DNA from: Gemmatimonadaceae bacterium
GTDB lineage: Bacteria; Gemmatimonadota; Gemmatimonadetes; Gemmatimonadales; Gemmatimonadaceae
Direction of reading: 5' to 3'
DNA: 64,000 nt
NCBI GenBank assembly: GCA_020852815.1
Contig: JADZAN010000002.1
Span: forward strand, 62,001-126,000
In this document: positions 1 to 64,000 of the stretch, in pieces
Position numbering within the stretch: position 1 is the stretch's first letter
Layout of the letters: each line of letters begins with the position of its first letter
Made by a program: the position numbers and the translations under genes
Notes under the pieces: generated by a model
The model's database searches: none
The model's input: the letters and a program-made list of their open reading frames with translations, nothing else
What the model was told of the DNA's origin: nothing

Positions 1-1
1 G

Positions 2-346
2 GAGCTGCCGGCGTACCTCGCGGCGTGGGATGTGGCGATGCTCCCGTTCGCGCGCAACGAGGCCACGCGATTCATCAGCCCGACCAAGACGCCCGAGTAC
101 CTCGCCGCAGGGCGTCACGTGGTCTCCACGCCAATCTGCGACGTGGTGCGCACGTGGGGCGCGCGCGGCATGGTGCGCATCGCCGAGACGCCCGACGCGT
201 TCGTGGACGCGATCGCACGCGCGCTGCGCGACGCCGACCCCAACCGGCTGGCGCGCGTGGATCGCGAGCTGGCGGACGACACGTGGGATCACACATGGCG
301 CAGGATGCAGGATGCCATGGCCAACGCAGCGCTGAGGGTCGCGTGA
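2..346 (+). CDS. Glycosyltransferase family 4, C-terminal fragment
   Basis: This is the 3' end of a gene cut by the window edge; about 114 residues are visible. It keeps the typical GT-B C-terminal donor-site region: a SPTKTPEYLAAGRHVVST-like segment (Ser-Pro-Thr-Lys, then Glu-Tyr-Leu-Ala-Ala-Gly) that in GT4 enzymes binds the nucleotide sugar, followed by the closing amphipathic helices. The TGA stop overlaps the next ATG (TGATG), so translation is coupled to the UDP-galactopyranose mutase gene. The acceptor and donor sugars cannot be told. The neighbour suggests a polysaccharide that contains galactofuranose. Confidence 0.8.
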   Translation, partial: ELPAYLAAWDVAMLPFARNEATRFISPTKTPEYLAAGRHVVSTPICDVVRTWGARGMVRIAETPDAFVDAIARALRDADPNRLARVDRELADDTWDHTWRRMQDAMANAALRVA

Positions 347-1479
347 TGCGTCGCGGGGCGATGTTCGACTACATGATCGTTGGGGCCGGCTTTGCCGGGA
401 GCGTCGTGGCCGAACGCATGGCGCGCTGCTTCGACAAGCGCGTGCTCGTGGTCGAGAAGCGGCAACACATCGGCGGCAATGCCTTCGATCACTACAACGA
501 GCACGGCATCCTGGTTCACAAGTACGGACCGCACATCTTCCACACCAACTCGCGCCAGGTCTTCGACTACCTGTCGCAGTTCACCGAGTGGCGTCCGTAC
601 CAGCATCGGGTGCGCGCCTGCGTCGACGGGCAGCTCGTCCCCATGCCGATCAATCTCGACACGGTCAACCAGTTGTACGGGACAAACTTCACGTCGCAGG
701 AGCTGGAACAATACTTCGCCTCGGTGGCCGAGGTGGTCCCGCGCGTGCTCACGTCGGAAGACGTAATCGTCTCCAAGGTGGGGCGCGCGCTGTACGAGAA
801 GTTCTTCCGTCACTACACGCGGAAGCAGTGGGGGCTCGATCCTTCGGAGCTGGATGCCGCGGTCACGGCGCGCGTCCCCGTGCGCACCAACCGCGACGCC
901 CGGTACTTCACCGACACCTACCAGGTCATGCCGCGGCACGGCTACACGCGGCTGTTCGAGCGCATGCTGGACCATCCCAACATCAGCGTCCTGCTCAACA
1001 CCGACTACCAGGATGTGGAAGGGGTGATGCCCTACAAGGAGATGATCTACACGGGGCCGGTGGACGCGTACTTCGACCACCGGTATGGCCCGCTCCCCTA
1101 CCGGTCGATCGACTTCCGTTTCGAGACGCACGCGGAGCGTCAGGTGCAACCCGTCGCGGTCGTCAACTGGCCCAATGAGCAACCGTGGACGCGCGTTACC
1201 GAGTTCAAGCACCTGACGGGGCAGGTACACGACGCCACGACGCTCGTCTACGAATATCCCACCGACGCCGGCGACCCATGCTACCCGGTGCCGCGTCCGG
1301 ACAACGCCGCGCTGTACGAACGCTATCGTGCGCTCGCCGACGCCACGGCGGGGGTGCACTTCACCGGCCGCCTGGCCACGTATCGCTACTATAATATGGA
1401 CCAGGTGGTGGCCCAGTCGCTGGCGCTGTGCGCACGCATCGGCGGCGTACGCCGAAGCGAGTTGGTGGCGCTCTCATGA
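346..1479 (+). CDS. glf: UDP-galactopyranose mutase
   Basis: It converts UDP-galactopyranose to UDP-galactofuranose with reduced FAD, in the cytoplasm, supplying Galf for cell-surface glycans. The protein is 377 residues, the usual family length. The N-terminus carries the FAD Rossmann motif VGAGFAG followed by VVEKRQHIGGNAFD, both hallmarks of the family. The HKYGPHIFHT segment and the GYTRLFERML and YPYRSIDF-like segments are further family signatures. The start at 346 overlaps the previous stop; an ATG at 361 is the alternative and gives 372 residues. The stop overlaps the next gene's ATG, so three genes are co-translated. Function is secure; the glycan using Galf is not known. Confidence 0.96.
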   Translation: MRRGAMFDYMIVGAGFAGSVVAERMARCFDKRVLVVEKRQHIGGNAFDHYNEHGILVHKYGPHIFHTNSRQVFDYLSQFTEWRPYQHRVRACVDGQLVPMPINLDTVNQLYGTNFTSQELEQYFASVAEVVPRVLTSEDVIVSKVGRALYEKFFRHYTRKQWGLDPSELDAAVTARVPVRTNRDARYFTDTYQVMPRHGYTRLFERMLDHPNISVLLNTDYQDVEGVMPYKEMIYTGPVDAYFDHRYGPLPYRSIDFRFETHAERQVQPVAVVNWPNEQPWTRVTEFKHLTGQVHDATTLVYEYPTDAGDPCYPVPRPDNAALYERYRALADATAGVHFTGRLATYRYYNMDQVVAQSLALCARIGGVRRSELVALS

Positions 1480-3623
1480 CGCGCCCCGCCCTCTGGGGCG
1501 GCATCGAGTGCACGGTCAATCGCGTGGGCGGGGAGTGGTTCGACCAGGTGCGGCGAAGCGGCCACGATGCGCGCGTGAGCGACATCGATCGCTTCGCCGA
1601 CCTGGGAATCTCGGCCATGCGATACCCGATGCTCTGGGAGCGCATGATGGCCGATTCCTCCCGACCGCGCTGGGAGCGCGTCGAGCCGTTCGTCGAGCGC
1701 CTCCTCCAGCGTGGCGTGGCGCCCATTGCCGGTCTCGTGCACCATGGAAGCGGGCCCGCGTGGGCGCCGATCTCCGACGCCGCCTTCGCCGAGCGACTTG
1801 CCGACTACGCGTCCGCTGCAGCCAAGCGCTTTGGCGCGATTCGCGACTGGACGCCGGTGAACGAGCCGCTGACGACGGCGCGCTTCTGCGGGCTGTACGG
1901 GCACTGGTATCCCCATGGGCGCAACGATGCGACCTTCGTGCGCATCCTGCTCAACGAGTGCCGGGCGATCGTCCTTTCCATGCAGGCCATTCGCGCCGCC
2001 ACGCCGGGGGCTCGCCTCATCCAGACTGATGACGCCGGGACCATCACCGCCACGCCAGCGCTGGCCCAGCAGGCTGAGTTCGAGAACCTGCGCCGCGACC
2101 TGGCGCTCGACCTCCTGTGCGGGCGCGTCGATGCAGCGCATCCGCTGGCGAACTACCTCCTCCAGCATGGTGCGCGGGAGCGTGAGCTGTCGTGGTTCCT
2201 CGAGCATCCGACGCCGCCCGACGTGATCGGCATCGACTACTACGCCACGAGCGATCGCTGGCTCGACGACCGCATCTCGCAGTATCCGGCCGATGTACTG
2301 GGCGGGAATGGCAGGACGAGGTACGCCGATGTCGCCGCCACGCGCCACGACACGGAGTGGCGGCCGGGCTTTCGCCGCGCGCTCGACCGTTGGCACGCCA
2401 AGTACCACCGCCCGGTGGCGCTCACCGAGGTGCACCTGGGGTGCACGCGCGAGGAGCAGCTTCGCTGGTTGCACGAGGCGTGGAGCGGGGCCTGCGCCGC
2501 CCGCGAGGCGGGGACGCCGGTCGAGGCGGTCACGCCATGGGCGCTGCTGGGGACGCACGACTGGAACCGCCTGGTGACCAGCGCGGCGGGGCACTACGAA
2601 AGTGGCGCCTTCGACATCCGATCGCCCAAACCACGCGCAACAGCACTCGCCGGCGCCATACGCGAACTCTCCATGCTGGGACACATCTCGCATCCCGTGG
2701 CGGCGCAGAGTGGATGGTGGCAGGGAGCGCGCGCACCCGCGGTGGCGCAGCGCGCCCCCGCCCGCTCGCGATTGCTCATCCTTGGAGCCGGCGGTACGCT
2801 GGGTGCGGCGTTCGTGCGGATGTGCCGTGCGCGAGGGTTGCCGCACCTCGCGCTGACTCGCGAACAGGTGGACGTGGTCGATGCCATGCAGGTGCGCCGG
2901 GCCGTTGCCGCCTGTCGCCCGTGGGGCGTGATCAACGCCACCGGCTACGTGCACGTGGACCAGGCCGAGGTGGAGCGCGAACGTTGCATGGCCGTCAACA
3001 CCGCCGGCACCCGCCACCTGGGAGATGCGTGCCGGCGAACCGGTGCGCGCCTGCTCACCTTCTCCAGCGATCTCGTCTTCGACGGGGCGGTGACCCGCCC
3101 GTACGACGAGGACGACGCGCCCAATCCACTCAACGTCTACGGTGCCAGCAAGTTTGCCGGCGAGCGTGAACTCCGTGAGCTCGGGTCTGACGCGCTGGTG
3201 GTCCGCACCAGCGCCTTCTTCGGCCCGTGGGACTCGGCAAACTACGTCGTGCAGGCCATGCGCGCCTTTACCCTTGGCGCGCCCTTTCTCGCGCCACAGG
3301 CGACCATCTCACCCACCTACGTCCCCGCGCTCGTCGATGCCGCCCTCGACCTCCTCATTGACGGAGAGAGCGGGATCTGGCACCTGTCCAGCCACGAAGC
3401 GGTCACCTGGGGCGAGCTGGCCCGGCGCGTCGCCATGGTCGCGGGCTTCGACGCGGCACTGGTCGAGGAGTGCGAGGGGCGCACGGCCGGCTGGGTCGCC
3501 GCGCGCCCCAGCTACAGCGCGCTCGGCTCGCGGCGCGCCTGGATCATGCCGTCGCTCGAACGGTCACTCGAGTCGTTCATGGATTCCTACCGCCGAGACG
3601 CCGCGCCTACACGCGCACCTTGA
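1476..3623 (+). CDS. GH1-like glycosidase fused to RmlD-like sugar-nucleotide reductase
   Basis: A 715-residue two-domain protein. Residues 1 to about 410 form a family GH1-like TIM barrel with the acid/base motif TPVNEP (E130) and a second glutamate in ALTEVH (E318) at the nucleophile position. Residues 431 to the end form a short-chain dehydrogenase of the RmlD (dTDP-4-dehydrorhamnose reductase) type with the nucleotide motif GAGGTLG (437-443), FSSD and the catalytic YGASK (Y555, K559). The two halves lie in one uninterrupted frame joined by an Ala/Pro/Arg-rich linker. It follows glf with a 4-base ATGA overlap. The reductase half suggests NDP-deoxysugar synthesis. The role of the GH1 half, which has no signal peptide, is unclear: it may be a cytoplasmic glycosidase or a retired catalytic scaffold. 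Confidence 0.88.
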   Translation: MTRPALWGGIECTVNRVGGEWFDQVRRSGHDARVSDIDRFADLGISAMRYPMLWERMMADSSRPRWERVEPFVERLLQRGVAPIAGLVHHGSGPAWAPISDAAFAERLADYASAAAKRFGAIRDWTPVNEPLTTARFCGLYGHWYPHGRNDATFVRILLNECRAIVLSMQAIRAATPGARLIQTDDAGTITATPALAQQAEFENLRRDLALDLLCGRVDAAHPLANYLLQHGARERELSWFLEHPTPPDVIGIDYYATSDRWLDDRISQYPADVLGGNGRTRYADVAATRHDTEWRPGFRRALDRWHAKYHRPVALTEVHLGCTREEQLRWLHEAWSGACAAREAGTPVEAVTPWALLGTHDWNRLVTSAAGHYESGAFDIRSPKPRATALAGAIRELSMLGHISHPVAAQSGWWQGARAPAVAQRAPARSRLLILGAGGTLGAAFVRMCRARGLPHLALTREQVDVVDAMQVRRAVAACRPWGVINATGYVHVDQAEVERERCMAVNTAGTRHLGDACRRTGARLLTFSSDLVFDGAVTRPYDEDDAPNPLNVYGASKFAGERELRELGSDALVVRTSAFFGPWDSANYVVQAMRAFTLGAPFLAPQATISPTYVPALVDAALDLLIDGESGIWHLSSHEAVTWGELARRVAMVAGFDAALVEECEGRTAGWVAARPSYSALGSRRAWIMPSLERSLESFMDSYRRDAAPTRAP

Positions 3624-4983
3624 GTCGCGCGTCACCGCTGGTGATCTCGAACAGTTCCCCGTGCGGGACCATCGTGAGCTGGCCAAACTCCCGCAGCAGT
3701 GCACGATAGGCAAGGGCCACCGCGCGAGGTTGCCGGTCCATGGTGAACAACCCGCACTCGTTCACCTTGCCGCGCTTCTCGGAGAGCGCGATGTCCCAGT
3801 CCACCTGGTCAATGAGGGAGTACCAGGTGAAGCCCAGGACCGGGACGCCTTCGCCACGCATGGCGAGAATGTTCGCCCACTGCTTCCACAGCCAGTTGGG
3901 CGCCAGGTGTGCATCGAGGAGGTTGGTCTCGGTGTGCATCAGCGGGCGATGGTAGCGCTGATGGTAGACCTTGGCCATCTGGTACCACCCAAAGACGTCC
4001 TCGGCAAAGAGCATTGTCCCGTCGGGAAGGAGCATGCGCTCGTTGCGTCCGTAGTAGTCGATGCCGAGTACCTGGAAGCCCGGCGACTCGCCCGCCATGA
4101 ACCATGCGTACTCGTCCCGCGACATCCCGTTGTCCAGCAGGTAGCACAGCACCTCGGCGTCGGGCGCGTGCCCGTACAGGAGGTCCAACGCGAGAAAGCC
4201 GAGCTTGTTGCGCAGCGTGAGCTCGTCGGAAGGGATGGCGCGCAGGTCATGCGTGTGCTCGGCGCTCTCGCTCTGGACAATGACGCAGTTGCGACGCACG
4301 CCGAGCAGCCGGTGGCTGGCGAGAATGCTCGCCGCCGCGAGATGCTTCATCGCCGTCACGAAGCCCTGGTCCGTGCGCAACTGCTCGTTCCAGATCCCAT
4401 CGAAGGCACTCAGTCGAGCCGTGACGTACATCTCGTTGACGGGTGTGAAGAAGCGTACCCATGGGTAACGTCGTGCGACCGTCTCGGCGTAGTCGGCGAA
4501 GTGCATGGGGAGTTCCGGATTCTGGTAGTTGCCGAGCCAGTCCGGCACGCCGAAGTGCATGAGGTCGAGGATCGGCGTTAGGCCGAGCCGCTCGATCTCC
4601 GCCATGGCCTCATCGCAGAAGTCCCAATCGTACTGCGAGGGGGCGCGGTGCACGCGGTAGTAGGGAAGGCCGTACCTGATGTACCGCAGCCCCAGCTCGG
4701 CCACCAGCGCCAGGTCCTCGCGCCAGTGTCGGTAGTGTCCGCATTCCTCGAGCTGGTCACGTCGAATGCTCCCGGCACCGATGGTCGGGTAGGAGCACTC
4801 GATGCCAGTCGCGAACATGAAGTTGCGATTGGTGTCGATCGGGAGCCCTCGTCCGTCGGCGCCCGGTGCGCCAGAGTGCGAGGTGCCTTCGGCGTAGCGA
4901 TCGCTGCCGTAGCGCTCCCTGAGGACTTGCAGGAAACCGTTTGTCACGCCATACGCCCCGCGTGCGAGCATTCTGGAATGCAT
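3607..4983 (-). CDS. GH1-like glycosidase (paralogue of the GH1 half of the fusion gene)
   Basis: A 458-residue protein with the GH1 TIM-barrel layout. The acid/base region reads FTPVNEMY (E184) and the nucleophile region HTETN (E352). The canonical NEP is changed to NEM, so substrate or activity may differ. It shares with its neighbour the ordered signature of a 'YLL...GIDYY...ER' stretch in mid-protein, which marks the two as paralogues. It runs convergently with the fusion gene and their 3' ends overlap by 17 bases. There is no signal peptide and no clear ribosome-binding site before ATG 4983. The position beside glf and the sugar reductase suggests a role in surface-glycan or nucleotide-sugar metabolism rather than scavenging. 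Confidence 0.85.
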   Translation of the reverse strand: MHSRMLARGAYGVTNGFLQVLRERYGSDRYAEGTSHSGAPGADGRGLPIDTNRNFMFATGIECSYPTIGAGSIRRDQLEECGHYRHWREDLALVAELGLRYIRYGLPYYRVHRAPSQYDWDFCDEAMAEIERLGLTPILDLMHFGVPDWLGNYQNPELPMHFADYAETVARRYPWVRFFTPVNEMYVTARLSAFDGIWNEQLRTDQGFVTAMKHLAAASILASHRLLGVRRNCVIVQSESAEHTHDLRAIPSDELTLRNKLGFLALDLLYGHAPDAEVLCYLLDNGMSRDEYAWFMAGESPGFQVLGIDYYGRNERMLLPDGTMLFAEDVFGWYQMAKVYHQRYHRPLMHTETNLLDAHLAPNWLWKQWANILAMRGEGVPVLGFTWYSLIDQVDWDIALSEKRGKVNECGLFTMDRQPRAVALAYRALLREFGQLTMVPHGELFEITSGDARLKVRV

Positions 4984-5104
4984 CGTACGCGGGAGCGCAC
5001 CGGGCGCGCGTCGCCCATAGGGAGTGGATCGACGTCGCTCCGTCGGTGGATGCGCCGCGGCGTGCGCGGCATCATCCTGAATGTTCTCACGACGAGACGG
5101 TAAG

Positions 5105-5132
5105 GCCGTCGCACACTGCGGTGCGAGATGGC
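5105..5132. terminator. Hairpin downstream of the CsbD-like gene
   Basis: TCGCAC at 5109-5114 pairs with GTGCGA at 5121-5126 around a six-base loop, with further pairing of the flanking GCC (5105-5107) and GGC (5130-5132). It lies just past the stop of the minus-strand CsbD-like gene. There is no clear U-run, so termination is only a guess. Confidence 0.35.
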
Positions 5133-5156
5133 GCTCTCATGCGCGCGAGGCGGGCT

Positions 5157-5387
5157 TCAGGCGCGCCGGTCGCTTGGCGATGACGTCGCCTCCCAGCGGG
5201 ATTCGAAGTCGCGGATTGCCCGCTCGGCTTCGTCGCGGGTGTGGTTGTATCGCTTCTGCAGCAGTCCGGCAAGCTGTTCGCGGCGCCCATCGATGACGTC
5301 GACCTCATCGTCGGTGAGCCTTCCCCATTGTTCGCGGATTTTCCCCTTGAGCTGCAGCCAGTGGGCCCTGAAGTCGCCGTCATTCAT
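5157..5387 (-). CDS. CsbD-like small stress protein
   Basis: A 76-residue soluble protein of the CsbD/YjbJ type: WLQLKGKIREQWGRLTDDE near the N-terminus is the core CsbD signature (K-G-K-I-x-E-x-W-G-x-L-T-D-D). CsbD-like proteins are general-stress proteins of unknown biochemical function. The start ATG at 5387 is preceded by a strong ribosome-binding site (GGAGG, on the minus strand 5 bases upstream). That site is predicted to be buried in a hairpin in the leader (see the entry at 5388-5443), which suggests translational control. The C-terminus ends in a short Ser/Arg tail. Confidence 0.88.
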   Translation of the reverse strand: MNDGDFRAHWLQLKGKIREQWGRLTDDEVDVIDGRREQLAGLLQKRYNHTRDEAERAIRDFESRWEATSSPSDRRA

Positions 5388-5443
5388 GATCGTCCTCCAG
5401 TCTCGGGTGGGCGACGCGCGTGGCGAAGCTGATGACTGGAGAA
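5388..5443 (-). promoter_or_regulatory. 5' leader hairpin covering the ribosome-binding site of the CsbD-like gene
   Basis: Read on the minus strand, CTCCAGTC (5441 to 5434) is followed after about 31 bases by GACTGGAG (5402 to 5395), which is its exact complement. The stem extends to ten pairs with one G-U. The second arm contains the whole Shine-Dalgarno sequence GGAGGA, five bases before ATG 5387. Folding would therefore block ribosome entry. The arrangement resembles an RNA thermometer or an accessory-factor-controlled leader; which one is inference. Confidence 0.5.
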
Positions 5444-5490
5444 CAGTGCTGCACTGCGCGCCACGCCGCAGTTGCCCCGGTGGACGATTT

Positions 5491-6183
5491 TCAAGTGCCG
5501 CGCGAGGACGAGCGTGGGGCGTCGCGCATCGGAACGGCAACGACAAACGCCTGCGTGCCGCCTGCTCCGGCGGCGTCATTTGTCGGACGTACGCGCGCGA
5601 GGCCGGCGTCAGTGAAGGTGCGTTCGGCGAACGCAACCCACGGCGAGCTGTCGGGTGGGAGCGCGACCGCTGCGCCCTCCGCCGTGACGAGCCGGAGGGA
5701 GATGCGCAGTTGAGTTGGATGCTCCGGCGTGGGCCACTCGGCGTCGATCGTGACATGCGACGGGCGCGCAACGTCCGATTCGCGCACAGCGTGCAGGAGC
5801 GAGAGGAAGCCGAAGGTGATGGCCTCGGCGTGCGGCGCCGTTACCGCGACGTCGCTCGCGCGGCACTCCAGCGCGAAGCCGCTGCCGAGCGCTGCGCGCC
5901 CAAAGCGAGAGAGCAGGGCGAAGACCGTGGGGAGTGCGCCAACGCGCTCCGGCGCGGCGAACTCTGCGTCGTGCACGCCACGAACCGCGCGCAACTGCTG
6001 CCCAAGCGAACGCAGCTCCCTGGCAATCGCTGCCAGCGGGGCGCCCTGCTCCATTGGGAAAAGCTCACTGCGCAGCGCGAGTGCACTCGACAGTCCGCCC
6101 AGGTCGTGCGCGGCCGCTCCCAGCACGTTCCGCAGGAGCGTGGACTCGCAGTGGTTGGGATCGTGCTTCATCGACGGACTCAT
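5491..6183 (-). CDS. Degenerate histidine kinase or histidine-phosphotransfer-like protein
   Basis: About 230 residues from ATG 6183 (ATG 6171 is an in-frame alternative). The first third is an all-helical dimerisation-like hairpin with the sequence AAHDLGG, in which the histidine followed by Asp-Leu resembles the phospho-acceptor H-box of kinases or of ChpT-like phosphotransferases. The rest resembles a HATPase fold in length but lacks recognisable N, G1 and G2 boxes. It is divergently arranged with the NarL-type response regulator at 6366, so it may act on that protein. I infer a phosphotransfer role; an inactive kinase paralogue is equally possible. Ends in a short basic, Ser-rich tail. 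Confidence 0.55.
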   Translation of the reverse strand: MSPSMKHDPNHCESTLLRNVLGAAAHDLGGLSSALALRSELFPMEQGAPLAAIARELRSLGQQLRAVRGVHDAEFAAPERVGALPTVFALLSRFGRAALGSGFALECRASDVAVTAPHAEAITFGFLSLLHAVRESDVARPSHVTIDAEWPTPEHPTQLRISLRLVTAEGAAVALPPDSSPWVAFAERTFTDAGLARVRPTNDAAGAGGTQAFVVAVPMRDAPRSSSRGT

Positions 6184-6224
6184 CGGGCGCGCGCGTCGCG
6201 TGACGAATGGGTGACGCCAAGCTA

Positions 6225-6248
6225 CTGTTGCGTACGCGTTGCCAACAG
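6225..6248. promoter_or_regulatory. Inverted repeat in the divergent promoter region before the NarL-type regulator
   Basis: CTGTTG (6225-6230) and CAACAG (6243-6248) form a perfect six-base inverted repeat with a 12-base centre in the 182-base gap between the divergent kinase-like gene and the response regulator. A dyad of this size could be an operator for the LuxR-type regulator next door. Evidence is position and symmetry only. Confidence 0.25.
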
Positions 6249-6365
6249 CAATATGTGCGTGGTGCGATGCCGTGCTGTCGATCACGGCAGCAGGCAGGAG
6301 GATGGTGACATGGTCTGCCGTTCGTTGGACCGAACCCGAGAGCCAGGTCAATACGAGGTGCGCCC

Positions 6366-6992
6366 ATGACCGATACCGAGATTCGTGTGCTGTTGGTGGA
6401 CGACCACACCGTGATGCGTGAGGGGCTCGCGGCGGTGCTGTCGGCACGAGGGCTCACCATCGTTGGCCAGGCCGGCGATGGCGCCACGGCGCTGGCGCTC
6501 TTTGATGAAGTGCGTCCCGACGTGTCGGTCGTCGACCTGCGCATGTCCCCCATGGATGGCGCGCAGCTCACGCAGGCCATGCGTGAGCGTGATCCGAACG
6601 CACGCGTGATCCTCCTCACGACGTACGACACCGACGAGGAGGTCTTTCGTGGGCTGCGCGCCGGTGCGGCGTCGTACCTGCTCAAGCACGTGGACGCGTC
6701 GACACTGGTGGAGACCATTCGCATCGTCCAGAGCGGGCGCCGCTCCATCGCCCCCGCCATTGCCGCGAAGCTCGCCGAGCATGTGGCGTCGGACGCACTC
6801 ACGCCGCGACAGGCCGAGGTGCTGCGTTGCCTGGCCGAGGGGAAGTCGAACCTCGAGATCGGGAACACGCTGTTCATCAGCGGTGGCACCGTGAAGGCGC
6901 ATGTGAAGGCGATCCTGGAGAAGCTCGATGCGCGCGATCGCACGCAGGCCATCGCGATCGCGATGAAACGCGGGCTCGTGCGCTCGAGCTAG
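6366..6992 (+). CDS. NarL/FixJ-type response regulator
   Basis: A 208-residue transcriptional regulator. Residues 1-120 are a receiver domain with acidic pocket D12-D13, phospho-acceptor D57 (VVDLRM), the conserved Thr in LLTTYD and Lys in YLLKH. Residues 143-205 form a LuxR-type helix-turn-helix, beginning LTPRQAEVLRCLAEG and ending GTVKAHVKAILEKL. A GAGGTG ribosome-binding site lies 6-11 bases before ATG 6366. No full histidine kinase is directly coupled; the divergent kinase-like gene and the two kinases within 5 kb are candidate partners. Confidence 0.93.
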   Translation: MTDTEIRVLLVDDHTVMREGLAAVLSARGLTIVGQAGDGATALALFDEVRPDVSVVDLRMSPMDGAQLTQAMRERDPNARVILLTTYDTDEEVFRGLRAGAASYLLKHVDASTLVETIRIVQSGRRSIAPAIAAKLAEHVASDALTPRQAEVLRCLAEGKSNLEIGNTLFISGGTVKAHVKAILEKLDARDRTQAIAIAMKRGLVRSS

Positions 6993-7230
6993 CTGGACGC
7001 GGGCGATGCGCGTGTGATCGGCGACACGCCGGGGCTGGGTGTGCCGTCTGGCCGCGAGGGATAGGGCCCACTCGTCCCTCGCGACAGCAGATCCCTACCG
7101 ATCCGGAGCGAGATGGAGACGCACCCCGCGGCGAATGGCGGCCGGAGGCGGACGCTGGCAGGTTGAGCGACACACGACGGGGCATCGCCTCGCCGTCCCC
7201 ACCACTCCTGCCCACACAGGGACTGCTGCC

Positions 7231-7977
7231 ATGATTCCATCAACCCGTGCACCACTGGCACTCGTGAGCGTGCTGCTTCTCGCGGCCTGCGGTCGCGACA
7301 TGCAGACGGAGAAGGAGGTCACCACCAGGACCTCCGCCGGCGACGCTGCCACATCCATTTCCGGCGACTCGGCCGACACGCGCAACCAGGCACTGGTGCG
7401 CGTCGTGAACGCCGTGCCGAACGTCATCGGCCTCACCGTGCGTTCCGACGAGGCGCACACGCTCCCCTCGGTCGACTACAAGCGTGTCTCGTCGTACCAA
7501 CCCATCGACCGCAACTGGGCCACGTTCCAGGTGTCCGGTTCGCCCAACGGTGCCTACGCGCCGATCGACGTCAATCGTGAGATGCTGACCGACGGGCATC
7601 GGTACACCATGGTCGTCATGCGCGAGTCCGAAGGTGGCGGCTTCTCGACGCGCATCTTCCGCGACGATATCGCCTCGGACTCGACGTCGGCCCACGTGCG
7701 GGTAATCCACGCCGCCAAGGGCGCGGGCGAGCTCGACATCGTGGCCCCAGGCGGCGAGACCATCTTCGACGACGTGGACTACACGTCCGAAGCCGGCTTC
7801 AAGTCGATGGCGCCATGGAAGGGGGCGCTGCAGGTGCGCGACGGCGACGGCAAGAGCACTCTGCTCACGCTTCCTTCGCTCGACCTCATGGCCGGCGGCT
7901 CGTACACGATCGTGATCACCCGTGATGCCGGCGGGAAGCTGGCTTCCTTCTGGTTCGAGGATCGCCAGCAGGCGTAG
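7231..7977 (+). CDS. DUF4397 lipoprotein
   Basis: A 248-residue lipoprotein. The N-terminus is a type II signal peptide with lipobox LLAAC (Cys20). A low-complexity Thr/Ser/Asp spacer follows, then two repeats of a beta-rich unit opening VRVVNAVPN and VRVIHAAKG, the mark of DUF4397, a family of extracytoplasmic Ig-like or beta-sandwich domains. It stands alone between a response regulator and a convergent two-component pair. The start at 7231 is set by the signal peptide. Function unknown; probably anchored to the outer membrane. Confidence 0.85.
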   Translation: MIPSTRAPLALVSVLLLAACGRDMQTEKEVTTRTSAGDAATSISGDSADTRNQALVRVVNAVPNVIGLTVRSDEAHTLPSVDYKRVSSYQPIDRNWATFQVSGSPNGAYAPIDVNREMLTDGHRYTMVVMRESEGGGFSTRIFRDDIASDSTSAHVRVIHAAKGAGELDIVAPGGETIFDDVDYTSEAGFKSMAPWKGALQVRDGDGKSTLLTLPSLDLMAGGSYTIVITRDAGGKLASFWFEDRQQA

Positions 7978-7989
7978 GCAAAACGCGCG

Positions 7990-8028
7990 GACGGCGCACA
8001 CGGGACATTGGTCGCGTGTGTCGCCGTC
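7990..8028. terminator. Bidirectional terminator-like hairpin between convergent genes
   Basis: GACGGCGCACACG (7990-8002) pairs with CGTGTG plus CGCCGTC (8015-8028), interrupted by a single bulged T. On the minus strand the hairpin is followed by CGCG and a TTTT run, so it looks like a terminator for the minus-strand receiver gene that ends at 8052. It also lies just after the DUF4397 gene. Confidence 0.55.
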
Positions 8029-8051
8029 GGCGGCGCGTGGTGAGGGGCCGA

Positions 8052-8486
8052 TCAGTCGTCGAGCTCGATCACGGCTTCGCCCCCGCGCACCCGATGCAGT
8101 GCGCCGATTAGTCGATCGGACGTGACCCCCTTCGAGATGAAGCCCCACGCCCCCCGGCTCATGTATCGGGAGATGAGCGCACCCTGCGGGTATCCGGTGA
8201 GCACCACGACGCGGCTGTCCGACTCCAGCGCCACGATGCGCTCGAGGAGGACCAACGCGTCTATGCCACCGGGGAGGTCCACATCCAGGAGCACGATCGC
8301 CGGCCGGTGGGCCGCCACGAGTGTCACCGCGTCGGCAAGGTCCTCCACCCGAATCAACTGGTCAAACCCCGGCTCCAGCGCCAACCGTCGCTCGAGCGCG
8401 TCCACCAGGAGCACGTTGTCGTCGATGCAGAGGACGCTGAAGCGGTCCAGGGGGAGCGAGTCGTTAGGCGGCGCCGCGTGGGGCAT
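8052..8486 (-). CDS. Single-domain response regulator
   Basis: A 144-residue receiver with no output domain. The acidic pair is in CIDDN (D22-D23), the phospho-acceptor is D68 in LLDVDLPGG, the Thr is in VVLTGYP and the Lys in FISKG. It begins 4 bases after the stop of the kinase at 8491-9609, so the two form an operon and presumably a phosphorelay pair. Without an effector domain it probably acts by protein contact or as a phosphate sink. The Pro-Asn codons at its N-terminus are part of a GTTAGGC heptamer copy (8463-8469). Confidence 0.88.
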   Translation of the reverse strand: MPHAAPPNDSLPLDRFSVLCIDDNVLLVDALERRLALEPGFDQLIRVEDLADAVTLVAAHRPAIVLLDVDLPGGIDALVLLERIVALESDSRVVVLTGYPQGALISRYMSRGAWGFISKGVTSDRLIGALHRVRGGEAVIELDD

Positions 8487-8490
8487 GGCG

Positions 8491-9609
8491 TCAGTTGACC
8501 AGGTCGGCCAGCGTCGAGAGCTGCGACATCGCGACCCACACCACGCCGCCCTCCGAGGCCGCCTCGGGCGTGGGGGCCGTCCCCAGTGCGATGATGCGCG
8601 GCTGTCGATGGCGCCGTTTCCGCAAGTCGTCGAGGACGCGCGCCACGCCCTCGCCATCGCAGATGATCGTACTCGGCGCACGAGGCTTCCGGCGCCGTCC
8701 CTCCACCGCCTCGGGTGTCCCCTCCCAGAGACGCACGCCGCGCTGCGCGAGGTGCAGACGCACCACAGTGCGATGCCGCGGATCGGCGAGCAGGAGCTGG
8801 ACCCGCTCTTCTTTCGTCACTCCGCGTGTGCGCGTGGTCTGTGCATCGGATGCCGTTCCCCGTTTGTGTACCGGCAGGAGGAGATGAAACGTCGCTCCGG
8901 GTTCTGCGTCGGCCACCGCCAGGCGCAGGTCGCCCCCGTAGCGTCGCAGCAGTGACCGCCCGGTGGAGAGCCCCATCCCCGTCGCATACTCGCGCGGGCG
9001 GGTGGTAAAGAAGGGCTCGAAGCATCGAAGCCGCACCTCCTCCTCCATCCCGATGCCATTGTCGGTGATCTCGAGGCGCACCGTGTCCTCGTCGAGGCGC
9101 ATCGCACGCACCCAGACCGCGGGTGCGTCGATCCCGCTGAGTGCGCGGCGTGCGTTCATCACCAGGCTCATCACCAGTTGTGCCACAACGCCCGGCGGGA
9201 CGGCAATCGACGGCAACCCGTCCGAGAACTCGGCAACGACGCGCGTCTCCGCCGTCAGGGCGTCGGCCACGAGCGGCGCCACGTCCGGCCACCATGCGGC
9301 AAGCGTGAAATGCTGCAGCTCGTCCGCCTGGTCGAACGGATCGGATCCCAGCAGCCTGAGCCCGGCGGCCAGGCGTTGCAGCTGCAGCACGCTGGAGCGG
9401 ATGCTCGCCACGTCGCGCCGAGCCGCGTCCGGAAGGTCGGGCGACGAGGCGAGCACGTCCAGGCGCAGCATCACTGGCATCAGGACGTTGCGCAGGTCAT
9501 GGCCCAACCCTGCCGCCAGAGTGCCGACCATGGCGACACGCTGCACGCGCTGCTGCTGCCGATCACCAGTCGTCCCAGTTCCTTCGTCGCGTTCCGGCGA
9601 GATCAGCAT
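8491..9609 (-). CDS. Soluble sensor histidine kinase with degenerate C-terminal receiver-like region
   Basis: A 372-residue protein with no membrane segments or sensor domain in front of the H-box. It carries GLGHDLRN (phospho-acceptor H37), the N-box MNARRA, G1 DNGIGM, the F-box FEPFFTTRP and G2 GMGLSTGRS, so the kinase core is complete. After about residue 250 comes a 120-residue alpha/beta extension that resembles a receiver (VQLLLADPRHRTVVRLHLAQRG...), but the usual phospho-Asp region reads STIICDGEG and is doubtful. It is the first gene of an operon with the single-domain receiver. Being cytoplasmic, it must sense an internal signal or be fed by another protein. Confidence 0.87.
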   Translation of the reverse strand: MLISPERDEGTGTTGDRQQQRVQRVAMVGTLAAGLGHDLRNVLMPVMLRLDVLASSPDLPDAARRDVASIRSSVLQLQRLAAGLRLLGSDPFDQADELQHFTLAAWWPDVAPLVADALTAETRVVAEFSDGLPSIAVPPGVVAQLVMSLVMNARRALSGIDAPAVWVRAMRLDEDTVRLEITDNGIGMEEEVRLRCFEPFFTTRPREYATGMGLSTGRSLLRRYGGDLRLAVADAEPGATFHLLLPVHKRGTASDAQTTRTRGVTKEERVQLLLADPRHRTVVRLHLAQRGVRLWEGTPEAVEGRRRKPRAPSTIICDGEGVARVLDDLRKRRHRQPRIIALGTAPTPEAASEGGVVWVAMSQLSTLADLVN

Positions 9610-9740
9610 CCGGTCGTCTCCCTGTGCGCACGCCGCTCATGGGCGTCACCTGCCATGCGGAACATGGCCGCTGAGCTCGCACATCGTGGTGGTGATGTCG
9701 TGACGCGCACGATTGGTGCCGCAACGACGGCCCTTCCCAT

Positions 9741-10940
9741 ATGCGTAACACACTCGTACGGTTCTTCCGTGAAGTGGAAAGCGCCCGTTCGCGGCTCCAC
9801 ACCGGCACGAGTTGCCCCGTGACCTCTCCTTCGCCGACGCGCAGCGTGCGACCACCCAACCTCGCCGATGCCGTGATCGACGTCGCCGATGCCATCCCCG
9901 GTTTGCTGTGGGTGACGACGGCGGCCGGCGCGCCAAGCTACTTCAACGCAGCGTGTCGTCAGTTCACGGGGCTGAGCGCGCGGCAGTTCGCCGAGGCGGG
10001 ATGGACGGCCCTGGTGCATCCCGACGATGTCGCGCGTCTCGATGACGGCTGGCGCCGCGCCACCATGGTACCGCTCGCCTTTGCAGTGGACGTCCGCTGT
10101 CGCCGGCACGACGGCGCCTACCGCTGGTGTGAGAAGCGCGCCCAGCCTGTCACCGATGCGCGCGGAACGCTGACGCACTGGGTTGGGATGCTCACCGACG
10201 TTCACGAGAAGAAGGTGCACGAAGCGGAGCTGCACCGGGTGGTGCGCCACCGTGACGAGTCGCTCGGCACGCTGGCCCACGACCTCCGCAACCCGCTTCA
10301 GGCGCTGCATCACGCGCAGAGTCTCGTGCGCTCGGAGCGCACACCGAATGACGTCCGCCTGCGCATGCTCGATTTGATGGAGCGGCAGATCCAGCTCCTG
10401 ACGCGCATTACCGACGGCTTCCTCGACGTCAACACGATGCGCTGGGACAGCGTCGTCCTCATCCCGTCGAACGTCTCGCTTGCCGCGCTGATCCAGGAGA
10501 CGGTGGATTCGGTGCGGTCTATCGTACAGCAACGCGCGCAGGAGCTGTCTGTCGAGGTCGTAGAACCGGAGAGCCTGCTCACGGTCGATGCCGGCCGCAT
10601 TGCGCAGGCGCTGGCCAACGTCCTCGAGATCGCGGCGACGCACAGTGACGACGGCGGGCACATCGCGCTGAGGGCACACGTCGAGAGTGGCATGGCGGTC
10701 TTCACCGTGACCGATTGCGGTCGTGGCATCGAGGCGGAGAGATTGGCGGAGATCGTCGAAGGGCTGGCGCGCTCGCCACGCGAGGTGGGCGCGACGAGCG
10801 AGGGGCTTGGGGCGGCGTTGACCGTGAGCCGCAACCTCGTGCATCTCCATGGCGGGACGATCGGGGCACACAGCGACGGTGCGGGGCGCGGGAGTTGCTT
10901 CGTCATCCGCGTGCCGCTCGTGATGGCGCCGCGGTCGTGA
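9741..10940 (+). CDS. PAS-domain histidine kinase
   Basis: A 399-residue soluble kinase. Residues about 41-155 are a PAS/PAC domain of the PAS_3 type (LVHPDDVARL, then RCRRHDGAYRWCEKRA and WVGMLTDVHEKK). The H-box is LAHDLRNPLQ (H180). The ATPase part has G1-like DCGRGI and G2-like EGLGAALTVSRNLVHLHGG, but the N-box reads LANVLEIAA with only one Asn, so catalysis may be reduced. It is divergent from the kinase at 8491-9609. Its TGA stop overlaps a possible start of the following receiver gene (ATG 10940), so the two are coupled. Confidence 0.88.
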   Translation: MRNTLVRFFREVESARSRLHTGTSCPVTSPSPTRSVRPPNLADAVIDVADAIPGLLWVTTAAGAPSYFNAACRQFTGLSARQFAEAGWTALVHPDDVARLDDGWRRATMVPLAFAVDVRCRRHDGAYRWCEKRAQPVTDARGTLTHWVGMLTDVHEKKVHEAELHRVVRHRDESLGTLAHDLRNPLQALHHAQSLVRSERTPNDVRLRMLDLMERQIQLLTRITDGFLDVNTMRWDSVVLIPSNVSLAALIQETVDSVRSIVQQRAQELSVEVVEPESLLTVDAGRIAQALANVLEIAATHSDDGGHIALRAHVESGMAVFTVTDCGRGIEAERLAEIVEGLARSPREVGATSEGLGAALTVSRNLVHLHGGTIGAHSDGAGRGSCFVIRVPLVMAPRS

Positions 10941-10969
10941 TGAACGCGCGCCCCCCGTCAGGAGAATCA

Positions 10970-11353
10970 ATGCCGTCAGCTGCATCACCGCTGCGGATCC
11001 TGGTCGTGGACGACGACCGCGACCTCATGGAGAGCCTGGTGGCCGTGGTGGGCATGCTCGGGCACCAAGGCCACGGCGTGACCAGCGGCCTGGCGGCGCT
11101 GGCCCACTTGGCCGACGCCCCGTGCGACCTGGTGTTCATGGACGTCACCATGCCCGGGCTCGACGGATTCGAGACCGCACGCCGACTGCGCCGCGAACCG
11201 TGGGGGGCGCACACCGTGCTGGTGGCCATGACGGGTTGGGAGTTGTCGACGCAAAGGGTACCTGCGCTCGAGGCGGGCTTCGATTGGGTGTACGAAAAGC
11301 CGATCGATGTCGGTGTCATCCGTACCGTGCTCGAACAGTTCCGATCGGTTTGA
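10970..11353 (+). CDS. Single-domain response regulator
   Basis: A 127-residue receiver with pocket VVDDDRD, phospho-acceptor D58 (VFMDVTMPGLDG), Thr in VAMTGWE and Lys in YEKPID. No output domain. I chose ATG 10970 because AGGAG ends six bases before it. An in-frame ATG at 10940 that overlaps the kinase stop is the alternative and adds ten residues. It is the natural partner of the PAS kinase upstream. Confidence 0.88.
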   Translation: MPSAASPLRILVVDDDRDLMESLVAVVGMLGHQGHGVTSGLAALAHLADAPCDLVFMDVTMPGLDGFETARRLRREPWGAHTVLVAMTGWELSTQRVPALEAGFDWVYEKPIDVGVIRTVLEQFRSV

Positions 11354-11491
11354 GCAGGATGGAGAGGCGGGGAGACGAACGAGCGAAACGTGCCGCTACG
11401 CACGATTTCTCGGTGCGACGCGTCAGGCTCTGTCGCCATCCTACGGGTGAATCCCTCCTGCCGCCATTCCTCCGCTGATGTGTATTGCAGC

Positions 11492-11542
11492 CCGCCGCTA
11501 GTCATGCGGCGGTATGACCCGTGAGAGGTAGATCGCCCTCTC
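11492..11542. terminator. Two hairpins between convergent genes
   Basis: CCGCCGC (11492-11498) and GCGGCGG (11506-11512) form one perfect stem, and GAGAGG (11523-11528) with CCTCTC (11537-11542) forms another. They fill the 250-base gap between the plus-strand receiver gene and the minus-strand oxidoreductase. No U-run is present, so they may be factor-assisted terminators or mRNA-end stabilisers. Confidence 0.4.
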
Positions 11543-11603
11543 CCGGATGGACAGGAGCCCTTGCGAAGCCACCGGCGCCGAGGGGCGAGCGGTGCCGGCG
11601 GCG

Positions 11604-12839
11604 CTATCGATCGGCGCGAAAGAGCCGTTCGTCACGATCGGGGTGCCCCGCGAGGCGGGCGCGGAGGAGGGCGGCGGCTATCGCGCTGTAGGTCATCCCG
11701 TTCCCGCCGAACCCTGCGACCACGAAGGCGCCGGCAAGGTCGGGAATTCGATCGATGATCGGGAGGCTGTTTACCGACGCGCCGAACGCGCCGCCCCAGC
11801 GATGGGTGACCTCCAGCCGAAGGCCGGGCAGGAGCTGCTCGACCTTGCGCGCCACGCGCTGCGTCTGCGTGCGCAACACGCCATGCTGGGCAAGGGCGCG
11901 TGTCGCCGGGAGGTCCTCGCCCCCCGCCAGCAGCGCCCCGCCGTCTGCGGTGCGGAGGTAGAGGTACGGCGTGGATGCCTCCCATACCGTCGTGCGGGAG
12001 AGCCAGGCAGGCAGAGCGGCATTTGGTCGCGCAGCCAGCGCCCAGGTCGACAGGATGCGATGGCCGCTCTGCGGAAGGGCGCACGGCAGTTCGTAGCCGG
12101 TGCAGAACACCACCGTGGGGGCGCGGAAGGTGGCGTCCGGCTCAACCGAGACCGTCAGTGTCCGGCGTCGACGCCCGCGCGAGCTGACGGCGATGTCGAC
12201 AACGTCGGCCGGGGCGTGTACGCGGGCGCCACGCGCGATGGCGCGGCGCAGGAGCGCGGCCGCGAGCTGCAATGGGTTGGCGACCGCCGCGTGCGGACTG
12301 AGAATTGCCCCGGTCCGGTCCACGCCAAACCGCCGCATCAGCGCGTCATGCGGGAGGAACTCCGCCGGAATCCCCGCCTCCTGGCGCGCCGCGGCCTCAC
12401 GGCGCAATGCACGGTGGCCGAACGCGTCGCCCGCGAGGTACAGCGACTGGCGCAGGCCCAGGCCGCAGCGTATCCGCTCGTCGCGCGCGAGTCGCGCGAT
12501 GGCGCGCGTGGCCCGATACGAGCGCTGCCATGCCCGGCGCGCTGCCGCCATCCCCAACCGGTCGGCGAGCGCGGTGAGCGGCAGGTCGAGTTCGTATTGC
12601 AGGAGGGCGGTGCTGGCCGCGGTGCTCCCGCGAATGGGGAACCGTCGGTCCACGATGCGCACGTCGTGTCCGTCTCGCGCCAGGGTCAGCGCCATCATCG
12701 CTCCGGAGATGCCAGCACCCACGACGACGACATCGCACGTGGTATCGCGCGGCATTGCCGAGACGGGGAAATGCGTCCCCCACGAGCCTTCCCAGAATGA
12801 CCTACCCAGACGCAGCCGACGTCGCTCGGTCGTCGTCAT
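11604..12839 (-). CDS. FAD-dependent oxidoreductase (DAO family)
   Basis: A 411-residue flavoprotein. The dinucleotide motif VVVGAGISGAMMALTLA sits near residue 40, followed by the acidic strand end VRIVDRR and the GSTAASTALLQYELD segment that contacts FAD in D-amino-acid oxidase-like enzymes. The C-terminus has VAGFGGNGMTYSAIAA, the second FAD-binding stretch, and HRWGG. Family members oxidise amines or amino acids; the substrate here cannot be assigned. The start at ATG 12839 gives a short basic N-terminus and no signal peptide. Single gene, convergent with the receiver gene. Confidence 0.87.
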   Translation of the reverse strand: MTTTERRRLRLGRSFWEGSWGTHFPVSAMPRDTTCDVVVVGAGISGAMMALTLARDGHDVRIVDRRFPIRGSTAASTALLQYELDLPLTALADRLGMAAARRAWQRSYRATRAIARLARDERIRCGLGLRQSLYLAGDAFGHRALRREAAARQEAGIPAEFLPHDALMRRFGVDRTGAILSPHAAVANPLQLAAALLRRAIARGARVHAPADVVDIAVSSRGRRRRTLTVSVEPDATFRAPTVVFCTGYELPCALPQSGHRILSTWALAARPNAALPAWLSRTTVWEASTPYLYLRTADGGALLAGGEDLPATRALAQHGVLRTQTQRVARKVEQLLPGLRLEVTHRWGGAFGASVNSLPIIDRIPDLAGAFVVAGFGGNGMTYSAIAAALLRARLAGHPDRDERLFRADR

Positions 12840-13290
12840 CCGGTAGCGGGGCGCACGGGCGATTCCTGCGACCCGCGCAGCCCTAGCGCCGCGAAGCGGC
12901 AAACGGGCCGAGCCTTTCGAGCTCGGCGCCGCGTCGTGTGCGCGCCTGCTCCCGTGCGCGTCGGCAGGGGGCGCGTCGCTCCAGTTGCTGGATCCACATC
13001 TGCGGCACTACGGCGGTCGTCGACCCCAGCACGAGGAGGAGATCGGCCACCCAGGGGCAGTGCGTGGTGGTGGCGCGTTCCTCGCAAACGGCCGGGCATC
13101 CCGAGGTCAGGGGGAGTGCGGCATCAACGGCGGGCAATGAGCAGGGCGGTGCCATGCGCCATCTCGCGTGACGAAGGTGGAAGCCATCTCACCGAAGGGG
13201 TAGCAGTATGCGATGACTTCATGCGATGCACCATTGCCCATCGGGAGTAGGCCAACGCCGAACTGCGGGCGCAGCCCCGCTCCCGGCGCG
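12840..13290. other. 451-base gap with one doubtful small open frame
   Basis: Between the oxidoreductase start and the L,D-transpeptidase stop. A minus-strand open frame at 12883-13155 could give a 90-residue peptide with four scattered cysteines in its first half and a basic, Arg-rich second half. It has no visible ribosome-binding site and no family I recognise. Another overlapping frame (12836-13099) is of similar length, so coding is not convincing. The region probably also contains the oxidoreductase promoter. Confidence 0.3.
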
Positions 13291-14082
13291 TTAGCGTATG
13301 CGCACGACGGTACCGACCGAAACATGGTCATACAGCCACTGCAGGTCGCGCGCCAACAAGCGAATGCAGCCATGCGTACGCTGCGACTGCAGGGTGGCGT
13401 CGTCAACCGTCCCGTGCAGCATGATGCCGTCCCCCAGATCCAGGGCGAACGCACCGAGCATCCCCGACACTTCGCGGTTGCGCGAGGCAAGGGGCGGAAT
13501 GAACAGCGTGGCGTCGAAGACGATGTGCTCGTCGACCGGGAGGGGGGCGAACGTCTCCGTCGTCGAGGGCGACGAATCACCTTCGGTGGGAACGGAATCG
13601 TCGTCGCGCCAGGCGAGCCCCACGAGTGAGTCGCGCACGACGAGTCGGCGTCCATCCTCGAGCACGATGCCGCCGGCAGGAATGGCGCGGAGGCGCAGCC
13701 TGTGCGCGAGCGCCACCTCGGCGTAGTGCCAGTCCGGTGGGCGCCAGACCGGGTTCGCGCGCTTGCGCAGGATCCGGTGCCGCCCGCGCGGCGTCGAGAA
13801 GTGCCACACGCTCGCCTCGAATCGTACCACCGAATCGGCGCCTATCGCGACCGGCGCCGTATAGAGTGTGTCCGGTCCGGACAGGACGTGCAGCTCACGG
13901 CGCACCAGGGAGACGTCGATGAGCGTGTCGCCTTGCTGCGGAATGGTGGGGAACCACGCCTGGTGCGCGGGGCGTGACGCCGGAGGCACTCGCCTGGTAG
14001 GCGAGTGCTGTGCCGGCAGCCACACCGCCGCGCCCATGCCGACGATCAACCCGACCAGTGCCGGGATGACTCGGGCGTGCAT
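13291..14082 (-). CDS. L,D-transpeptidase (YkuD domain)
   Basis: A 263-residue exported enzyme. Residues 1-25 are a signal peptide or anchor. A short Pro-rich spacer leads to a YkuD-like domain: DTLIDVSLVRRELHVL is the first strand pair, and the catalytic part is IMLHGT followed 14 residues later by THGCIRLL (nucleophile Cys239). The family cross-links peptidoglycan meso-DAP residues or attaches proteins to it. The motif usually starts with Ser; Thr here is a mild variation. It starts 3 bases after the stop of the outer-membrane protein gene, so both are one operon, which fits a joint role in envelope structure. Confidence 0.92.
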   Translation of the reverse strand: MHARVIPALVGLIVGMGAAVWLPAQHSPTRRVPPASRPAHQAWFPTIPQQGDTLIDVSLVRRELHVLSGPDTLYTAPVAIGADSVVRFEASVWHFSTPRGRHRILRKRANPVWRPPDWHYAEVALAHRLRLRAIPAGGIVLEDGRRLVVRDSLVGLAWRDDDSVPTEGDSSPSTTETFAPLPVDEHIVFDATLFIPPLASRNREVSGMLGAFALDLGDGIMLHGTVDDATLQSQRTHGCIRLLARDLQWLYDHVSVGTVVRIR

Positions 14083-14085
14083 GGA

Positions 14086-15309
14086 TCAGCGAAAGGTGAG
14101 GCCGAGCGTGAACGGGATCCAGCGCACGTCGCGATCGCGACTCCCGAGGAACGACTCCAGTGCGCCGTCACGATCGCGCCCCGTGCGGACGCTCACCACC
14201 CGCGACTCCGCGAAGATGCCCAGCGGCCCGAAGGTGAACTCCAGCCCGCCCCCCGCCTGCATCCCCCACTTGGTCCGCGTCGTCTCCGTCGTGCTCGTTT
14301 GGGCATTGAGGACGTCGTCCCCCAGAACCCCGCCTAACGACGAGCGCGTCCCGAGGTTGGTGAAGTGGAACACGCCGCCGCCGCCCAGCCCGTACAGTTG
14401 CAGCGACCGACCGGACACGAGCGGCACGTGCGCGGTGAGATTGAGCACGGCCGACCAGACGCGCGGCTTGGGATTGTCGAGCGTCAGCGTACCGCCGCCG
14501 GGGAGCGTCCCGGTAAAGCTCCCGTTCCCGAACTGCGTGTATCCGAGGTCGAGGCGTGCACCGAGCAGCGCCTTGCGAGCGTGCACCCCGATGGGAACCG
14601 TCACCCCCACGCCGTCATCGTATCCCAGCGCCTCCAGCCTCGCGCGTGGAACGGCGCTCGATCCCGCGATGCCGATGTACCAGGGCGAGCCATTGAACAG
14701 GTAACGTTGTCGCATGCGTTGCTGCTCCCGCTCGGCAGCGAGACGCGCCGAGTCGGCGGCTGCAATCGAGTCCTGCACGCGCTGCTGTGCCCGCATCAGC
14801 GAGTCGTTGCGTGCGCGCTCGACCGCCTGCAGCGAGTCGCGGCGCATGGAGTCGATGCGCGCCACGGAGTCTGCCATGCGTTGGCGTTCGAGGCGCAACG
14901 AATCGTCCCGCATGCGCTCAAGGCGGGCGAGCGAGTCCGCACGCGCCGCTGAATCCGGTTGCGATCTGTAATCCACCTCACCCGACGACTCCTTCCGGAT
15001 CGGAATGCGCTGCTGCGAGCGCGGTGCGGGATCGAAGACCCGCTGCGCCGACGGCGCCGGCGTGCCATCTCGGCGCAGCGGATCGGTGGTGCGTGCACTG
15101 TCGCGCATCCGCAGCGAATCACGCACGCGCAAGGAATCGCGCACGCGCAGCGAGTCGCGAAGGCGTAGTGAACCGCGAAGGCGCAGCGAATCGCGTACGC
15201 GCAGCGAGTCGCGGGTCCGTGTGGTGTCCTGTGCGGACGCCGGGAGCACGAGCGTCGTTACGCCGAGCGCCACTGCCGTGACGCCGAGCCAATGTGACAT
15301 CGTCAGCAT
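14086..15309 (-). CDS. Outer-membrane beta-barrel protein with Arg-Asp-Ser-Leu repeats
   Basis: A 407-residue protein. A signal peptide (cut after LPASA) is followed by seven near-identical six-residue repeats of R-x-R-D-S-L (18 bases each), then a long charged, probably coiled-coil region rich in DSLRLER/DSLMRAQQ units up to about residue 220. The last 190 residues alternate hydrophobic and polar residues and end in Phe-Arg, as expected for an eight-stranded barrel. ATG 15309 is chosen because GGAGGG lies upstream; ATG 15300 is an alternative. Together with the L,D-transpeptidase downstream, I infer that the helical spacer spans the periplasm and tethers the outer membrane to peptidoglycan. 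Confidence 0.8.
   Translation of the reverse strand: MLTMSHWLGVTAVALGVTTLVLPASAQDTTRTRDSLRVRDSLRLRGSLRLRDSLRVRDSLRVRDSLRMRDSARTTDPLRRDGTPAPSAQRVFDPAPRSQQRIPIRKESSGEVDYRSQPDSAARADSLARLERMRDDSLRLERQRMADSVARIDSMRRDSLQAVERARNDSLMRAQQRVQDSIAAADSARLAAEREQQRMRQRYLFNGSPWYIGIAGSSAVPRARLEALGYDDGVGVTVPIGVHARKALLGARLDLGYTQFGNGSFTGTLPGGGTLTLDNPKPRVWSAVLNLTAHVPLVSGRSLQLYGLGGGGVFHFTNLGTRSSLGGVLGDDVLNAQTSTTETTRTKWGMQAGGGLEFTFGPLGIFAESRVVSVRTGRDRDGALESFLGSRDRDVRWIPFTLGLTFR
15104..15229 (-). repeat. Seven 18-base tandem repeats inside the outer-membrane protein gene
   Basis: Seven 18-base units at 15104, 15122, 15140, 15158, 15176, 15194 and 15212. They encode R-x-R-D-S-L hexapeptides on the minus strand. Units differ at a few positions, mostly third bases, so the array is not freshly duplicated. 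The repeat length keeps the reading frame, so copy-number change would lengthen or shorten the periplasmic spacer without breaking the protein. Confidence 0.9.
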
Positions 15310-15610
15310 CCTCTCCCTCCTGCTGGCGGACCCTGGCGTGCCGCGAGAGGCACGCCACGGTTGGGGTCCGGTGTATGCGCCGCATGCTAGGCGGAAGCCA
15401 GGGGCGACGCATCGCGCGCCGGGCCGATCTCTGTTCCGCGCCCGCTGGGCTATGCGTTCGTGTACCACGCGGCCATCGCCCCGAAGGAGGGAGCGCACTC
15501 CCTCCACGAGGGGCAAGCGACAAGCGGACGTGCGGCCAATAGGCGGAGGCGCGCCGCGCGCATAACGTGGCACTCGACCCCCCGCGTCCCGCCCACAACG
15601 GAGCGAATGC
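15310..15610. promoter_or_regulatory. Divergent control region of the exopolysaccharide operon with two perfect palindromes
   Basis: The 301-base gap between the outer-membrane protein gene (leftward) and the export operon (rightward). It holds TGGCGTGCC (15334-15342) with GGCACGCCA (15349-15357), a perfect nine-base dyad, and GGAGGGAG (15486-15493) with CTCCCTCC (15498-15505), a perfect eight-base dyad. Both have short loops, so either operator dyads or mRNA hairpins are possible. No convincing -35/-10 pair could be assigned. Confidence 0.5.
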
Positions 15611-16327
15611 ATGCCAACGACAGGCCCGCGCGCACAGCCTGCGCGCCTCCGTGCTGCGCTCGTGCTCATGGTGGCGATGTCGACCGCCGCCTGCGCGATC
15701 CGCCTGCCAGGCTCATCCTCGCTGTCGCAACGCACATCGATCGGTGGCGGCCCAGGCGCGCGGACTAACGAGGAAAGGCTCCCCTACGCTGCTGGCGCGA
15801 CGCAGGCACCGCTCGTCCCGGGGGATGTGATCCGCATCCGCGTGTGGCGCGAGCCCGAGCTGTCGGGAGAGTTCGTGGTCGATCGACGCGGGATCGTCAC
15901 ACTGCCGCGCCTGGGAGCGATGAACGTGAGCGCGCTGGAACCCGAGCAGTTGCGCGAGCAGCTGACGGACGCGTATGCGCCTTTCCTGCGCGATCCATCC
16001 ATTGAAGTGACGCCGCTACGGCGCATTCGCGTGTTGGGGGCGGTGCGCACGCCCGGACTCTATTCGGCAGACCCGACCATGTCGGTGCGCGATGTACTCG
16101 CGCTCGCCGGTGGTGCGACACCTGACGGTCGCGACGCGGAGGTCCGACTCGACCGTGGCGGTCGATCGATGGTCATTCCGCTCTGGCTCGGCGGCCAGGA
16201 GGTGACGCTGCGATCGGGCGACCAACTCGTGGTCGAGCAGCGCGCGTGGCTGTCGCGCAACGTGCCGCTGGTCGCGGCCATCGTGAGCGTTGGTGGGGGA
16301 CTCGCCATCTCATTGCTTGCCCGATGA
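15611..16327 (+). CDS. Polysaccharide export lipoprotein (Wza-like)
   Basis: A 238-residue outer-membrane export component. The N-terminus has a lipoprotein signal with Cys28 in the AAC box. VPGDVIRIRVWREPELSGEFVVD starts the Poly_export domain, and the SLBB-type segment VLGAVRTPGLYSADPTMSVRDVLALAGG follows. The last 20 residues (VPLVAAIVSVGGGLAISLLA) are a hydrophobic helix. It is shorter than E. coli Wza, as in many non-enteric systems. First gene of a coupled operon; its TGA overlaps the ATG of the Wzc-like gene. Confidence 0.92.
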   Translation: MPTTGPRAQPARLRAALVLMVAMSTAACAIRLPGSSSLSQRTSIGGGPGARTNEERLPYAAGATQAPLVPGDVIRIRVWREPELSGEFVVDRRGIVTLPRLGAMNVSALEPEQLREQLTDAYAPFLRDPSIEVTPLRRIRVLGAVRTPGLYSADPTMSVRDVLALAGGATPDGRDAEVRLDRGGRSMVIPLWLGGQEVTLRSGDQLVVEQRAWLSRNVPLVAAIVSVGGGLAISLLAR

Positions 16328-18747
16328 TGCGCACTTCATCTGATCTCGGCCTGAGCTGGAGCGGCGGCGATGCTGACGACCGCGCGCCGCGCGACCGGGA
16401 GGTGACGGCGCGGGAAGGCGAGGCGGGTGAGGGCGCGGGAATAGCGCTCTCGACGTCGCGCCTCCTGGGGACGCTCGCCGCGCGCTGGCGGCGCGTCGTG
16501 ACCGGAGCGGCGCTGGGGATCGTCGCGGCGATTGCCTACACGCGCCTTGCAACGCCGCAGTACGAGGCGACGGCGACGCTGCGACTCGAGGCGCGGCAGA
16601 GCCGGCTCCCGTCGCTCTACGAGGACGCCGTCCCCCGCGACGAGGTCTTCACCGAGCTGGAAGTCCTGCATAGCCGCACGCTGGCCGCAGACGTGGCGCA
16701 CGCGCTTGCGCTGCAGGTCACGTGGCGCCACGCTCGCGGCGGGATCGTGCCCCACGAGCCGCCGGTGCGCGATGTGTCGATCGCCGACCCGAGCGACACA
16801 GGAAGCGTGACGCTGGTGCCGCTGGCCGACGGGCGATACCTCGCGCGCGAGCGCGGCGATACCGTTGCCGTGGGCGAGCCAGTGCGCGTCCTTGGTGCGC
16901 GACTGACGCTAACGCCCGCGCCGCGCGGTGTCGCACCGCTCACCGTGCGCGTCGCCCCGGAGCAGGAAGTGGTGGCGCGGCTGCAAGAGGAGGTCGAGGT
17001 GTCGCGCGCCGGGCTGCAGGCCAACGTGATCGTGCTGCGATACGCGTCCAGCGATCCGCAGCGCGCGCGCGACGTCCTCAACGCCTGGACCTCGCGCTAC
17101 ATCGATCGCCGGCAGGCGATACGTCGTTCGGAAGCCGAGCAGACGGCGCGGTTCATCGTGTCGCAACTGGACACGCTCGTCCCGCAACTCGCGGCCGCCG
17201 AGTCACGACTGCTGCGATTCCGCGACGCCAACGCCGTGGTGGCGCCTGACGAGGCGGCGGTGGTGGCGGTGCGCCAGCGCGCGGCGCGGCAGGCCGAGCG
17301 GGACGACGTTGCCTCGGAGAAGGGGGCAATCGATCAGGCGCTGGCGCGCGCGCGCACTCCCGCCGCCGCTGCAGGCGAATCGTCGCCCTACCGCGCGCTG
17401 CTCGGCATTCCGTCGTTGCTCCGCAACCAGGCCTCGGGCGAGCTGCTGCGCGCACTCGTCACGCTGGACGACCAGCGCGCGTCGCTCCTGGTGCGCCGGA
17501 CGTCACGCGACCCCGATGTGCAGGCGCTCACCGAGCGCATTGCCCAGGTGGAGCAGCAGCTGCAAGACATTACCAGCACCTACGCCAGCGCGTTAGGCGC
17601 GCGGGTCGCATCCCTCGATGCCTCGCTCGGCGTGGAGCAGGGGCGCTTGGCCGCCATTCCGCGCACCGAGCTGGAGCTGTCTCGACTGGAGCGCGCGCCC
17701 CGCGTGCTGGAGTCGCTCGTGGGCGTGCTGCAGACGCGTCTGCAGGAGGCGCGCCTCAACCAGACCGTGCAGGACGCGAGCGTGCGCATCGTCGACCGCG
17801 CGGTGCTGCCGCACGAACCGTCGTCGCCGCACCTTCCGGTGGCGTTGGCGGTGGGGCTGCTCTCGGGGGCACTGGGCGGCGTGGCGACGGCGGTGGCCGG
17901 TGAGAAGCGCCGCCCCACCGTCCGCACACGGGGAGACTTGCGTCGCGCGACGGCGCTCCCCGTGATCGGTGTCGTGCCGCACTTTCGCGAGTCGCGCGCC
18001 CTGCGGATGGGGGCGCGCATCCAGGCCTCGCGCGCGCCACGCGCGCTGCCGCGCGCCGTGGGGAGCACCGCGGCGTCGTCGCCGTCGGAACTGGCGGCCA
18101 GCGAGGCGTACCTGCGCGTCGTGCTGGCGCTGCGCGCGCAGCTCCCGCCCGGGGCGCGCAGCGTGTTGGTGGCGAGCGCCCTCCCCGGGGAGGGGAAGAC
18201 GAGCATGGTGCTGTCGATGGGCGCGGTGGCGGCCCGCCAGCAGCAACGCACGTTGCTGGTCGATGTCGACCTGCGACGCGGCGGACTGTCGCGCGCGCTG
18301 GCCCTGGCGCACCGCCCCGGCGTGGTGGACATCGCGCACGGCACGCACGACGCGGCGGAGTGCCTCACACAGCTGGCCATGCCCGGCGGGACGGTCACCG
18401 ACGTCATTGGTGCCGGGAGCCTCACGCGCAGCGCCAACCTGACCCAGACGATGGATGCCGTCAGGCGCATCCTCCAGTGGGCCACCGCGTACGAACTGGT
18501 GCTGTTCGACTCGCCGCCCATCAACCTCGTCGCCGACGCCGCCGCGCTGGCGCCGCTGGCCGACGGCGTGGTGCTGGTGGCGCGCGCCGGGACGACCGGC
18601 AGCCCGGCGGCGGCGCTCGCCGTCGACCAACTGCGCGAGGCCGGGGGACACGTGCTGGGCGCCGTGCTCAACGATGCGCGCCTGGCCGCCGAGGACGGGA
18701 ACGCATCGCTGGCGGAGTACCGGGCCTACACCTTCACGCGCGCATGA
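16324..18747 (+). CDS. Polysaccharide chain-length determinant / BY-kinase (Wzc-like)
   Basis: An 807-residue inner-membrane protein. The first transmembrane helix is at about 57-74, followed by a Wzz periplasmic domain with long coiled-coil helices, and the second helix (VALAVGLLSGALGG) lies near residue 510. The cytoplasmic domain has Walker A SALPGEGKTSM (about 618-626), A' LLVDVDLRRGG and B LVLFDSPP, typical for bacterial tyrosine kinases. The usual C-terminal tyrosine cluster is reduced to two Tyr in EYRAYTFTRA, so cycling autophosphorylation may be weaker. Its ATG overlaps the previous stop and its TGA the next start. Confidence 0.93.
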   Translation: MMRTSSDLGLSWSGGDADDRAPRDREVTAREGEAGEGAGIALSTSRLLGTLAARWRRVVTGAALGIVAAIAYTRLATPQYEATATLRLEARQSRLPSLYEDAVPRDEVFTELEVLHSRTLAADVAHALALQVTWRHARGGIVPHEPPVRDVSIADPSDTGSVTLVPLADGRYLARERGDTVAVGEPVRVLGARLTLTPAPRGVAPLTVRVAPEQEVVARLQEEVEVSRAGLQANVIVLRYASSDPQRARDVLNAWTSRYIDRRQAIRRSEAEQTARFIVSQLDTLVPQLAAAESRLLRFRDANAVVAPDEAAVVAVRQRAARQAERDDVASEKGAIDQALARARTPAAAAGESSPYRALLGIPSLLRNQASGELLRALVTLDDQRASLLVRRTSRDPDVQALTERIAQVEQQLQDITSTYASALGARVASLDASLGVEQGRLAAIPRTELELSRLERAPRVLESLVGVLQTRLQEARLNQTVQDASVRIVDRAVLPHEPSSPHLPVALAVGLLSGALGGVATAVAGEKRRPTVRTRGDLRRATALPVIGVVPHFRESRALRMGARIQASRAPRALPRAVGSTAASSPSELAASEAYLRVVLALRAQLPPGARSVLVASALPGEGKTSMVLSMGAVAARQQQRTLLVDVDLRRGGLSRALALAHRPGVVDIAHGTHDAAECLTQLAMPGGTVTDVIGAGSLTRSANLTQTMDAVRRILQWATAYELVLFDSPPINLVADAAALAPLADGVVLVARAGTTGSPAAALAVDQLREAGGHVLGAVLNDARLAAEDGNASLAEYRAYTFTRA

Positions 18748-20243
18748 CGGCGGCGGTGCAGGTGGAGGCGGCTCGCTCTCGCTGGGACGCGATGTGGCCG
18801 CGCGATGTACTGCAGCAGCTGGCGCGCACCAACCGCCGGCAGCATGCGCTGCGCGAGTGGATACGCGGCGCGATGCTGCACCTGCTGGACGTGGCGGCCG
18901 TGGCCGGTGCCGTGACGGTGCTCGCGCTCCTCGACGACAGCGGCATTTGGCCGCGGGCGCTGGCATGGATCAATCCATCGCTCGACCTCCTCAGCGTCGG
19001 CGTGCAGCTCTCGCTGGCATTGCTGGTAGGACTCCACGTATGTGGCGCCTATCGTTCGCATCGATCCCCCACCGCCGTGTGGCCGACCCTCGGCGGCGTG
19101 GGGCTCGGTGTCTCGCTCTTTCACTGGCCGTTTCTCTGGCAGGCGATCGACGGGTCCAGCGCCGCCTACCTGCGAGTGGTCGTGGTGGTTGCGGTGTTCG
19201 TCTCGCTGGGGCGCATCGCCGCCCGCGCCCTGGTGCGCGCCCACGTGCTCGGCCGTCTCGGGCTCCCACGTGCCCTCTACATCGGGACTCCCGAGGACAT
19301 CGCCGACGCGTTGCATCGCACACCATTGCACGGTGACCAGGCGCTCCTTCCCGTGGCACAAGTGACGACCGGCCCGCTCGCCCGCGGCCGACCGCGCGAG
19401 CATGCACCGTTGGAGCTGCGTCTCCCCTGCCTGCTCAACGCTCACGACGTCGATACCGTCGTGCTCTGCAGCCAGTTTGCCTCCACGGAGTTGCAGCTGC
19501 TGCTCGGCATCGCCGAGACGTCGGGGTGCCGGGTCGTATCGCCATCCCGCATGTACCCGGTGGCGCGGCAGCTCCCGCGAGTGGCCGAGTGCGGCGGCTT
19601 TCCGCTGGTGGAGCTCACGCGCCCCGCCGCGCGCGCGCACCACCTGGCCATCAAGCGCTTCATCGATCTCGCGGGCGCCATGCTCCTCGTGATCCTCGCA
19701 TCGCCGATCATGCTCGTGGTGGCCGTCCTGGTGCGCCTTACTTCGCGCGGCCCCATCCTCTTTCGGCAAGAGCGAGTGGGCTACGGCGGCACGAGCTTCC
19801 GGATCCTGAAGTTCCGGACAATGCGCGACGGCGCCGAGGGAGAGGTGGAATGCCTGCGGCAGGAGAGCGTGTACCGCGACCGCCGGCTGTTCAAGGTGCG
19901 CGCCGATCCCCGCACCACGCCGCTGGGGCGCGTGCTCCGGCGCACGAGCCTCGATGAACTGCCGCAGCTCCTCAACGTCATCGAGGGCTCGATGTCGCTC
20001 GTGGGGCCGCGCCCGCCACTCCCGTGCGAAGTGGCCGCGTATGAACATCGCGCCTTCCTCCGCTTCGATGTCAAACCCGGGATAACAGGGCCGTGGCAGG
20101 TGGCGGGGCGCAATCGCATCACCTCATTCGACGAAGTGGTGGCGCTCGAGGCCGAGTACATGAACGGCTGGACCATCTGGCGCGACCTGCGCATCCTGCT
20201 CCGCACCGTGCCGGTCGTCCTGCGGATGGACGGAGCCTACTGA
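18744..20243 (+). CDS. Undecaprenyl-phosphate sugar phosphotransferase (polyprenyl phosphate glycosyl-1-phosphate transferase)
   Basis: A 499-residue membrane enzyme that starts repeat-unit assembly by moving a sugar-1-phosphate onto undecaprenyl phosphate. Four N-terminal transmembrane helices (about 47-170) and a Rossmann-like CoA-binding region precede the catalytic bacterial sugar transferase domain: IKRFIDLAGAMLLVILASP helix, then FRQERVGYGG, FRILKFRTM, TPLGRVLRRTSLDELPQLLNV and MSLVGPRPPLP, all family signatures. This long form is like WcaJ/WbaP. The first sugar (glucose or galactose) cannot be told. ATG overlaps the Wzc stop. Confidence 0.93.
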   Translation: MTAAVQVEAARSRWDAMWPRDVLQQLARTNRRQHALREWIRGAMLHLLDVAAVAGAVTVLALLDDSGIWPRALAWINPSLDLLSVGVQLSLALLVGLHVCGAYRSHRSPTAVWPTLGGVGLGVSLFHWPFLWQAIDGSSAAYLRVVVVVAVFVSLGRIAARALVRAHVLGRLGLPRALYIGTPEDIADALHRTPLHGDQALLPVAQVTTGPLARGRPREHAPLELRLPCLLNAHDVDTVVLCSQFASTELQLLLGIAETSGCRVVSPSRMYPVARQLPRVAECGGFPLVELTRPAARAHHLAIKRFIDLAGAMLLVILASPIMLVVAVLVRLTSRGPILFRQERVGYGGTSFRILKFRTMRDGAEGEVECLRQESVYRDRRLFKVRADPRTTPLGRVLRRTSLDELPQLLNVIEGSMSLVGPRPPLPCEVAAYEHRAFLRFDVKPGITGPWQVAGRNRITSFDEVVALEAEYMNGWTIWRDLRILLRTVPVVLRMDGAY

Positions 20244-20245
20244 CC

Positions 20246-21622
20246 ATGCGCCAGCTCTTCAGCGTGGGGTATCCGGCCGGGGCCGTCGCCATTGCGATGC
20301 TGCTCCAGCAATCCCGCCCCGCCTGGTATGTGGCCTGGACGCTCGCGCTCTTCATGTTCTCGCCCTTCGTGCGGCGGGTGATCGATGCCCACTATGGATG
20401 GGACCCGCAGAGCCCCGTCCTCCTGGCGCCGCTGCTCGCCGCCGCGGTTGCGGTCCTGACCGTGGTGCGGCAGTCGTCGCGGCTCGACGACACGCGCATG
20501 CTGCCGCTCCTGCTGGCGGGGGGCGCTGTGCTGGGCGGGGCAATCGTCGGGGTGTTCGTCTCCCCGCCCGCGCTCGTCGCGTACGCTGCGCTCAGTTGGG
20601 GGGCGCCCATCGCGCTCGGTCTCTACGTGATGGTACGGGGCGATGCACATCGCGAGGTCGATCGCGCCGTGGGACGCGTCCTCATCGGGGGGGTGATGGT
20701 GGTGGGGTGCTACGGGCTGCTGCAATACGTCGCGCCGCCGGTGTGGGATCGTGTGTGGATGATCGAGACGCGCATGGACTCGATAGGCGCGCCATTGCCG
20801 CTGCGCGTGCGGGTGTTCAGCACCCTCAACGCGCCGGGACCGCTCGCCCAGTTCCTCTCCGCGGCGCTCCTCATGATCCTCGCCCGGCGCGAGCGTGTGC
20901 GATGGGGGAGCGTGGCGGTGGGGAGCGCGGCGTTCATCCTGTCGCTGGCGCGCTCGGCATGGCTCGGGGCGGCCATCGGGCTCATCGTCCTCCTCCTGCT
21001 GGGCCAGCGTACGCTACGGCGCATCGCGCTCCCGCTCGTGCTCGCCGCGGGCGTTGCCGCCGTGGCCTGGCAGGCCGCGCCCAACGGACAGGCGCGGCTC
21101 ACCGTCGAACGCACCGTCGGTGCCCGCATAACGACGTTAGGCACGCTGTCACTCGACGAGAGCTACCGGGCACGCCGCTACCTGGTGCCGGTGGTGCTCG
21201 CCGACATCCGGGCGCATCCACTGGGCAGGGGGCTGGGGGCGACGCTGGTGGGCGGGGCACGCGGGCTCGCCTCGGCACGACTGGCCGACCAGGGGTTGTA
21301 CATGGACAACGGCGTCATGGAGATCGTCCTCGTGCTGGGGTGGCTCGGTGGTGCGGCATTCCTGCTCTCGGCCGCCGCCGCGGTGGCCCATGCCTCGTTC
21401 GCGCCATCGTCCGTGGGACGCGCCGGGCGCGTGGGCTACCTGGCCGCAGCAACCGCGCTCCTGGCGCAGGTGGCCGGCGGCACCGTCTTCGCGGGCGTTG
21501 GCGGCGCGATGTTCTGGCTTGCCGTGGCGCTGGCCAACCACCGCGTGCAGCCGGCGGGGCGCGCGACGCTGGCGGCGCGGCCGGCGCCGCGGACCATCGT
21601 CGCGGCGAGAGTCGAGCCATGA
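20246..21622 (+). CDS. O-antigen ligase/polymerase-family membrane protein (Wzy-like)
   Basis: A 458-residue integral membrane protein with about ten predicted helices. The segment RVFSTLNAPGPLAQFLSAALLMIL and a periplasmic loop with SYRARRYLVPVVLADIRAHPLGRGLGATLVGG are typical of the Wzy_C family found in exopolysaccharide clusters. In this operon it is best read as the polymerase of the repeat unit rather than as a lipopolysaccharide ligase. Starts 2 bases after the sugar-transferase stop; its own stop overlaps the next ATG. Confidence 0.85.
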   Translation: MRQLFSVGYPAGAVAIAMLLQQSRPAWYVAWTLALFMFSPFVRRVIDAHYGWDPQSPVLLAPLLAAAVAVLTVVRQSSRLDDTRMLPLLLAGGAVLGGAIVGVFVSPPALVAYAALSWGAPIALGLYVMVRGDAHREVDRAVGRVLIGGVMVVGCYGLLQYVAPPVWDRVWMIETRMDSIGAPLPLRVRVFSTLNAPGPLAQFLSAALLMILARRERVRWGSVAVGSAAFILSLARSAWLGAAIGLIVLLLLGQRTLRRIALPLVLAAGVAAVAWQAAPNGQARLTVERTVGARITTLGTLSLDESYRARRYLVPVVLADIRAHPLGRGLGATLVGGARGLASARLADQGLYMDNGVMEIVLVLGWLGGAAFLLSAAAAVAHASFAPSSVGRAGRVGYLAAATALLAQVAGGTVFAGVGGAMFWLAVALANHRVQPAGRATLAARPAPRTIVAARVEP

Positions 21623-22614
21623 CGCTGGCCTTCCCGCCCCGCGGCGAGCGCCGACAGCACGTGTCGGCCGTCTTCCTCACGCGCAACGAGGAGGCGTTCA
21701 TCGCGCGTGCGCTGCGTAGCGTGCGCGGTGTCGTCGATGAGATCGTCGTCGTCGACTCGTGCAGCACCGATGCGACCGTCGCAATTGCGGAATCGTTCGG
21801 CGCGCGCGTGATCGTGGAGCCGTGGCGCGGTTGGATCGCCCAGCGCGCGCTCGGCATCAGAGCCGCGCGGCATCCGTGGGTCTTCGTGATGGAGGCCGAC
21901 GAGATCGTCACGCCCGAGTTGGCGGCTGCCATCCACGATGTGCTGGCGACGGCGATGAATGCGCGCGACGGCTACTCGGTCGATCGCCGCGATGACTTCC
22001 TTGGGGCGCTCCTGCCACGCATGAAGCGACCGTCGAAGCGCCGGCGATTCGTGCGCCTGTTCCACCGGGACTACAGCCGGTACGACCCGCAGCGCATCGT
22101 GCACGACGAGGTGCGCTTCTCCGGTCGGGCGATTCCGCTGCGCGGCGTCCTGCTGCACTGGCGGGGCTTCACGATTGCGCAACAGGTGGCGCGATACACC
22201 GAGTACGCCCCGCTCGAGGCCGAGATGCTCCTTGCCTCGCGCCGTCGGATCCCGGTCGCGGCGCTGATCGTTCGGCCCCTGCTGCGCTTCGGTTGGTGTT
22301 ACGTCGCGTGCGGGGGGCTGCGGCTGGGCGCCCGCGGCTTCGTGCACGCCCTGATGGTGGCGGTCGCCGAGTTCCTGCGTCACGCCACGGCATGGGAGCA
22401 GCAGCGCGCGCCGGCACTGCCGCACCCGCCCTCGACGGTGCTTTCCCGCTTTGGAATGCGGGGCGACGACGACGTGCTGAGCCCGTCCGAGGAGCCCGCG
22501 ACGTCTGGCACGACGGAGGTGCCGCGTGGCGACGAGAGTGCCGAGGCGCTCGCCACCGTCGCCGACGAGGCGCGGCACAACCACCCGCCTTCCCCCAGTC
22601 ATCGGAGACGCTGA
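21619..22614 (+). CDS. Glycosyltransferase family 2
   Basis: A 331-residue cytoplasmic transferase of the GT2 (WaaE/KdtX-like) kind. VSAVFLTRNEEAFIARALRSV and EIVVVDSCSTDATVAIAESFGARV are the nucleotide-binding N-terminus; VFVMEADE is the DxD-type metal site with Glu in the first place. A predicted membrane-associated helix pair follows at about 215-260, and the last 65 residues are a disordered Ser/Glu/Pro-rich tail not typical of the family. ATG overlaps the previous stop and the TGA forms TGATG with the next gene. Confidence 0.9.
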   Translation: MTLAFPPRGERRQHVSAVFLTRNEEAFIARALRSVRGVVDEIVVVDSCSTDATVAIAESFGARVIVEPWRGWIAQRALGIRAARHPWVFVMEADEIVTPELAAAIHDVLATAMNARDGYSVDRRDDFLGALLPRMKRPSKRRRFVRLFHRDYSRYDPQRIVHDEVRFSGRAIPLRGVLLHWRGFTIAQQVARYTEYAPLEAEMLLASRRRIPVAALIVRPLLRFGWCYVACGGLRLGARGFVHALMVAVAEFLRHATAWEQQRAPALPHPPSTVLSRFGMRGDDDVLSPSEEPATSGTTEVPRGDESAEALATVADEARHNHPPSPSHRRR

Positions 22615-23804
22615 TGCCACGCATCCTCTTCCTCAACCATGCCGCGCAGATCGGTGGTGCGGAGTTTGGCATGTTCGACGTCGTGACCGAGTTGCGGCAG
22701 CATGCGCACGTCCTGCTGTTCGAGGATGGCCCGCTGCGCACGCTGCTCACCGATGCGGGCGTGTCGGTCACGGTCTGCGACTTCGGTGCGCTGCACGATG
22801 TCCGGCGCGACACCGCCGCACCGAGCGCTGCCTCGGTCCGGAGCCTGCTGGCGGCGGCGCGCGATGTGCGGCGCATGGCGGCGCAGTACGACATGGTCTA
22901 CGCCAACAGCCAGAAGGCGATGATTGTCGGTAGCGTGGCGGAGTTGGGCAGCCGCCGGCCGTTTGTCTGGCACTTGCACGACATCCTGGAGACACCGACG
23001 TTCAGCCGGCTCAATGTCTGGGCCGACGTGCAGCTGGCGAGGCTCAACGGCGCCCGCGTGATCGCGGTCTCCCGGGCCGCGGCGGACGCGTTCGTGCGGG
23101 CGGGCGGCGAGCGGCGCGCCGTGCGCGTGGTCTACAACGGCATCGACCACGCTGCAATCGAGCGCCATGCCGCGTCGGGCGCAGCGCTGCGCCGCTCCCT
23201 CGGTCTCTCCGACGTCCCGCTCGTCGGTTGCTTCAGCCGGCTGGCGCGCTGGAAGGGACAGCTCACGCTGCTGCAGGCGGTGGCGCCGTTGCCCGGCGTT
23301 CACGTGCTGCTGGCGGGTGGTCCCCTGTTCGGTGAGCTGGCGTACGAGCGGGAACTCCGTGACGCGGTGCACTCGCTGCGCATCGAGGATCGCGTCCATT
23401 TCCTGGGGCAGCGCAGCGACGTGGCCGCGCTCCTCCATGTGGTCGACGTGGTGGTGCACCCGTCCATCGCCCCCGAACCGTTCGCGCGCACGTTGATCGA
23501 GGCGATGATGGCAGGGCATGCCCCGGTCGCCACGCGGTGCGGCGGGGTACCGGAGCTCGTGATGCCGGAGGAGACCGGCTTCCTCTTTCCGCCCGGCGAC
23601 ACGCACGCCCTCACGACGCTGCTCGAGCGCCTGCTCGCCAATCCCGACGAACTCCGCCAACGATCGGCGCACGTACGCGCCTACGCCCGCAAGCGCTTCT
23701 CGCGCGACGCCTACGTGGCGGGCATCGTCCGGCAGCTGCAAAACACGATGGGGCGCCCCCTGCATCGCAGCGCCCCAAGCACGCCCGCCGCGGTGGTCGC
23801 ATGA
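22614..23804 (+). CDS. Glycosyltransferase family 4
   Basis: A 396-residue GT-B enzyme. The N-terminus RILFLNHAAQIGGAE has the Gly-Gly-Ala acceptor loop. The C-terminal domain shows VVYNGID, a LVGCFSRLARWKGQ phosphate-binding region and PEPFARTLIEAMMAGHAPVATRCGG, containing the E-x7-E donor site. The last glutamate is followed by MPEETGFLFPPGD as in many EPS mannosyl- or glucosyltransferases. Translation is coupled at both ends. Confidence 0.92.
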   Translation: MPRILFLNHAAQIGGAEFGMFDVVTELRQHAHVLLFEDGPLRTLLTDAGVSVTVCDFGALHDVRRDTAAPSAASVRSLLAAARDVRRMAAQYDMVYANSQKAMIVGSVAELGSRRPFVWHLHDILETPTFSRLNVWADVQLARLNGARVIAVSRAAADAFVRAGGERRAVRVVYNGIDHAAIERHAASGAALRRSLGLSDVPLVGCFSRLARWKGQLTLLQAVAPLPGVHVLLAGGPLFGELAYERELRDAVHSLRIEDRVHFLGQRSDVAALLHVVDVVVHPSIAPEPFARTLIEAMMAGHAPVATRCGGVPELVMPEETGFLFPPGDTHALTTLLERLLANPDELRQRSAHVRAYARKRFSRDAYVAGIVRQLQNTMGRPLHRSAPSTPAAVVA

Positions 23805-24940
23805 AGACGGCCCTGGTGCACGACTATTTCTTCCAGGCTGGCGGCGCCGAGCGCGTGATGGAGACGCTCCACGCCATGTTCCCGGCTGCTCCCATACATA
23901 CGACGATCGTCCGTGCCGAGACGCTGTGGCCGGGGCTGCGAACGGCGGATATCCGCCCCGTTCCCTGGCTGCAGGCACTGAGTGGCACTGGTATCGGGCC
24001 GCGCGCCCTCCTCCCGCTGTATCGGCACGCTGTCGAACGGCTCGACCTGACGCCGTACGACCTTGTGATCAGCAACAGCTCGGCGTTTGCCAAGAGCGTG
24101 CGTGTGAGGCCCGATGCCGTGCACGTCTGCTACTGTCACTCCCCAATGCGCTTTGCGTGGAACAGCGAGCGCTACCTCGAACGCGAGCGCGTCCCGGGCG
24201 TTGCGCGCCTCGCCCTGTCGCCGCTGCTGGCCAACCTGCGCCGCTGGGACTACCGCACGCGGCATCGGCCCAGCGTCTATCTCGCCAACTCGAGCGCTGT
24301 GCGTGCGCGCATCCGCCGCGCGTACGGCATCGACTCGGAAGTGGTCTTTCCCCCGGTGGACACCACGCGCTACCGCGCCGACTCGGATCGGGACGACTTC
24401 GCCCTGATCGTCTCTCGGCTCGCGCCTTACAAGCGCATCGATCGCGCCGTGGAGGCGTTCAACCGGTTGCGCCGCCCACTCGTGATCATTGGCGATGGCC
24501 CGGACGCGGAGGCCTTGCGCGCGATGGCCGGGCCGATGGTCCGGTTGCTCGGGCGCCGAAGCGACGCGGAAGTGGTGGAGTACATGGCACGGGCCAGCCT
24601 CTTCATCGTCCCCGGCGAGGAGGACTTCGGGATCACGCCGCTGGAAGCGAATGCCGCGGGGTGCCCGGTCGTCGCGCTGCGCGCCGGTGGGGCGATCGAC
24701 ACGGTGCGCGATGGCGAAAGCGGCGTCCTGTTCGCCGAGGAGACGGCCGACGCCCTGGCGGCCGCGGTGCGCCGGGCCGACGAGATCGCGTGGGATGTCA
24801 ACGTTCTTCGGGCGCATGCGGCGCAGTTCAGCATTCCGTCGTTTGCCAATCGCTTCTATCGCGCCGTGGTACTGGCCGTGGCGCGCGCGACCGACGGCCT
24901 TCTCCCCATCCCCCCGGCCCCCCATACGGCGAGCGCCTAA
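23801..24940 (+). CDS. Glycosyltransferase family 4 (WbaZ/mannosyltransferase-like)
   Basis: A 379-residue GT-B enzyme. KTALVHDYFFQAGGAERV is the standard N-terminus; the stretch VCYCHSPMRFAW is the mark of the WbaZ-like subgroup. FALIVSRLAPYKRID and PGEEDFGITPLEANAAGCPVVALRAGGAIDTV form the donor site. Last gene of the operon; its TAA stop lies within a GTTAGGC/GCCTAAC heptamer that also supplies the TAG stop of the convergent flippase gene. Confidence 0.92.
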   Translation: MKTALVHDYFFQAGGAERVMETLHAMFPAAPIHTTIVRAETLWPGLRTADIRPVPWLQALSGTGIGPRALLPLYRHAVERLDLTPYDLVISNSSAFAKSVRVRPDAVHVCYCHSPMRFAWNSERYLERERVPGVARLALSPLLANLRRWDYRTRHRPSVYLANSSAVRARIRRAYGIDSEVVFPPVDTTRYRADSDRDDFALIVSRLAPYKRIDRAVEAFNRLRRPLVIIGDGPDAEALRAMAGPMVRLLGRRSDAEVVEYMARASLFIVPGEEDFGITPLEANAAGCPVVALRAGGAIDTVRDGESGVLFAEETADALAAAVRRADEIAWDVNVLRAHAAQFSIPSFANRFYRAVVLAVARATDGLLPIPPAPHTASA

Positions 24941-24941
24941 C
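24935..24941. other. Heptamer GCCTAAC providing stop codons on both strands
   Basis: On the plus strand TAA at 24938-24940 ends the GT4 gene; on the minus strand TAG (complement of 24937-24939) ends the flippase gene. The convergent genes therefore overlap by four bases and finish inside one copy of the dispersed heptamer. Confidence 0.9.
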
Positions 24942-26403
24942 GCCGCGCCTGCAGCACCTGCCACGCGGTGCGCCCCAGGGCGAGCGCGGGCAGGAGCGCC
25001 GCGGTCGCGACCCGGCTCCACACGGGGGCGCCGGCCACGCGCAGCGCGAGGAAGATCAACAGCCCGCCGGCGCTCAAGGCAAGCGATCTCCGCGCCCCGG
25101 GCTCGAGCGCGGGGCGAATGGCGGCTGGCGTCAACGCGACCAGCGCCAGCGAGGGAATCACGTACATCGCGACCACCGCCATTTCCAGGCGCGAGCTGTG
25201 GAGCCAGGCGAGCAGCGCAAACGCCCCCCACCCCGCGAGGAGCGCGAGACCGTTCTCCCACATCGCAACGACGGCCCCGCGCCGCGCCACGCTGATCGGA
25301 TCCAGCGTGGCCAGCATCACCCCAAACAATCCGAAGGCCAGCATGTACCACTGCGTCAGCACGATGGCGGGGGCCCAGCGCGGCAACCACGGCGCCGCCG
25401 CCGGCAGCAGGATCACGCCCAGCACGGTGCAGGGCGCCACGAGCGCGATGCTCCCCGACAACACGCGCGTCGCCAGCGAGCGCAGCGCCGCGGCCTCGCC
25501 CGCAAGGCGCGACGCCGCCGGAATCGCTGCGTTCTTGTAGCCATCGAAGCAGATGTTCAGGACCTGCGCCACACGCTCGGCGAACGAGTAGACGCCGGCG
25601 GTCGGGAGCCCGAACAGGAGCCCCACCACGACCGCCGTCCCCTGTTCGCGCGCCACCATGAGCGAGGAGGCCACGAGGAAGCCGCCCGAATCCCGCATCA
25701 CGCCCCGCAATGGCGCAATCGCCAGCGTCGGCGCGGGCCCGGGCGCCCAGTGATGCAGCATGAGGTTGCTCACCACGGTGCTCACCCCCAGCACGACAAA
25801 GGCGCCGGGTACAAAGACGCCGAACGCCGCGCACGCGACCAGCCCAACGTTCAGCATCAGGACGTTGGCGACGTCCACCGCGGCCAGCCGCTCGTAGGCC
25901 AGCGCCCGTTCCAGCCGCACGCGTGCCCCCGTTCCCCAGGCGAGCGAGAGCATGGTCACCACGGTGCCAAGCATGGGAAGGTGGAACGATCGATCGATCG
26001 CGCCAAAGCCGAGGACGAGCGGCGGCCACCCCAGGCCGGCCATCACGATGACGACACCAACGGCCAGTTGCAGCCCGGAGAGGGCGGCGTACTCCTCTCG
26101 CGTGGGGACCGCGGCGCGTCGAAGCAGCGCCTTGCCAACGCCGAGTTCGGCAGCGTACTGCAGCAGCGTGAACGTCCCGCGGGCGACGGCCAGGAGCCCC
26201 AGTTCGCGCGGTGTGACGAGCAGGACGAGGAGAAGGTTCGCGCTCACGCTGATGACGCGCATCGCGGCCACGCGTGCCGTCATGACGCGCGTACCGCGAT
26301 GCGCGCGGGCCAGGACCTCGTGCGCCGCCACGCCTCCGCTTTCGAGTGCCTCGCTCCTGCCACCCATGCTCGGTCGCCAAGCTCCTGCCGCCGGTTTGTC
26401 CAT
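24937..26403 (-). CDS. Oligosaccharide flippase (Wzx / polysaccharide biosynthesis protein)
   Basis: A 488-residue polytopic membrane protein with about twelve to fourteen helices and the MATE/MVF-like layout of Wzx proteins. RELGLLAVARGTFTLLQYAAELGVGKALLR corresponds to the early helices with the conserved Gly-x-G. The central EQGTAVVVGLLFG and GVYSFAERVAQVLN regions are typical. It would move the lipid-linked repeat unit across the inner membrane. It is transcribed toward the operon it serves. ATG 26403 is my choice; ATG 26367 is the alternative, and neither has a good ribosome-binding site. Confidence 0.86.
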   Translation of the reverse strand: MDKPAAGAWRPSMGGRSEALESGGVAAHEVLARAHRGTRVMTARVAAMRVISVSANLLLVLLVTPRELGLLAVARGTFTLLQYAAELGVGKALLRRAAVPTREEYAALSGLQLAVGVVIVMAGLGWPPLVLGFGAIDRSFHLPMLGTVVTMLSLAWGTGARVRLERALAYERLAAVDVANVLMLNVGLVACAAFGVFVPGAFVVLGVSTVVSNLMLHHWAPGPAPTLAIAPLRGVMRDSGGFLVASSLMVAREQGTAVVVGLLFGLPTAGVYSFAERVAQVLNICFDGYKNAAIPAASRLAGEAAALRSLATRVLSGSIALVAPCTVLGVILLPAAAPWLPRWAPAIVLTQWYMLAFGLFGVMLATLDPISVARRGAVVAMWENGLALLAGWGAFALLAWLHSSRLEMAVVAMYVIPSLALVALTPAAIRPALEPGARRSLALSAGGLLIFLALRVAGAPVWSRVATAALLPALALGRTAWQVLQARR

Positions 26404-26476
26404 CGCCCGCAGCAACAGCCGCGTGCTCGTCGTACCGTCGCCGGCGACGTTTGTTCATCCCGATGCGAAGCGCGTC

Positions 26477-26557
26477 GCCGTCAGCGCGCGCGGCCCCGCG
26501 CCGTCAGCGCGCGCGGCCCCGCGCCATCAGCGCGCGCGGACCTGCGCCGTCAGGGCG
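26477..26557. repeat. 23-base tandem repeat across the stop codon of the GH-like lipoprotein gene
   Basis: Three and a half units with period 23 start at 26477, 26500, 26523 and 26546 (core GCCGTCAGCGCGCGCGG). The minus-strand stop of the GH-like gene (26550-26552) is the TCA inside the last unit, and the same TGA trinucleotide recurs in each unit behind it. The array lies between that gene's end and the flippase start. Confidence 0.85.
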
Positions 26558-28478
26558 CGATGGCGACGATCACGGGATGGTCGGGGACGTCGAGCTGAAT
26601 CGTACGCGCCGATGGCAGCGTGGTCAGCGGTGCCGCCGTGGTGAGCGGTGTGTAGACGCGCACCCTCGAAGAGCCCGGCAGCTCGAGTGTCAGGCGGCGC
26701 GCGGCCACCGACAGATCCCGCCGGTTGGCGGTGTCGTAGGCGTCCGCGTCCTGCCAGAGCAACAGGAGCAGCTCGCCACCCGGGCGCTGCAGCGCGAGGC
26801 GACGGATGCCAGTCGTGTCGCCACGGAGCTGGAGCGTGACCGGTGTGGGGACGAAGGCAGCCGCCTCCGCGTCGCCAACGATCTGCAGCAGGTTGCGGAG
26901 TGCCGTGAACGATGGCTTGGCGCTCCCGTCGAGGCGCAGCAGGCCGAAGTGATCTTCCATCTCACCCGGGTTGCTCCCCTCGTCGATGAGCTCGTAGACA
27001 AACGACCGACGGATCCCGGCCGCGAAGAGCTGCAGCAGTTCGCGCAGGAGATAGCGCGCCTGCGCTCCCTCCGACACCGCCGGATGCCAGGGATTGGTCG
27101 ACACGGGTGACGTGTGGTAGCCGACCTCCGTGGCCTGCTGGGGACGATTGCCCGATATCACGCGCGCTCCCGCCAGATGCTCCGCCAGTCTCGACGTCGG
27201 GACACCGCCGCCGCTGTAGGGATGAATCGACCCTGCATCCATATAGGGTGACAGGTCGCCGACCGCGGGGGCGTTTCGCGCGAAGGCCATCGACGGCCCC
27301 AGCACCTCCAGCGAGGCGGCGAGCGACGGATCGCCCTTGACCGCCTCGAACAGCGCGCGCTGCGCCGCACGCACCTCGGCGGCAAAGAGCAGATGCCCCG
27401 AGTTGTCGTGCTCGTTGAGCCCCTCCACCGCCGCCATCGCCTGCAACCCGAGCCGATCGCGCAGCTCGCGGACGTGCGTCATGTCGTCGTAGTTGCTCCC
27501 CGGACCGGCCGCCGTGCGTCGCGGGCTCATGATGAGCGTGAAGCGCGCACCGGTCGCCATAGCCACCTCGCGATAGCGACCGTACACCTCCCGCATCCAA
27601 TCCTCGTTGGGGAGCACCGTGCCGCCGTCTCGCAGGTGACGAACCCCCAGCTCCTGCAACCGCGGGATGATGATGCTGCGAAGCCCCGACCCGTACACCC
27701 GGTCGAGGTAGCTCAGGTGCACGTTCACGCCTACCGACTGCGTGAACGCCGTCGTCGCCGCCGGCTGCAATGTCACCACGCCGCTATCGGTCACCTGCAC
27801 CACGGCGGAGTCGCGAAAGAGACCCACGCGACCGGCGACAATCGTGCGACCGGCACGGCGTGGGGCGAGCATACCGCTTTCATCGATCGAGAGAATCGAG
27901 GAGTCGGCGCTCTCCCACGTCACGCCGCGCGGCATCGCGATCGATCGTCCATCGCTAAGGGCCAGTTGCGCCGTCACGCGTGCGCTCGCCCCCGACCAGA
28001 GCGGCCCCACGGGTGTGGCCACCACCAGCCCTTGCACGCTCACGGCGCTCGCCATCACCCGCAGCGTGACGCAGAACACGCGCGACCCCACCGTGGCGCG
28101 CGCCGAGGTCACGCCCGCGTCGAGCGGAACCACGAGGTCACCCGCGAGTGCGGCGACTTCGGGCGCATCCGCCGTCCACGGTGCATTGGCGAGCTCCGGC
28201 TTCGCGATCGTGCTCGTTGGAAGGGCGTCGCGCAACCGCACGGTGTCGCCCACGGCGAGTGCGACTTCACCGATTGCCACGATGCCAGGGCGTTCACCGC
28301 CCGGGCCGCGGATCGTGGGAATGGAACACCCCGTCGCGGTCGCGGCGCTCTGGGAGGGGTCGCGGGGAGGCGATACCGCGCGTGTCGCGTTGCCGCATGC
28401 TGCGGCGAGCACCAGGCACGAGAGCCAGGCACGAACGGTGCGCGGGCGTTCTCCGAGGAACGTTGCCAATCCAACCAC
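26550..28478 (-). CDS. Lipoprotein with Ig-like domains and a GH39/GH5-like TIM barrel
   Basis: A 642-residue exported protein. A lipoprotein signal (LAAAC, Cys28) leads to two bacterial Ig-like (Big_2) units at about 65-240: ...TVRLRDAL...VAALAGDLVV... and ...ITWESADSSILSIDESGMLAPRRAG-like. From about 245 on there is a TIM barrel: EGLNEHDN carries the likely acid/base Glu and ATEVGYHT the likely nucleophile, as in clan GH-A. A beta-sandwich tail follows. The GTG start at 28478 is uncertain. Its position behind the flippase suggests trimming of the exported polysaccharide or release of chains. Substrate unknown. Confidence 0.75.
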   Translation of the reverse strand: MVGLATFLGERPRTVRAWLSCLVLAAACGNATRAVSPPRDPSQSAATATGCSIPTIRGPGGERPGIVAIGEVALAVGDTVRLRDALPTSTIAKPELANAPWTADAPEVAALAGDLVVPLDAGVTSARATVGSRVFCVTLRVMASAVSVQGLVVATPVGPLWSGASARVTAQLALSDGRSIAMPRGVTWESADSSILSIDESGMLAPRRAGRTIVAGRVGLFRDSAVVQVTDSGVVTLQPAATTAFTQSVGVNVHLSYLDRVYGSGLRSIIIPRLQELGVRHLRDGGTVLPNEDWMREVYGRYREVAMATGARFTLIMSPRRTAAGPGSNYDDMTHVRELRDRLGLQAMAAVEGLNEHDNSGHLLFAAEVRAAQRALFEAVKGDPSLAASLEVLGPSMAFARNAPAVGDLSPYMDAGSIHPYSGGGVPTSRLAEHLAGARVISGNRPQQATEVGYHTSPVSTNPWHPAVSEGAQARYLLRELLQLFAAGIRRSFVYELIDEGSNPGEMEDHFGLLRLDGSAKPSFTALRNLLQIVGDAEAAAFVPTPVTLQLRGDTTGIRRLALQRPGGELLLLLWQDADAYDTANRRDLSVAARRLTLELPGSSRVRVYTPLTTAAPLTTLPSARTIQLDVPDHPVIVAIAP

Positions 28479-28739
28479 CGCAGTTGAGCAAACCGCGGCT
28501 CGAACGGCGTGGTGTCACGGAGCGCACGCAGAGGTGCGCGTTCTCGGAGCCTCGCCGCGCGGCGCGGCCGGCGGGGGCCGGCGTTGCTCGTGTCGCGACC
28601 CATGCTCGAGGACTCGAGCGCTCCCGGAAGCGGAGCAGGGTCATCCGTTGGACGAGCAATCAGGTGCACGGCAACGTTGGGCTCGCCTAACGCCCGGCGG
28701 CGGCGCAACAGTGGGATCACCCGGATGAGGAAGCTACGC
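28479..28739. other. 261-base gap, no gene seen
   Basis: Lies between two minus-strand genes. It contains a GCCTAAC heptamer at 28685-28691. I see no convincing reading frame, hairpin or promoter. Confidence 0.4.
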
Positions 28740-29465
28740 TCACTCGCCAGCGTCGCGCGCCTCGTACGTCGATGGGACCGACGGTACGTCCCGCACTCCC
28801 TCATGCGGAACGTCCCGCACGAGCGCGCTGGTGGCGCAGGCCAGGCGCCACTGCTCCAGGGCGTCGTGCTGCTGGCAGGCACGCGCGGCAAAGCCCGCGC
28901 AGTCCAGACGCCGCGAGGGGATGAGGTCACGCGGGATGGCTGACAGGGCGCGCCAGAGCGCATGACGCGCCCACAGCACGAGGCACAGCTCCTCGATCGC
29001 CAGGAGCAGGCGCTCCGCGCCAGGGCCGCGGGGGGCGTACGTACGCCGACTCGTCAGGCGCTCGCTCCCCCATCGCATCGTGCGCGCCACGACGCCTTCA
29101 CCATCACCCACGGCGCCAATCAGGACACGGAGCACTGCCTGTTCCTCCCGCAGCTCGCGGGCAAGCACGCGCATCACCTCGCCCAGTTCCTCGCCGATTC
29201 GCGTTGGCTCGAGCGCTGCCTCCGCGGCACTGCGCCCCCTTCCGCGGTCGAGCGCCCGCGCTCCCCTCGCGATCGCTGCCGTGAGCTGCAACGCGACCTC
29301 CGAGGCCCCGACGTGCGCTCGCAGGTAGCGCGCGAGCCCCTCGCTGTCGAGCGCGCGCGTCGGCGAGGTGGCCGCCGCGTGTCCGCGCTCGCCGGTGATG
29401 TCCACCATGGCGTGCGCCCCCTGTGGCTGGGTCGCCGAGTGCGGATACCGCGACGGGGCGCTCAT
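28740..29465 (-). CDS. Small helical protein of unknown function, coupled to the oxidoreductase
   Basis: About 241 residues, mostly alpha-helical. LARYLRAHVGASEVALQLTAAIARGAR, then GEELGEVMRVLARELREEQAVLRVLIGAVG and a C-terminal LLLAIEELCLVLWARHALWRALS stretch resemble a widespread family of uncharacterised helical-bundle proteins (conserved H-x-x-G, E-x2-D/E and L-W-x-A-L positions). ATG 29465 overlaps the stop of the Gfo/Idh/MocA gene by ATGA, so translation is coupled. ATG 29408 is an alternative. Family resemblance is from memory. Confidence 0.6.
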   Translation of the reverse strand: MSAPSRYPHSATQPQGAHAMVDITGERGHAAATSPTRALDSEGLARYLRAHVGASEVALQLTAAIARGARALDRGRGRSAAEAALEPTRIGEELGEVMRVLARELREEQAVLRVLIGAVGDGEGVVARTMRWGSERLTSRRTYAPRGPGAERLLLAIEELCLVLWARHALWRALSAIPRDLIPSRRLDCAGFAARACQQHDALEQWRLACATSALVRDVPHEGVRDVPSVPSTYEARDAGE

Positions 29466-30538
29466 GCGGGGCGACTCCTCGACGCGTGCGAGCGCTGGCC
29501 GGGTGCTGAGGAAAGAACCGCACTTCCCGGCGCGCCCTCCGGCGCGCGCACGGGCACCGCCCGCCCGGTGCGCGCCGCGCGGTCGATCGCGTCCAGGATG
29601 CGGATGTCGGCCTCGCCATCGCGCGCCGTGTCGTCCTCGCCAGTGGTACGCACCACCGTCCGCGCGAAGTGCCGCAGCTCCGCCGCGAACTGATCGTGCA
29701 TGCGATACCGGGTATGTCGCGACCGGCCGTCGCGCTGCACGTGCAGCGCCAGCGGCTCCGCATAGTGAAAGGCCGGCTCCATGCGCAACAGGCGCCGGGT
29801 GCCGAGCGCACTCCACCAGTTGACGCGATGCGCGCGCAGGCTGCAGACAAAGCTCGCCAGGCGCTCGCCGGGATAGCGCAGCAGCGCGGCCGTCATCTCC
29901 GGCACCTGGCCAAACTTGCCGCCGCCCCCCAGGTGCATCCCCTGCACCTCCAACGGTTCGCTGCCGAAGACCATCCGCGCCGCATTCACGCAGTAGATCC
30001 CCAGGTCGAAGAGTCCACCGCGACCGGCGCGCTCGAGGCGGATGTCGCCGGCGTCAACCGGCGACGAGAAGACGGAGGCAAAGATGCGCAGCTCGCCCGT
30101 GGCGCGCGCCCGTGCCAGGGTAATCGCGCGTCGCGTCGCTTCGTCGAAGTAGAGCCGATACGCGACCATGAGCCGCGCCCCGGTACTCGCGGCCATCTCC
30201 CGCATGTGCCGCGCGTCGGCTACGGTGGTGGTCACCGGCTTCTCGCACAGCACGTGCACGCCGCGTTGCAGCGCGCGGCGCGCGAAGTCGGCGTGCAGCT
30301 GGTTGGGAAGGGCGATGTATACCGCATCCACCGCACCGCTCTCCAGCAGGGCGTCGTAGTCCTGATAGCGAACCACGAGCGGCGTGTCGCGTCGCGACAC
30401 CTGGCGCCGGGCGCGCGCGCGGTGGCCGGAGACGAGCGCCTCGAGCCGCACGTCGCGCCGCGCATGGCGAAACGCCGGAATCACGGCACGTTCGGCGATG
30501 TCGCCGATCCCGACCAACGCGAAGCGGATGGGTGACAC
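29462..30538 (-). CDS. Gfo/Idh/MocA family NAD(P)-dependent oxidoreductase
   Basis: A 358-residue sugar-type dehydrogenase. FALVGIGDIAERAVIPAF is the Rossmann motif and VLCEKPVTTTVADAR contains the family's EKP signature (catalytic Lys). GGLFDLGIYCVNAARMVFG corresponds to the C-terminal substrate domain with its D-x-G-x-H/Y core. I chose GTG 30538, five bases after GGGAG on the minus strand; GTG 30541 and an upstream ATG at 30592 are alternatives. It sits between glycan and envelope genes, so a sugar or nucleotide-sugar substrate is likely but not shown. Confidence 0.88.
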   Translation of the reverse strand: MSPIRFALVGIGDIAERAVIPAFRHARRDVRLEALVSGHRARARRQVSRRDTPLVVRYQDYDALLESGAVDAVYIALPNQLHADFARRALQRGVHVLCEKPVTTTVADARHMREMAASTGARLMVAYRLYFDEATRRAITLARARATGELRIFASVFSSPVDAGDIRLERAGRGGLFDLGIYCVNAARMVFGSEPLEVQGMHLGGGGKFGQVPEMTAALLRYPGERLASFVCSLRAHRVNWWSALGTRRLLRMEPAFHYAEPLALHVQRDGRSRHTRYRMHDQFAAELRHFARTVVRTTGEDDTARDGEADIRILDAIDRAARTGRAVPVRAPEGAPGSAVLSSAPGQRSHASRSRPA

Positions 30539-30573
30539 CACGGCTCCCTGTGCTGGGAGAGGCAAACTCGCGA

Positions 30574-30592
30574 ATGCGGCGGCGCGCCGCAT
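30574..30592. promoter_or_regulatory. Perfect palindrome between divergent genes
   Basis: ATGCGGC (30574-30580) and GCCGCAT (30586-30592) flank GGCGC in the 276-base gap between the oxidoreductase and BON genes. Could be an operator or a leader hairpin. Confidence 0.35.
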
Positions 30593-30814
30593 CGGGACCA
30601 GGGACGAGGAGCATCTCTACCTTCCGGACGATCCCGGCCGCGCATCCCACGCGAATGCCACACGCATGACGGACGAGCGCGCTGCTACCCCGTGGGAGAC
30701 AGGGAAAAACGCCCCGCGCGGCGACTGTTGCCGTCACAAGCGAAGCGGCACGTTGCTCCGTGGCCGACGGCCAAACGTCACAACTTCAACACCCTCACGA
30801 GAGGAGCTATCAGC

Positions 30815-31882
30815 ATGTGGTCTGGACGCAACGAGGCGAATGAGTATCGCGAACGCCCACGGCGGGATCGCCAGCGTGATTGGGACGACCAGGGAGACTC
30901 GGAGGGCGGTGCGTACCGCGCGCGAGACCGTCGCTGGTCCGACGACCGCGAACGCGAGGGCGATGCGGGGGCCTGGCGCAGGTCCTACGAAATGGACGCC
31001 GATCGGGACGACGGTGGTTCGATGCGCGGTCGCTACGACTCGCGACCGGGATCGTGGAATGCGCGATCGATGAGCGATCGCCCGTGGGAAATCCGCGCGT
31101 GGGACGATCGCGGGTCGAGCCGCCGTCCTGGGCGCGGCGACCGCGAGCAACGGTGGGATCGAGATCGACAGGACGACATGAGTTCGTTCGCCCGGTACGA
31201 TCGCGAAGCAGGCTGGGGAGCGCGCGGTGCGCGCGAGCCGTGGTGGGGCTCCGAAGAGCAGGCCGACGGCTACTCCAGCCGCCATGGCTTCGGGCCGGGC
31301 GAGGATCGCGCCCGCCGGTGGGGGAGCATGGGGCGGTACGCCGATAGCATGGAGGATGGGAGCGCCATGGACGACGCACGCGTGCGACGCCAGGGCCTCT
31401 ACGGACCTAACGAGTACGCGGGTGCGATGGATGGCGGCACGTGGGGCGCGTCCTTTGCCGGTCGTGGCCCCAAGGGTTGGCAGCGCTCCGACGAGCGCAT
31501 GCGCGAGGACCTCAACGAGGCACTGGCACGCCACCCCGGCATCGATGCCAGCGAGATCGAGGTCGCCGTCGACAACGGGGAGATCACGCTGAGCGGGACG
31601 GTGCGCGACCGTCGCCACAAGCGCGCCGCGGAGGATGTGGCCGAGAACATCTTCGGTGCCTCGGAGATCCAGAATCACCTGCGCGTCAGGCGTCAGGACG
31701 ACGCCGAACGCGACGACGCTCGAGGGACCAGCATGTCCCGGCGCGGTGAGTCGGAGCAGCAGGGCGCCTCCGGCCGCTCGCGCGAAGGGCGGCAGTCGTC
31801 AGGCAACCCGGCGTCCTCGGGGGCCGGCACCGCGACGTCGACGGCCGGCGAAGGAGCCGAGGGTCGCAGCAAGTCGCGTTAG
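30815..31882 (+). CDS. BON-domain protein with long Arg/Asp-rich N-terminus
   Basis: A 355-residue protein. Residues 1-225 are an extreme low-complexity region dominated by Arg, Asp, Trp, Gly and Glu, likely disordered. A BON domain (about 228-290, MREDLNEALARHPGIDASEIEVAVDNGE.. then LSGTVRDRRHKRAAEDVAENI) follows and the last 60 residues are Ser/Gly-rich. BON domains bind phospholipid or other envelope ligands. No signal peptide is visible, so the protein may act in the cytoplasm. Start ATG 30815 has GAGGAG eight bases upstream. The TAG stop is within a GTTAGGC heptamer. Confidence 0.85.
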   Translation: MWSGRNEANEYRERPRRDRQRDWDDQGDSEGGAYRARDRRWSDDREREGDAGAWRRSYEMDADRDDGGSMRGRYDSRPGSWNARSMSDRPWEIRAWDDRGSSRRPGRGDREQRWDRDRQDDMSSFARYDREAGWGARGAREPWWGSEEQADGYSSRHGFGPGEDRARRWGSMGRYADSMEDGSAMDDARVRRQGLYGPNEYAGAMDGGTWGASFAGRGPKGWQRSDERMREDLNEALARHPGIDASEIEVAVDNGEITLSGTVRDRRHKRAAEDVAENIFGASEIQNHLRVRRQDDAERDDARGTSMSRRGESEQQGASGRSREGRQSSGNPASSGAGTATSTAGEGAEGRSKSR

Positions 31883-32006
31883 GCACGGAGGGCGTCACCT
31901 GCCGGCACCCACGACGCGGGGCGTGGCCCGAGCGCCGGACCGTCACGGTCCGCGTCTGAGCCGCCCCCGCGTCGCTGGATGCTCCCACGCCACTCGCCAC
32001 CGGCCG

Positions 32007-32636
32007 ATGGATCACGCCACGATGGATCGCGACGACCGCCCACCGGACCCGCTGGGCATCGGTGCCGACGATCGCATCGATGTTCGCTTCACACGCGTCC
32101 GACGCGTCGCCTGGCTCCTCCTCGTGCCGATGCTCGTCGCTGCCGGCGTCCGGTGGGAGGTCCCCGGGAGCGGCATCGGACTCACCGTGCCGCGCACGAT
32201 GCTCGTCTACCTCCTGGTGCTGGTGGTGTTGCGCCTGGCGGGCAAGCGGACACTCGGCGAGATGAACACCTTCGACCTCGCCATCCTGCTGATCGTGAGC
32301 GAGGCAGTGCAACCGGCACTCGTCGGCGACGACCACTCGCTCACCAACGCGGCCCTCATCCTGCTTACGCTCGTTGGCATGGACGCCTTGCTGGGGTTTG
32401 CCAAGGACCGATCGCCCACGCTCTCCACCTGGCTGGACGATGTCCCCGCCGTCCTCCTGGAGGATGGTCAACCGCGCGAACAGGTCATGCGACGGCATCG
32501 CGTCGATGTCGACGACCTGCTCCAGGCGGCGCGGCAACAGCATGGACTGCTCGCCCTGCAATCGGTCCGGTACGCCATCCTCGAACGCGGGGGCAATATC
32601 TCCATCATCCCGGGCACCGACACCACCCCGCGCTGA
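32007..32636 (+). CDS. DUF421 (YetF-like) membrane protein
   Basis: A 209-residue inner-membrane protein. Three predicted helices (about 32-48, 60-80, 93-110 and a further one) carry the family core LVVLRLAGKRTLGEMNTFDLAILLIVSEAVQPALVG. The C-terminal soluble half (STWLDDVPAVLLEDGQPREQVMRRHRVDVDDLLQAAR) matches the DUF421 cytosolic domain. Function unknown. Start ATG 32007; ATG 32022 is in frame. It converges with the thioesterase three bases away. Confidence 0.88.
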   Translation: MDHATMDRDDRPPDPLGIGADDRIDVRFTRVRRVAWLLLVPMLVAAGVRWEVPGSGIGLTVPRTMLVYLLVLVVLRLAGKRTLGEMNTFDLAILLIVSEAVQPALVGDDHSLTNAALILLTLVGMDALLGFAKDRSPTLSTWLDDVPAVLLEDGQPREQVMRRHRVDVDDLLQAARQQHGLLALQSVRYAILERGGNISIIPGTDTTPR

Positions 32637-32639
32637 GCG

Positions 32640-33053
32640 TCACCCCCGCGAGAAGACACGCCGCACGTCGTCGCCTACGCGCGTGACCTTCCCCGTGGCA
32701 CGGGAGATGGGGCACCACAGCGTGCGCGTGCGCGCCAGCACCTTGCGGTCGCGCGCGCGAAGGATCTCCACAAATCGTTCGAAGCGAATCGCCTCCGCTT
32801 GCCCGACCCACGTCGACGCGACGATGGCGTCGCCGGGAAGGGCAGGGAGCTTGTAGTCGATCTCGTGGCGCAGCGCGACCCAGGCGATGCCCTCCTGCTG
32901 CCTCGTCGTAGCCGCGGCACGCCAGTGCGCCGTCGCCACGTCCTGCGCCCAGCGCAGGTAGACGACGTTGTTCACGTGCCCCAGCTCGTCGATGTCGTCC
33001 GTCGAGATGACGAGCGGGAGTTCGAAGCGATCGTCGGGATGCGGCGTCGACAT
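32640..33053 (-). CDS. Acyl-CoA thioesterase (4HBT/YbgC-like)
   Basis: A 137-residue hot-dog fold protein. ISTDDIDELGHVNNVVYLRWAQDV has the catalytic Asp and His-Val-Asn-Asn motif of YbgC/FadM-like thioesterases. The C-terminal sheet region RFERFVEILRARDRKVLARTRTLWCPIS fits. It hydrolyses acyl-CoA or acyl-carrier thioesters in the cytoplasm; chain length unknown. Single gene, divergent from the amidase. Confidence 0.9.
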   Translation of the reverse strand: MSTPHPDDRFELPLVISTDDIDELGHVNNVVYLRWAQDVATAHWRAAATTRQQEGIAWVALRHEIDYKLPALPGDAIVASTWVGQAEAIRFERFVEILRARDRKVLARTRTLWCPISRATGKVTRVGDDVRRVFSRG

Positions 33054-33261
33054 ATGGAAGTCGGGGGGAGTCCTGGCGCTCCATGCAAGAAAGCGCTCCC
33101 AGCGCGCGGGTCAACCGGGGAGTCGCGTCGCATGGAGCGACAGAGGTTGTCCCGTCGTCCGTCGCACGCTATCGTCGAGCCGCGCCGCCGGAAATACTGG
33201 TGGGTTCTGACACCACGTCCAGGGCGATGCGCCGACGCCACTCTGCCAAGACTCACTCGAC

Positions 33262-35004
33262 ATGCGCCGCTTCTCGATCTCGCTCCGGGTTGCCTCGACC
33301 GCTTCGCTCGCCGTGCTGTTCGCCGCTCCGCTGTTCGCGCAGGGGGGGCGCACCAAGGCGGTCGCGACGCCGTTTTCCGTCGTCGAGGCTACGATTCCCG
33401 AGATGCAGGCCGCGCTTGCACAGGGACGCGTGACGTCGCGTCAGCTCGTGCAACAGTACCTCACGCGCATTGCACTCTACGAGGACCGGCTCAACGCGAT
33501 CATTGCCGTGAATCCGAACGCGCTCGCCGAGGCTGACGCAAAGGACCGCGAGCGCGCGCAGGGACGGGCAAGGGGAGCACTGCACGGCATCCCGATCGCG
33601 CTCAAGGACAACATCAACACGATGGACCTTCCCACGACGGGTGGCGCGCTCGCCTTCGCCGGCCTGGTTCCACCGTACGACGCCACGCTCACCCGGCAGT
33701 TGCGCGACGCGGGTGCGATCATCCTCGCCAAGACGCAGCTGACGGAGCTGGCCAACTGGGTGGCGAGCGGGATGCCGGGGAACTACAACGGGCTCAATGG
33801 TTACGGGATGAATCCGTGGGACCCGCGGCGCGACCCGCGTGACGGGAGCTTCGATGGACGCCCCGTACTTGGCACCGGCGGCTCCTCGTCAGGCGTGGGG
33901 ACGAGCGTCTCGTTCTGGGCGGCGAACGTGGGGACGGAGACGTCGGGGTCGATCCTCTCGCCGTCGCAGCAGAACTTCCTCGTCGGGATCAAGCCGACCG
34001 TAGGGCGCATCTCGCGATGGGGAGTCATCCCCATCACCGCCGACCAGGACACCCCCGGACCGATGGCGCGTACGGTGACCGACGCGGCGATCCTCCTCGG
34101 CGCGATGGAGGGTGCCGCGCCGGACCCTAACGATCCGGCGACGACGCTGTGCCCGCCGCCGGCCGGTCGTGACTACACGCGCTTCCTCGACGCGAAAGGG
34201 CTGGCTGGCAAGCGCATCGGGATCCCGCGCGCCTACTTCTACGACCGCATCACACTCCCCGGGAGCAGCAACCCGCGCGGCGGCATTACCGATGCGCAGC
34301 GCACCGCGATGGCGGAGGCGATCGAGATCCTCCGCACGCAGGGTGCGACGATCGTCGACCCGGCCGATATCCCGTCGGTCACCGACACCGTCGCCAGCCG
34401 CAACTTCCTCAACTGGAACACCTGTGGTGGGCTCGACAATGCGAAGGGGCGCGACGCCGACTGCTCCGTCGTCTTCAAGTACGGGATGAAGCGCGACTTC
34501 AACGCCTGGCTCACGTCGCTGGGCGACAGGGCGCCCGTCAGGACGCTCACCGAGCTGCGGCAGTGGAACATCGCCCACCAGCGCGCCGGCGCCATCAAGT
34601 ACGCACAGGCGCTCCTCGACATCTCCGACGAGATGGACGTGCAGGGCGACCGCGCGCGCTACGAGGCCGACCGTCGCAAGGACCTGCTCCTCTCGGCGGC
34701 CAACGGGATCGACTCGGCGATGAAGGCCAACGCGCTGGATGCGCTTCTCTTTCCCGGCGTGAGCAGCGCATCGATCGCGGCGCGCCCGGGATATCCATCC
34801 ATCACCGTCCCCTTCGCGTTGCTCCCGGTGAGCACGACGGGGGCGTTCGGTGGCGGCCCCTTCCCGGCGGGCTTCGAGCCGCGACCGGCGCCGTTCGGCG
34901 TCACCTTCACCGCCATGGCGTGCGCGGAGCCGCGATTGATCGCGATTGCCTACGCCTTCGAGCAGGCGACCAGGCGACGCAAGGCGCCGCCGCTCTTTCC
35001 CTAG
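33262..35004 (+). CDS. Exported amidase-signature hydrolase
   Basis: A 580-residue periplasmic or secreted amidase. A signal peptide (cut after FAAPLFAQ) is followed by the amidase signature: catalytic Lys115 in GIPIALKDN, cis-Ser in GTGGSSSG (208-210) and nucleophile Ser230 in GTETSGSI. The family cleaves carboxamides by a Ser-cisSer-Lys triad. Export and the absence of GatB/GatC make a Gln-tRNA role unlikely; a peptide or xenobiotic amide is likelier. The TAG stop shares the tetranucleotide CTAG with the RND gene's stop on the other strand. Confidence 0.92.
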   Translation: MRRFSISLRVASTASLAVLFAAPLFAQGGRTKAVATPFSVVEATIPEMQAALAQGRVTSRQLVQQYLTRIALYEDRLNAIIAVNPNALAEADAKDRERAQGRARGALHGIPIALKDNINTMDLPTTGGALAFAGLVPPYDATLTRQLRDAGAIILAKTQLTELANWVASGMPGNYNGLNGYGMNPWDPRRDPRDGSFDGRPVLGTGGSSSGVGTSVSFWAANVGTETSGSILSPSQQNFLVGIKPTVGRISRWGVIPITADQDTPGPMARTVTDAAILLGAMEGAAPDPNDPATTLCPPPAGRDYTRFLDAKGLAGKRIGIPRAYFYDRITLPGSSNPRGGITDAQRTAMAEAIEILRTQGATIVDPADIPSVTDTVASRNFLNWNTCGGLDNAKGRDADCSVVFKYGMKRDFNAWLTSLGDRAPVRTLTELRQWNIAHQRAGAIKYAQALLDISDEMDVQGDRARYEADRRKDLLLSAANGIDSAMKANALDALLFPGVSSASIAARPGYPSITVPFALLPVSTTGAFGGGPFPAGFEPRPAPFGVTFTAMACAEPRLIAIAYAFEQATRRRKAPPLFP

Positions 35005-38000
35005 CTGCTGCGCCTGAATCGTGCGCGCAACGATTCGCGCCAGTGCTCGACGATCTCGTAGACCGTGGGGATCACCACGAGCGTCAGCACCGTGGAGGCG
35101 ATCACGCCGCCGATGACGGCGCGTCCGAGCGGGGCGCGGAAGTCGGCTCCCTCACCGATGCCTAACGCCACGGGCGTCATTCCGGCGATCAGCGCCAGGG
35201 TCGTCATCATGATCGGGCGCAGCCGGATGCGCCCCGCCTTGATGAGTGCGTCGCGCACGCTCAGGCCGCCGTCGCGGTGCGCCCACTTGGCGAAGTCGAT
35301 GAGGAGGATGGCGTTCTTCGCCACGAGCCCCATCAGCATCATCACCCCGATCAGGCTCATGATGTTGAGCGTGTCGCGGGTGAGCAGCAGCGCCAGCACC
35401 ACCCCAATCAGCGACAGCGGGAGCGAAAGGAGAATGACGAGCGGGTCCAGGAACGAACCGAACTGCACCACGAGGATGAGGTACATGAGCAGGATCGCCA
35501 CGCCGAGTGCGGTGATGATCGCGCTGAACATCTCGTTCTGGCTCTCGACCTGCCCCGACTCGCTCACCCGGTAGCCCGGAGGGAAGGGGATGGCGCGCAC
35601 GCGGCGCATCACGTCGGCGGCGACGTTCCCCATCGAGGCGCCGAGCACGTTGGCGCCGACAGTGACCACGCGCCGCCGCTGATAGTGATCGATGCGCGCC
35701 GGCCCCATTCCCGTCGTCACCGTCGCCACCTGCGACAGCGGGATGAAGGGGATGGTCTCGCCCGCCGAAGCGCGCGCACCCTGCAGGAGGATCGGGAGCT
35801 GGGCGACGTCCCTGGCGCGCCCGCGCGACTCGGGGGCAAGGCGCACGCGCACGTAGCGCGAGATGCCGGAGGGATCGACCCATGTTCCCGCTTCCACGCC
35901 GGCGAAGGCAAAGCGCAGCGACTGCGCGAGCTGCCCCACGCTCACGCCCAGCGACGAGGCCAGCGCGCGGTTCACGCGGATGCCGAGTTCCGGCGTCTGC
36001 CCCTTGGTCGAGAGCCCGACGTCGACCGCCCCCTGGACGGCGCGCACCGAGTCCGCCACCTGCTCGGCCAGCCGCGACAGGAGGCGCGCGTCGGGCCCTT
36101 GCACCTGAAGCTGCATCTGCTTCTGGTTGCCCGCCAGGCTCCCGGCATCATATGTGTAGACCACGGCACCGGCCACGGTGGCCACCTCGCGGCGGATCAG
36201 CTGGCCAAACTGGAGCTGCGACACCTTGCGCGCGCGCTTGGGCACCATGCGCACGTAGACGGTGGCCTCGTCCAGCGCGCCGGAGCCCGTCGATGAGCCG
36301 ACCGTCGTGTAGGTGTAGGCGACCACGCCCTCGTGCGCGCGGATCATCCGCGCCACTTCCTCCGCCTTGAGCGTCGTGTACTCCAGCGACGACCCGGGTG
36401 GCGTCTCGATGCCGACGTTGAGCTCCCCGTTGTCCATCACCGGCTGGAAGCCGAAGCCGCCAAACGCGACCTGCAGCCAGAGCGCCACCACCAGCGACCC
36501 GGCGGCGATCCCGATCATCCACCAGCGGTGGTCGAGCGCCCAGGCGATGACCGTCTCGTAGCGTTGCGCCTGACGGTCGAACCAGGTGTTGAAGCGGTCA
36601 AGGAGCCGGGCAATCGGGTTGCGGCGCTCGTGCGCCTCCAGCTGCGGGTCGGGCCAGTAGGCCGACAGCATCGGGTCGAGCGAGAACGAGACGAAGAGCG
36701 AGACGAGCACCGCGCTGGCAATCGTGAGCGCGAACGGCTTGAAGAGCTGCCCGGCGATCCCCGGCATGAAGCCGACGGGGACGAAGACCGCCACGATGGA
36801 GAAGGTCGTCGCCGCCACCGCGAGCCCGATCTCGTCGGTCCCCTCGTGCGACGCGCGCACATGGTCCTTTCCCATCTCCACGTGTCGCACGATGTTCTCG
36901 CGCACCACGATCGCGTCGTCGATGAGGATGCCGATGGCGAGCGAGAGCCCCATCAGCGACATCACGTTGAGCGTGAAGCCGAAGAGCAGGAGCGGGGCAA
37001 AGGCCGTGAGCACCGAGACGGGGAGCGCGAGCCCGGTGATGACCGTCGATCGCCACGAGTTGAGGAAGAGGAAGACGACGAGGACGGTGAGCACCGCCCC
37101 CTCGAACAGCGTCTCCTGCACGTTGTTCACGGACCGTCGCACGCGCGAACCGCCATCGCGCACGAACTCGATCTGGACCCCGGCGGGAAGCGTGGATTGC
37201 AGCTCCGCCACGCGCGCGCGCACGGCGTCGCCCACTCCTGTCGTGCTGTACTCGCGCGACTTGATGATGTCGAGCCCGATGGCCGGGACGCCGCTGAACA
37301 GCGCCGCCGACGTCGGTTCCGCGGCTCCTGCTTCCACGCCGGCGACCTGGCCGAGCCTGACGAGCTGTCCCGCGCGCTGCGCCACGACGATATCGGCGAA
37401 ATCGGCCGGCGAACCGAGCCGCCCCTCGAGGCGGATCACGCGGTTCTCCATCGCGGCATTCACGCGCCCCACCGGCGCCGCGAGGTTCTGCGTGCGCACC
37501 GCGCTCACCACCTGGTCGATCCCCACGCCGGCCGCCGCGAGATCGTTCGGGCGCACGTTGATGTTGAGCTGCGCGCTGTCGCCCCCCACGATGTTCACCT
37601 GCGCCACGCCGGGTATCGCCCGCAGCTCGCCACCGATGTCCTGGTCGGCGATCTGCGTGAGCTGCGGCGTGGGGATGGTGCGCGACGTGACGGCGAGCGA
37701 GACGACCGGGAGCTGCGTCGGGTCGAAGCGCGTCAGGACCGGTTCGAGGATGTCGCTCGGGAGCTGCGGGCGCACCGCCGTCATGGCGTCGCGCACATCC
37801 TGCATGGCCTGGTCGACATCCTTCGAGAAGACGAACTGGATGACAACCTGTCCGAAGCCGTCGGTCGACGACGAGTGGAGCTTGTCGACGCCACTAATCG
37901 CCGAAAGCTTGTCCTCGATGCGCGTGATCACCTCGCGCTCCACCACGTCGGGGGCTGCGCCCGGGTAGGGGACCGCGACGAAGACGACCGGCGGGTTGAG

Positions 38001-38117
38001 TTCGGGGAACTCGTCGGTCCCGAGCCGGGCGAGCGACGCCAGGCCGAAGACGACCAGCGCAATCATCGAGACGACCGTGATGATCGGCCGCTTGATGGCG
38101 AAATCGGAGATGAACAC
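35001..38117 (-). CDS. RND-family efflux transporter (HAE-1/AcrB-like)
   Basis: A 1038-residue inner-membrane pump subunit. The N-terminus ISDFAIKRPIITVVSMIALVVFG and the motif series ISGVDKLHSSSTDG, GILIDDAIVVREN (proton-relay Asp pair in helix 4) and GLVAKNAILLIDFAKW (Lys in helix 10) identify it as an HAE-type exporter. It has twelve transmembrane helices and two large periplasmic loops. No membrane-fusion protein or TolC-like gene lies within the window, so partners must be encoded elsewhere. GTG 38117 is the likely start, with no clear ribosome-binding site. The stop overlaps the amidase stop. Confidence 0.95.
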   Translation of the reverse strand: MFISDFAIKRPIITVVSMIALVVFGLASLARLGTDEFPELNPPVVFVAVPYPGAAPDVVEREVITRIEDKLSAISGVDKLHSSSTDGFGQVVIQFVFSKDVDQAMQDVRDAMTAVRPQLPSDILEPVLTRFDPTQLPVVSLAVTSRTIPTPQLTQIADQDIGGELRAIPGVAQVNIVGGDSAQLNINVRPNDLAAAGVGIDQVVSAVRTQNLAAPVGRVNAAMENRVIRLEGRLGSPADFADIVVAQRAGQLVRLGQVAGVEAGAAEPTSAALFSGVPAIGLDIIKSREYSTTGVGDAVRARVAELQSTLPAGVQIEFVRDGGSRVRRSVNNVQETLFEGAVLTVLVVFLFLNSWRSTVITGLALPVSVLTAFAPLLLFGFTLNVMSLMGLSLAIGILIDDAIVVRENIVRHVEMGKDHVRASHEGTDEIGLAVAATTFSIVAVFVPVGFMPGIAGQLFKPFALTIASAVLVSLFVSFSLDPMLSAYWPDPQLEAHERRNPIARLLDRFNTWFDRQAQRYETVIAWALDHRWWMIGIAAGSLVVALWLQVAFGGFGFQPVMDNGELNVGIETPPGSSLEYTTLKAEEVARMIRAHEGVVAYTYTTVGSSTGSGALDEATVYVRMVPKRARKVSQLQFGQLIRREVATVAGAVVYTYDAGSLAGNQKQMQLQVQGPDARLLSRLAEQVADSVRAVQGAVDVGLSTKGQTPELGIRVNRALASSLGVSVGQLAQSLRFAFAGVEAGTWVDPSGISRYVRVRLAPESRGRARDVAQLPILLQGARASAGETIPFIPLSQVATVTTGMGPARIDHYQRRRVVTVGANVLGASMGNVAADVMRRVRAIPFPPGYRVSESGQVESQNEMFSAIITALGVAILLMYLILVVQFGSFLDPLVILLSLPLSLIGVVLALLLTRDTLNIMSLIGVMMLMGLVAKNAILLIDFAKWAHRDGGLSVRDALIKAGRIRLRPIMMTTLALIAGMTPVALGIGEGADFRAPLGRAVIGGVIASTVLTLVVIPTVYEIVEHWRESLRARFRRSS

Positions 38118-38230
38118 AGGGAGGACCGCGTCGAGGAAGCCAGCGACTGCCTCCCCGAAGGATAGTCCAGCGCGCGTCCAGGAAACCAGCGATCGAGCGG
38201 GCCGGATGCCGAATCGGTGCAGGCGCCCGT

Positions 38231-38317
38231 CGCGCCGCGAGTCAACGCGTCGCGCCGCGAGTCAACGCGTCGCGCCGCAAGTCAACGCGTCGCGCCGCAA
38301 GTCAACGCGTCGCGCCG
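38231..38317. repeat. 20-base tandem repeat running past the stop codon of the PAS-receiver gene
   Basis: Units GTCAACGCGT + CGCGCCGCRA at 38241-38260, 38261-38280 and 38281-38300, with a partial one at 38301-38317 and a half unit at 38231-38240. Each holds an ACGCGT (MluI) site. The coding region's last four codons and TGA (38302-38304) are the first copy on the minus strand. There are no spacers, so it is not a CRISPR. Confidence 0.9.
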
Positions 38318-39663
38318 TTCGCGACGTCGATCGCGCGCGCCAGCTGGTCGGCGTCGAACGGCTTGGGGAGCGCGATCCAGGGACGCCCGGGCAACACCAG
38401 GTCGCGCGTGAGTCCGGCGGTATCGCCCGACATCAGGATGATGGGGGTGGACGGGCGCAGCGCCCGCACCCGGCGCGCGAGTTCGCCGCCGTCCATCGAT
38501 GGCATGCGCACATCGCTCAGGACCAGGTCGATCAGCTCGCCCCCGGGTTCCATCTGCTCCAGCACGCGCAACGCCTCGTGACCGCTGGCGCACAGTGTGG
38601 CCGCCCATCCCAGGCGTTGCAACTGGCGGAGCAGCACTTCGCGCACCGGCGCTTCGTCGTCAACCACCAGCGCGCGCCGCTGGCGCGGCATGGCCGGCGG
38701 CGGCACGATGGCGTCCGAGACCTCCTCGTCACGCGCGTCGCGAGTATCGCGAGTATCGCGCGGACGCGGCGAGACGTCGCGAATCATCAGCTCGATCGAT
38801 CGCGCCTCGCCGCCCAGTTCCAGGTAGGCCCCCGTGATGGCCAAGTCGCGCCCGCTCTCACGCACATACGCGCGCAGCAGTTGCTCGCAGGCGCCGCGCA
38901 GGTATGCAACGTCGGCGGGGCGACCGTCGAGGTTCAGCAGCAACGGCGCCAGCGGCGAGTGCGCCGCCACCACGTGCGGGGCCAGCGTTCGCGTGGCCGC
39001 CGGATTGGCGTGAAGCACAATGCCCGCTTCGTCGATCACCACGATGCCGTCGGGCGCACGGTCGATCATCACCCCCAACCGCGCCGCCAGCCGCTCCGAG
39101 CGTCGCGCCAGCTCGAGGATGGTGTGCCGCGAGACGACGACGAGCATCAGTGCGCCGGCGCATGCCAGCTCCGTCATCACCACGCCGACCAGCGCACTGC
39201 TCAGAAAACCCGCGGCCGCCACCTCCCGCCACGGCACCGACAGCGGGATCGCGATTGCATAAACCAGGCACGCCAGCAACGCGTCGCGCGCCCCCAGCAG
39301 CAGGCACGCCCCCACCACGACGTTGGGGATGAAGACCATCACCGGATAGAACGGCGCCGGGCCGACGAACATGTCGACCACGGTATCGATCACGACCGTG
39401 ACCAGAAGGAGTCGCGCCCCCAGGTGCGCGCGCCCTCGCCGCATGACCGCGAGCGCCACGAGCGAGCCGGCGGTGGCGACGGCGTTCGTCACGCCAGCGG
39501 GGACAAAGGGCTCCCCAAGGACAACGTGCAGGAGCAACATCGTCAGCGCGTACGTGACCACGCAGACCACCGCCGCCAGGGGACCGATCGACTGGTACAG
39601 GCGCGGTGACCCTGATTCGGACAGGACGGGGACGAACGGGCGCAACACGCCAGCGAGTGACAT
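38302..39663 (-). CDS. Membrane protein with PAS and receiver domains, no kinase domain
   Basis: About 453 residues from ATG 39663. Six predicted transmembrane helices (residues about 25-185: AAVVCVVTYALTMLLLHVV to AGFLSSALVGVVMTELACAGALMLVVV) precede a PAS-like domain (MIDRAPDGIVVIDEAGIVLHANPAA) and, after a DTRDTRDARD linker, a CheY-like receiver (RRALVVDDEAPVREVLL, phospho-Asp in LVLSDVRMPSMDGG, Thr/Ser in ILMSGD, Lys in LPKPFD). There is no H-box or HATPase. It may be the target of an orphan kinase and work as a phospho-switched membrane sensor. Upstream ATGs at 39792 and 39837 could extend it by 43 or more residues. Confidence 0.75.
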   Translation of the reverse strand: MSLAGVLRPFVPVLSESGSPRLYQSIGPLAAVVCVVTYALTMLLLHVVLGEPFVPAGVTNAVATAGSLVALAVMRRGRAHLGARLLLVTVVIDTVVDMFVGPAPFYPVMVFIPNVVVGACLLLGARDALLACLVYAIAIPLSVPWREVAAAGFLSSALVGVVMTELACAGALMLVVVSRHTILELARRSERLAARLGVMIDRAPDGIVVIDEAGIVLHANPAATRTLAPHVVAAHSPLAPLLLNLDGRPADVAYLRGACEQLLRAYVRESGRDLAITGAYLELGGEARSIELMIRDVSPRPRDTRDTRDARDEEVSDAIVPPPAMPRQRRALVVDDEAPVREVLLRQLQRLGWAATLCASGHEALRVLEQMEPGGELIDLVLSDVRMPSMDGGELARRVRALRPSTPIILMSGDTAGLTRDLVLPGRPWIALPKPFDADQLARAIDVANGATR

Positions 39664-40009
39664 CGACGCGGTCGAGTCGAGGGCGAGACGGCCCAGCGCG
39701 CCGCCGGGTTCTGGCGCCAACGGCGCGGTGGACCAACGGCGCGGTGGCACCGACGGCCGCGGCACCGCCGCCGGCCGGAGACCGCCTAACATGTTTGCGG
39801 ATACGAGCAGCGGCAAGAGGCGAACGCCCCACATCAACGCGGATATCGCGCCAGACTCGCATACGGAGGGTGCTAGATTCGACGCGCCGCTATTGCATCC
39901 GGCGACCGCATGCGGTCAGTTCCCCGGGGCTCGCGGACCGCCGTGCGACTCGCGAAGTTCCGCCAGCTCTCTCCCCCCTCCCCCCGCACTCTCTCCGCCA
40001 ATCCCCTCC
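39664..40009. promoter_or_regulatory. 346-base divergent gap before the MarR regulator
   Basis: Contains possible N-terminal extension codons of the PAS-receiver gene (ATG 39792 followed by TTA GGC) and a GCCTAAC heptamer (39784-39790). The MarR gene's promoter should be in the right-hand half; the CT-rich stretch at 39970-40010 is unlikely to be one. No convincing operator dyad seen. Confidence 0.4.
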
Positions 40010-40528
40010 ATGGCGCCTACGGATCAGACGGCCGACGCTCCCGCGCTCCCACCCGTCCTGGAGTTTCTGCGCGCCCTGTGGCGGCTGAACCACGAACTCG
40101 AAGTCACTTCGTCGCAGATGGCCCGCACGATCGGGGTCACGGCTCAGCAGCGAATGGTGCTTCGCATAACGGGCCAGACCGGACCCATTGCCGCTGGCCA
40201 ACTCAGCCGGCTCCTCCACGTGCACCCCGGAACGCTCTCCACCACGCTTGGACGCCTCGAGCGACGCGGCCTGCTGCGGCGCTCGCGCGCTTCGAGCGAT
40301 GCCCGCGTCGTCATGGTCTCGCTCACCGCCAAGGGCGAGCACCTCGTGGCCAATTCGCGCGGGAGCGTCGAGCGTGGCGTGCAACAAGTCCTGGCGCGCG
40401 TCCCCAAAGCCCGGTTGCGTGCCACGCTCGCGATGCTCACCGAACTGAGTGCCTCACTCGAGACGATTCGCGATGAGGTCCGCGACACGGCCAAGGCCCC
40501 GCCCCGTCGCGCCAAGCCACGCCGCTGA
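40010..40528 (+). CDS. MarR-family transcriptional regulator
   Basis: A 172-residue winged-helix regulator. LWRLNHELEVTSSQMARTIGVTAQQRMVLRITGQ begins the dimerisation and recognition region; LSRLLHVHPGTLSTTLGRLERRGLLRRSRASSDARVVMVSLTAKG is the winged helix-turn-helix with its D-x-R wing. Members usually bind dyads near their own gene and respond to small ligands. The Ala/Pro-rich N-terminus and Arg-rich C-terminus are extra. It is divergent from the PAS-receiver gene and just upstream of the GH3 lipoprotein; either could be its target. Confidence 0.9.
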   Translation: MAPTDQTADAPALPPVLEFLRALWRLNHELEVTSSQMARTIGVTAQQRMVLRITGQTGPIAAGQLSRLLHVHPGTLSTTLGRLERRGLLRRSRASSDARVVMVSLTAKGEHLVANSRGSVERGVQQVLARVPKARLRATLAMLTELSASLETIRDEVRDTAKAPPRRAKPRR

Positions 40529-40612
40529 TCGACCGGCACGTCTCACCCCGCCGGCGATCCGCACCCGCCGGCACCAGTCCGTACCCGTTTGCACCCGTCG
40601 GCACCCCTCTTC

Positions 40613-42421
40613 ATGCGTCGAGTCGTTCTCCTGGCCGCGGCATCGCTGCTCGGTGCTGCCTGTACGGCACACCCCCCCGCCGCCGTCACGCCGAGCCCCA
40701 CGGACCTGGCGCCGCTGGCTCCCACCACGCCGCTCACCGCCGCGCAACGCGCCTGGGTCGAACGCACACTCGCGTCGCTCACCCTGCGCGAACGCGTGGG
40801 ACAGATGGTGATGGTGTGGCAGCTCGGTGACTACACCAATGCCGAAGACTCGACCTTCGCGGAAGCCCGGCGCTGGATCGTGAACGACGGCATTGGCGGG
40901 GTGAGCATGTCGCTCGGCACTCCCATCGAGGTGGCGGCCAAGCTGGAGGCGTTCCAGAAGCTGGCCAAGGTCCCGCTCCTCGCTTCGTCCGACCTCGAGC
41001 CGGCGTTAGGCAGGCTGGAAGGGGCGGTCTTCCCGCACTACCTCATGGAGACGGGCGGTGCCACGGTCTTTCCCACCGCCATGGCCATCGCCGCGACGGG
41101 GCGCGACGACGATGCCTACGACGTGGGGCGCATCATCGGTCGCGAAGCGCGTGCGGTGGGGCTGCACATCAACTTCGCGCCCACGGTCGACGTCAACAAC
41201 AACCCGTCCAACCCGGTCATCAACACGCGGTCGTTCGGCGAGGACCCCGCGCGCGTCGCACGACTGTCCGCACGCTTCGTGAAGGGATCGCAGGAGGCGG
41301 GAACGCTCGCCACCGCCAAGCACTTTCCCGGTCACGGAGACACCGATGTCGACTCGCACGCCGGGCTCCCCGTGGTGAGCGCCGACTGGGCGCGCTTTCA
41401 CCGCGTCGAACTGGTGCCGTTCCGCGCCGCGGTCGACGCGGGGGCGGCGCTGGTGATGTCGGCACACATCGCTCTCCCCGCCCTCGAAGGCGACTCGACC
41501 ACCCCCGCCACGCTCGCCCCGCGCATCATGACGGGGCTGCTGCGCGACACGTTAGGCTTTCGCGGCGTGGCCATCACCGATGCCCTCACGATGGATGGCG
41601 TGGGCAAGGGCTACGGCGTTGCCGAGAGCAGCGTCCTCGCGGTGAAGGCGGGTGCCGACATCCTCCTCAAGCCGAGCGACCCGACAAGGGCCATCGACGC
41701 GATCGTTGCCGCAGTGGCGCGTGGCGAGCTCACGGCGGCGCGCATCGATTCGTCGGTCCGTCGCGTGCTCCAGCTCAAGGCGCGCGTCGGCCTGGCGCAG
41801 CACCGCTTTGTCTCGTTTGACACGCTGCGCGCCGTAGTTGGTGCGCCCGCGCATCGCGCCGCGGCGCTCGACATCGCCCGTCGCGCCGTGACGCTCCTGC
41901 GCGATCGCGGATCGCTGGTCCCGCTCGCCGGCAAGCGCACCGTCGTTGTCCAGTACATGCCGGAGACGGAGTTGCGCGCCGGTCGCGCCTTCGCGGCCAC
42001 GCTCCGCGCCGCCGATCCCTCGGTGCGCGTCGTCAAGATCTCGCCCGCCACGGCCGCGCCGCAGCTCGAGGCGCTGGCCCCGCTCATGGCGGGCGCCGAG
42101 CGTGTGGTCCTCGCCGCCTATGTGCGGCGCATCGAAGGTGAAGGGCGACCGGCCATCCCTGCGCACATCGCCGAATGGATGGCGAGCGTTGCGGCGGCCG
42201 ACTCCGCGTCGGCGCAGCCGCGACTCGTCTTCGTCGCCTTCGGAAATCCGTACCTGCTGCGGCAGGTCCCGGCGGTCGGGAGCTATCTCGTCACCTATGG
42301 CGTGGGCGATGGGCTGGAGCGCGCGGCGGCAGAAGCGCTCACCGGGCGCATTCGCATCACGGGGACCACGCCGGTCTCGCTCCCTGGCTACTTCGCCCGC
42401 GGCGACGGGCTCAGGCGTTAG
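40613..42421 (+). CDS. GH3-family beta-N-acetylhexosaminidase (NagZ-like), lipoprotein
   Basis: A 602-residue exported glycosidase. The signal ends in the lipobox LGAAC (Cys17). The GH3 core follows: VGQMVMVW, LLASSDLEPALG, GLHINFAPTVDVNNNPSNPVI, catalytic loop KHFPGHGDTDVDSH and nucleophile D323 in ITDALTMDG. These are the NagZ/GH3 motifs. A C-terminal alpha/beta domain (about 420-600) is present as in bigger family members. As a lipoprotein it may trim peptidoglycan or chitin-like sugars outside the cytoplasm. Start ATG 40613 lies in a GC-rich, CACCCG-repeat leader. The TAG stop is part of a GTTAGGC heptamer. Confidence 0.93.
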   Translation: MRRVVLLAAASLLGAACTAHPPAAVTPSPTDLAPLAPTTPLTAAQRAWVERTLASLTLRERVGQMVMVWQLGDYTNAEDSTFAEARRWIVNDGIGGVSMSLGTPIEVAAKLEAFQKLAKVPLLASSDLEPALGRLEGAVFPHYLMETGGATVFPTAMAIAATGRDDDAYDVGRIIGREARAVGLHINFAPTVDVNNNPSNPVINTRSFGEDPARVARLSARFVKGSQEAGTLATAKHFPGHGDTDVDSHAGLPVVSADWARFHRVELVPFRAAVDAGAALVMSAHIALPALEGDSTTPATLAPRIMTGLLRDTLGFRGVAITDALTMDGVGKGYGVAESSVLAVKAGADILLKPSDPTRAIDAIVAAVARGELTAARIDSSVRRVLQLKARVGLAQHRFVSFDTLRAVVGAPAHRAAALDIARRAVTLLRDRGSLVPLAGKRTVVVQYMPETELRAGRAFAATLRAADPSVRVVKISPATAAPQLEALAPLMAGAERVVLAAYVRRIEGEGRPAIPAHIAEWMASVAAADSASAQPRLVFVAFGNPYLLRQVPAVGSYLVTYGVGDGLERAAAEALTGRIRITGTTPVSLPGYFARGDGLRR

Positions 42422-42525
42422 GCGCGGCGCACACCGCCAACCCGCGGCACCTCGGCGCGCCCGTGCGCATTGCGTCGCGCACGAGCGCCGCTGCCGCGCA
42501 TGCGCCAGGCGCAAGGCACGGGCGC

Positions 42526-42557
42526 GCCAGGCGGCGTGCTCGCCAAGCGGCGTGCTC
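42526..42557. repeat. Two 16-base direct repeats
   Basis: GCCAGGCGGCGTGCTC (42526-42541) and GCCAAGCGGCGTGCTC (42542-42557) differ by one base. They lie between the GH3 stop and the arginase start, in an otherwise gene-free 239-base stretch that also has GTTAGGC at 42631-42637. Confidence 0.75.
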
Positions 42558-42660
42558 GCGGCTTCCGATAGTTATGCGTATCGCGTGAAAGTCGCCTGCA
42601 TGCGATGCATGACCATGCGCGATGGTTGACGTTAGGCCTCCCGTCGCTAGGCTTGGGCGC

Positions 42661-43572
42661 ATGACTTTCATTCGTCTCATCGGCGTTCCCATGGATCTCG
42701 GCGCCTCGCGGCGCGGTGTCGACATGGGACCTTCGGCCGTCCGATACACCGAGCTACGCGAGCGCCTCGAAGCCATGGGGCATCAGGTGGAGGACACGGG
42801 CAATGTTCCCGTCCCCTTCCGCGAGGATGCCGCCAAGGGAGCGCAGCGCGGCGCGCGCTACCTGGGCGCCATCACCGACGTCTGCGCCGATGTCGCGTCG
42901 CGCGTGCGCGACGCGCTGGGCGCGGGGGCGCTCCCCGTCGTCCTGGGTGGCGACCATGCACTGTCGGCGGGCTCCATTGCCGGGGCATCGGCCTTCTTTG
43001 CCCAGAAGGGCGGTCATGTGGGCGTGGTCTGGGTCGATGCGCACAGCGACCTCAACACACCGGCAACATCACGCTCCGGCAATGTCCATGGCATGCCGCT
43101 CGCCGCGCTCCTGGGCCACGGCGACAAGGCTATGTCCGCCCTTGCGGGGCGCACGCCGGCGGTGCGCGTGAGCGATCTCGCCGTGGTCGGCCTCCGCGAC
43201 CTCGACGAGGCCGAGAAGGCGCACGTCCGCAAGTGGAACCTGTCGGCCTTCACCATGCGCGCGCTCGACGAGCATGGCGTGCGCAAGGTGATGGAGGAGG
43301 CGTTGTCCATCGCCACGAAGGCGACGGCCGGGCTGTGGGTGTCGTTCGACGTGGACGTGATCGACCCCTCGGACGCGCCCGGTGTGGGGACGGCGGTCCC
43401 CGGCGGGATCACGTATCGCGAGGCGCACCTGGCGATGGAGATGATTGCCGATACGGGGAAGCTGGTCGGGATCGACGTCGTCGAGGTGAACCCCGTGCTC
43501 GACGAGCGCAACCGCACCGCCGAGGTGGCGTGCGAACTGATCCTCTCCGCGCTCGGCAAGCGCATCATCTAG
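42661..43572 (+). CDS. rocF: Arginase
   Basis: A 303-residue ureohydrolase that hydrolyses arginine to ornithine and urea with a Mn(II) pair. Metal ligands are present: GGDH (H99), DAHSD (D126, H128, D130) and SFDVDVIDP (D230, D232), with a substrate loop PGGITYREAH. The length fits hexameric or trimeric arginase. Immediately downstream is an ornithine cyclodeaminase, so the arginine to ornithine to proline route is encoded here. The heptamer GTTAGGC lies 24 bases before the ATG. Confidence 0.95.
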   Translation: MTFIRLIGVPMDLGASRRGVDMGPSAVRYTELRERLEAMGHQVEDTGNVPVPFREDAAKGAQRGARYLGAITDVCADVASRVRDALGAGALPVVLGGDHALSAGSIAGASAFFAQKGGHVGVVWVDAHSDLNTPATSRSGNVHGMPLAALLGHGDKAMSALAGRTPAVRVSDLAVVGLRDLDEAEKAHVRKWNLSAFTMRALDEHGVRKVMEEALSIATKATAGLWVSFDVDVIDPSDAPGVGTAVPGGITYREAHLAMEMIADTGKLVGIDVVEVNPVLDERNRTAEVACELILSALGKRII

Positions 43573-43582
43573 CTCCCACGTC

Positions 43583-44680
43583 ATGAGCATCCCGACCTAC
43601 GTCCCCCCCGACTTCACGAGCCGACAGCTGCAAGACGCGCCGGCGGTGCGCACCGTCGTGGTCGAGCGCGACGGCGTGCTCCCCGACGAGTTCTTCGCCA
43701 CGACCAACCTCCCCACCTATGTAAAGGGAGCAGACGGCCGGTGGACGATGCCGCGCGAGCCGCGCATGGACGGCGTGCTCGTGCGCGATGCGGACGGCGG
43801 CTGGTGGGTGCGCGAAGGGCGACGCGTGAGGCGGGGCGACGCCGTCGTCGTGGGGCACGCCGAGGATGGGAGCGACGGCGTCTACGTGCATGCGCGCGGC
43901 TTCCGCATGGACGACGGGGCGCAGGGCGACTTCCACTTCATGTCGTCGCAGGTCTCGCGCGAGAAGCCGATCGACTATCGCCTCATCGCGCGCATGCTGG
44001 TGGAGGAGAAGCGGCGCGGCGGCTACACGCTCTGGGTCACTGGCCCCGCGCTCGTCCACTCGCGGGCCCGCGACAACCTGGTCTGGTTCATCCGCAACGG
44101 CTTCGTGCAGGTGCTGCTGGCGGGCAACGCCGTTGCCGTGCACGACATCGAGGCGGCGATCGTCGGGACAACACTGGGAATGACGAGCGAGGGGGAGGCC
44201 ACCGAGAACGGACACGCCGCGCACATGCGCGCCATCAACGCGATCCGTCGCGCCGGCGGGATTGCCCAGGCGGTGCACAGCGGGATCCTCACGACCGGGA
44301 TCATGCACGCCTGCGTCGTGGAGGACATCCCGTTCGTCCTCGCCGGCTCGTTGCGCGACGACGGCCCGCTTCCCGACGTGATCACCGACATGGTCGCGGC
44401 GCAGGATGCCACGCGCGCGCACACGACGCGCGCCACGATGGCGGTGATGATCGCCACGGCCCTCCATTCGATCGCGGTCGGCAACATGCTCCCCGCGTAC
44501 TACGAGGACGCCGAGCGCGGGATCCGCGAGTTGCCCACCATCTGCGTCGACGCCAGCGAGTTCCTCGTGAGCAAGCTCAAGGACCGCGGGACGCACCAGG
44601 CGGTGGGGGTGGTGACCAACGCGCAGGACTTCATGAGCATCCTGCGCGCGGCGGTCGAACGCGAGGTGCAGGGGCCCTGA
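43583..44680 (+). CDS. Ornithine cyclodeaminase of the archaeal/LOR-SDH type (TIGR00300-like)
   Basis: A 365-residue protein lacking the classical OCD/mu-crystallin sequence. It has the LOR/SDH bifunctional-type N-terminal region (DFTSRQLQDAP...) and the C-terminal Rossmann-like part VLLAGNAVAVHDIEAAIVGTTLGM, followed by GHAAHMRAINAIRRAGGI and LAGSLRDDGPLPDVITDMVAAQ, as in archaeal ornithine cyclodeaminase and the C-terminal domain of cyanobacterial AgrE. It would turn ornithine into proline and ammonia with NAD. Ten bases after the arginase stop; surely one operon. Assignment rests on family memory and context. Confidence 0.8.
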   Translation: MSIPTYVPPDFTSRQLQDAPAVRTVVVERDGVLPDEFFATTNLPTYVKGADGRWTMPREPRMDGVLVRDADGGWWVREGRRVRRGDAVVVGHAEDGSDGVYVHARGFRMDDGAQGDFHFMSSQVSREKPIDYRLIARMLVEEKRRGGYTLWVTGPALVHSRARDNLVWFIRNGFVQVLLAGNAVAVHDIEAAIVGTTLGMTSEGEATENGHAAHMRAINAIRRAGGIAQAVHSGILTTGIMHACVVEDIPFVLAGSLRDDGPLPDVITDMVAAQDATRAHTTRATMAVMIATALHSIAVGNMLPAYYEDAERGIRELPTICVDASEFLVSKLKDRGTHQAVGVVTNAQDFMSILRAAVEREVQGP

Positions 44681-44722
44681 TTCGGTGGCCGGGGAGGCAA
44701 ACCGGCGGTAGAATTGGGCCCC

Positions 44723-46681
44723 ATGACTCCCAAGGAACTCACCCCGCGCGCCCTGGTCCTCGGCGCCCTCCTCACCTTCGTCTTCACCGCCGCGAATGTG
44801 TACCTCGGCCTCAAGGTCGGGCTCACCTTCGCCTCGTCCATCCCCGCGGCCGTGATTTCCATGGCCATCCTCAGCGCGGTGAAGGACTCCTCGATCCTCG
44901 AGAACAACATCGTCCAGACCGTCGCCTCGGCGGCGGGGACGCTCTCGGCGATCATCTTCGTCCTTCCCGGGCTCGTGATCGTCGGGTGGTGGACCGGCTT
45001 CCCCTTCTGGCAGTCGTTCCTGATCTGCCTCTCGGGCGGCGTGCTGGGCGTCCTCTTCACGATTCCGCTGCGCCGTGCGCTGGTGACGACGTCCGACCTC
45101 CCGTATCCCGAGGGCGTTGCAGCTGCCGAGGTGCTCAAGGTGGGGTCGGGGACGCGCGGCGAGTCAAAGGACGACAGCGGCGAGGCCCGCGAGGGGTTGC
45201 GCGCGGTGGTCCTTGGCTCCGTGGCCTCGGCGTCGCTGGCGATCGTTGGCGCAACGCGCATCGCCGCCACCGAGCTGGCAGGCTACTTCCGGTTGGGTGC
45301 GACCGCGTCCAGCGGCTACAACATCGCCTGGTCGCTCGCCCTCCTCGGCGCCGGCCACCTCGTTGGACTCTCCGTCGGGATGGCGATGTTGACGGGGCTC
45401 ATCATCGCCTGGGTGATCGGCGTCCCGATCCTCACTTCGATGAGCCCCATCGCCGACGGCGTCACGCTGGCGCAGCATACGTCCACCATCTGGCGTACGC
45501 AGGTGCGGTTCATCGGCGCCGGCGCCATTGCCGTTGCCGCCGTCTTCACCCTCGCCAAGCTCGCCAGGCCGGTCGTCGGGGGGCTCGTCAGCACGCTCAC
45601 CGCGTCGCGCACGAGCGGCACGGGCGACGACCTGGATCGCGACATCAGCCCGCCGTGGATTGTCGGGCTCACGATTGCCTGCCTGGTGATTGCCGGTGCG
45701 CTCGCGTGGAGCTTCGCGAATGCCAGCGTCCTTGCGCCCAACGCGGTCACGCTCACGATCATCGCCGTCCCGTTTGTCTTCCTCGTCGGTTTCCTCATCG
45801 CCGGCGTCTGCGGCTACATGGCGGGGCTCATCGGCGCCTCCAATTCGCCCATCTCCGGCGTCGGGATCCTCTCCATTGTCATCTGCGCCTCGATGCTGGT
45901 GGCGGTCATCCCTCCCACCGAGGCCAATCGTGCGACGCTCGTGGCGTTTGCGCTCTTCACCACGGCGATCGTCTTTGCGTGCGCCACCATCTCCAACGAC
46001 AACCTGCAGGACCTCAAGACGGGCCAGCTCGTCGGCGCCTCGCCCATGCGGCAGCAGGTGGCGCTGATCGTCGGCGTTGCGGCTGGCGCGGCGGTCATCC
46101 CGTCGGTGCTCAACCTGCTCGCCAAGGCCTACGGCTTTGCGGGGGCCGCGAACGTCGGCGTCGTGGCCCCCAACCCGCTCCCCGCGCCGCAGGCGACACT
46201 CATCTCCGCCCTCGCGCAGGGAGTGATTGGCGGGTCGCTGGAGTGGAACATGATCGGGATCGGCGCACTGGTGGGCGTGGCGCTGATCATCATCGACGCG
46301 ACGTTAGGCGCAATGGGCAAGCTCCGCATCCCGCCGCTGGCCGTCGGCATCGGGATCTACCTCCCCATGTCGGCCACCTTCGCGGTCGTCGTCGGCGCCG
46401 TCGTCTCGCACTGGTACGATGGGCGCTCCAGGAGGATGCCCAACCCGGATCGCGCCGAACGCCTCGGAACGCTCGTGGCGTCGGGGCTGATCGTCGGCGA
46501 GAGCCTGTGGGGCGTCCTCAACGCGGGGCTCATAGTCGGCTTCTCCAAGGATGCGCCGATCGCCCTCGTCGCCGACGACTTTGCGCTGGCACCGTGGCTC
46601 GGCGCCGCCGGTTTCGTGGCGGCAATCGTCGGGTTGTACGGGTGGATGCTTCGCCGCTCGGCCAGCGCACCGAAGGCATGA
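44723..46681 (+). CDS. OPT-family oligopeptide transporter
   Basis: A 652-residue inner-membrane protein with about fifteen helices. LTPRALVLGALLTFVFTAANVYLGLKVGLTFASSIPAAVISMAIL and DLPYPEGVAAAEVLKVG are characteristic of the prokaryotic OPT/YSL branch, proton-coupled importers of peptides or metal-peptide complexes. NDNLQDLKTGQLVGASP is a further family signature. ATG 44723 (GGCCCC before it is no ribosome-binding site). It overlaps the dehydrogenase ATG by four bases (ATGA). Context suggests it brings in amino-acid or peptide substrate. Confidence 0.9.
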   Translation: MTPKELTPRALVLGALLTFVFTAANVYLGLKVGLTFASSIPAAVISMAILSAVKDSSILENNIVQTVASAAGTLSAIIFVLPGLVIVGWWTGFPFWQSFLICLSGGVLGVLFTIPLRRALVTTSDLPYPEGVAAAEVLKVGSGTRGESKDDSGEAREGLRAVVLGSVASASLAIVGATRIAATELAGYFRLGATASSGYNIAWSLALLGAGHLVGLSVGMAMLTGLIIAWVIGVPILTSMSPIADGVTLAQHTSTIWRTQVRFIGAGAIAVAAVFTLAKLARPVVGGLVSTLTASRTSGTGDDLDRDISPPWIVGLTIACLVIAGALAWSFANASVLAPNAVTLTIIAVPFVFLVGFLIAGVCGYMAGLIGASNSPISGVGILSIVICASMLVAVIPPTEANRATLVAFALFTTAIVFACATISNDNLQDLKTGQLVGASPMRQQVALIVGVAAGAAVIPSVLNLLAKAYGFAGAANVGVVAPNPLPAPQATLISALAQGVIGGSLEWNMIGIGALVGVALIIIDATLGAMGKLRIPPLAVGIGIYLPMSATFAVVVGAVVSHWYDGRSRRMPNPDRAERLGTLVASGLIVGESLWGVLNAGLIVGFSKDAPIALVADDFALAPWLGAAGFVAAIVGLYGWMLRRSASAPKA

Positions 46682-49176
46682 TGCAGCCGTCGTCGTCCAT
46701 TGCCGCGCTCCCCAGCCACGCCCGCGTCGTCGTCATCGGCGGGGGAGTGATTGGCTGTTCGGTCGCCTATCACCTCGCCCACATGGGGTGCCGCGACGTC
46801 GTCCTCCTCGAGCGACACCAGCTCACCGCCGGCACCACGTGGCATTCGGCGGGGCTCATGGTCACCTTCGGCTCCACGTCGGAAACATCGACCGAGTTCC
46901 GCAAGTACACGCGCGATCTCTACGCGCGCCTCGAGGCAGAGACGGGACTCTCCACCGGCTTCAAGCCGGTGGGCTTCATCGAGTGCGCCATCGACGAAGC
47001 GCGCCTCGAGGAGTATCGCCGAGTCTCCACCTTCAATCGCTACTGCGGCATCGACGTGCAGGAGATCTCGGCGAGCGAGGTGCAGACGCTCTTTCCGCTC
47101 GCCCGCACCGACGACATCCTCGCCGGCTTCTACGTGAAGCAGGATGGGCGCGTGAACCCCGTCGACGTGACGATGGCGCTGGCGGCCGGCGCGCGGCTGC
47201 AGGGGGCCACAATCCTCGAGGGCGTGGCGGCAACCGGGCTCCTGACGGCCAACGGCGCCGTGACCGGCGTGCGCACGGCGTTAGGCGACATCGCGTGCGA
47301 GATGGTAATCAACTGCGGTGGCGCGTGGGGGCGTGAACTGGCCGCGCAGGGCGGCGTGAACGTCCCGTTGCAGGCGGCGGAGCACTATTACCTGCTCACC
47401 GAGGAGATAGCTGGCGTCGACAAGTCGTGGCCCGTGCTCGAGGATCCCGCGTCGTTCGGCTACTTCCGCGAGGAAGGTGGCGGGCTGATGATCGGGCTGT
47501 TCGAGCCGGTGTGCGCGCCGTGGCGGGTGGAAGGAATGCCGAGCGACTTTGCCTTCGGCGAGATTGCCCCCGACTGGGAGCGCATGGGGCCGTACCTCGA
47601 GACGGCAATGAAGCGCGTTCCCATCTCGATGCAGACCGGGATTCGCAAACTCTTCTGCGGCCCCGAGTCGTTCACGCCCGACCTCAAGCCGTGCCTGGGC
47701 GAGTCGGCCGAGTTGGACAAATACTTCGTTGCAGCCGGGCTCAACTCCATTGGCATCCTCACGGGGGGCGGCGTGGGGCGGGCCATGGCGCACTGGATGC
47801 TCACCGGGCGCCCCGATTGCGACATGACGGCCTACCACCTCGACCGGTTGCACCGCTACCAGGCCAACCCCGAGTACCGGCGCACGCGGACCGTGGAATC
47901 GTTGGGGCTCGTGTACCAGACGCACTACCCCAACCGCGCCATGACCACGGCGCGCGGCGCGCGGCGCGGCGCCATTCACGATCGCCTCGCCGCTCGCGGC
48001 GCCTGGTTCAAGGACGTGAGCGGGTGGGAAGGAGCCGACTGGTACACCGCCGATGGTAGCACCCCCGAGCCCGAGCCGCTCACCTTCGGGCGTCCGCGCT
48101 CGTGGGAGAACTGGAGAGCCGAGCATGAGGCCTGCCGCAACGGCGTGATCCTGATGGACATGTCGTTCATGGCCAAGTTCCTCGTGCAGGGGCGCGACGC
48201 CGGTCGCGTCCTCAACTGGATCTCGGCCAACGATGTGGATGGCGCGGTGGGGCGCACCACGTACACGCAGTGGCTCAACGAGGGAGGGACGCTCGAGGGC
48301 GACCTGACCGTCACCAAGCTCGAACCCGGCTACACGGGCGCAGCAGGCGAACAGGCGTTCCTCGTCGTCGCGTCGGACACGGCGCACCGCCACGTGCACA
48401 CCTGGTTGCGCCGGCACACGCCAGCCCCGGCGCATTGCTTCACCACGGATGTCACCAGCGCCTTCGCGCAGGTGAACATCCAGGGGCCGCGCTCGCGCGA
48501 GCTGCTGCAGCGCGTGACCTCGACAGACCTCTCCAACGACGCCTTCCCGTTCCGCGCGGCTCGCGAGGTCGATATCGGCTTCGCCCGCGTTCTCCTGGTG
48601 CGCATCACCTACCTTGGCGAGTTAGGCTACGAGCTGTTCATCCCCACCGAGCAGGCGGTGCATGTCTACGACCTGCTGGTGGAGGCCGGGGGTGATCTCG
48701 GGTTGCGCCACGCCGGGCTCAAGGCGCTGGCCTCGCTGCGCATGGAGAAGGGGTACCGCGACTACGGCCACGACATCGACAACACCGACTCGCCGCTCGA
48801 GGTGGGGCTCGGCTTCGCCCTCGACCTTTCCAAGCCGGGCGGCTTCCTGGGGAAGGACGCGGTGGTGGCGAAGAAGGCTGCGGGGATCCGCCGGAAGCTC
48901 GTGCAGCTTCTCGTGAAGGATCCCGAGCCGCTGATGTTCCACGCCGAGGTGGTGCGGAGAAACGGCGAGGCGATGGGATACGTGCGCGCTGCGTCGTACG
49001 GCCACACGTTAGGCGGGGCCGTGGGGCTGGCGATGATCGAGAGAGCGGACGAGCCGATCACGCAGCGCTGGCTGGATGCCGGCGCCTGGGACGTCGAGAT
49101 TGCCGGCGAGCGCTATCCAGCCATCGCGTCGCTGGCCCCGCTGTACGACCCTGCGGCGCTCCGCGTGAAGGGGTGA
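46678..49176 (+). CDS. Sarcosine/dimethylglycine dehydrogenase-like (FAD + GcvT domains)
   Basis: An 832-residue enzyme. Residues 1 to about 420 form an FAD-dependent DAO domain: VVIGGGVIGCSVAYHLA, VVLLERHQLTAGTTWHSAGLM, in which H56 is the position that binds FAD covalently in dimethylglycine dehydrogenase. Residues about 440-830 form the folate-dependent GCV_T and its C-terminal barrel (MDMSFMAKFLVQGRDAG, QVNIQGPRSRELLQRV, ELGYELFIPTE, SLRMEKGYRDYGHDID). It removes N-methyl groups to tetrahydrofolate. Four TTA-GGC Leu-Gly codon pairs occur in the OPT and this gene. ATG 46681 is an alternative start. Substrate (sarcosine, dimethylglycine or a related amine) is uncertain. Confidence 0.88.
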   Translation: MMQPSSSIAALPSHARVVVIGGGVIGCSVAYHLAHMGCRDVVLLERHQLTAGTTWHSAGLMVTFGSTSETSTEFRKYTRDLYARLEAETGLSTGFKPVGFIECAIDEARLEEYRRVSTFNRYCGIDVQEISASEVQTLFPLARTDDILAGFYVKQDGRVNPVDVTMALAAGARLQGATILEGVAATGLLTANGAVTGVRTALGDIACEMVINCGGAWGRELAAQGGVNVPLQAAEHYYLLTEEIAGVDKSWPVLEDPASFGYFREEGGGLMIGLFEPVCAPWRVEGMPSDFAFGEIAPDWERMGPYLETAMKRVPISMQTGIRKLFCGPESFTPDLKPCLGESAELDKYFVAAGLNSIGILTGGGVGRAMAHWMLTGRPDCDMTAYHLDRLHRYQANPEYRRTRTVESLGLVYQTHYPNRAMTTARGARRGAIHDRLAARGAWFKDVSGWEGADWYTADGSTPEPEPLTFGRPRSWENWRAEHEACRNGVILMDMSFMAKFLVQGRDAGRVLNWISANDVDGAVGRTTYTQWLNEGGTLEGDLTVTKLEPGYTGAAGEQAFLVVASDTAHRHVHTWLRRHTPAPAHCFTTDVTSAFAQVNIQGPRSRELLQRVTSTDLSNDAFPFRAAREVDIGFARVLLVRITYLGELGYELFIPTEQAVHVYDLLVEAGGDLGLRHAGLKALASLRMEKGYRDYGHDIDNTDSPLEVGLGFALDLSKPGGFLGKDAVVAKKAAGIRRKLVQLLVKDPEPLMFHAEVVRRNGEAMGYVRAASYGHTLGGAVGLAMIERADEPITQRWLDAGAWDVEIAGERYPAIASLAPLYDPAALRVKG

Positions 49177-49506
49177 CGGCGCGGCACCCCCGGCTCGAAG
49201 GGTCTCAACGGCGGCGTCGTAACATCTCGATGAATCCCGAACGTGTTGATCGGGATTGTACCAGGGCGCACCCCTGCCAACTGAGAGCGACCCACGCGTC
49301 GCGCGCCCTCCGAAAGGGATGAGGGGCGCTGCGGGATTGTTCGACACGTCACGTCCCCGGGAGCGCAGGCCGCGCGCGAACGAACGCATTGGCGGCGTGA
49401 AGCGTAGGCTGTAAGTTCGACTACGATTTTGTATACACTGCCGCGAACAGCAGATGGATGCAGGCCGCGCGGCGCCGCCCTCCCACGCCACTCTCTGGAG
49501 TCGCAC
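49177..49506. promoter_or_regulatory. 330-base intergenic region before the SusC gene
   Basis: A perfect hairpin, AATCCCGA (49233-49240) with TCGGGATT (49250-49257), lies about 56 bases after the dehydrogenase stop; it lacks a U-run. TATACA (49432-49437) in an AT-rich patch may be a -10 box, with no convincing -35. TGGAG at 49495-49499 is the SusC gene's ribosome-binding site. Otherwise empty of genes. Confidence 0.45.
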
Positions 49507-52500
49507 ATGTCGTTCACGAAGGGGCACCACCAGGCCCCCTGGCTCGCGCGCATCGCCGGTACCCTCGCCGTCGTACTGACAGCGGGTCTCGCCAGTGTCG
49601 CGCAGGCGCAAACGGGGACTCTCGCCGGCCGTGTCACCGACGCGGCCGCTGACGCGCCGCTCCCGGGGGTCACCCTGCAGGTCGAAGGGACTCGCTTCGG
49701 GGCGGGGACGGCCAACGACGGTCGCTATCGCATCACGGGGCTGCAACCCGGCAGCTACGTGATCATCGCGCGGCGCCTGGGCTACAACCCACAGCGCCAA
49801 ACGGTGACGGTGAGCGCGGGGAGCGAAGCCACGGCAAACTTCCGGCTGCAGGCGAGCGCCATCGCGCTCGACCAGGTCGTCGTGACGGGGACGGCCGGGG
49901 CGCAAGAGAAGCGCTCCATCGGCAACGCGGTCACCACGATCTCGGCCAGTGAGGAGCTGGCCAAGTCGGCGGCACCCAACCTTGGCGCGCTGCTCAACGC
50001 CCGCGCCACCGGGGTGACGATCCTCCCGCGTTCCGGGCGACTGGGCGCCGGGCCGTCGATCCAGATTCGCGGCCGCGCCTCGCTCTCGCTCGAGAACTCA
50101 CCGCTCCTGTACATCGACGGCGTGCGCGTGAACAACTCGACGGCCACTGGGCCGGTGGGTGTCTCCGGCGGCCTGGGCGGCCAGGGGTCGCAGTTTGGCG
50201 GGCGCCTCAACGACCTCAATCCCGAGGACATCGAGAGCATCGAGATCATCAAGGGGCCAGCCGCCGGCACCATCTATGGAACGGAAGCGGCCAACGGCGT
50301 CATCCAGGTCATCACCAAGCGCGGCGCGGCCAACAGTGCCCCGCAGGTGGCGATGGGGGTCGAGGTCGGATCGCTCTCGTTCTACGACGCGGTCAACCGC
50401 ATCAACACCAACTACGCGAAGAACGCCTCCGGCACCGTGATCCCGTGGAACGGGTTGCAGCAGGAGATCGATTCCGGGCGCGGCTTCTACAAGACCGGGC
50501 AGACGCGCCGCTACAACGGCTCCGTCTCGGGCGGACGCGACCTGTTCCGCTACTATGTGGGCGGGTCGTACCAGAACGACCTGGGCATCGAGCCCAACAA
50601 CACGCTGCAGCAGATGTCGTTCCGTGCCAATGTCAGCGCGGCGGTGCGCCCCAGCACCGATGTCACGGCGAGTCTGGGGAGCGTGATCCTGCGCAACCGC
50701 CTGGGCGCCGACTACGGTGCCTCGCCGCTCCTTGGCGCGCAGGTGGGGCACTCGCTCCTCTTTCCCGCCACGCGCGGTTTCTTCGCGGTCTCTCCCGAGA
50801 TCCCGCAGCGGCTGTATGACAACAAGAGCAACGTGAACCGCTTCACGGGGAGCGTGCAGGTCACGAACCGCCCGACCAGCTGGTTCACGCACCGCGCCAT
50901 CCTGGGGGTCGACCAGAGCGCCGAGGACGCGCGCGCCCTCGAGCGCTTTGCCCCGCCCGATCTGGCCAAGGTCATGTCGCCCGCGGCGGCCGGTGGCCGC
51001 GTCGGGCAAACGATTCGCAACAACACGCTGTTCACCGCGGAGTACGGCGGTACCGCCAAGGCAAAGCTGGGGAGCGCGATCGTCTCCACGTCGTCGGTGG
51101 GCGGGCAGTTCTACCGCACGGAACTCAACACCTCGTTCCTGGGCGGCTTCGGCTTTGCCGGTCCGGGGCTGGAGCTGGTGTCGGCCGCTGCCACGCAGGT
51201 GGCCGCCACGCAGACGCAGGTGCTCAACACCACCATCGGCGCCTATGGCGAGCAGCAGTTCGCGTGGCGCGACCGCCTGTACGTCACCGCGGCGCTGCGC
51301 GTGGACAACAACAGCGCCTTCGGTGCCGACTTCAAGTGGGTCACGTATCCGAAGGTGAGCGCCTCGTGGGTAGTGAACGAGGAAGAGTTCTGGACGCTCG
51401 ACAACACGATCCAGACGTTCCGCCTGCGCGTCGCCTACGGCGCCTCCGGACGGCAACCGAACGCCTTCGCCGCGCTGCGCACCTTTACCCCCGTCACCGG
51501 CCCCGGCGGCGGCACCGCGGTGACCCCCGGGTCGCTCGGCAACCCGGACCTCAAGCCGGAAGTCGGAAAGGAGCTCGAACTCGGTTTCGAGGCCGGGCTG
51601 TTCAATCGCCTGTCGATCGACTTCACGTACTTCACCAAGTCGACGAAGGACGTGATCGTGAGCCAGGCGGTGGCGCCATCAGCCGGCTTCCCCGGGCAGC
51701 AGTTCCGCAACCTGGGTGAAGTGAGCAACTCGGGCATCGAGATCTCCTCCACGCTCCAGGCCCTACAGCGGCGCAACGTCTCGTGGGAAGTGACCGGTAA
51801 GGTCTCGACCAACAAGGACAGGATCGAGGACCTCGGCGGGCTGCCGTCGGTCATTGCCACCGCGGGGGCGGCCAACATCGTGGGCTACCCGATTGGCGGA
51901 ATCTTCGTGCGGCGCATCGCGTCGGCCGATCGTGACGCCACCGGCGCGGCCACGAACATCCTCTGCCAGGCCGCCAACGGCGGTACCCCGATCGCCTGCG
52001 CCACGGCTCCCTTCCTGTACATCGGGACGCCGACGCCCAAGCTCACCGGCGCCGTGTCCAACACGGTTACCATCGGGCGCAACCTGCGGCTGTACGCGCT
52101 CATGGATTTCCGCAACGGCAACCGGCTGTACAACGCCGTCGAGCTGCTGCGCTGCGGCGCGCAGTTGGGCGTCGCGCTATGCGACGTGGCGTACAACCCG
52201 TCGAAGTACGACATCAAGTACGTCGCGCAGGCGCGCGGACAGGCGGTGAGCCTCGGGACGACGGAGACGTACTTCCAGGATGCGTCGTTCGTGAAGCTGC
52301 GCGAAGTGTCGGCCACGTACACGCTCCCCGAACGCTGGTTCCGCAAGCGTGCGTCGGTTACGCTCGCCGGGCGCGAGCTCAAGACCTGGACCGACTACCG
52401 CGGCATCGATCCCGAATCAAACGTGAACAACGCGGCCACGACGGCGCAGACCATCGACCAGGCGTCCACGCCGAACCTCATGCGTTTCATCGCGACCTTC

Positions 52501-52515
52501 AACATCTCGTGGTAA
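49507..52515 (+). CDS. SusC/RagA-like TonB-dependent outer-membrane receptor
   Basis: A 1002-residue outer-membrane protein. After a signal peptide (ends in AQAQ), TLAGRVTDAAADAPLPGVTLQVEGT..YRITGLQPGSY is the carboxypeptidase-regulatory-like domain, then VVVTGTAGAQEKRSIGNAVTTI the plug start. SPLLYIDGVRVNN and RLNDLNPEDIESIEIIKGPAAGTIYGTEAANGVI are the SusC plug motifs. The remaining 700 residues form the barrel, ending NISW with a final aromatic residue. It imports nutrients, energised by TonB, with the SusD lid encoded 3 bases downstream. Substrate unknown; the serine hydrolase behind it hints at peptides or esters. Confidence 0.95.
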   Translation: MSFTKGHHQAPWLARIAGTLAVVLTAGLASVAQAQTGTLAGRVTDAAADAPLPGVTLQVEGTRFGAGTANDGRYRITGLQPGSYVIIARRLGYNPQRQTVTVSAGSEATANFRLQASAIALDQVVVTGTAGAQEKRSIGNAVTTISASEELAKSAAPNLGALLNARATGVTILPRSGRLGAGPSIQIRGRASLSLENSPLLYIDGVRVNNSTATGPVGVSGGLGGQGSQFGGRLNDLNPEDIESIEIIKGPAAGTIYGTEAANGVIQVITKRGAANSAPQVAMGVEVGSLSFYDAVNRINTNYAKNASGTVIPWNGLQQEIDSGRGFYKTGQTRRYNGSVSGGRDLFRYYVGGSYQNDLGIEPNNTLQQMSFRANVSAAVRPSTDVTASLGSVILRNRLGADYGASPLLGAQVGHSLLFPATRGFFAVSPEIPQRLYDNKSNVNRFTGSVQVTNRPTSWFTHRAILGVDQSAEDARALERFAPPDLAKVMSPAAAGGRVGQTIRNNTLFTAEYGGTAKAKLGSAIVSTSSVGGQFYRTELNTSFLGGFGFAGPGLELVSAAATQVAATQTQVLNTTIGAYGEQQFAWRDRLYVTAALRVDNNSAFGADFKWVTYPKVSASWVVNEEEFWTLDNTIQTFRLRVAYGASGRQPNAFAALRTFTPVTGPGGGTAVTPGSLGNPDLKPEVGKELELGFEAGLFNRLSIDFTYFTKSTKDVIVSQAVAPSAGFPGQQFRNLGEVSNSGIEISSTLQALQRRNVSWEVTGKVSTNKDRIEDLGGLPSVIATAGAANIVGYPIGGIFVRRIASADRDATGAATNILCQAANGGTPIACATAPFLYIGTPTPKLTGAVSNTVTIGRNLRLYALMDFRNGNRLYNAVELLRCGAQLGVALCDVAYNPSKYDIKYVAQARGQAVSLGTTETYFQDASFVKLREVSATYTLPERWFRKRASVTLAGRELKTWTDYRGIDPESNVNNAATTAQTIDQASTPNLMRFIATFNISW

Positions 52516-52517
52516 CC

Positions 52518-53876
52518 ATGCGACTCTCCAACTCCATCGTGCGCCGGTCGCAGCGGTCGGCGCTCCGTGCGCGGGCGGCGTCGCAACGGGCGCTGTTCGA
52601 GCGTTCCGCTGTTGCCGCGCTGCTCGTGGTGAGCGGTGCCTGCACCGAGGTGACCGCGCTCAAGCAGGACAACCCCGGCCAGCTGTCGGCGGCGACGATC
52701 TACATCCCGTCCAACGCGCAGTTGCTGACCAACGGCGCCATCGCCGATTTCGAGTGCGCCTTCTCTCGCTTCATCGTCGGTTCGGGGCTGTTCACCGACG
52801 AGCTGTCCAACGCGATCGGTTCCGTGTCGAACTACAACTACGATCGCCGCACGGTGCAGACGATCGAGACGTACGGCACGGGAACGTGTGGGTCCAACCA
52901 GCAGCCGCCGATCTATACCACACTGTCGGTGGCGCGCGCGTCGGCCGATACCGTCGCCGCCAAGCTCCGCGGATGGACAGACGCTCAGATGCCGACGGGC
53001 GTGGTGCGCACCAAGCTGATAGGCCAGGCCGACGCGTACGCTGGCTACAGCATCCTGCTCATGGGCGAGTCGATGTGCACGGCGGCGATCAACCTTGGGC
53101 CCGAACTGTCGCCGGCGCAGCTCTTTGACCAGGCCAAGTCCCGCTTCGATTCCGCGGTGGTCGCGGCTACCGCGGCCAGCGACCAGGCAACGCTGAACTT
53201 CGCGTTGCTGGGGCGTGCCCGCACGTTGCTGAACCAGAAGTCGGCGGCCTCGATCGCCGCGGCGGCGGTTGATGCCGCACGCATTCCCGCCGGCTTCACC
53301 TATTCGATCTCGACCGACGGCGTGAACGTGCGACGGCAGAACTTCTCGTACCTGTCGATCAACCAGAACTTCTGGAGCACGGTCGACGCCACATTCCGTG
53401 GTCTCACCATCGGCGACGCACCCGATCCGCGCGTGGCGGTAACCAACACCGGGCGTGCCGGGACGGCGCAGGGGACCACGATCTGGACGCCCGACAAGTA
53501 CCCGGCGCTCGCGACGAACATGCCGATCGCGCGCTGGGCGGAGGCGCAGTTCATCATCGCCGAGGCGAGAGCGGCGACCGGCGACCTGACGGGGGCGGCC
53601 ACGGCGATCAATGCGGTGCGTGCCACACGTTCCGGGCTGCCGACGTACTCGGCGTCGGGGCAGACGGCGGCGCAGGTGGTGAGCCAGATCGTGGAGGAGC
53701 GCCGGCGCGAGCTGTTCCTCGAGGGGCACCGCATGGGCGACATTCGCCGGTTAGGGCTCCCGTGGCTCCCGGCGGCGGGGACGCCGTACCCGGGTGGCGG
53801 CGGCACGTACGGCGACCAGACCTGCTTCCCGTTGCCCGACGCCGAGCGCATCAACAACCCGAACCTCGGGAGCTGA
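52518..53876 (+). CDS. SusD/RagB-like lipoprotein
   Basis: A 452-residue surface lipoprotein with signal lipobox VSGAC (Cys42). The fold is TPR-like: SLGQLSAATIYIPSNA-type start, LARARTLLNQ helices, then RWAEAQFIIAEARAATGDLTGAATAINAVRATRSGLP and QIVEERRRELFLEGHRMGDIRRLGLPW, the C-terminal SusD signature. It covers the SusC pore and binds the nutrient. The second gene of the pair. RLGL is encoded with TTA-GGG, the one TTA codon whose context differs by one base from the heptamer. Confidence 0.93.
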   Translation: MRLSNSIVRRSQRSALRARAASQRALFERSAVAALLVVSGACTEVTALKQDNPGQLSAATIYIPSNAQLLTNGAIADFECAFSRFIVGSGLFTDELSNAIGSVSNYNYDRRTVQTIETYGTGTCGSNQQPPIYTTLSVARASADTVAAKLRGWTDAQMPTGVVRTKLIGQADAYAGYSILLMGESMCTAAINLGPELSPAQLFDQAKSRFDSAVVAATAASDQATLNFALLGRARTLLNQKSAASIAAAAVDAARIPAGFTYSISTDGVNVRRQNFSYLSINQNFWSTVDATFRGLTIGDAPDPRVAVTNTGRAGTAQGTTIWTPDKYPALATNMPIARWAEAQFIIAEARAATGDLTGAATAINAVRATRSGLPTYSASGQTAAQVVSQIVEERRRELFLEGHRMGDIRRLGLPWLPAAGTPYPGGGGTYGDQTCFPLPDAERINNPNLGS

Positions 53877-53879
53877 TCG

Positions 53880-55484
53880 GTGATTCAACAATCCGCGACG
53901 TCGATGCACCGCCCCGTGAATTGCGGCTGGCGGTGCACCGCATGGCGCGCCGGCGTGCAGGCTGCCGTGCAGGGCGCGGCGTTGCTGCTGGCGTCCGCGG
54001 CGCTCACCCCGGCCCTCGCGCAGCAACGCGAGCCGTTCCCGGGGCTCGACGCCTACATCACGGCAGCGATCAAGCAGTGGAAGGTCCCCGGGCTCGGAAT
54101 GGCGATCGTCCGCAACGACTCGGTGATCTACGCGCGCGGTTACGGCGTGCGCGAGGTGGGACGTCCGGAGGCGGTGGACGACAAGACCGTCTTCGCCATC
54201 GGCTCGTCGTCCAAGGCGTTCACCTCGGCGGCGGTCGCCATGCTGGTGGACGAGAAGAAGGTCGTGCTCGATGCGTCGCCGGGAACGTACTTTCCCGGCT
54301 TCCAGCTGTACGATCCGTATGCGTCACGCGAGCTCACGGTGCGCGACCTGCTGAGCCATCGCAGCGGGCTCGCGCGCGGTGAGCTGGCGTGGTACGGCTC
54401 GGGCTTCGACCGTGACGAGATCGTGCGGCGTGTACGCTACCTCAAGCCCTCGTGGTCGTTCCGGGCGCAGTTCGGCTACCAGAACATCATGTACATCACC
54501 GCCGGACAGGTGGTGGCAAAGGTGTCGGGGCGTTCGTGGGACGACTTCATTCGCGAGCGCATCTTCACGCCGTTGCACATGACCGCGTCCTCCTCCTCGA
54601 TCAAGGGGCTGGAGTCGGTGACCGACCTCGCGCAGCCGCACGCCGAGTTGAACGACACGGTGCGCAAGGTCCCGTGGCGCAACATCGACAACGCGGGACC
54701 GGCCGGCTCGATCAACTCGAACGCGGCCGACATGGCGCAGTGGCTGCGGCTGCAACTGGGGCGCGGGAAGTACGAGGGGAAGCAGCTCATTTCCTCGCGC
54801 ATGACCGACGAGATGCACCAGGCGCAGATGGTGATTCGCGTCGACTCGGCGGCGCGCGCGAACAACCCGGACACGCACTTGCAGGCCTACGGGATGGGGT
54901 GGTTCCTCGAGGACTACCGGGGGCGGTTCGTGGTGCACCATGGTGGCAACGTGGACGGGTTCACCGCGTTGGTGGCGATGATGCCGGAGGAGAAGTTCGG
55001 CGTGGTCTTCCTCACCAACATGAACGGAACCGGGCTGCCCAACGCGCTGATGCACAAGGTCTTCGACCTGCAGCTCAAGGCACCGGCGAAGGACTGGAGC
55101 GGCGAGGCTCTGAAGCGGCTCGAGGCGCAGCGTGCCCGCGCCCGTCAGATGCAAGCGCGCCAGGAATCGCAGCGCGTGGCCAACACGCGCCCCACGCTCC
55201 CGCTGTCGGCCTATGCGGGGACGTACGTCGACTCGCTGTACGGCGACGTGGTGGTGAAGGAGGAGAATGGCAAGCTGCAGCTCACCTTTGGCCCCAACTG
55301 GCGCGGGGAGATGGAGCACTACCAGTACGACGCCTTCCGCGTGAAGTTCGACACGCCGGTCCTCCCGGTGGTCCCGGCGGTCTTCCAGATCAACGGGGCG
55401 GGGAAGGTGGAGTCGGTGCAGCTCGACATGGCCGGGGTGGCCGAGTTCCGCAAGAAGCCGGACGGGGCGCCGATGAACCGTTAG
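53880..55484 (+). CDS. Exported beta-lactamase-family serine hydrolase
   Basis: A 534-residue periplasmic enzyme of family S12. The signal peptide ends at LTPALAQ. The catalytic S-x-x-K is S109-S-S-K112 in AIGSSSKAF; the Y-x-N is in FGYQNIMY; the HGG triad is VVHHGGNVDG. A C-terminal DUF3471-like domain follows (about 430-534, AYAGTYVDSLYGDVVVKEENGKL). Such proteins cleave D-amino-acid peptides, esters or amides. GTG 53880 is only 3 bases past the SusD stop; ATG 53904 is the alternative. Part of the SusCD operon by spacing. The TAG stop belongs to a GTTAGGC heptamer. Confidence 0.9.
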   Translation: MIQQSATSMHRPVNCGWRCTAWRAGVQAAVQGAALLLASAALTPALAQQREPFPGLDAYITAAIKQWKVPGLGMAIVRNDSVIYARGYGVREVGRPEAVDDKTVFAIGSSSKAFTSAAVAMLVDEKKVVLDASPGTYFPGFQLYDPYASRELTVRDLLSHRSGLARGELAWYGSGFDRDEIVRRVRYLKPSWSFRAQFGYQNIMYITAGQVVAKVSGRSWDDFIRERIFTPLHMTASSSSIKGLESVTDLAQPHAELNDTVRKVPWRNIDNAGPAGSINSNAADMAQWLRLQLGRGKYEGKQLISSRMTDEMHQAQMVIRVDSAARANNPDTHLQAYGMGWFLEDYRGRFVVHHGGNVDGFTALVAMMPEEKFGVVFLTNMNGTGLPNALMHKVFDLQLKAPAKDWSGEALKRLEAQRARARQMQARQESQRVANTRPTLPLSAYAGTYVDSLYGDVVVKEENGKLQLTFGPNWRGEMEHYQYDAFRVKFDTPVLPVVPAVFQINGAGKVESVQLDMAGVAEFRKKPDGAPMNR

Positions 55485-55515
55485 GCGAGGCGACACCCTG
55501 GCGGCATGACGCACG

Positions 55516-55547
55516 AAGGGCGGGGCTCCCCATGGGGCCCCGCCCTT
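55516..55547. terminator. Strong bidirectional terminator hairpin
   Basis: AAGGGCGGGGC (55516-55526) pairs with GCCCCGCCCTT (55537-55547), with a CCCCATGGG centre that pairs further. It ends in a TTT run on the plus strand and follows AA on the left, and lies between the serine hydrolase and the convergent M23 gene, 31 bases after one and 43 before the other. Confidence 0.8.
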
Positions 55548-55589
55548 TGCGTGTGCGCGAGTCCCGGCGCCGCGCCGGACGTTGGCCGG

Positions 55590-56819
55590 TTACTTCGGGA
55601 ACTGCACGAGCTGGAAGCCCAGGGGCATCTCGTGCACCCGTTGCTGGGCGGCGCCCACCTTGCACCCGCTGAACGTCGGGGCGCAACGACCCAGGAGCTC
55701 GAACCGATCGTGCTGGTACGGCACCCCCTCTGAGCCGAGCGGCGAGGGCGAGTCGCTGATGTGGAAGTGCAGGTGTGGTTCGGTCGAGTTGCCGGAGTTG
55801 CCCACGAGCCCGACCACCTGCCCGCGCTTGACCCGGTCGCCAAGCTTCACCTTGAGCGAGCCTGGGCGCAGGTGCGCGTAGAAGGCGTAGTGTCCGCCGC
55901 CGATATCTATGATGACGTGGTTCCCGCCCACCGTCTCGAGGGTGATGGGAACGGCGCGCGAGTCGATGCCGGGGACGTTCTCGGGAATGCCGTCCTTGAT
56001 GGCGACCACCTTGCCATCGGCCACGGCCAGGGCATCGAGCCCCTCGGCGTAGTAGCTCTCATTCTTCGCCGCGTCGCCCGCGTGCGTCCTGTATGCCGTG
56101 TCGACCTTGACGTAGTCGATTGCGAAGCGCTGGGCGATGGTCGGGGCGTCGGCAGCTGCAATCAGGGCGCGGCGGTGGCCGGCCATGGCGTCGGGGCCGT
56201 TCGCGGCGAGCCAGGGGCCGCCACGCAGCGGCGGGCCGACGATGGCGACCGCCGAGGAGACGCCCGTGCTGGCGCGATCGAGCGTATCGGTGACGACCGT
56301 ATCGCCGCCGGTGGTGCGCGACAGGATGGCGCGGTGCCAGATACGCGTCGGCGTCGCGCCCGAGAGCGGGACCCACAGGAATGCCACCGCGCGCAGTCCG
56401 CCACCCAGCGTGGCGCGCGTCATCAGCGGGGGGGCGGGGGTCACGCCGGGGCGCGCCAGCGTGCGGGCGAGCGCCGTGTCCTGCAGTGTGATGAGGGTGC
56501 GAGCGTCGCCTTCCGTCATGACGTCGAGCCGTCGCAGGGTGACGGGGGCGCCGCCGAAGTTCGTCAGGTGCAACTCGTAGACGAGGACGCGAGCGCCGTC
56601 GGCGGTGAGGACGGTGGGGGGCTTGGGGATGCGGAACTCGAGCTGCGGGGGGAGTCGCGCGCCCTGGGCCTTTGCCGTGTCGGCGCCGGTGATAAGGAGT
56701 GCCGCGAGTGCGTGTGCGAGCGCGAGCGCGCGTGCGGGCGCGCGTGCGGGCGCGCGATGGGCGCCACGCGCACGCGAGGGGGTGGCGCTCCGCTGGGGGA
56801 GGCGCAGAAGGCGTTGCAT
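55590..56819 (-). CDS. Exported M23 peptidase (LytM domain)
   Basis: A 409-residue secreted protein. A long Ala/Arg/Pro signal region (with APARAPARALALAHALAAL repeats) is followed by a beta-rich N-terminal domain (about 65-190) and a C-terminal LytM domain with VGGNHVIIDIGGGHYAFYAHL (metal ligands His and Asp) and NSTEPHLHFHI. M23 enzymes cleave peptidoglycan cross-bridges or act as cofactors. Start ATG 56819. It follows the ATP-grasp-SET gene on the same strand by 236 bases, with a repeat array between. Confidence 0.88.
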   Translation of the reverse strand: MQRLLRLPQRSATPSRARGAHRAPARAPARALALAHALAALLITGADTAKAQGARLPPQLEFRIPKPPTVLTADGARVLVYELHLTNFGGAPVTLRRLDVMTEGDARTLITLQDTALARTLARPGVTPAPPLMTRATLGGGLRAVAFLWVPLSGATPTRIWHRAILSRTTGGDTVVTDTLDRASTGVSSAVAIVGPPLRGGPWLAANGPDAMAGHRRALIAAADAPTIAQRFAIDYVKVDTAYRTHAGDAAKNESYYAEGLDALAVADGKVVAIKDGIPENVPGIDSRAVPITLETVGGNHVIIDIGGGHYAFYAHLRPGSLKVKLGDRVKRGQVVGLVGNSGNSTEPHLHFHISDSPSPLGSEGVPYQHDRFELLGRCAPTFSGCKVGAAQQRVHEMPLGFQLVQFPK

Positions 56820-56928
56820 GAGACGGAGGAGGGCGGGAGAAGGGCGAGGTACGGGCACGTGGAGTTTCGCGCGCGATTGCCCGGGCGGCAATGTTGCGGG
56901 ACCAGCCGATACGCCGCCGCTTGTCCGC

Positions 56929-57058
56929 GCGCGACTATCTGCGCCCCCGCGCGCGCGTGACAGCGTGTGACAGCGTGTGACAGCGCGCGACTTTCTGCGC
57001 CCGCGCGCGCGCGTGACAGCGTGTGAGAGCGTGTGTCTACATGCGCCCGCGCGCGCTA
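56929..57058. repeat. Degenerate GCGCCCGCGCGCGCG/GTGACAGCGTGT repeats between the M23 and ATP-grasp-SET genes
   Basis: Two composite units of about 55 bases (start 56931 and 56987) share CTTTCTGCGCCC.. or CTATCTGCGCCC.., a CGCG tract, then two or three GTGACAGCGT copies. A third, shortened unit (57030-57058) reaches into the stop codon (57056-57058) of the ATP-grasp-SET gene. Confidence 0.75.
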
Positions 57059-58492
57059 CGCCGAAGCGCGGCGGCGACGCTCGCGCAGCGTGACCGAGTT
57101 CCCGGCGGTCCCGCTCACCACGCCGCGGCAGTTGGGCGAGCCACAGCGACATTCGAAGGTCGCGCTCGTCTCGCTCAGCATCGTCGCGAAGTCGAGCGTG
57201 AGTTCCTCGCCAGGTGCAATATCGCGCCGCGCGACGACGTCCAGCCCCACGAACTCGGTGTTGGGGTCGCACGAGTGGTTCTGCGGCGCCCACTCCGAGG
57301 GGTTGGAGTCCCAGAGGATGAAGACTTCGTCGGAAATGGGATACGCGTAGTGCTTGAAGCTCTCCAGCTCGCTCGCGGCCCAGGTGCGCTCCACGTGCGA
57401 ACGCGTGACGATGCGTTGCGCCCGCTCCTCGCCGCGGAAGACGGTCTCCCCTGCGGCGATGGCGCGCGTGGCGTGGATGCCGTAGCCCGAGATCGGGCTC
57501 CCCTCGATGCGGAACGGCCGCACCTTGCGCTTGTGCCTGGCCAGCGCCTCGGCCACCACGAGCTGCGCGAAGCCCGCCTGCCCGATCCCGTCGTGCTTGA
57601 GGATGTAGTCGGCCGACCCCTCGTAGCCGTCGGCGTAGAAGATCGAGCAGGAGAAGTTGACCTCGAGGAAGTAGAGGTCGCCGTTCGCATCGAGGCGGAA
57701 GTCCATGCGTGCGTAGCCCACCGCATTGAAGCCGTTGAACACGGCGATGGCCGCCTCGTGCAGCTGCTTCACCAGCGCCTCGTCCGTCACCGGAACGTTG
57801 GCGTCGGGGTGCAGCTCGCTCGTCTTGTGCGCGTAGGTCTTGAAGCGTGGCTCGCTATCGAAGACCCATTCCACCGGCCGAAAGGCGCGCACCTTCCCAT
57901 GCGCGGTCGGGTCGCCGATCACCAGCACGGTCAGCTCGCGACCGTCGATGTACTGCTCGACCAGCAGCTCCGGGTACTCGGGGAGCGTATCCACAACCTT
58001 GGCGCGCAGCTCGGCGGTGTTGGTCACGCGCGACCGCACGTCGACGCCGAGCGAGTCGCCGGCGTGCGCCGGCTTCACGAAGAGGGGGAAGCGAAGCGTG
58101 CGCGCCACCTGTTCCACCTGGTCCACGCTCGTGACCAGCACGTGCGGCGACGTCTTTACCCCGGAGATATGGGCGATGTACTTCATCAGGACCTTGGGCG
58201 GGTCGTACAGCTCCGCGTTGGGGCCTGTGTACGGGAGTTGGAGGCGGTCGAGCGAGTGAACGACGTCGATCGAGGGGATGTCCCAGTGGAGATACCCCTC
58301 GATGAGGTTGAAGTAGAGGTCGTATCCCTCCCGCGCCAGCTCACGCAGCTGACGGAAGGTGGTGAGCTTGTTGATCTGGACGTGGTCGACGTCGTGCGGG
58401 GCCAGGATCTGCGTCAGGTCGCGCTTGGGGTCGTAGTGCCCGTAGTCGACGTCCGACTTCGAGTAGTCGGGTTGGAGGACGCAGATCTTCAT
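57056..58492 (-). CDS. ATP-grasp (D-Ala-D-Ala-ligase-like) domain fused to SET domain
   Basis: A 478-residue protein. Residues 1-318 are an ATP-grasp ligase of the D-Ala-D-Ala-ligase type: FPLFVKPAHAGDSLGVD (nucleotide-binding Lys140), LVEQYIDGRELTVLVIG and YFLEVNFSCSIF (metal-binding E-x-N). Residues about 328-440 are a SET domain: GSPISGYGIHATRAI (SAM), NHSCDPNTEFVG and APGEELTLDFA, then post-SET cysteines C448, C450 and C455 in CRCGSPNCRG. The last aromatic of the ELTxDY motif is Phe (F435), so lysine methylation is unproven. Start ATG 58492. The fusion suggests ligation of an amino acid to a peptide combined with N-methylation or protein-lysine methylation. Confidence 0.85.
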   Translation of the reverse strand: MKICVLQPDYSKSDVDYGHYDPKRDLTQILAPHDVDHVQINKLTTFRQLRELAREGYDLYFNLIEGYLHWDIPSIDVVHSLDRLQLPYTGPNAELYDPPKVLMKYIAHISGVKTSPHVLVTSVDQVEQVARTLRFPLFVKPAHAGDSLGVDVRSRVTNTAELRAKVVDTLPEYPELLVEQYIDGRELTVLVIGDPTAHGKVRAFRPVEWVFDSEPRFKTYAHKTSELHPDANVPVTDEALVKQLHEAAIAVFNGFNAVGYARMDFRLDANGDLYFLEVNFSCSIFYADGYEGSADYILKHDGIGQAGFAQLVVAEALARHKRKVRPFRIEGSPISGYGIHATRAIAAGETVFRGEERAQRIVTRSHVERTWAASELESFKHYAYPISDEVFILWDSNPSEWAPQNHSCDPNTEFVGLDVVARRDIAPGEELTLDFATMLSETSATFECRCGSPNCRGVVSGTAGNSVTLRERRRRASA

Positions 58493-58593
58493 GGGACGCG
58501 ACAACGAGTCTGGGGGAGCGTGATCCTGCGGGGTGCCGCGCGATGCCGCGTGTGCGGCCAGCGCTGGTGCCGCACGGGCGGGCGCGGCGTGGC

Positions 58594-59685
58594 TTACGAG
58601 GCGAGGCGGACCGCCTGCTCGGCGTGGCGCACGGCCTCGAGGAGGATCGCGTTCACCACGGCGGCGTACGACGTCCCGGCAAAGCGGATCACGGCGCCGA
58701 TCGAGGTGACGTTCTCGTCCTCCGACAGCCCGCACTGTGCGTTCACCTCGAGGACGAAGAGGTCGCCGGTGCGTGCGTCCATGCGCAGGTCCACGCGCCC
58801 ATAGCCGGTACCGCCCACGGCTTCGTACGCGGCCCAGCTGACCTCGTGAATGCGCTCGGCGAGCGAGGCCGGCGCTGGCGCGTACTGCCACAGCTCCTCA
58901 CCGTGTCCAACCGGCGATTCGTGCTCGTAGAACTCCCACAGCCGATCGAACGACAGGAAGCGTTCGTGCGGCGGGAGCTTGCGATTGAAGACCCGCTCGA
59001 CCGCGGGATAGACGGTGGCGTGGTCGTAGTCGCGTGCGCTTCCGACGATGAACGTCGTGAACTCGGCGCCGTCAATGAAGCGCTCGACGAAGAGCCCACC
59101 GGCTTCCAGCGACCAGCCGTGCACGCCGCGGCGCAGGGCGGTGAGCTGCTCGTTGAGTGCGCGCGGGGTGGCGACGACGTTCTTGCAGCCGATGCCCAGC
59201 GAGCCGGCGGAGATGGCGGGCTTGAGGATGAGCGGGGCGGGGATGCGACGAAAGAGCCCGGGGACGCGCTGGGCGCCGGGAGCGATTACTTCCCATGGCG
59301 ACGTGGGGACGCAGGCGGCCTCGAAGGCCGACTTCATCGTGATCTTCGACGTCGTGATGTCGTAGAAGTGCTCGTCGGCGCCGGTGTAGGGGAGCGCGCT
59401 CTCGTCGAGGTAGCGCACCACGGAGAGGCCGGGGGCGCCGTTGAGTTCATCGCCGTCGCACAGGTTGAAGACGACCGGGCGATAGCCATCGGATTCGGCG
59501 CGGATCGAGTCGATGACGTCGCGGAACGTCGCCATCGTGACCGGCTGCCAGCGATACGGGAGCGACAGCTCGGCGAAGGCGCGTTCGAACTCCGCCTGGC
59601 TCGCGCTGAAGTCGTAGTAGTACCGGATGGTGGGGTCGTCGCTTTCGACCTGGGGGACCAGGACCCAGACGAGTAGCGGGGACAC
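58594..59685 (-). CDS. ATP-grasp ligase (D-Ala-D-Ala-ligase-like)
   Basis: A protein of about 363 residues. Near the N-terminus is VVFNLCDGDELNG, like the DVVFNLLHG of D-Ala-D-Ala ligase; PLILKPAISAGSLGIGCKN is the ATP-binding Lys region, and FVLEVNAQCGLSED is the E-x-N metal site. It lacks the usual SET partner of the neighbour but shares its layout, so both are a tandem pair on one strand with 101 bases between. The start is unclear: GTG 59685 is my choice; TTG 59736 would add a basic extension. It could ligate an amino acid or short peptide for a modified natural product or cell-wall precursor. True Ddl function is unlikely because of the pair. Confidence 0.8.
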   Translation of the reverse strand: MSPLLVWVLVPQVESDDPTIRYYYDFSASQAEFERAFAELSLPYRWQPVTMATFRDVIDSIRAESDGYRPVVFNLCDGDELNGAPGLSVVRYLDESALPYTGADEHFYDITTSKITMKSAFEAACVPTSPWEVIAPGAQRVPGLFRRIPAPLILKPAISAGSLGIGCKNVVATPRALNEQLTALRRGVHGWSLEAGGLFVERFIDGAEFTTFIVGSARDYDHATVYPAVERVFNRKLPPHERFLSFDRLWEFYEHESPVGHGEELWQYAPAPASLAERIHEVSWAAYEAVGGTGYGRVDLRMDARTGDLFVLEVNAQCGLSEDENVTSIGAVIRFAGTSYAAVVNAILLEAVRHAEQAVRLAS

Positions 59686-59935
59686 ACCCTGCTTGCTCGT
59701 GCGACGCTTGCGGAATACAGCCGGTTGACGCCTCAAAGGCGAACGAGTCTGGGTGCCGTGCGCACGGAGCCGTGGTGCTCTCGATGCGCGTCGTGCGGAC
59801 GTGAGAAAGTGGCTCCTTCGTGACGCGCGAAAGTATTGCGCACAATTGCCAATTAGTCGAGCACGAATTTCAACGAAAGGTGCTCATCAATCGCGAAGAT
59901 GCCAACACCCTCCTCATTCCCGGACGTTTGATCGT
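59686..59935. promoter_or_regulatory. 250-base AT-richer gap before the ATP-grasp pair
   Basis: The stretch 59825-59925 (on the minus strand TTGAAATTCG, AATTGGCAATTGTG, AATACTTTCG) is the most AT-rich in this part of the window and lies about 140-240 bases upstream of the first ATP-grasp gene. It likely holds the operon promoter, though no matched -35/-10 pair can be assigned. Confidence 0.35.
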
Positions 59936-61171
59936 TCAACGCGTCACGGGCTGCAGCTTCACCAACCCGTTGAGCATGTCGGAGGCGTAGAGCGCATTGC
60001 CCGTGAATTGCACCCCCCAGACAAAGACCGGCTTCCCCGTTTCAAACACACCGGTGGCGACGAGCCGACCGGCCTTCTTCATGTCGCAACGTCCATCGGA
60101 TGCCTTCTGGTCCAGGGTGCAGACGCCTGGATTGCCACTCACGTCGAGGACGTGCACACCGGCGTTGTAGTACGCGGCATAGAGGAGATTGCGGCTCTCA
60201 TCCACCGAGAAGTTGTGCGTCCCCGCCCCGTCCACCGAGTAGAACGCCACCTCGCGCGGTGCCGCGAGGCTCTCGAGGTCGACGACGTGAATGTCCCCCG
60301 AAGATTGGTCGAACAGGCGCGCGGCCCCTTCTTCCCCGATGATGGCAAACCGCTTGGTGCCCGTGGCCGGGTCGTGCAGCCACCAGATGTTGTGCACCTC
60401 GCCGTTCACCGTGAGGAGGCGCGTGATCTCGACCGGGTTCTGGAGCGTCCCTCCCTTGCCGCCCCCACCGATGTCCCACATCACCATGCCGTCGTTCCAG
60501 AGGGCGGTGAAGAGGATCCCGTCGCGCACGTAGACATCGTGAATGAAGGGGCTCCCCATGTCGCGGAACATCACCTCGCGCGGATTGGACGGGTCGCTGA
60601 GGTCGACGATCATCAACCGCGACGGATGCGTCCCCGCGTTGTTGACCGAGAGGAAGGCGTAGAGCGTGCCGTTGACGCGCTGCACCTCGGCGGTGTGCAC
60701 CCCACGCTGGATGCGGGGGGAGGTGAAGCGCGACAGGGGGCGCGGCGCGGTGGGGTTGGTGAGGTCGTAGATGTCCAGCGAACCAGGGGCAAGCTCGGTG
60801 GGGAAGATGAGGAGCTTGCCGTCGTCGCTCACCTGCACGTCGCCGGTGGTGCGAATCGGGACACCGGTCACCAGCGGCGGGACGATGACCGAGTCGACCA
60901 GGATCGGTGTCGCCCCCCGCACGTCCCAGATGAAGACCGCATTGCCCGCGGTGCGCTGACAGCCGCTGCACCACCACGTGCTGGTGTAGGCGTAGTTGCC
61001 ATGCACCCACACTTCCGCCGTGTAGCGGTTGTCAATCACCCCGCGCCCGCTCACGGTCAACACCGCCGGCAGCTTCGGTTGCGGCGTGGGCGACACGTTG
61101 CCCGTTGCGTCGTCTGCGCCTCCACAGGCGGCCAGCAGCAAGGCGATGAGGGTGAGGGTGGGGCGGGGCAT
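59936..61171 (-). CDS. LVIVD-repeat lipoprotein (beta-propeller)
   Basis: A 411-residue exported protein with lipobox LLAAC (Cys16). It has about six blades with the LVIVD-type pattern: VFIWDVRGATPILVDSV, SLDIYDLTNPTAPRPLSRF, RLMIVDLSDPSNPREVMF, IHVVDLESLAAPREVAFY, VHVLDVSGNPG. Two Cys in WWCSGCQ could bind a metal or form a disulphide. Such proteins are surface or periplasmic scaffolds or enzymes of unknown substrate. Single gene. A seven-base microsatellite lies next to the start codon and no normal ribosome-binding site is seen. Confidence 0.87.
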   Translation of the reverse strand: MPRPTLTLIALLLAACGGADDATGNVSPTPQPKLPAVLTVSGRGVIDNRYTAEVWVHGNYAYTSTWWCSGCQRTAGNAVFIWDVRGATPILVDSVIVPPLVTGVPIRTTGDVQVSDDGKLLIFPTELAPGSLDIYDLTNPTAPRPLSRFTSPRIQRGVHTAEVQRVNGTLYAFLSVNNAGTHPSRLMIVDLSDPSNPREVMFRDMGSPFIHDVYVRDGILFTALWNDGMVMWDIGGGGKGGTLQNPVEITRLLTVNGEVHNIWWLHDPATGTKRFAIIGEEGAARLFDQSSGDIHVVDLESLAAPREVAFYSVDGAGTHNFSVDESRNLLYAAYYNAGVHVLDVSGNPGVCTLDQKASDGRCDMKKAGRLVATGVFETGKPVFVWGVQFTGNALYASDMLNGLVKLQPVTR

Positions 61172-61176
61172 CGGAG

Positions 61177-61202
61177 ACGGGGGACGGGGGACGGGGGACG
61201 GG
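61177..61202 (-). repeat. ACGGGGG heptanucleotide microsatellite next to the LVIVD gene start
   Basis: Three full and one partial copy of ACGGGGG (plus strand) at 61177, 61184, 61191 and 61198, starting five bases before ATG 61171 on the minus strand (read CCCCCGT). The block takes the place where a ribosome-binding site should be. Confidence 0.8.
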
Positions 61203-61255
61203 AGTTCGGTTGGCGTGCGGAGCGGGGGGGGCGTGCGTGTGATTGTGTAGGGGTG

Positions 61256-62518
61256 CTAGTGCGTGGGTGTTCGTTCGAGCGCCGCGCCGTATCGGCCGAA
61301 GCGGGGGCGCATGGATCCGGTGTGCAGTCGTACGCCAGCTGACCACAACCAGAGCTGCTTCGACTCGAAGAAGGCGACGGGATCGAGTGGTGTGGGGTGC
61401 GAGAGGGCGCGTGGGCGAAGCCATCCCGCTTCGGCGAATGGGACGAGTTGCAAGGGCCCCCACGCGCGCGGTGGCGCGGCAACGTTCACCGTCACGATGC
61501 TCCAGCGCGTGCGCCCGAGGATGTTGAAGTCCAGCAGCGGCCGCACCGTGCGATACGGATCGCTGAGCCGATCTTCTTCCGGGCGCTCGGTACGCTCCAG
61601 GCGAAGCGCGAGTGTTGCGCCGCGCACGGCGACCGCGCCCTCGGCAAGCAACGACTGAAAGGTGAAAATGTCTGGGCGGCGCGCGTTCCCCTCGCGCGTG
61701 CGTGCCCACTCGGCAAAGGCGTAGCGAACCGCGCGTGTGGATCCGCCCGGCGCGCTCCAGCGCAGCGACGCCGCTTCCTTGCGTTGGTCGAGCCCCTGCC
61801 CAGTAGCAAACTCCGGCGATTGCACGCGTGCCGCGCTCGCCGAAAGCTCGAGACCGCGCGGCCCCCACGCCGTCAGCCGCGAGGACCACGAATCCATTGC
61901 CCGCCCCCCGTTAGGCCAGTCGCTGACGCCCTCCGGTTCGTCGCCGTTGAATCGGGCAAACTCGATTGCGGCGTGTGGGAGGCGAAGGCTCCCCACCACG
62001 AGGACGCGCTCCATTACCTGGGCCAGGTGGTGATTGACCGGGTACTTCACGAACGGGCGCACCATGGGGTCGTCGCTGCCGAAGGGGACCACCCCCTTCC
62101 CGCCCCACAGCGATGCAGCGACGGGACCGCGTCGCCCCTGCGCGCCGAGCATGAGTTCGTGCGCGTACGTGTGCGGGTGACGGCGGTCGATGTATCCCTC
62201 GCCGTAGCCACCAGGGTTGATCTCGCCGCGGCGCAGGGTGACGCCTTCCAGGTTGAGCGTCGCCAGCGCCTGCACGGCCCCGCCCGCCAGCTGCATGCTC
62301 CCGAAGAGCATGGGCTGCGTGAGATACCCCTCGGTGATGCGCTGGCCGTGCGCCCCCGGCGCGGCAACAGTGCCGAGGCCAATGGCCATGGCGCCGGCGC
62401 GAAACTCTGGACGGCCTGCCGCGCTGTCGCTGCGCGCCGGATGTTCGTGCTGCGCGGCGAGCGGGGCGCCGACGAGCGAGAGCGCTGCCAGGGCGCGCGC
62501 CGTCGCGTGGAGCGGCAG
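61256..62518 (-). CDS. Outer-membrane protein, start codon unresolved
   Basis: About 420 residues. A signal peptide (ARALAALSLVGAPLAAQ) is followed by a His/Ala/Asp spacer and a long mix of beta strands with repeating aromatic/hydrophobic residues (e.g. HTYAHELMLGAQGRRGPVAASLWGG, VRYAFAEWARTREGN), which suits a beta-barrel. The frame holds no ATG, GTG or TTG in front of the signal peptide down to the preceding gene's stop. A GGAGGAG ribosome-binding site at 62532-62538 is followed 13 bases later by CTG 62518, the only plausible start. It follows the cyclophilin gene and is probably co-transcribed. Function not recognised. Confidence 0.6.
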   Translation of the reverse strand: MPLHATARALAALSLVGAPLAAQHEHPARSDSAAGRPEFRAGAMAIGLGTVAAPGAHGQRITEGYLTQPMLFGSMQLAGGAVQALATLNLEGVTLRRGEINPGGYGEGYIDRRHPHTYAHELMLGAQGRRGPVAASLWGGKGVVPFGSDDPMVRPFVKYPVNHHLAQVMERVLVVGSLRLPHAAIEFARFNGDEPEGVSDWPNGGRAMDSWSSRLTAWGPRGLELSASAARVQSPEFATGQGLDQRKEAASLRWSAPGGSTRAVRYAFAEWARTREGNARRPDIFTFQSLLAEGAVAVRGATLALRLERTERPEEDRLSDPYRTVRPLLDFNILGRTRWSIVTVNVAAPPRAWGPLQLVPFAEAGWLRPRALSHPTPLDPVAFFESKQLWLWSAGVRLHTGSMRPRFGRYGAALERTPTH

Positions 62519-62549
62519 CGCTCGGAGCGCGCTCCTCCGCGCGCCGAGC

Positions 62550-63320
62550 CTAACGCCCGGCGTTGGCAGGGGCGGCGGGCTGCGCGGACGATTCCTGCGC
62601 CGTCCCCTTGGCGGCGCTGTCGCTGGCAGCGGCTGGTGCGTCGCCCACCACCCGCGCGGTGCGGATGAAGTCGAGCTTGGGGAACTCCTTGTCGAGGTAC
62701 GTGTTCCCCTCGCGCATGAGGCGCATCTGGTCGGGGCCAAAGCCTGCTGGCGGCCCGTCGCCATAGCCGCCGTAGAGCGAGTCGACGACCGCCATCCCCT
62801 CGACCACCTCAGCCACCGGGGCGAAGCCCATTTCGTCGAGCGAGCGGTTGTCGACCAGGTTGATGAAGACCTGCGTGGTCCGCGTTCCCGGCCCCGCCAT
62901 CGCGAACGACATGCGCCCGCGGCTGTTGCCCTGCGCCACCGAATCGTCGGGGATGGCCAGGTTCTCCCACGCTGCATTGACCGCGGGGTCACCGTGCACG
63001 CCGAACTGCACCATGAAGCCGGTAACCGTGCGGAAGAAGCGCGTGTTGTCGAAGAAGCCGCTGTTCACGAGCGAATACAGGCGGTCCACCCCCTTGGGGG
63101 CCCACGCGCGATGCGCCTCGACGACGAACGCCCCCTTGCTGGTCTCGAAGCGGACCTTGAACGTCGACGGCGCCTCGGCGGTTGTCGACGGCGGGCGGCC
63201 AACGTCGGAGCTTTCCCTGGGTGCGTCCTTTCCAACCTGTGCGCCGCAGGCGGCGAGCGTCGCCGCCAAGGCGGTGACAGCGACAACGGAACGGGTGGAG
63301 CGAGGGGCCAAACGCAGCAT
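62550..63320 (-). CDS. Cyclophilin-type peptidyl-prolyl isomerase, lipoprotein
   Basis: A 256-residue exported isomerase with lipobox LAAC (Cys25). The cyclophilin core shows TRFFRTVTGFMVQFG (catalytic Arg, Phe, Gln), GRMSFAMAGPGTRTTQVFINLVDN and FAPVAEVVEGMAVVDSL. A 50-residue Ala/Ser/Asp-rich tail follows the domain. It catalyses proline cis/trans isomerisation in envelope proteins. The TAG stop is in a GTTAGGC heptamer. ATG 63320 chosen by the signal peptide. Confidence 0.93.
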   Translation of the reverse strand: MLRLAPRSTRSVVAVTALAATLAACGAQVGKDAPRESSDVGRPPSTTAEAPSTFKVRFETSKGAFVVEAHRAWAPKGVDRLYSLVNSGFFDNTRFFRTVTGFMVQFGVHGDPAVNAAWENLAIPDDSVAQGNSRGRMSFAMAGPGTRTTQVFINLVDNRSLDEMGFAPVAEVVEGMAVVDSLYGGYGDGPPAGFGPDQMRLMREGNTYLDKEFPKLDFIRTARVVGDAPAAASDSAAKGTAQESSAQPAAPANAGR

Positions 63321-63448
63321 GACGAGTCCCTGAGGGGAGAAGTCGAACGAGTGATGAGTGTCTTGAGCGGCGGCGCCGGTGCCGTGCGACCGCCGCTCCT
63401 GGCATAACGCGGCCAGGTGTGCCCAGGTTGCGGTTCGGGAATGGACCA

Positions 63449-64000
63449 TCATTTCGGCGTTCGCCGCGACCGGGCATCGAACCGCCCCACGCGTCCGCCG
63501 CTTCCCGAGGCGTAGAAGATACCATCGCGTGAGGCGCGCACCGCGTGATATCCGACCGTGTCGAATGCTCCCCACTGCACCCCGCTATCGAGCGATATGT
63601 CGCTCCCCGCGGGGCCGACGGCGATTCCGATGCGCGCCCCGTCGGGCAGCTGCACGAAGGCGACCCCCGAGCGATAGCCGCGTGGCGCCTTGGGATCGAT
63701 GAGGCGCCATTGCGGCCCTGACACCGTCGTCGCTGCATTGCCGCGCGTGGAGTCGTCCTGCGCGTAGTGGCCACCCACCACCATGATCCCGTGCCCGGGG
63801 ACTTCCGCCACGGAGAAGATCCCCGCCGCCGACTCGCCCTGGCGAATCGGCGTGTCGTACGCCACCCACTGCCGCAGGCGATTGGTGCTGCGGTGCAGGC
63901 GTGCCACCGAGCCACCGCTTCCGATCAGGGCCACGAGCGAATCCGCACTCCCCAGCGTGAGGAGCGAACTTCCGCTGGCGGCGAAGGCTGCTTCACCCCG
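63449..64000 (-). CDS. BNR/beta-propeller-like protein, 5' part missing
   Basis: The frame is open to the window end, so at least 183 residues belong to a longer protein. The sequence has repeats of Gly-x-Gly turns with aromatic residues (GIMVVGGHYAQDD, AGSDISLDSGVQWGAFDTVGYHAVRASRDGIFYASGSGGRVGRFD) like BNR/YCF48-type propellers. Function unknown. The gene runs toward the cyclophilin gene on the same strand, with 128 bases between. Confidence 0.6.
   Translation of the reverse strand, partial: RGEAAFAASGSSLLTLGSADSLVALIGSGGSVARLHRSTNRLRQWVAYDTPIRQGESAAGIFSVAEVPGHGIMVVGGHYAQDDSTRGNAATTVSGPQWRLIDPKAPRGYRSGVAFVQLPDGARIGIAVGPAGSDISLDSGVQWGAFDTVGYHAVRASRDGIFYASGSGGRVGRFDARSRRTPK

Follow-up and report, generated by a model that had tools for sequence, protein, structure and literature searches.

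Introduction

The Ddl family of ATP-grasp enzymes joins free amino acids, RimK or tubulin-tyrosine-ligase-type enzymes add amino acids to protein tails, and MysC and MysD are ATP-grasp-type ligases that attach amino acids to a small molecule. Most SET domains methylate lysines of proteins.

The SET-type enzyme BurB, from the bur cluster (PDB 9l4t, 9l4v), S-methylates free methionine and works with BurI, BurD and BurE towards DMSP (PMC12542666). It resembles the proteins reported here in being a small SET and post-SET protein; the difference is that here the SET domain is fused to, or lies beside, ATP-grasp ligases. In the assembly of cystargolide and belactosin, an ATP-grasp ligase (CysD, BelU) and a SAM methyltransferase (CysG) build a short peptide without the ribosome (PMC11427300). 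The logic of the pathway that we propose below appears similar to that of such ATP-grasp-assembled peptides, although the kind of methyltransferase is another one: the cited part of PMC11427300 describes CysG as making a C1-methyl ester within a larger cluster that has lactone-forming enzymes, and it describes no ligase/SET fusion.

Two further systems deserve comparison. MysD is presented in the cited parts of PMC11983340 and PMC10614408 as the ATP-grasp ligase of mycosporine-like amino acid synthesis. MysC/MysD and the proposed pathway would share the ATP-grasp ligation of amino acids but differ in their methyltransferase, and we noticed no cyclohexenone-forming genes beside the ligase/fusion pair. 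In eukaryotes, a single protein, TTLL12, contains SET-like and TTL-like (ATP-grasp-type) domains, according to the cited part of PMC3520985. The likeness is one of description: TTLL12 is TTL-type, and the same part of that paper reports that it does not catalyse histone methylation. In the open literature, too narrow a scope for a claim of priority, we found no description of a bacterial ATP-grasp/SET fusion, and TTLL12 was the only such combination.

Gene order and domains in the window

The window is the whole stretch of DNA that was analysed, 64 kb in length. Its minus strand carries, in order of transcription, an LVIVD-repeat protein, ATP-grasp ligase 1, the ATP-grasp/SET fusion and an M23 peptidase. 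The features are as follows.

59936-61171, minus strand: LVIVD-repeat protein, upstream of ligase 1
58594..59685, minus strand: ATP-grasp ligase 1, Ddl fold, 363 aa (Pfam Dala_Dala_lig_C, 1.3e-10)
57056..58492, minus strand: ATP-grasp ligase 2 with a fused SET domain, 478 aa (Pfam Dala_Dala_lig_C, residues 124-279, 6.7e-24; SET, residues 336-435, 2.2e-10)
57518..58492, minus strand: ATP-grasp half of the fusion, residues 1-325 (match to Staphylococcus aureus Ddl, 7u9k)
57110..57514, minus strand: SET and post-SET half of the fusion, residues 327-461 (Pfam SET; best PDB hits of the profile BurB, 1.1e-13, and KMT2A, 2.4e-12)
57269..57280, minus strand: NHSC motif, fusion residues 405-408 (alignment of relatives)
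57188..57190, minus strand: Phe435, which replaces the ELTxDY tyrosine in the fusion (alignment of relatives)
57128..57151, minus strand: post-SET cysteines C448, C450 and C455 of the fusion (alignment of relatives)
55590..56819, minus strand: M23 peptidase, a neighbour judged to be outside the system (Pfam Peptidase_M23, 3.3e-17)

The first-pass annotation had described two tandem Ddl-like ATP-grasp genes, the second with an in-frame SET domain and post-SET cysteines. Both parts of this description hold, with both genes on one strand, Dala_Dala_lig_C in each and a complete SET domain whose Pfam match exceeds the curated cut-off. The ligase 1 stop codon (58594-58596) and the fusion ATG at 58492 are separated by 101 bases in the window, and an in-frame TTG at 59736 is a possible alternative start for ligase 1. 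The window's own locus contains neither a stand-alone SET gene nor a transporter. Elsewhere in the window (49429-55484, plus strand), a SusC-like receptor, judged by the look of its sequence, a SusD-like protein and a serine beta-lactamase-family protein lie in a row as an ordinary uptake-type locus.

Distribution and phylogeny of the fusion

Within the window's family, the fusion was found in 35 of 179 genomes (E <= 1e-60). In a sample of the phylum, 41 of 395 genomes matched the fusion query at E <= 1e-30, one of which, G370, matches the ATP-grasp part only. Among named genomes, tblastn confirmed that at least 529 candidate stretches are related to the query, though not that each is a two-domain fusion. 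The best 80 of these (at least 529) were kept; they come mostly from Chitinophagaceae and other Bacteroidota, but also from Nostoc and Brasilonema, and they include records titled Acidobacteria, Verrucomicrobia and Deltaproteobacteria. Among the matches listed, fusions occur at 47-71% identity in Bacteroidota (mostly Chitinophagaceae), cyanobacteria and others. Since several phyla share this fusion, its origin by chance is excluded. The search for other carriers and their conserved neighbours, which the first-pass annotation had suggested, thus shows that this is not a one-genome case, and neighbours recur as well.

In a tree of 113 fusions, the group that includes the window copy is confined to the window's family and order (support 94). 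Ten fusions of the same phylum (L097-L106) form a divergent clade that is outlying in this tree. Its members belong to other families, are 34-41% identical, and have no adjoining ligase 1, small SET gene or transporter; nor did we find a separate ligase 1 in their genomes (E <= 1e-20). The partner is thus not always needed, and the divergent fusions possibly act on their own or have another product. The fusions of two records, titled as Streptomyces griseus (L141) and Sphingomonadales (L180) MAGs, nest inside Bacteroidota, and these records may be misnamed or contaminated. Genome G064 has an intact copy on contig C160 and a second, partial copy (C179:3055-4119) that is 58% identical to the window's and has an internal TAG; the latter is possibly a decaying duplicate.

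Neighbouring genes

Our neighbour survey covered 119 distinct loci, with 33 main-clade loci of the window's phylum and 74 loci elsewhere, the latter from the best matches listed. Ligase 1 is the most constant neighbour. It immediately precedes the fusion in 30 of the 33 main-clade loci and near it in 70 of the 74 loci outside the phylum (among the matches listed); over all loci outside the divergent clade, it adjoins the fusion in 100 of 107 (again among the matches listed). In 27 of the 29 pairs measured within the window's phylum, the two genes overlap by four bases.

A small stand-alone SET gene lies near the pair in 46 of the 74 loci outside the phylum (among the matches listed), compared with 2 of 33 in the main clade. 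The membrane subunit of an ABC exporter (ABC_membrane_3, PF13748), mostly a transmembrane domain without an ATPase domain, occurs in 26/74 loci outside the phylum (among the matches listed) and 9/33 within it. A MatE transporter gene was found in 8/33 main-clade loci and also in a Nostoc locus; several of the loci with a MATE gene are closely related to one another. Cultured carriers include Lacibacter cauensis CGMCC 1.7271, whose locus L112 unites all four genes of the set, and Sediminibacterium goheungense DSM 28323 (L163). That MATE and ABC genes are common and the MATE loci are partly close kin counts against the pathway that we propose below.

An unfused form of the same system exists in L108, a locus of G370. 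Here, a single strand (5017-10152) encodes a GNAT protein, a Ddl-like ATP-grasp enzyme, a BurB-like SET protein, a complete ABC exporter and ligase 1, and an unfused relative of ligase 2 lies beside this run on the opposite strand. Ligase 1 is thus present in G370 as a separate gene.

Within the window's family, BurB-like stand-alone SET genes occur in 18 of 35 genomes with the fusion and in 12 of 144 others (1e-12, kinship ignored). This excess supports a link to the fusion weakly, because these genes sit apart from the ligases and because kinship was ignored. Their settings elsewhere in the family's genomes are without ligases; most of the solo genes in L203, L205-L208 and L212 adjoin a shared set of neighbours (clusters e1-e4).

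The first-pass annotation had recognised no precursor peptide gene, and this proved to be the case across loci: small ORFs recur just among closely related loci. We rejected a RiPP on the grounds that no small ORF is conserved past such relatives. No conserved substrate protein was found among the neighbours in the surveyed loci. Anti-phage defence was also rejected, as PADLOC gave no match for ligase 1, the fusion, the partner SET protein or the ABC subunit.

The ATP-grasp domains

Both ligases have the complete Ddl fold and the ATP-grasp motifs. The AlphaFold2 model of the fusion (pLDDT 90.6, pTM 0.84) matches S. aureus Ddl 7u9k over residues 1-324 (Z 30.5, rmsd 2.5 over 298 residues), and that of ligase 1 (pLDDT 92.8) matches the D-Ala:D-Lac ligase 1ehi (Z 31.8, rmsd 2.8 over 318 residues). 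The conserved lysine, arginine, aspartate, glutamate and asparagine of the ATP/Mg site are present by structure match and alignment; E186, K223, R262, D264 and N279 are invariant in 119 fusions, and position 277 is Glu or Asp.

Besides the attached SET domain, the ligases differ from Ddl in two respects. They score 94.5 and 46.7 bits with the curated Ddl model TIGR01205, far below its cut-off of 245.65, and we rejected a housekeeping Ddl identity for this reason. In addition, the GSS of the Ddl substrate site aligns to GDS and its KY to KT in the profile of the fused family, so that the Ddl serine is replaced by Asp and the tyrosine by Thr. Because of these low scores and replacements, the substrate is likely to be other than that of Ddl.

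These data also bear on a cell-wall function, in which a pair of variant D-Ala-D-X ligases and the M23 peptidase would act on peptidoglycan. The Ddl fold and the position of the M23 gene, downstream on the same strand, are in keeping with such a function. Nevertheless, we consider it highly improbable, given a Ddl score of 94.5 against the cut-off, the loss of the substrate-site serine and tyrosine in the aligned family profile, and an M23 gene that is linked to the fusion in no other genome. The gene is present in 23 of the 179 family genomes and in 4 of the 35 that have the fusion; in the other three genomes with both, it lies on a different contig. The suggestion that the peptidase could be a substrate or processing partner is therefore rejected, as it is a neighbour in the window locus only.

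The SET domains

The fusion has the SET profile, the NHxC and ELTxDY motifs (the Tyr being Phe in the window's clade) and the cysteine-rich post-SET region. Among fusion relatives, H406 and C408 are invariant where aligned, N405 is kept in 115 of 117, and the post-SET CxC...C (C448, C450, C455) is invariant in all 115 aligned relatives. The substitution of Phe for the ELTxDY tyrosine, which the first-pass annotation had reported for the window copy, is real: the position is Phe in 6/115 aligned relatives and Tyr in 109. The six are the window copy and L062-L066, which form one tree group (support 92).

It was suggested that this change could leave the SET half altered or inactive. If so, the SET half of the window copy would be a structural remnant and ligation alone would matter there. 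F435 itself is in line with this, as is a dN/dS that is higher in the SET half (0.27) than in the ligase half (0.155) between the genus's two species. However, the SET and post-SET regions retain every other residue examined. The dN/dS of the SET half is 0.27, 0.22 and 0.06 in three Phe-clade pairs, well below 1, and it equals that of the ligase half in the latter two; in this clade, purifying selection acts on the SET half. Furthermore, the Y124F variant of BurB, which we take as the equivalent of F435 because of the alignment between our profile and BurB, keeps over 60% of its activity (PMC12542666). Together with the restriction of the change to one clade, these observations weaken the case for inactivity without disproving it, and we regard a remnant as rather improbable.

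The stand-alone partner SET and the fused SET differ in their resemblance to BurB. For the stand-alone protein, BurB is the nearest solved relative over most of its length: against PDB sequences, its profile matches BurB at 5.7e-22 over positions 15-148, compared with 2.9e-10 for the best histone methyltransferase. BurB is also the top-scoring solved relative of the fused SET (1.1e-13, 54.5 bits), but over 59 positions in the C-terminal half, whereas KMT2A matches over 129 positions, nearly the full length (2.4e-12, 50.2 bits). Thus, in this comparison, made by sequence because the PDB matches of the whole-fusion model are Ddl structures, the fused SET resembles BurB and histone methyltransferases to a similar degree, and a protein may be its substrate.

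This resemblance favours the main rival explanation, a protein-modifying system in which the ATP-grasp enzymes would add amino acids to a protein tail and the SET halves would methylate lysines of the same protein. SET domains mostly act on protein lysines, the fused profile matches KMT2A nearly as well as BurB, and the joining of ATP-grasp-like and SET-like domains has a eukaryotic precedent in TTLL12, as described in the cited part of PMC3520985. Yet both ligases are Ddl-type rather than RimK-type by sequence and fold, the loci have no conserved substrate protein or precursor, the recurrent partner SET is BurB-like and transporters recur. For these reasons, we consider protein modification unlikely and favour a small-molecule product of the conserved Ddl-fold pair.

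Discussion

We propose that the ligases and SET domains form a pathway independent of the ribosome, in which amino acids are ligated and methylated to give a small, exported peptide-like metabolite, and we put the probability of this reading at roughly 0.52. It is supported by the conservation of the fusion and its partner across phyla, by the retention of the catalytic motifs, and by the recurrence of a second SET and an exporter. The first-pass annotation had pointed to a pathway that ligates and methylates a peptide or protein tail. Ligation and methylation gain support from these observations, but a protein tail does not, as there is no conserved substrate protein or precursor and the recurring genes encode an amino-acid-type SET and exporters. 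Against our reading stand the window's own locus, which has no stand-alone SET or transporter, the divergent clade, whose fusions have no ligase 1 beside them, the ABC subunits, most of which have no ATPase domain, and the likeness of the fused SET to histone methyltransferases.

The first part of our model addresses ligation. Using ATP, the Ddl-fold ATP-grasp enzymes would activate carboxylates and link amino-acid-like units, two or three in number, through amide bonds. In the second part, SET domains would use SAM to add methyl groups either to a building block or to the product as it grows. One of these domains is the SET fused to ligase 2, and many genomes have a BurB-like stand-alone SET as another; in the fusion, a single polypeptide probably both ligates and methylates one intermediate. 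Last, the product may be exported where an ABC or MATE-type transporter belongs to the locus. We observed the gene order, its conservation across phyla, the intact motifs, the fold of the ligase halves and BurB as the nearest solved relative of the partner SET; we infer the amino-acid or peptide substrates, the order of steps, the activity of both halves and export.

At slightly less than even odds, the pathway may be a widespread route in which SET domains serve as amino-acid or peptide methyltransferases within or beside ATP-grasp assembly and an exported, methylated oligopeptide is made in Gemmatimonadota, Bacteroidota and cyanobacteria. Almost all that is known of SET enzymes concerns the methylation of protein lysines, and BurB, acting on a free amino acid, is a recent exception. 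If our proposal is true, SET chemistry would extend to peptide biosynthesis, through a gene set, conserved in several phyla, in which SET domains are coupled to ATP-grasp enzymes that make peptide bonds. Many environmental bacteria would then produce an unknown metabolite, and named cultured carriers of these genes exist.
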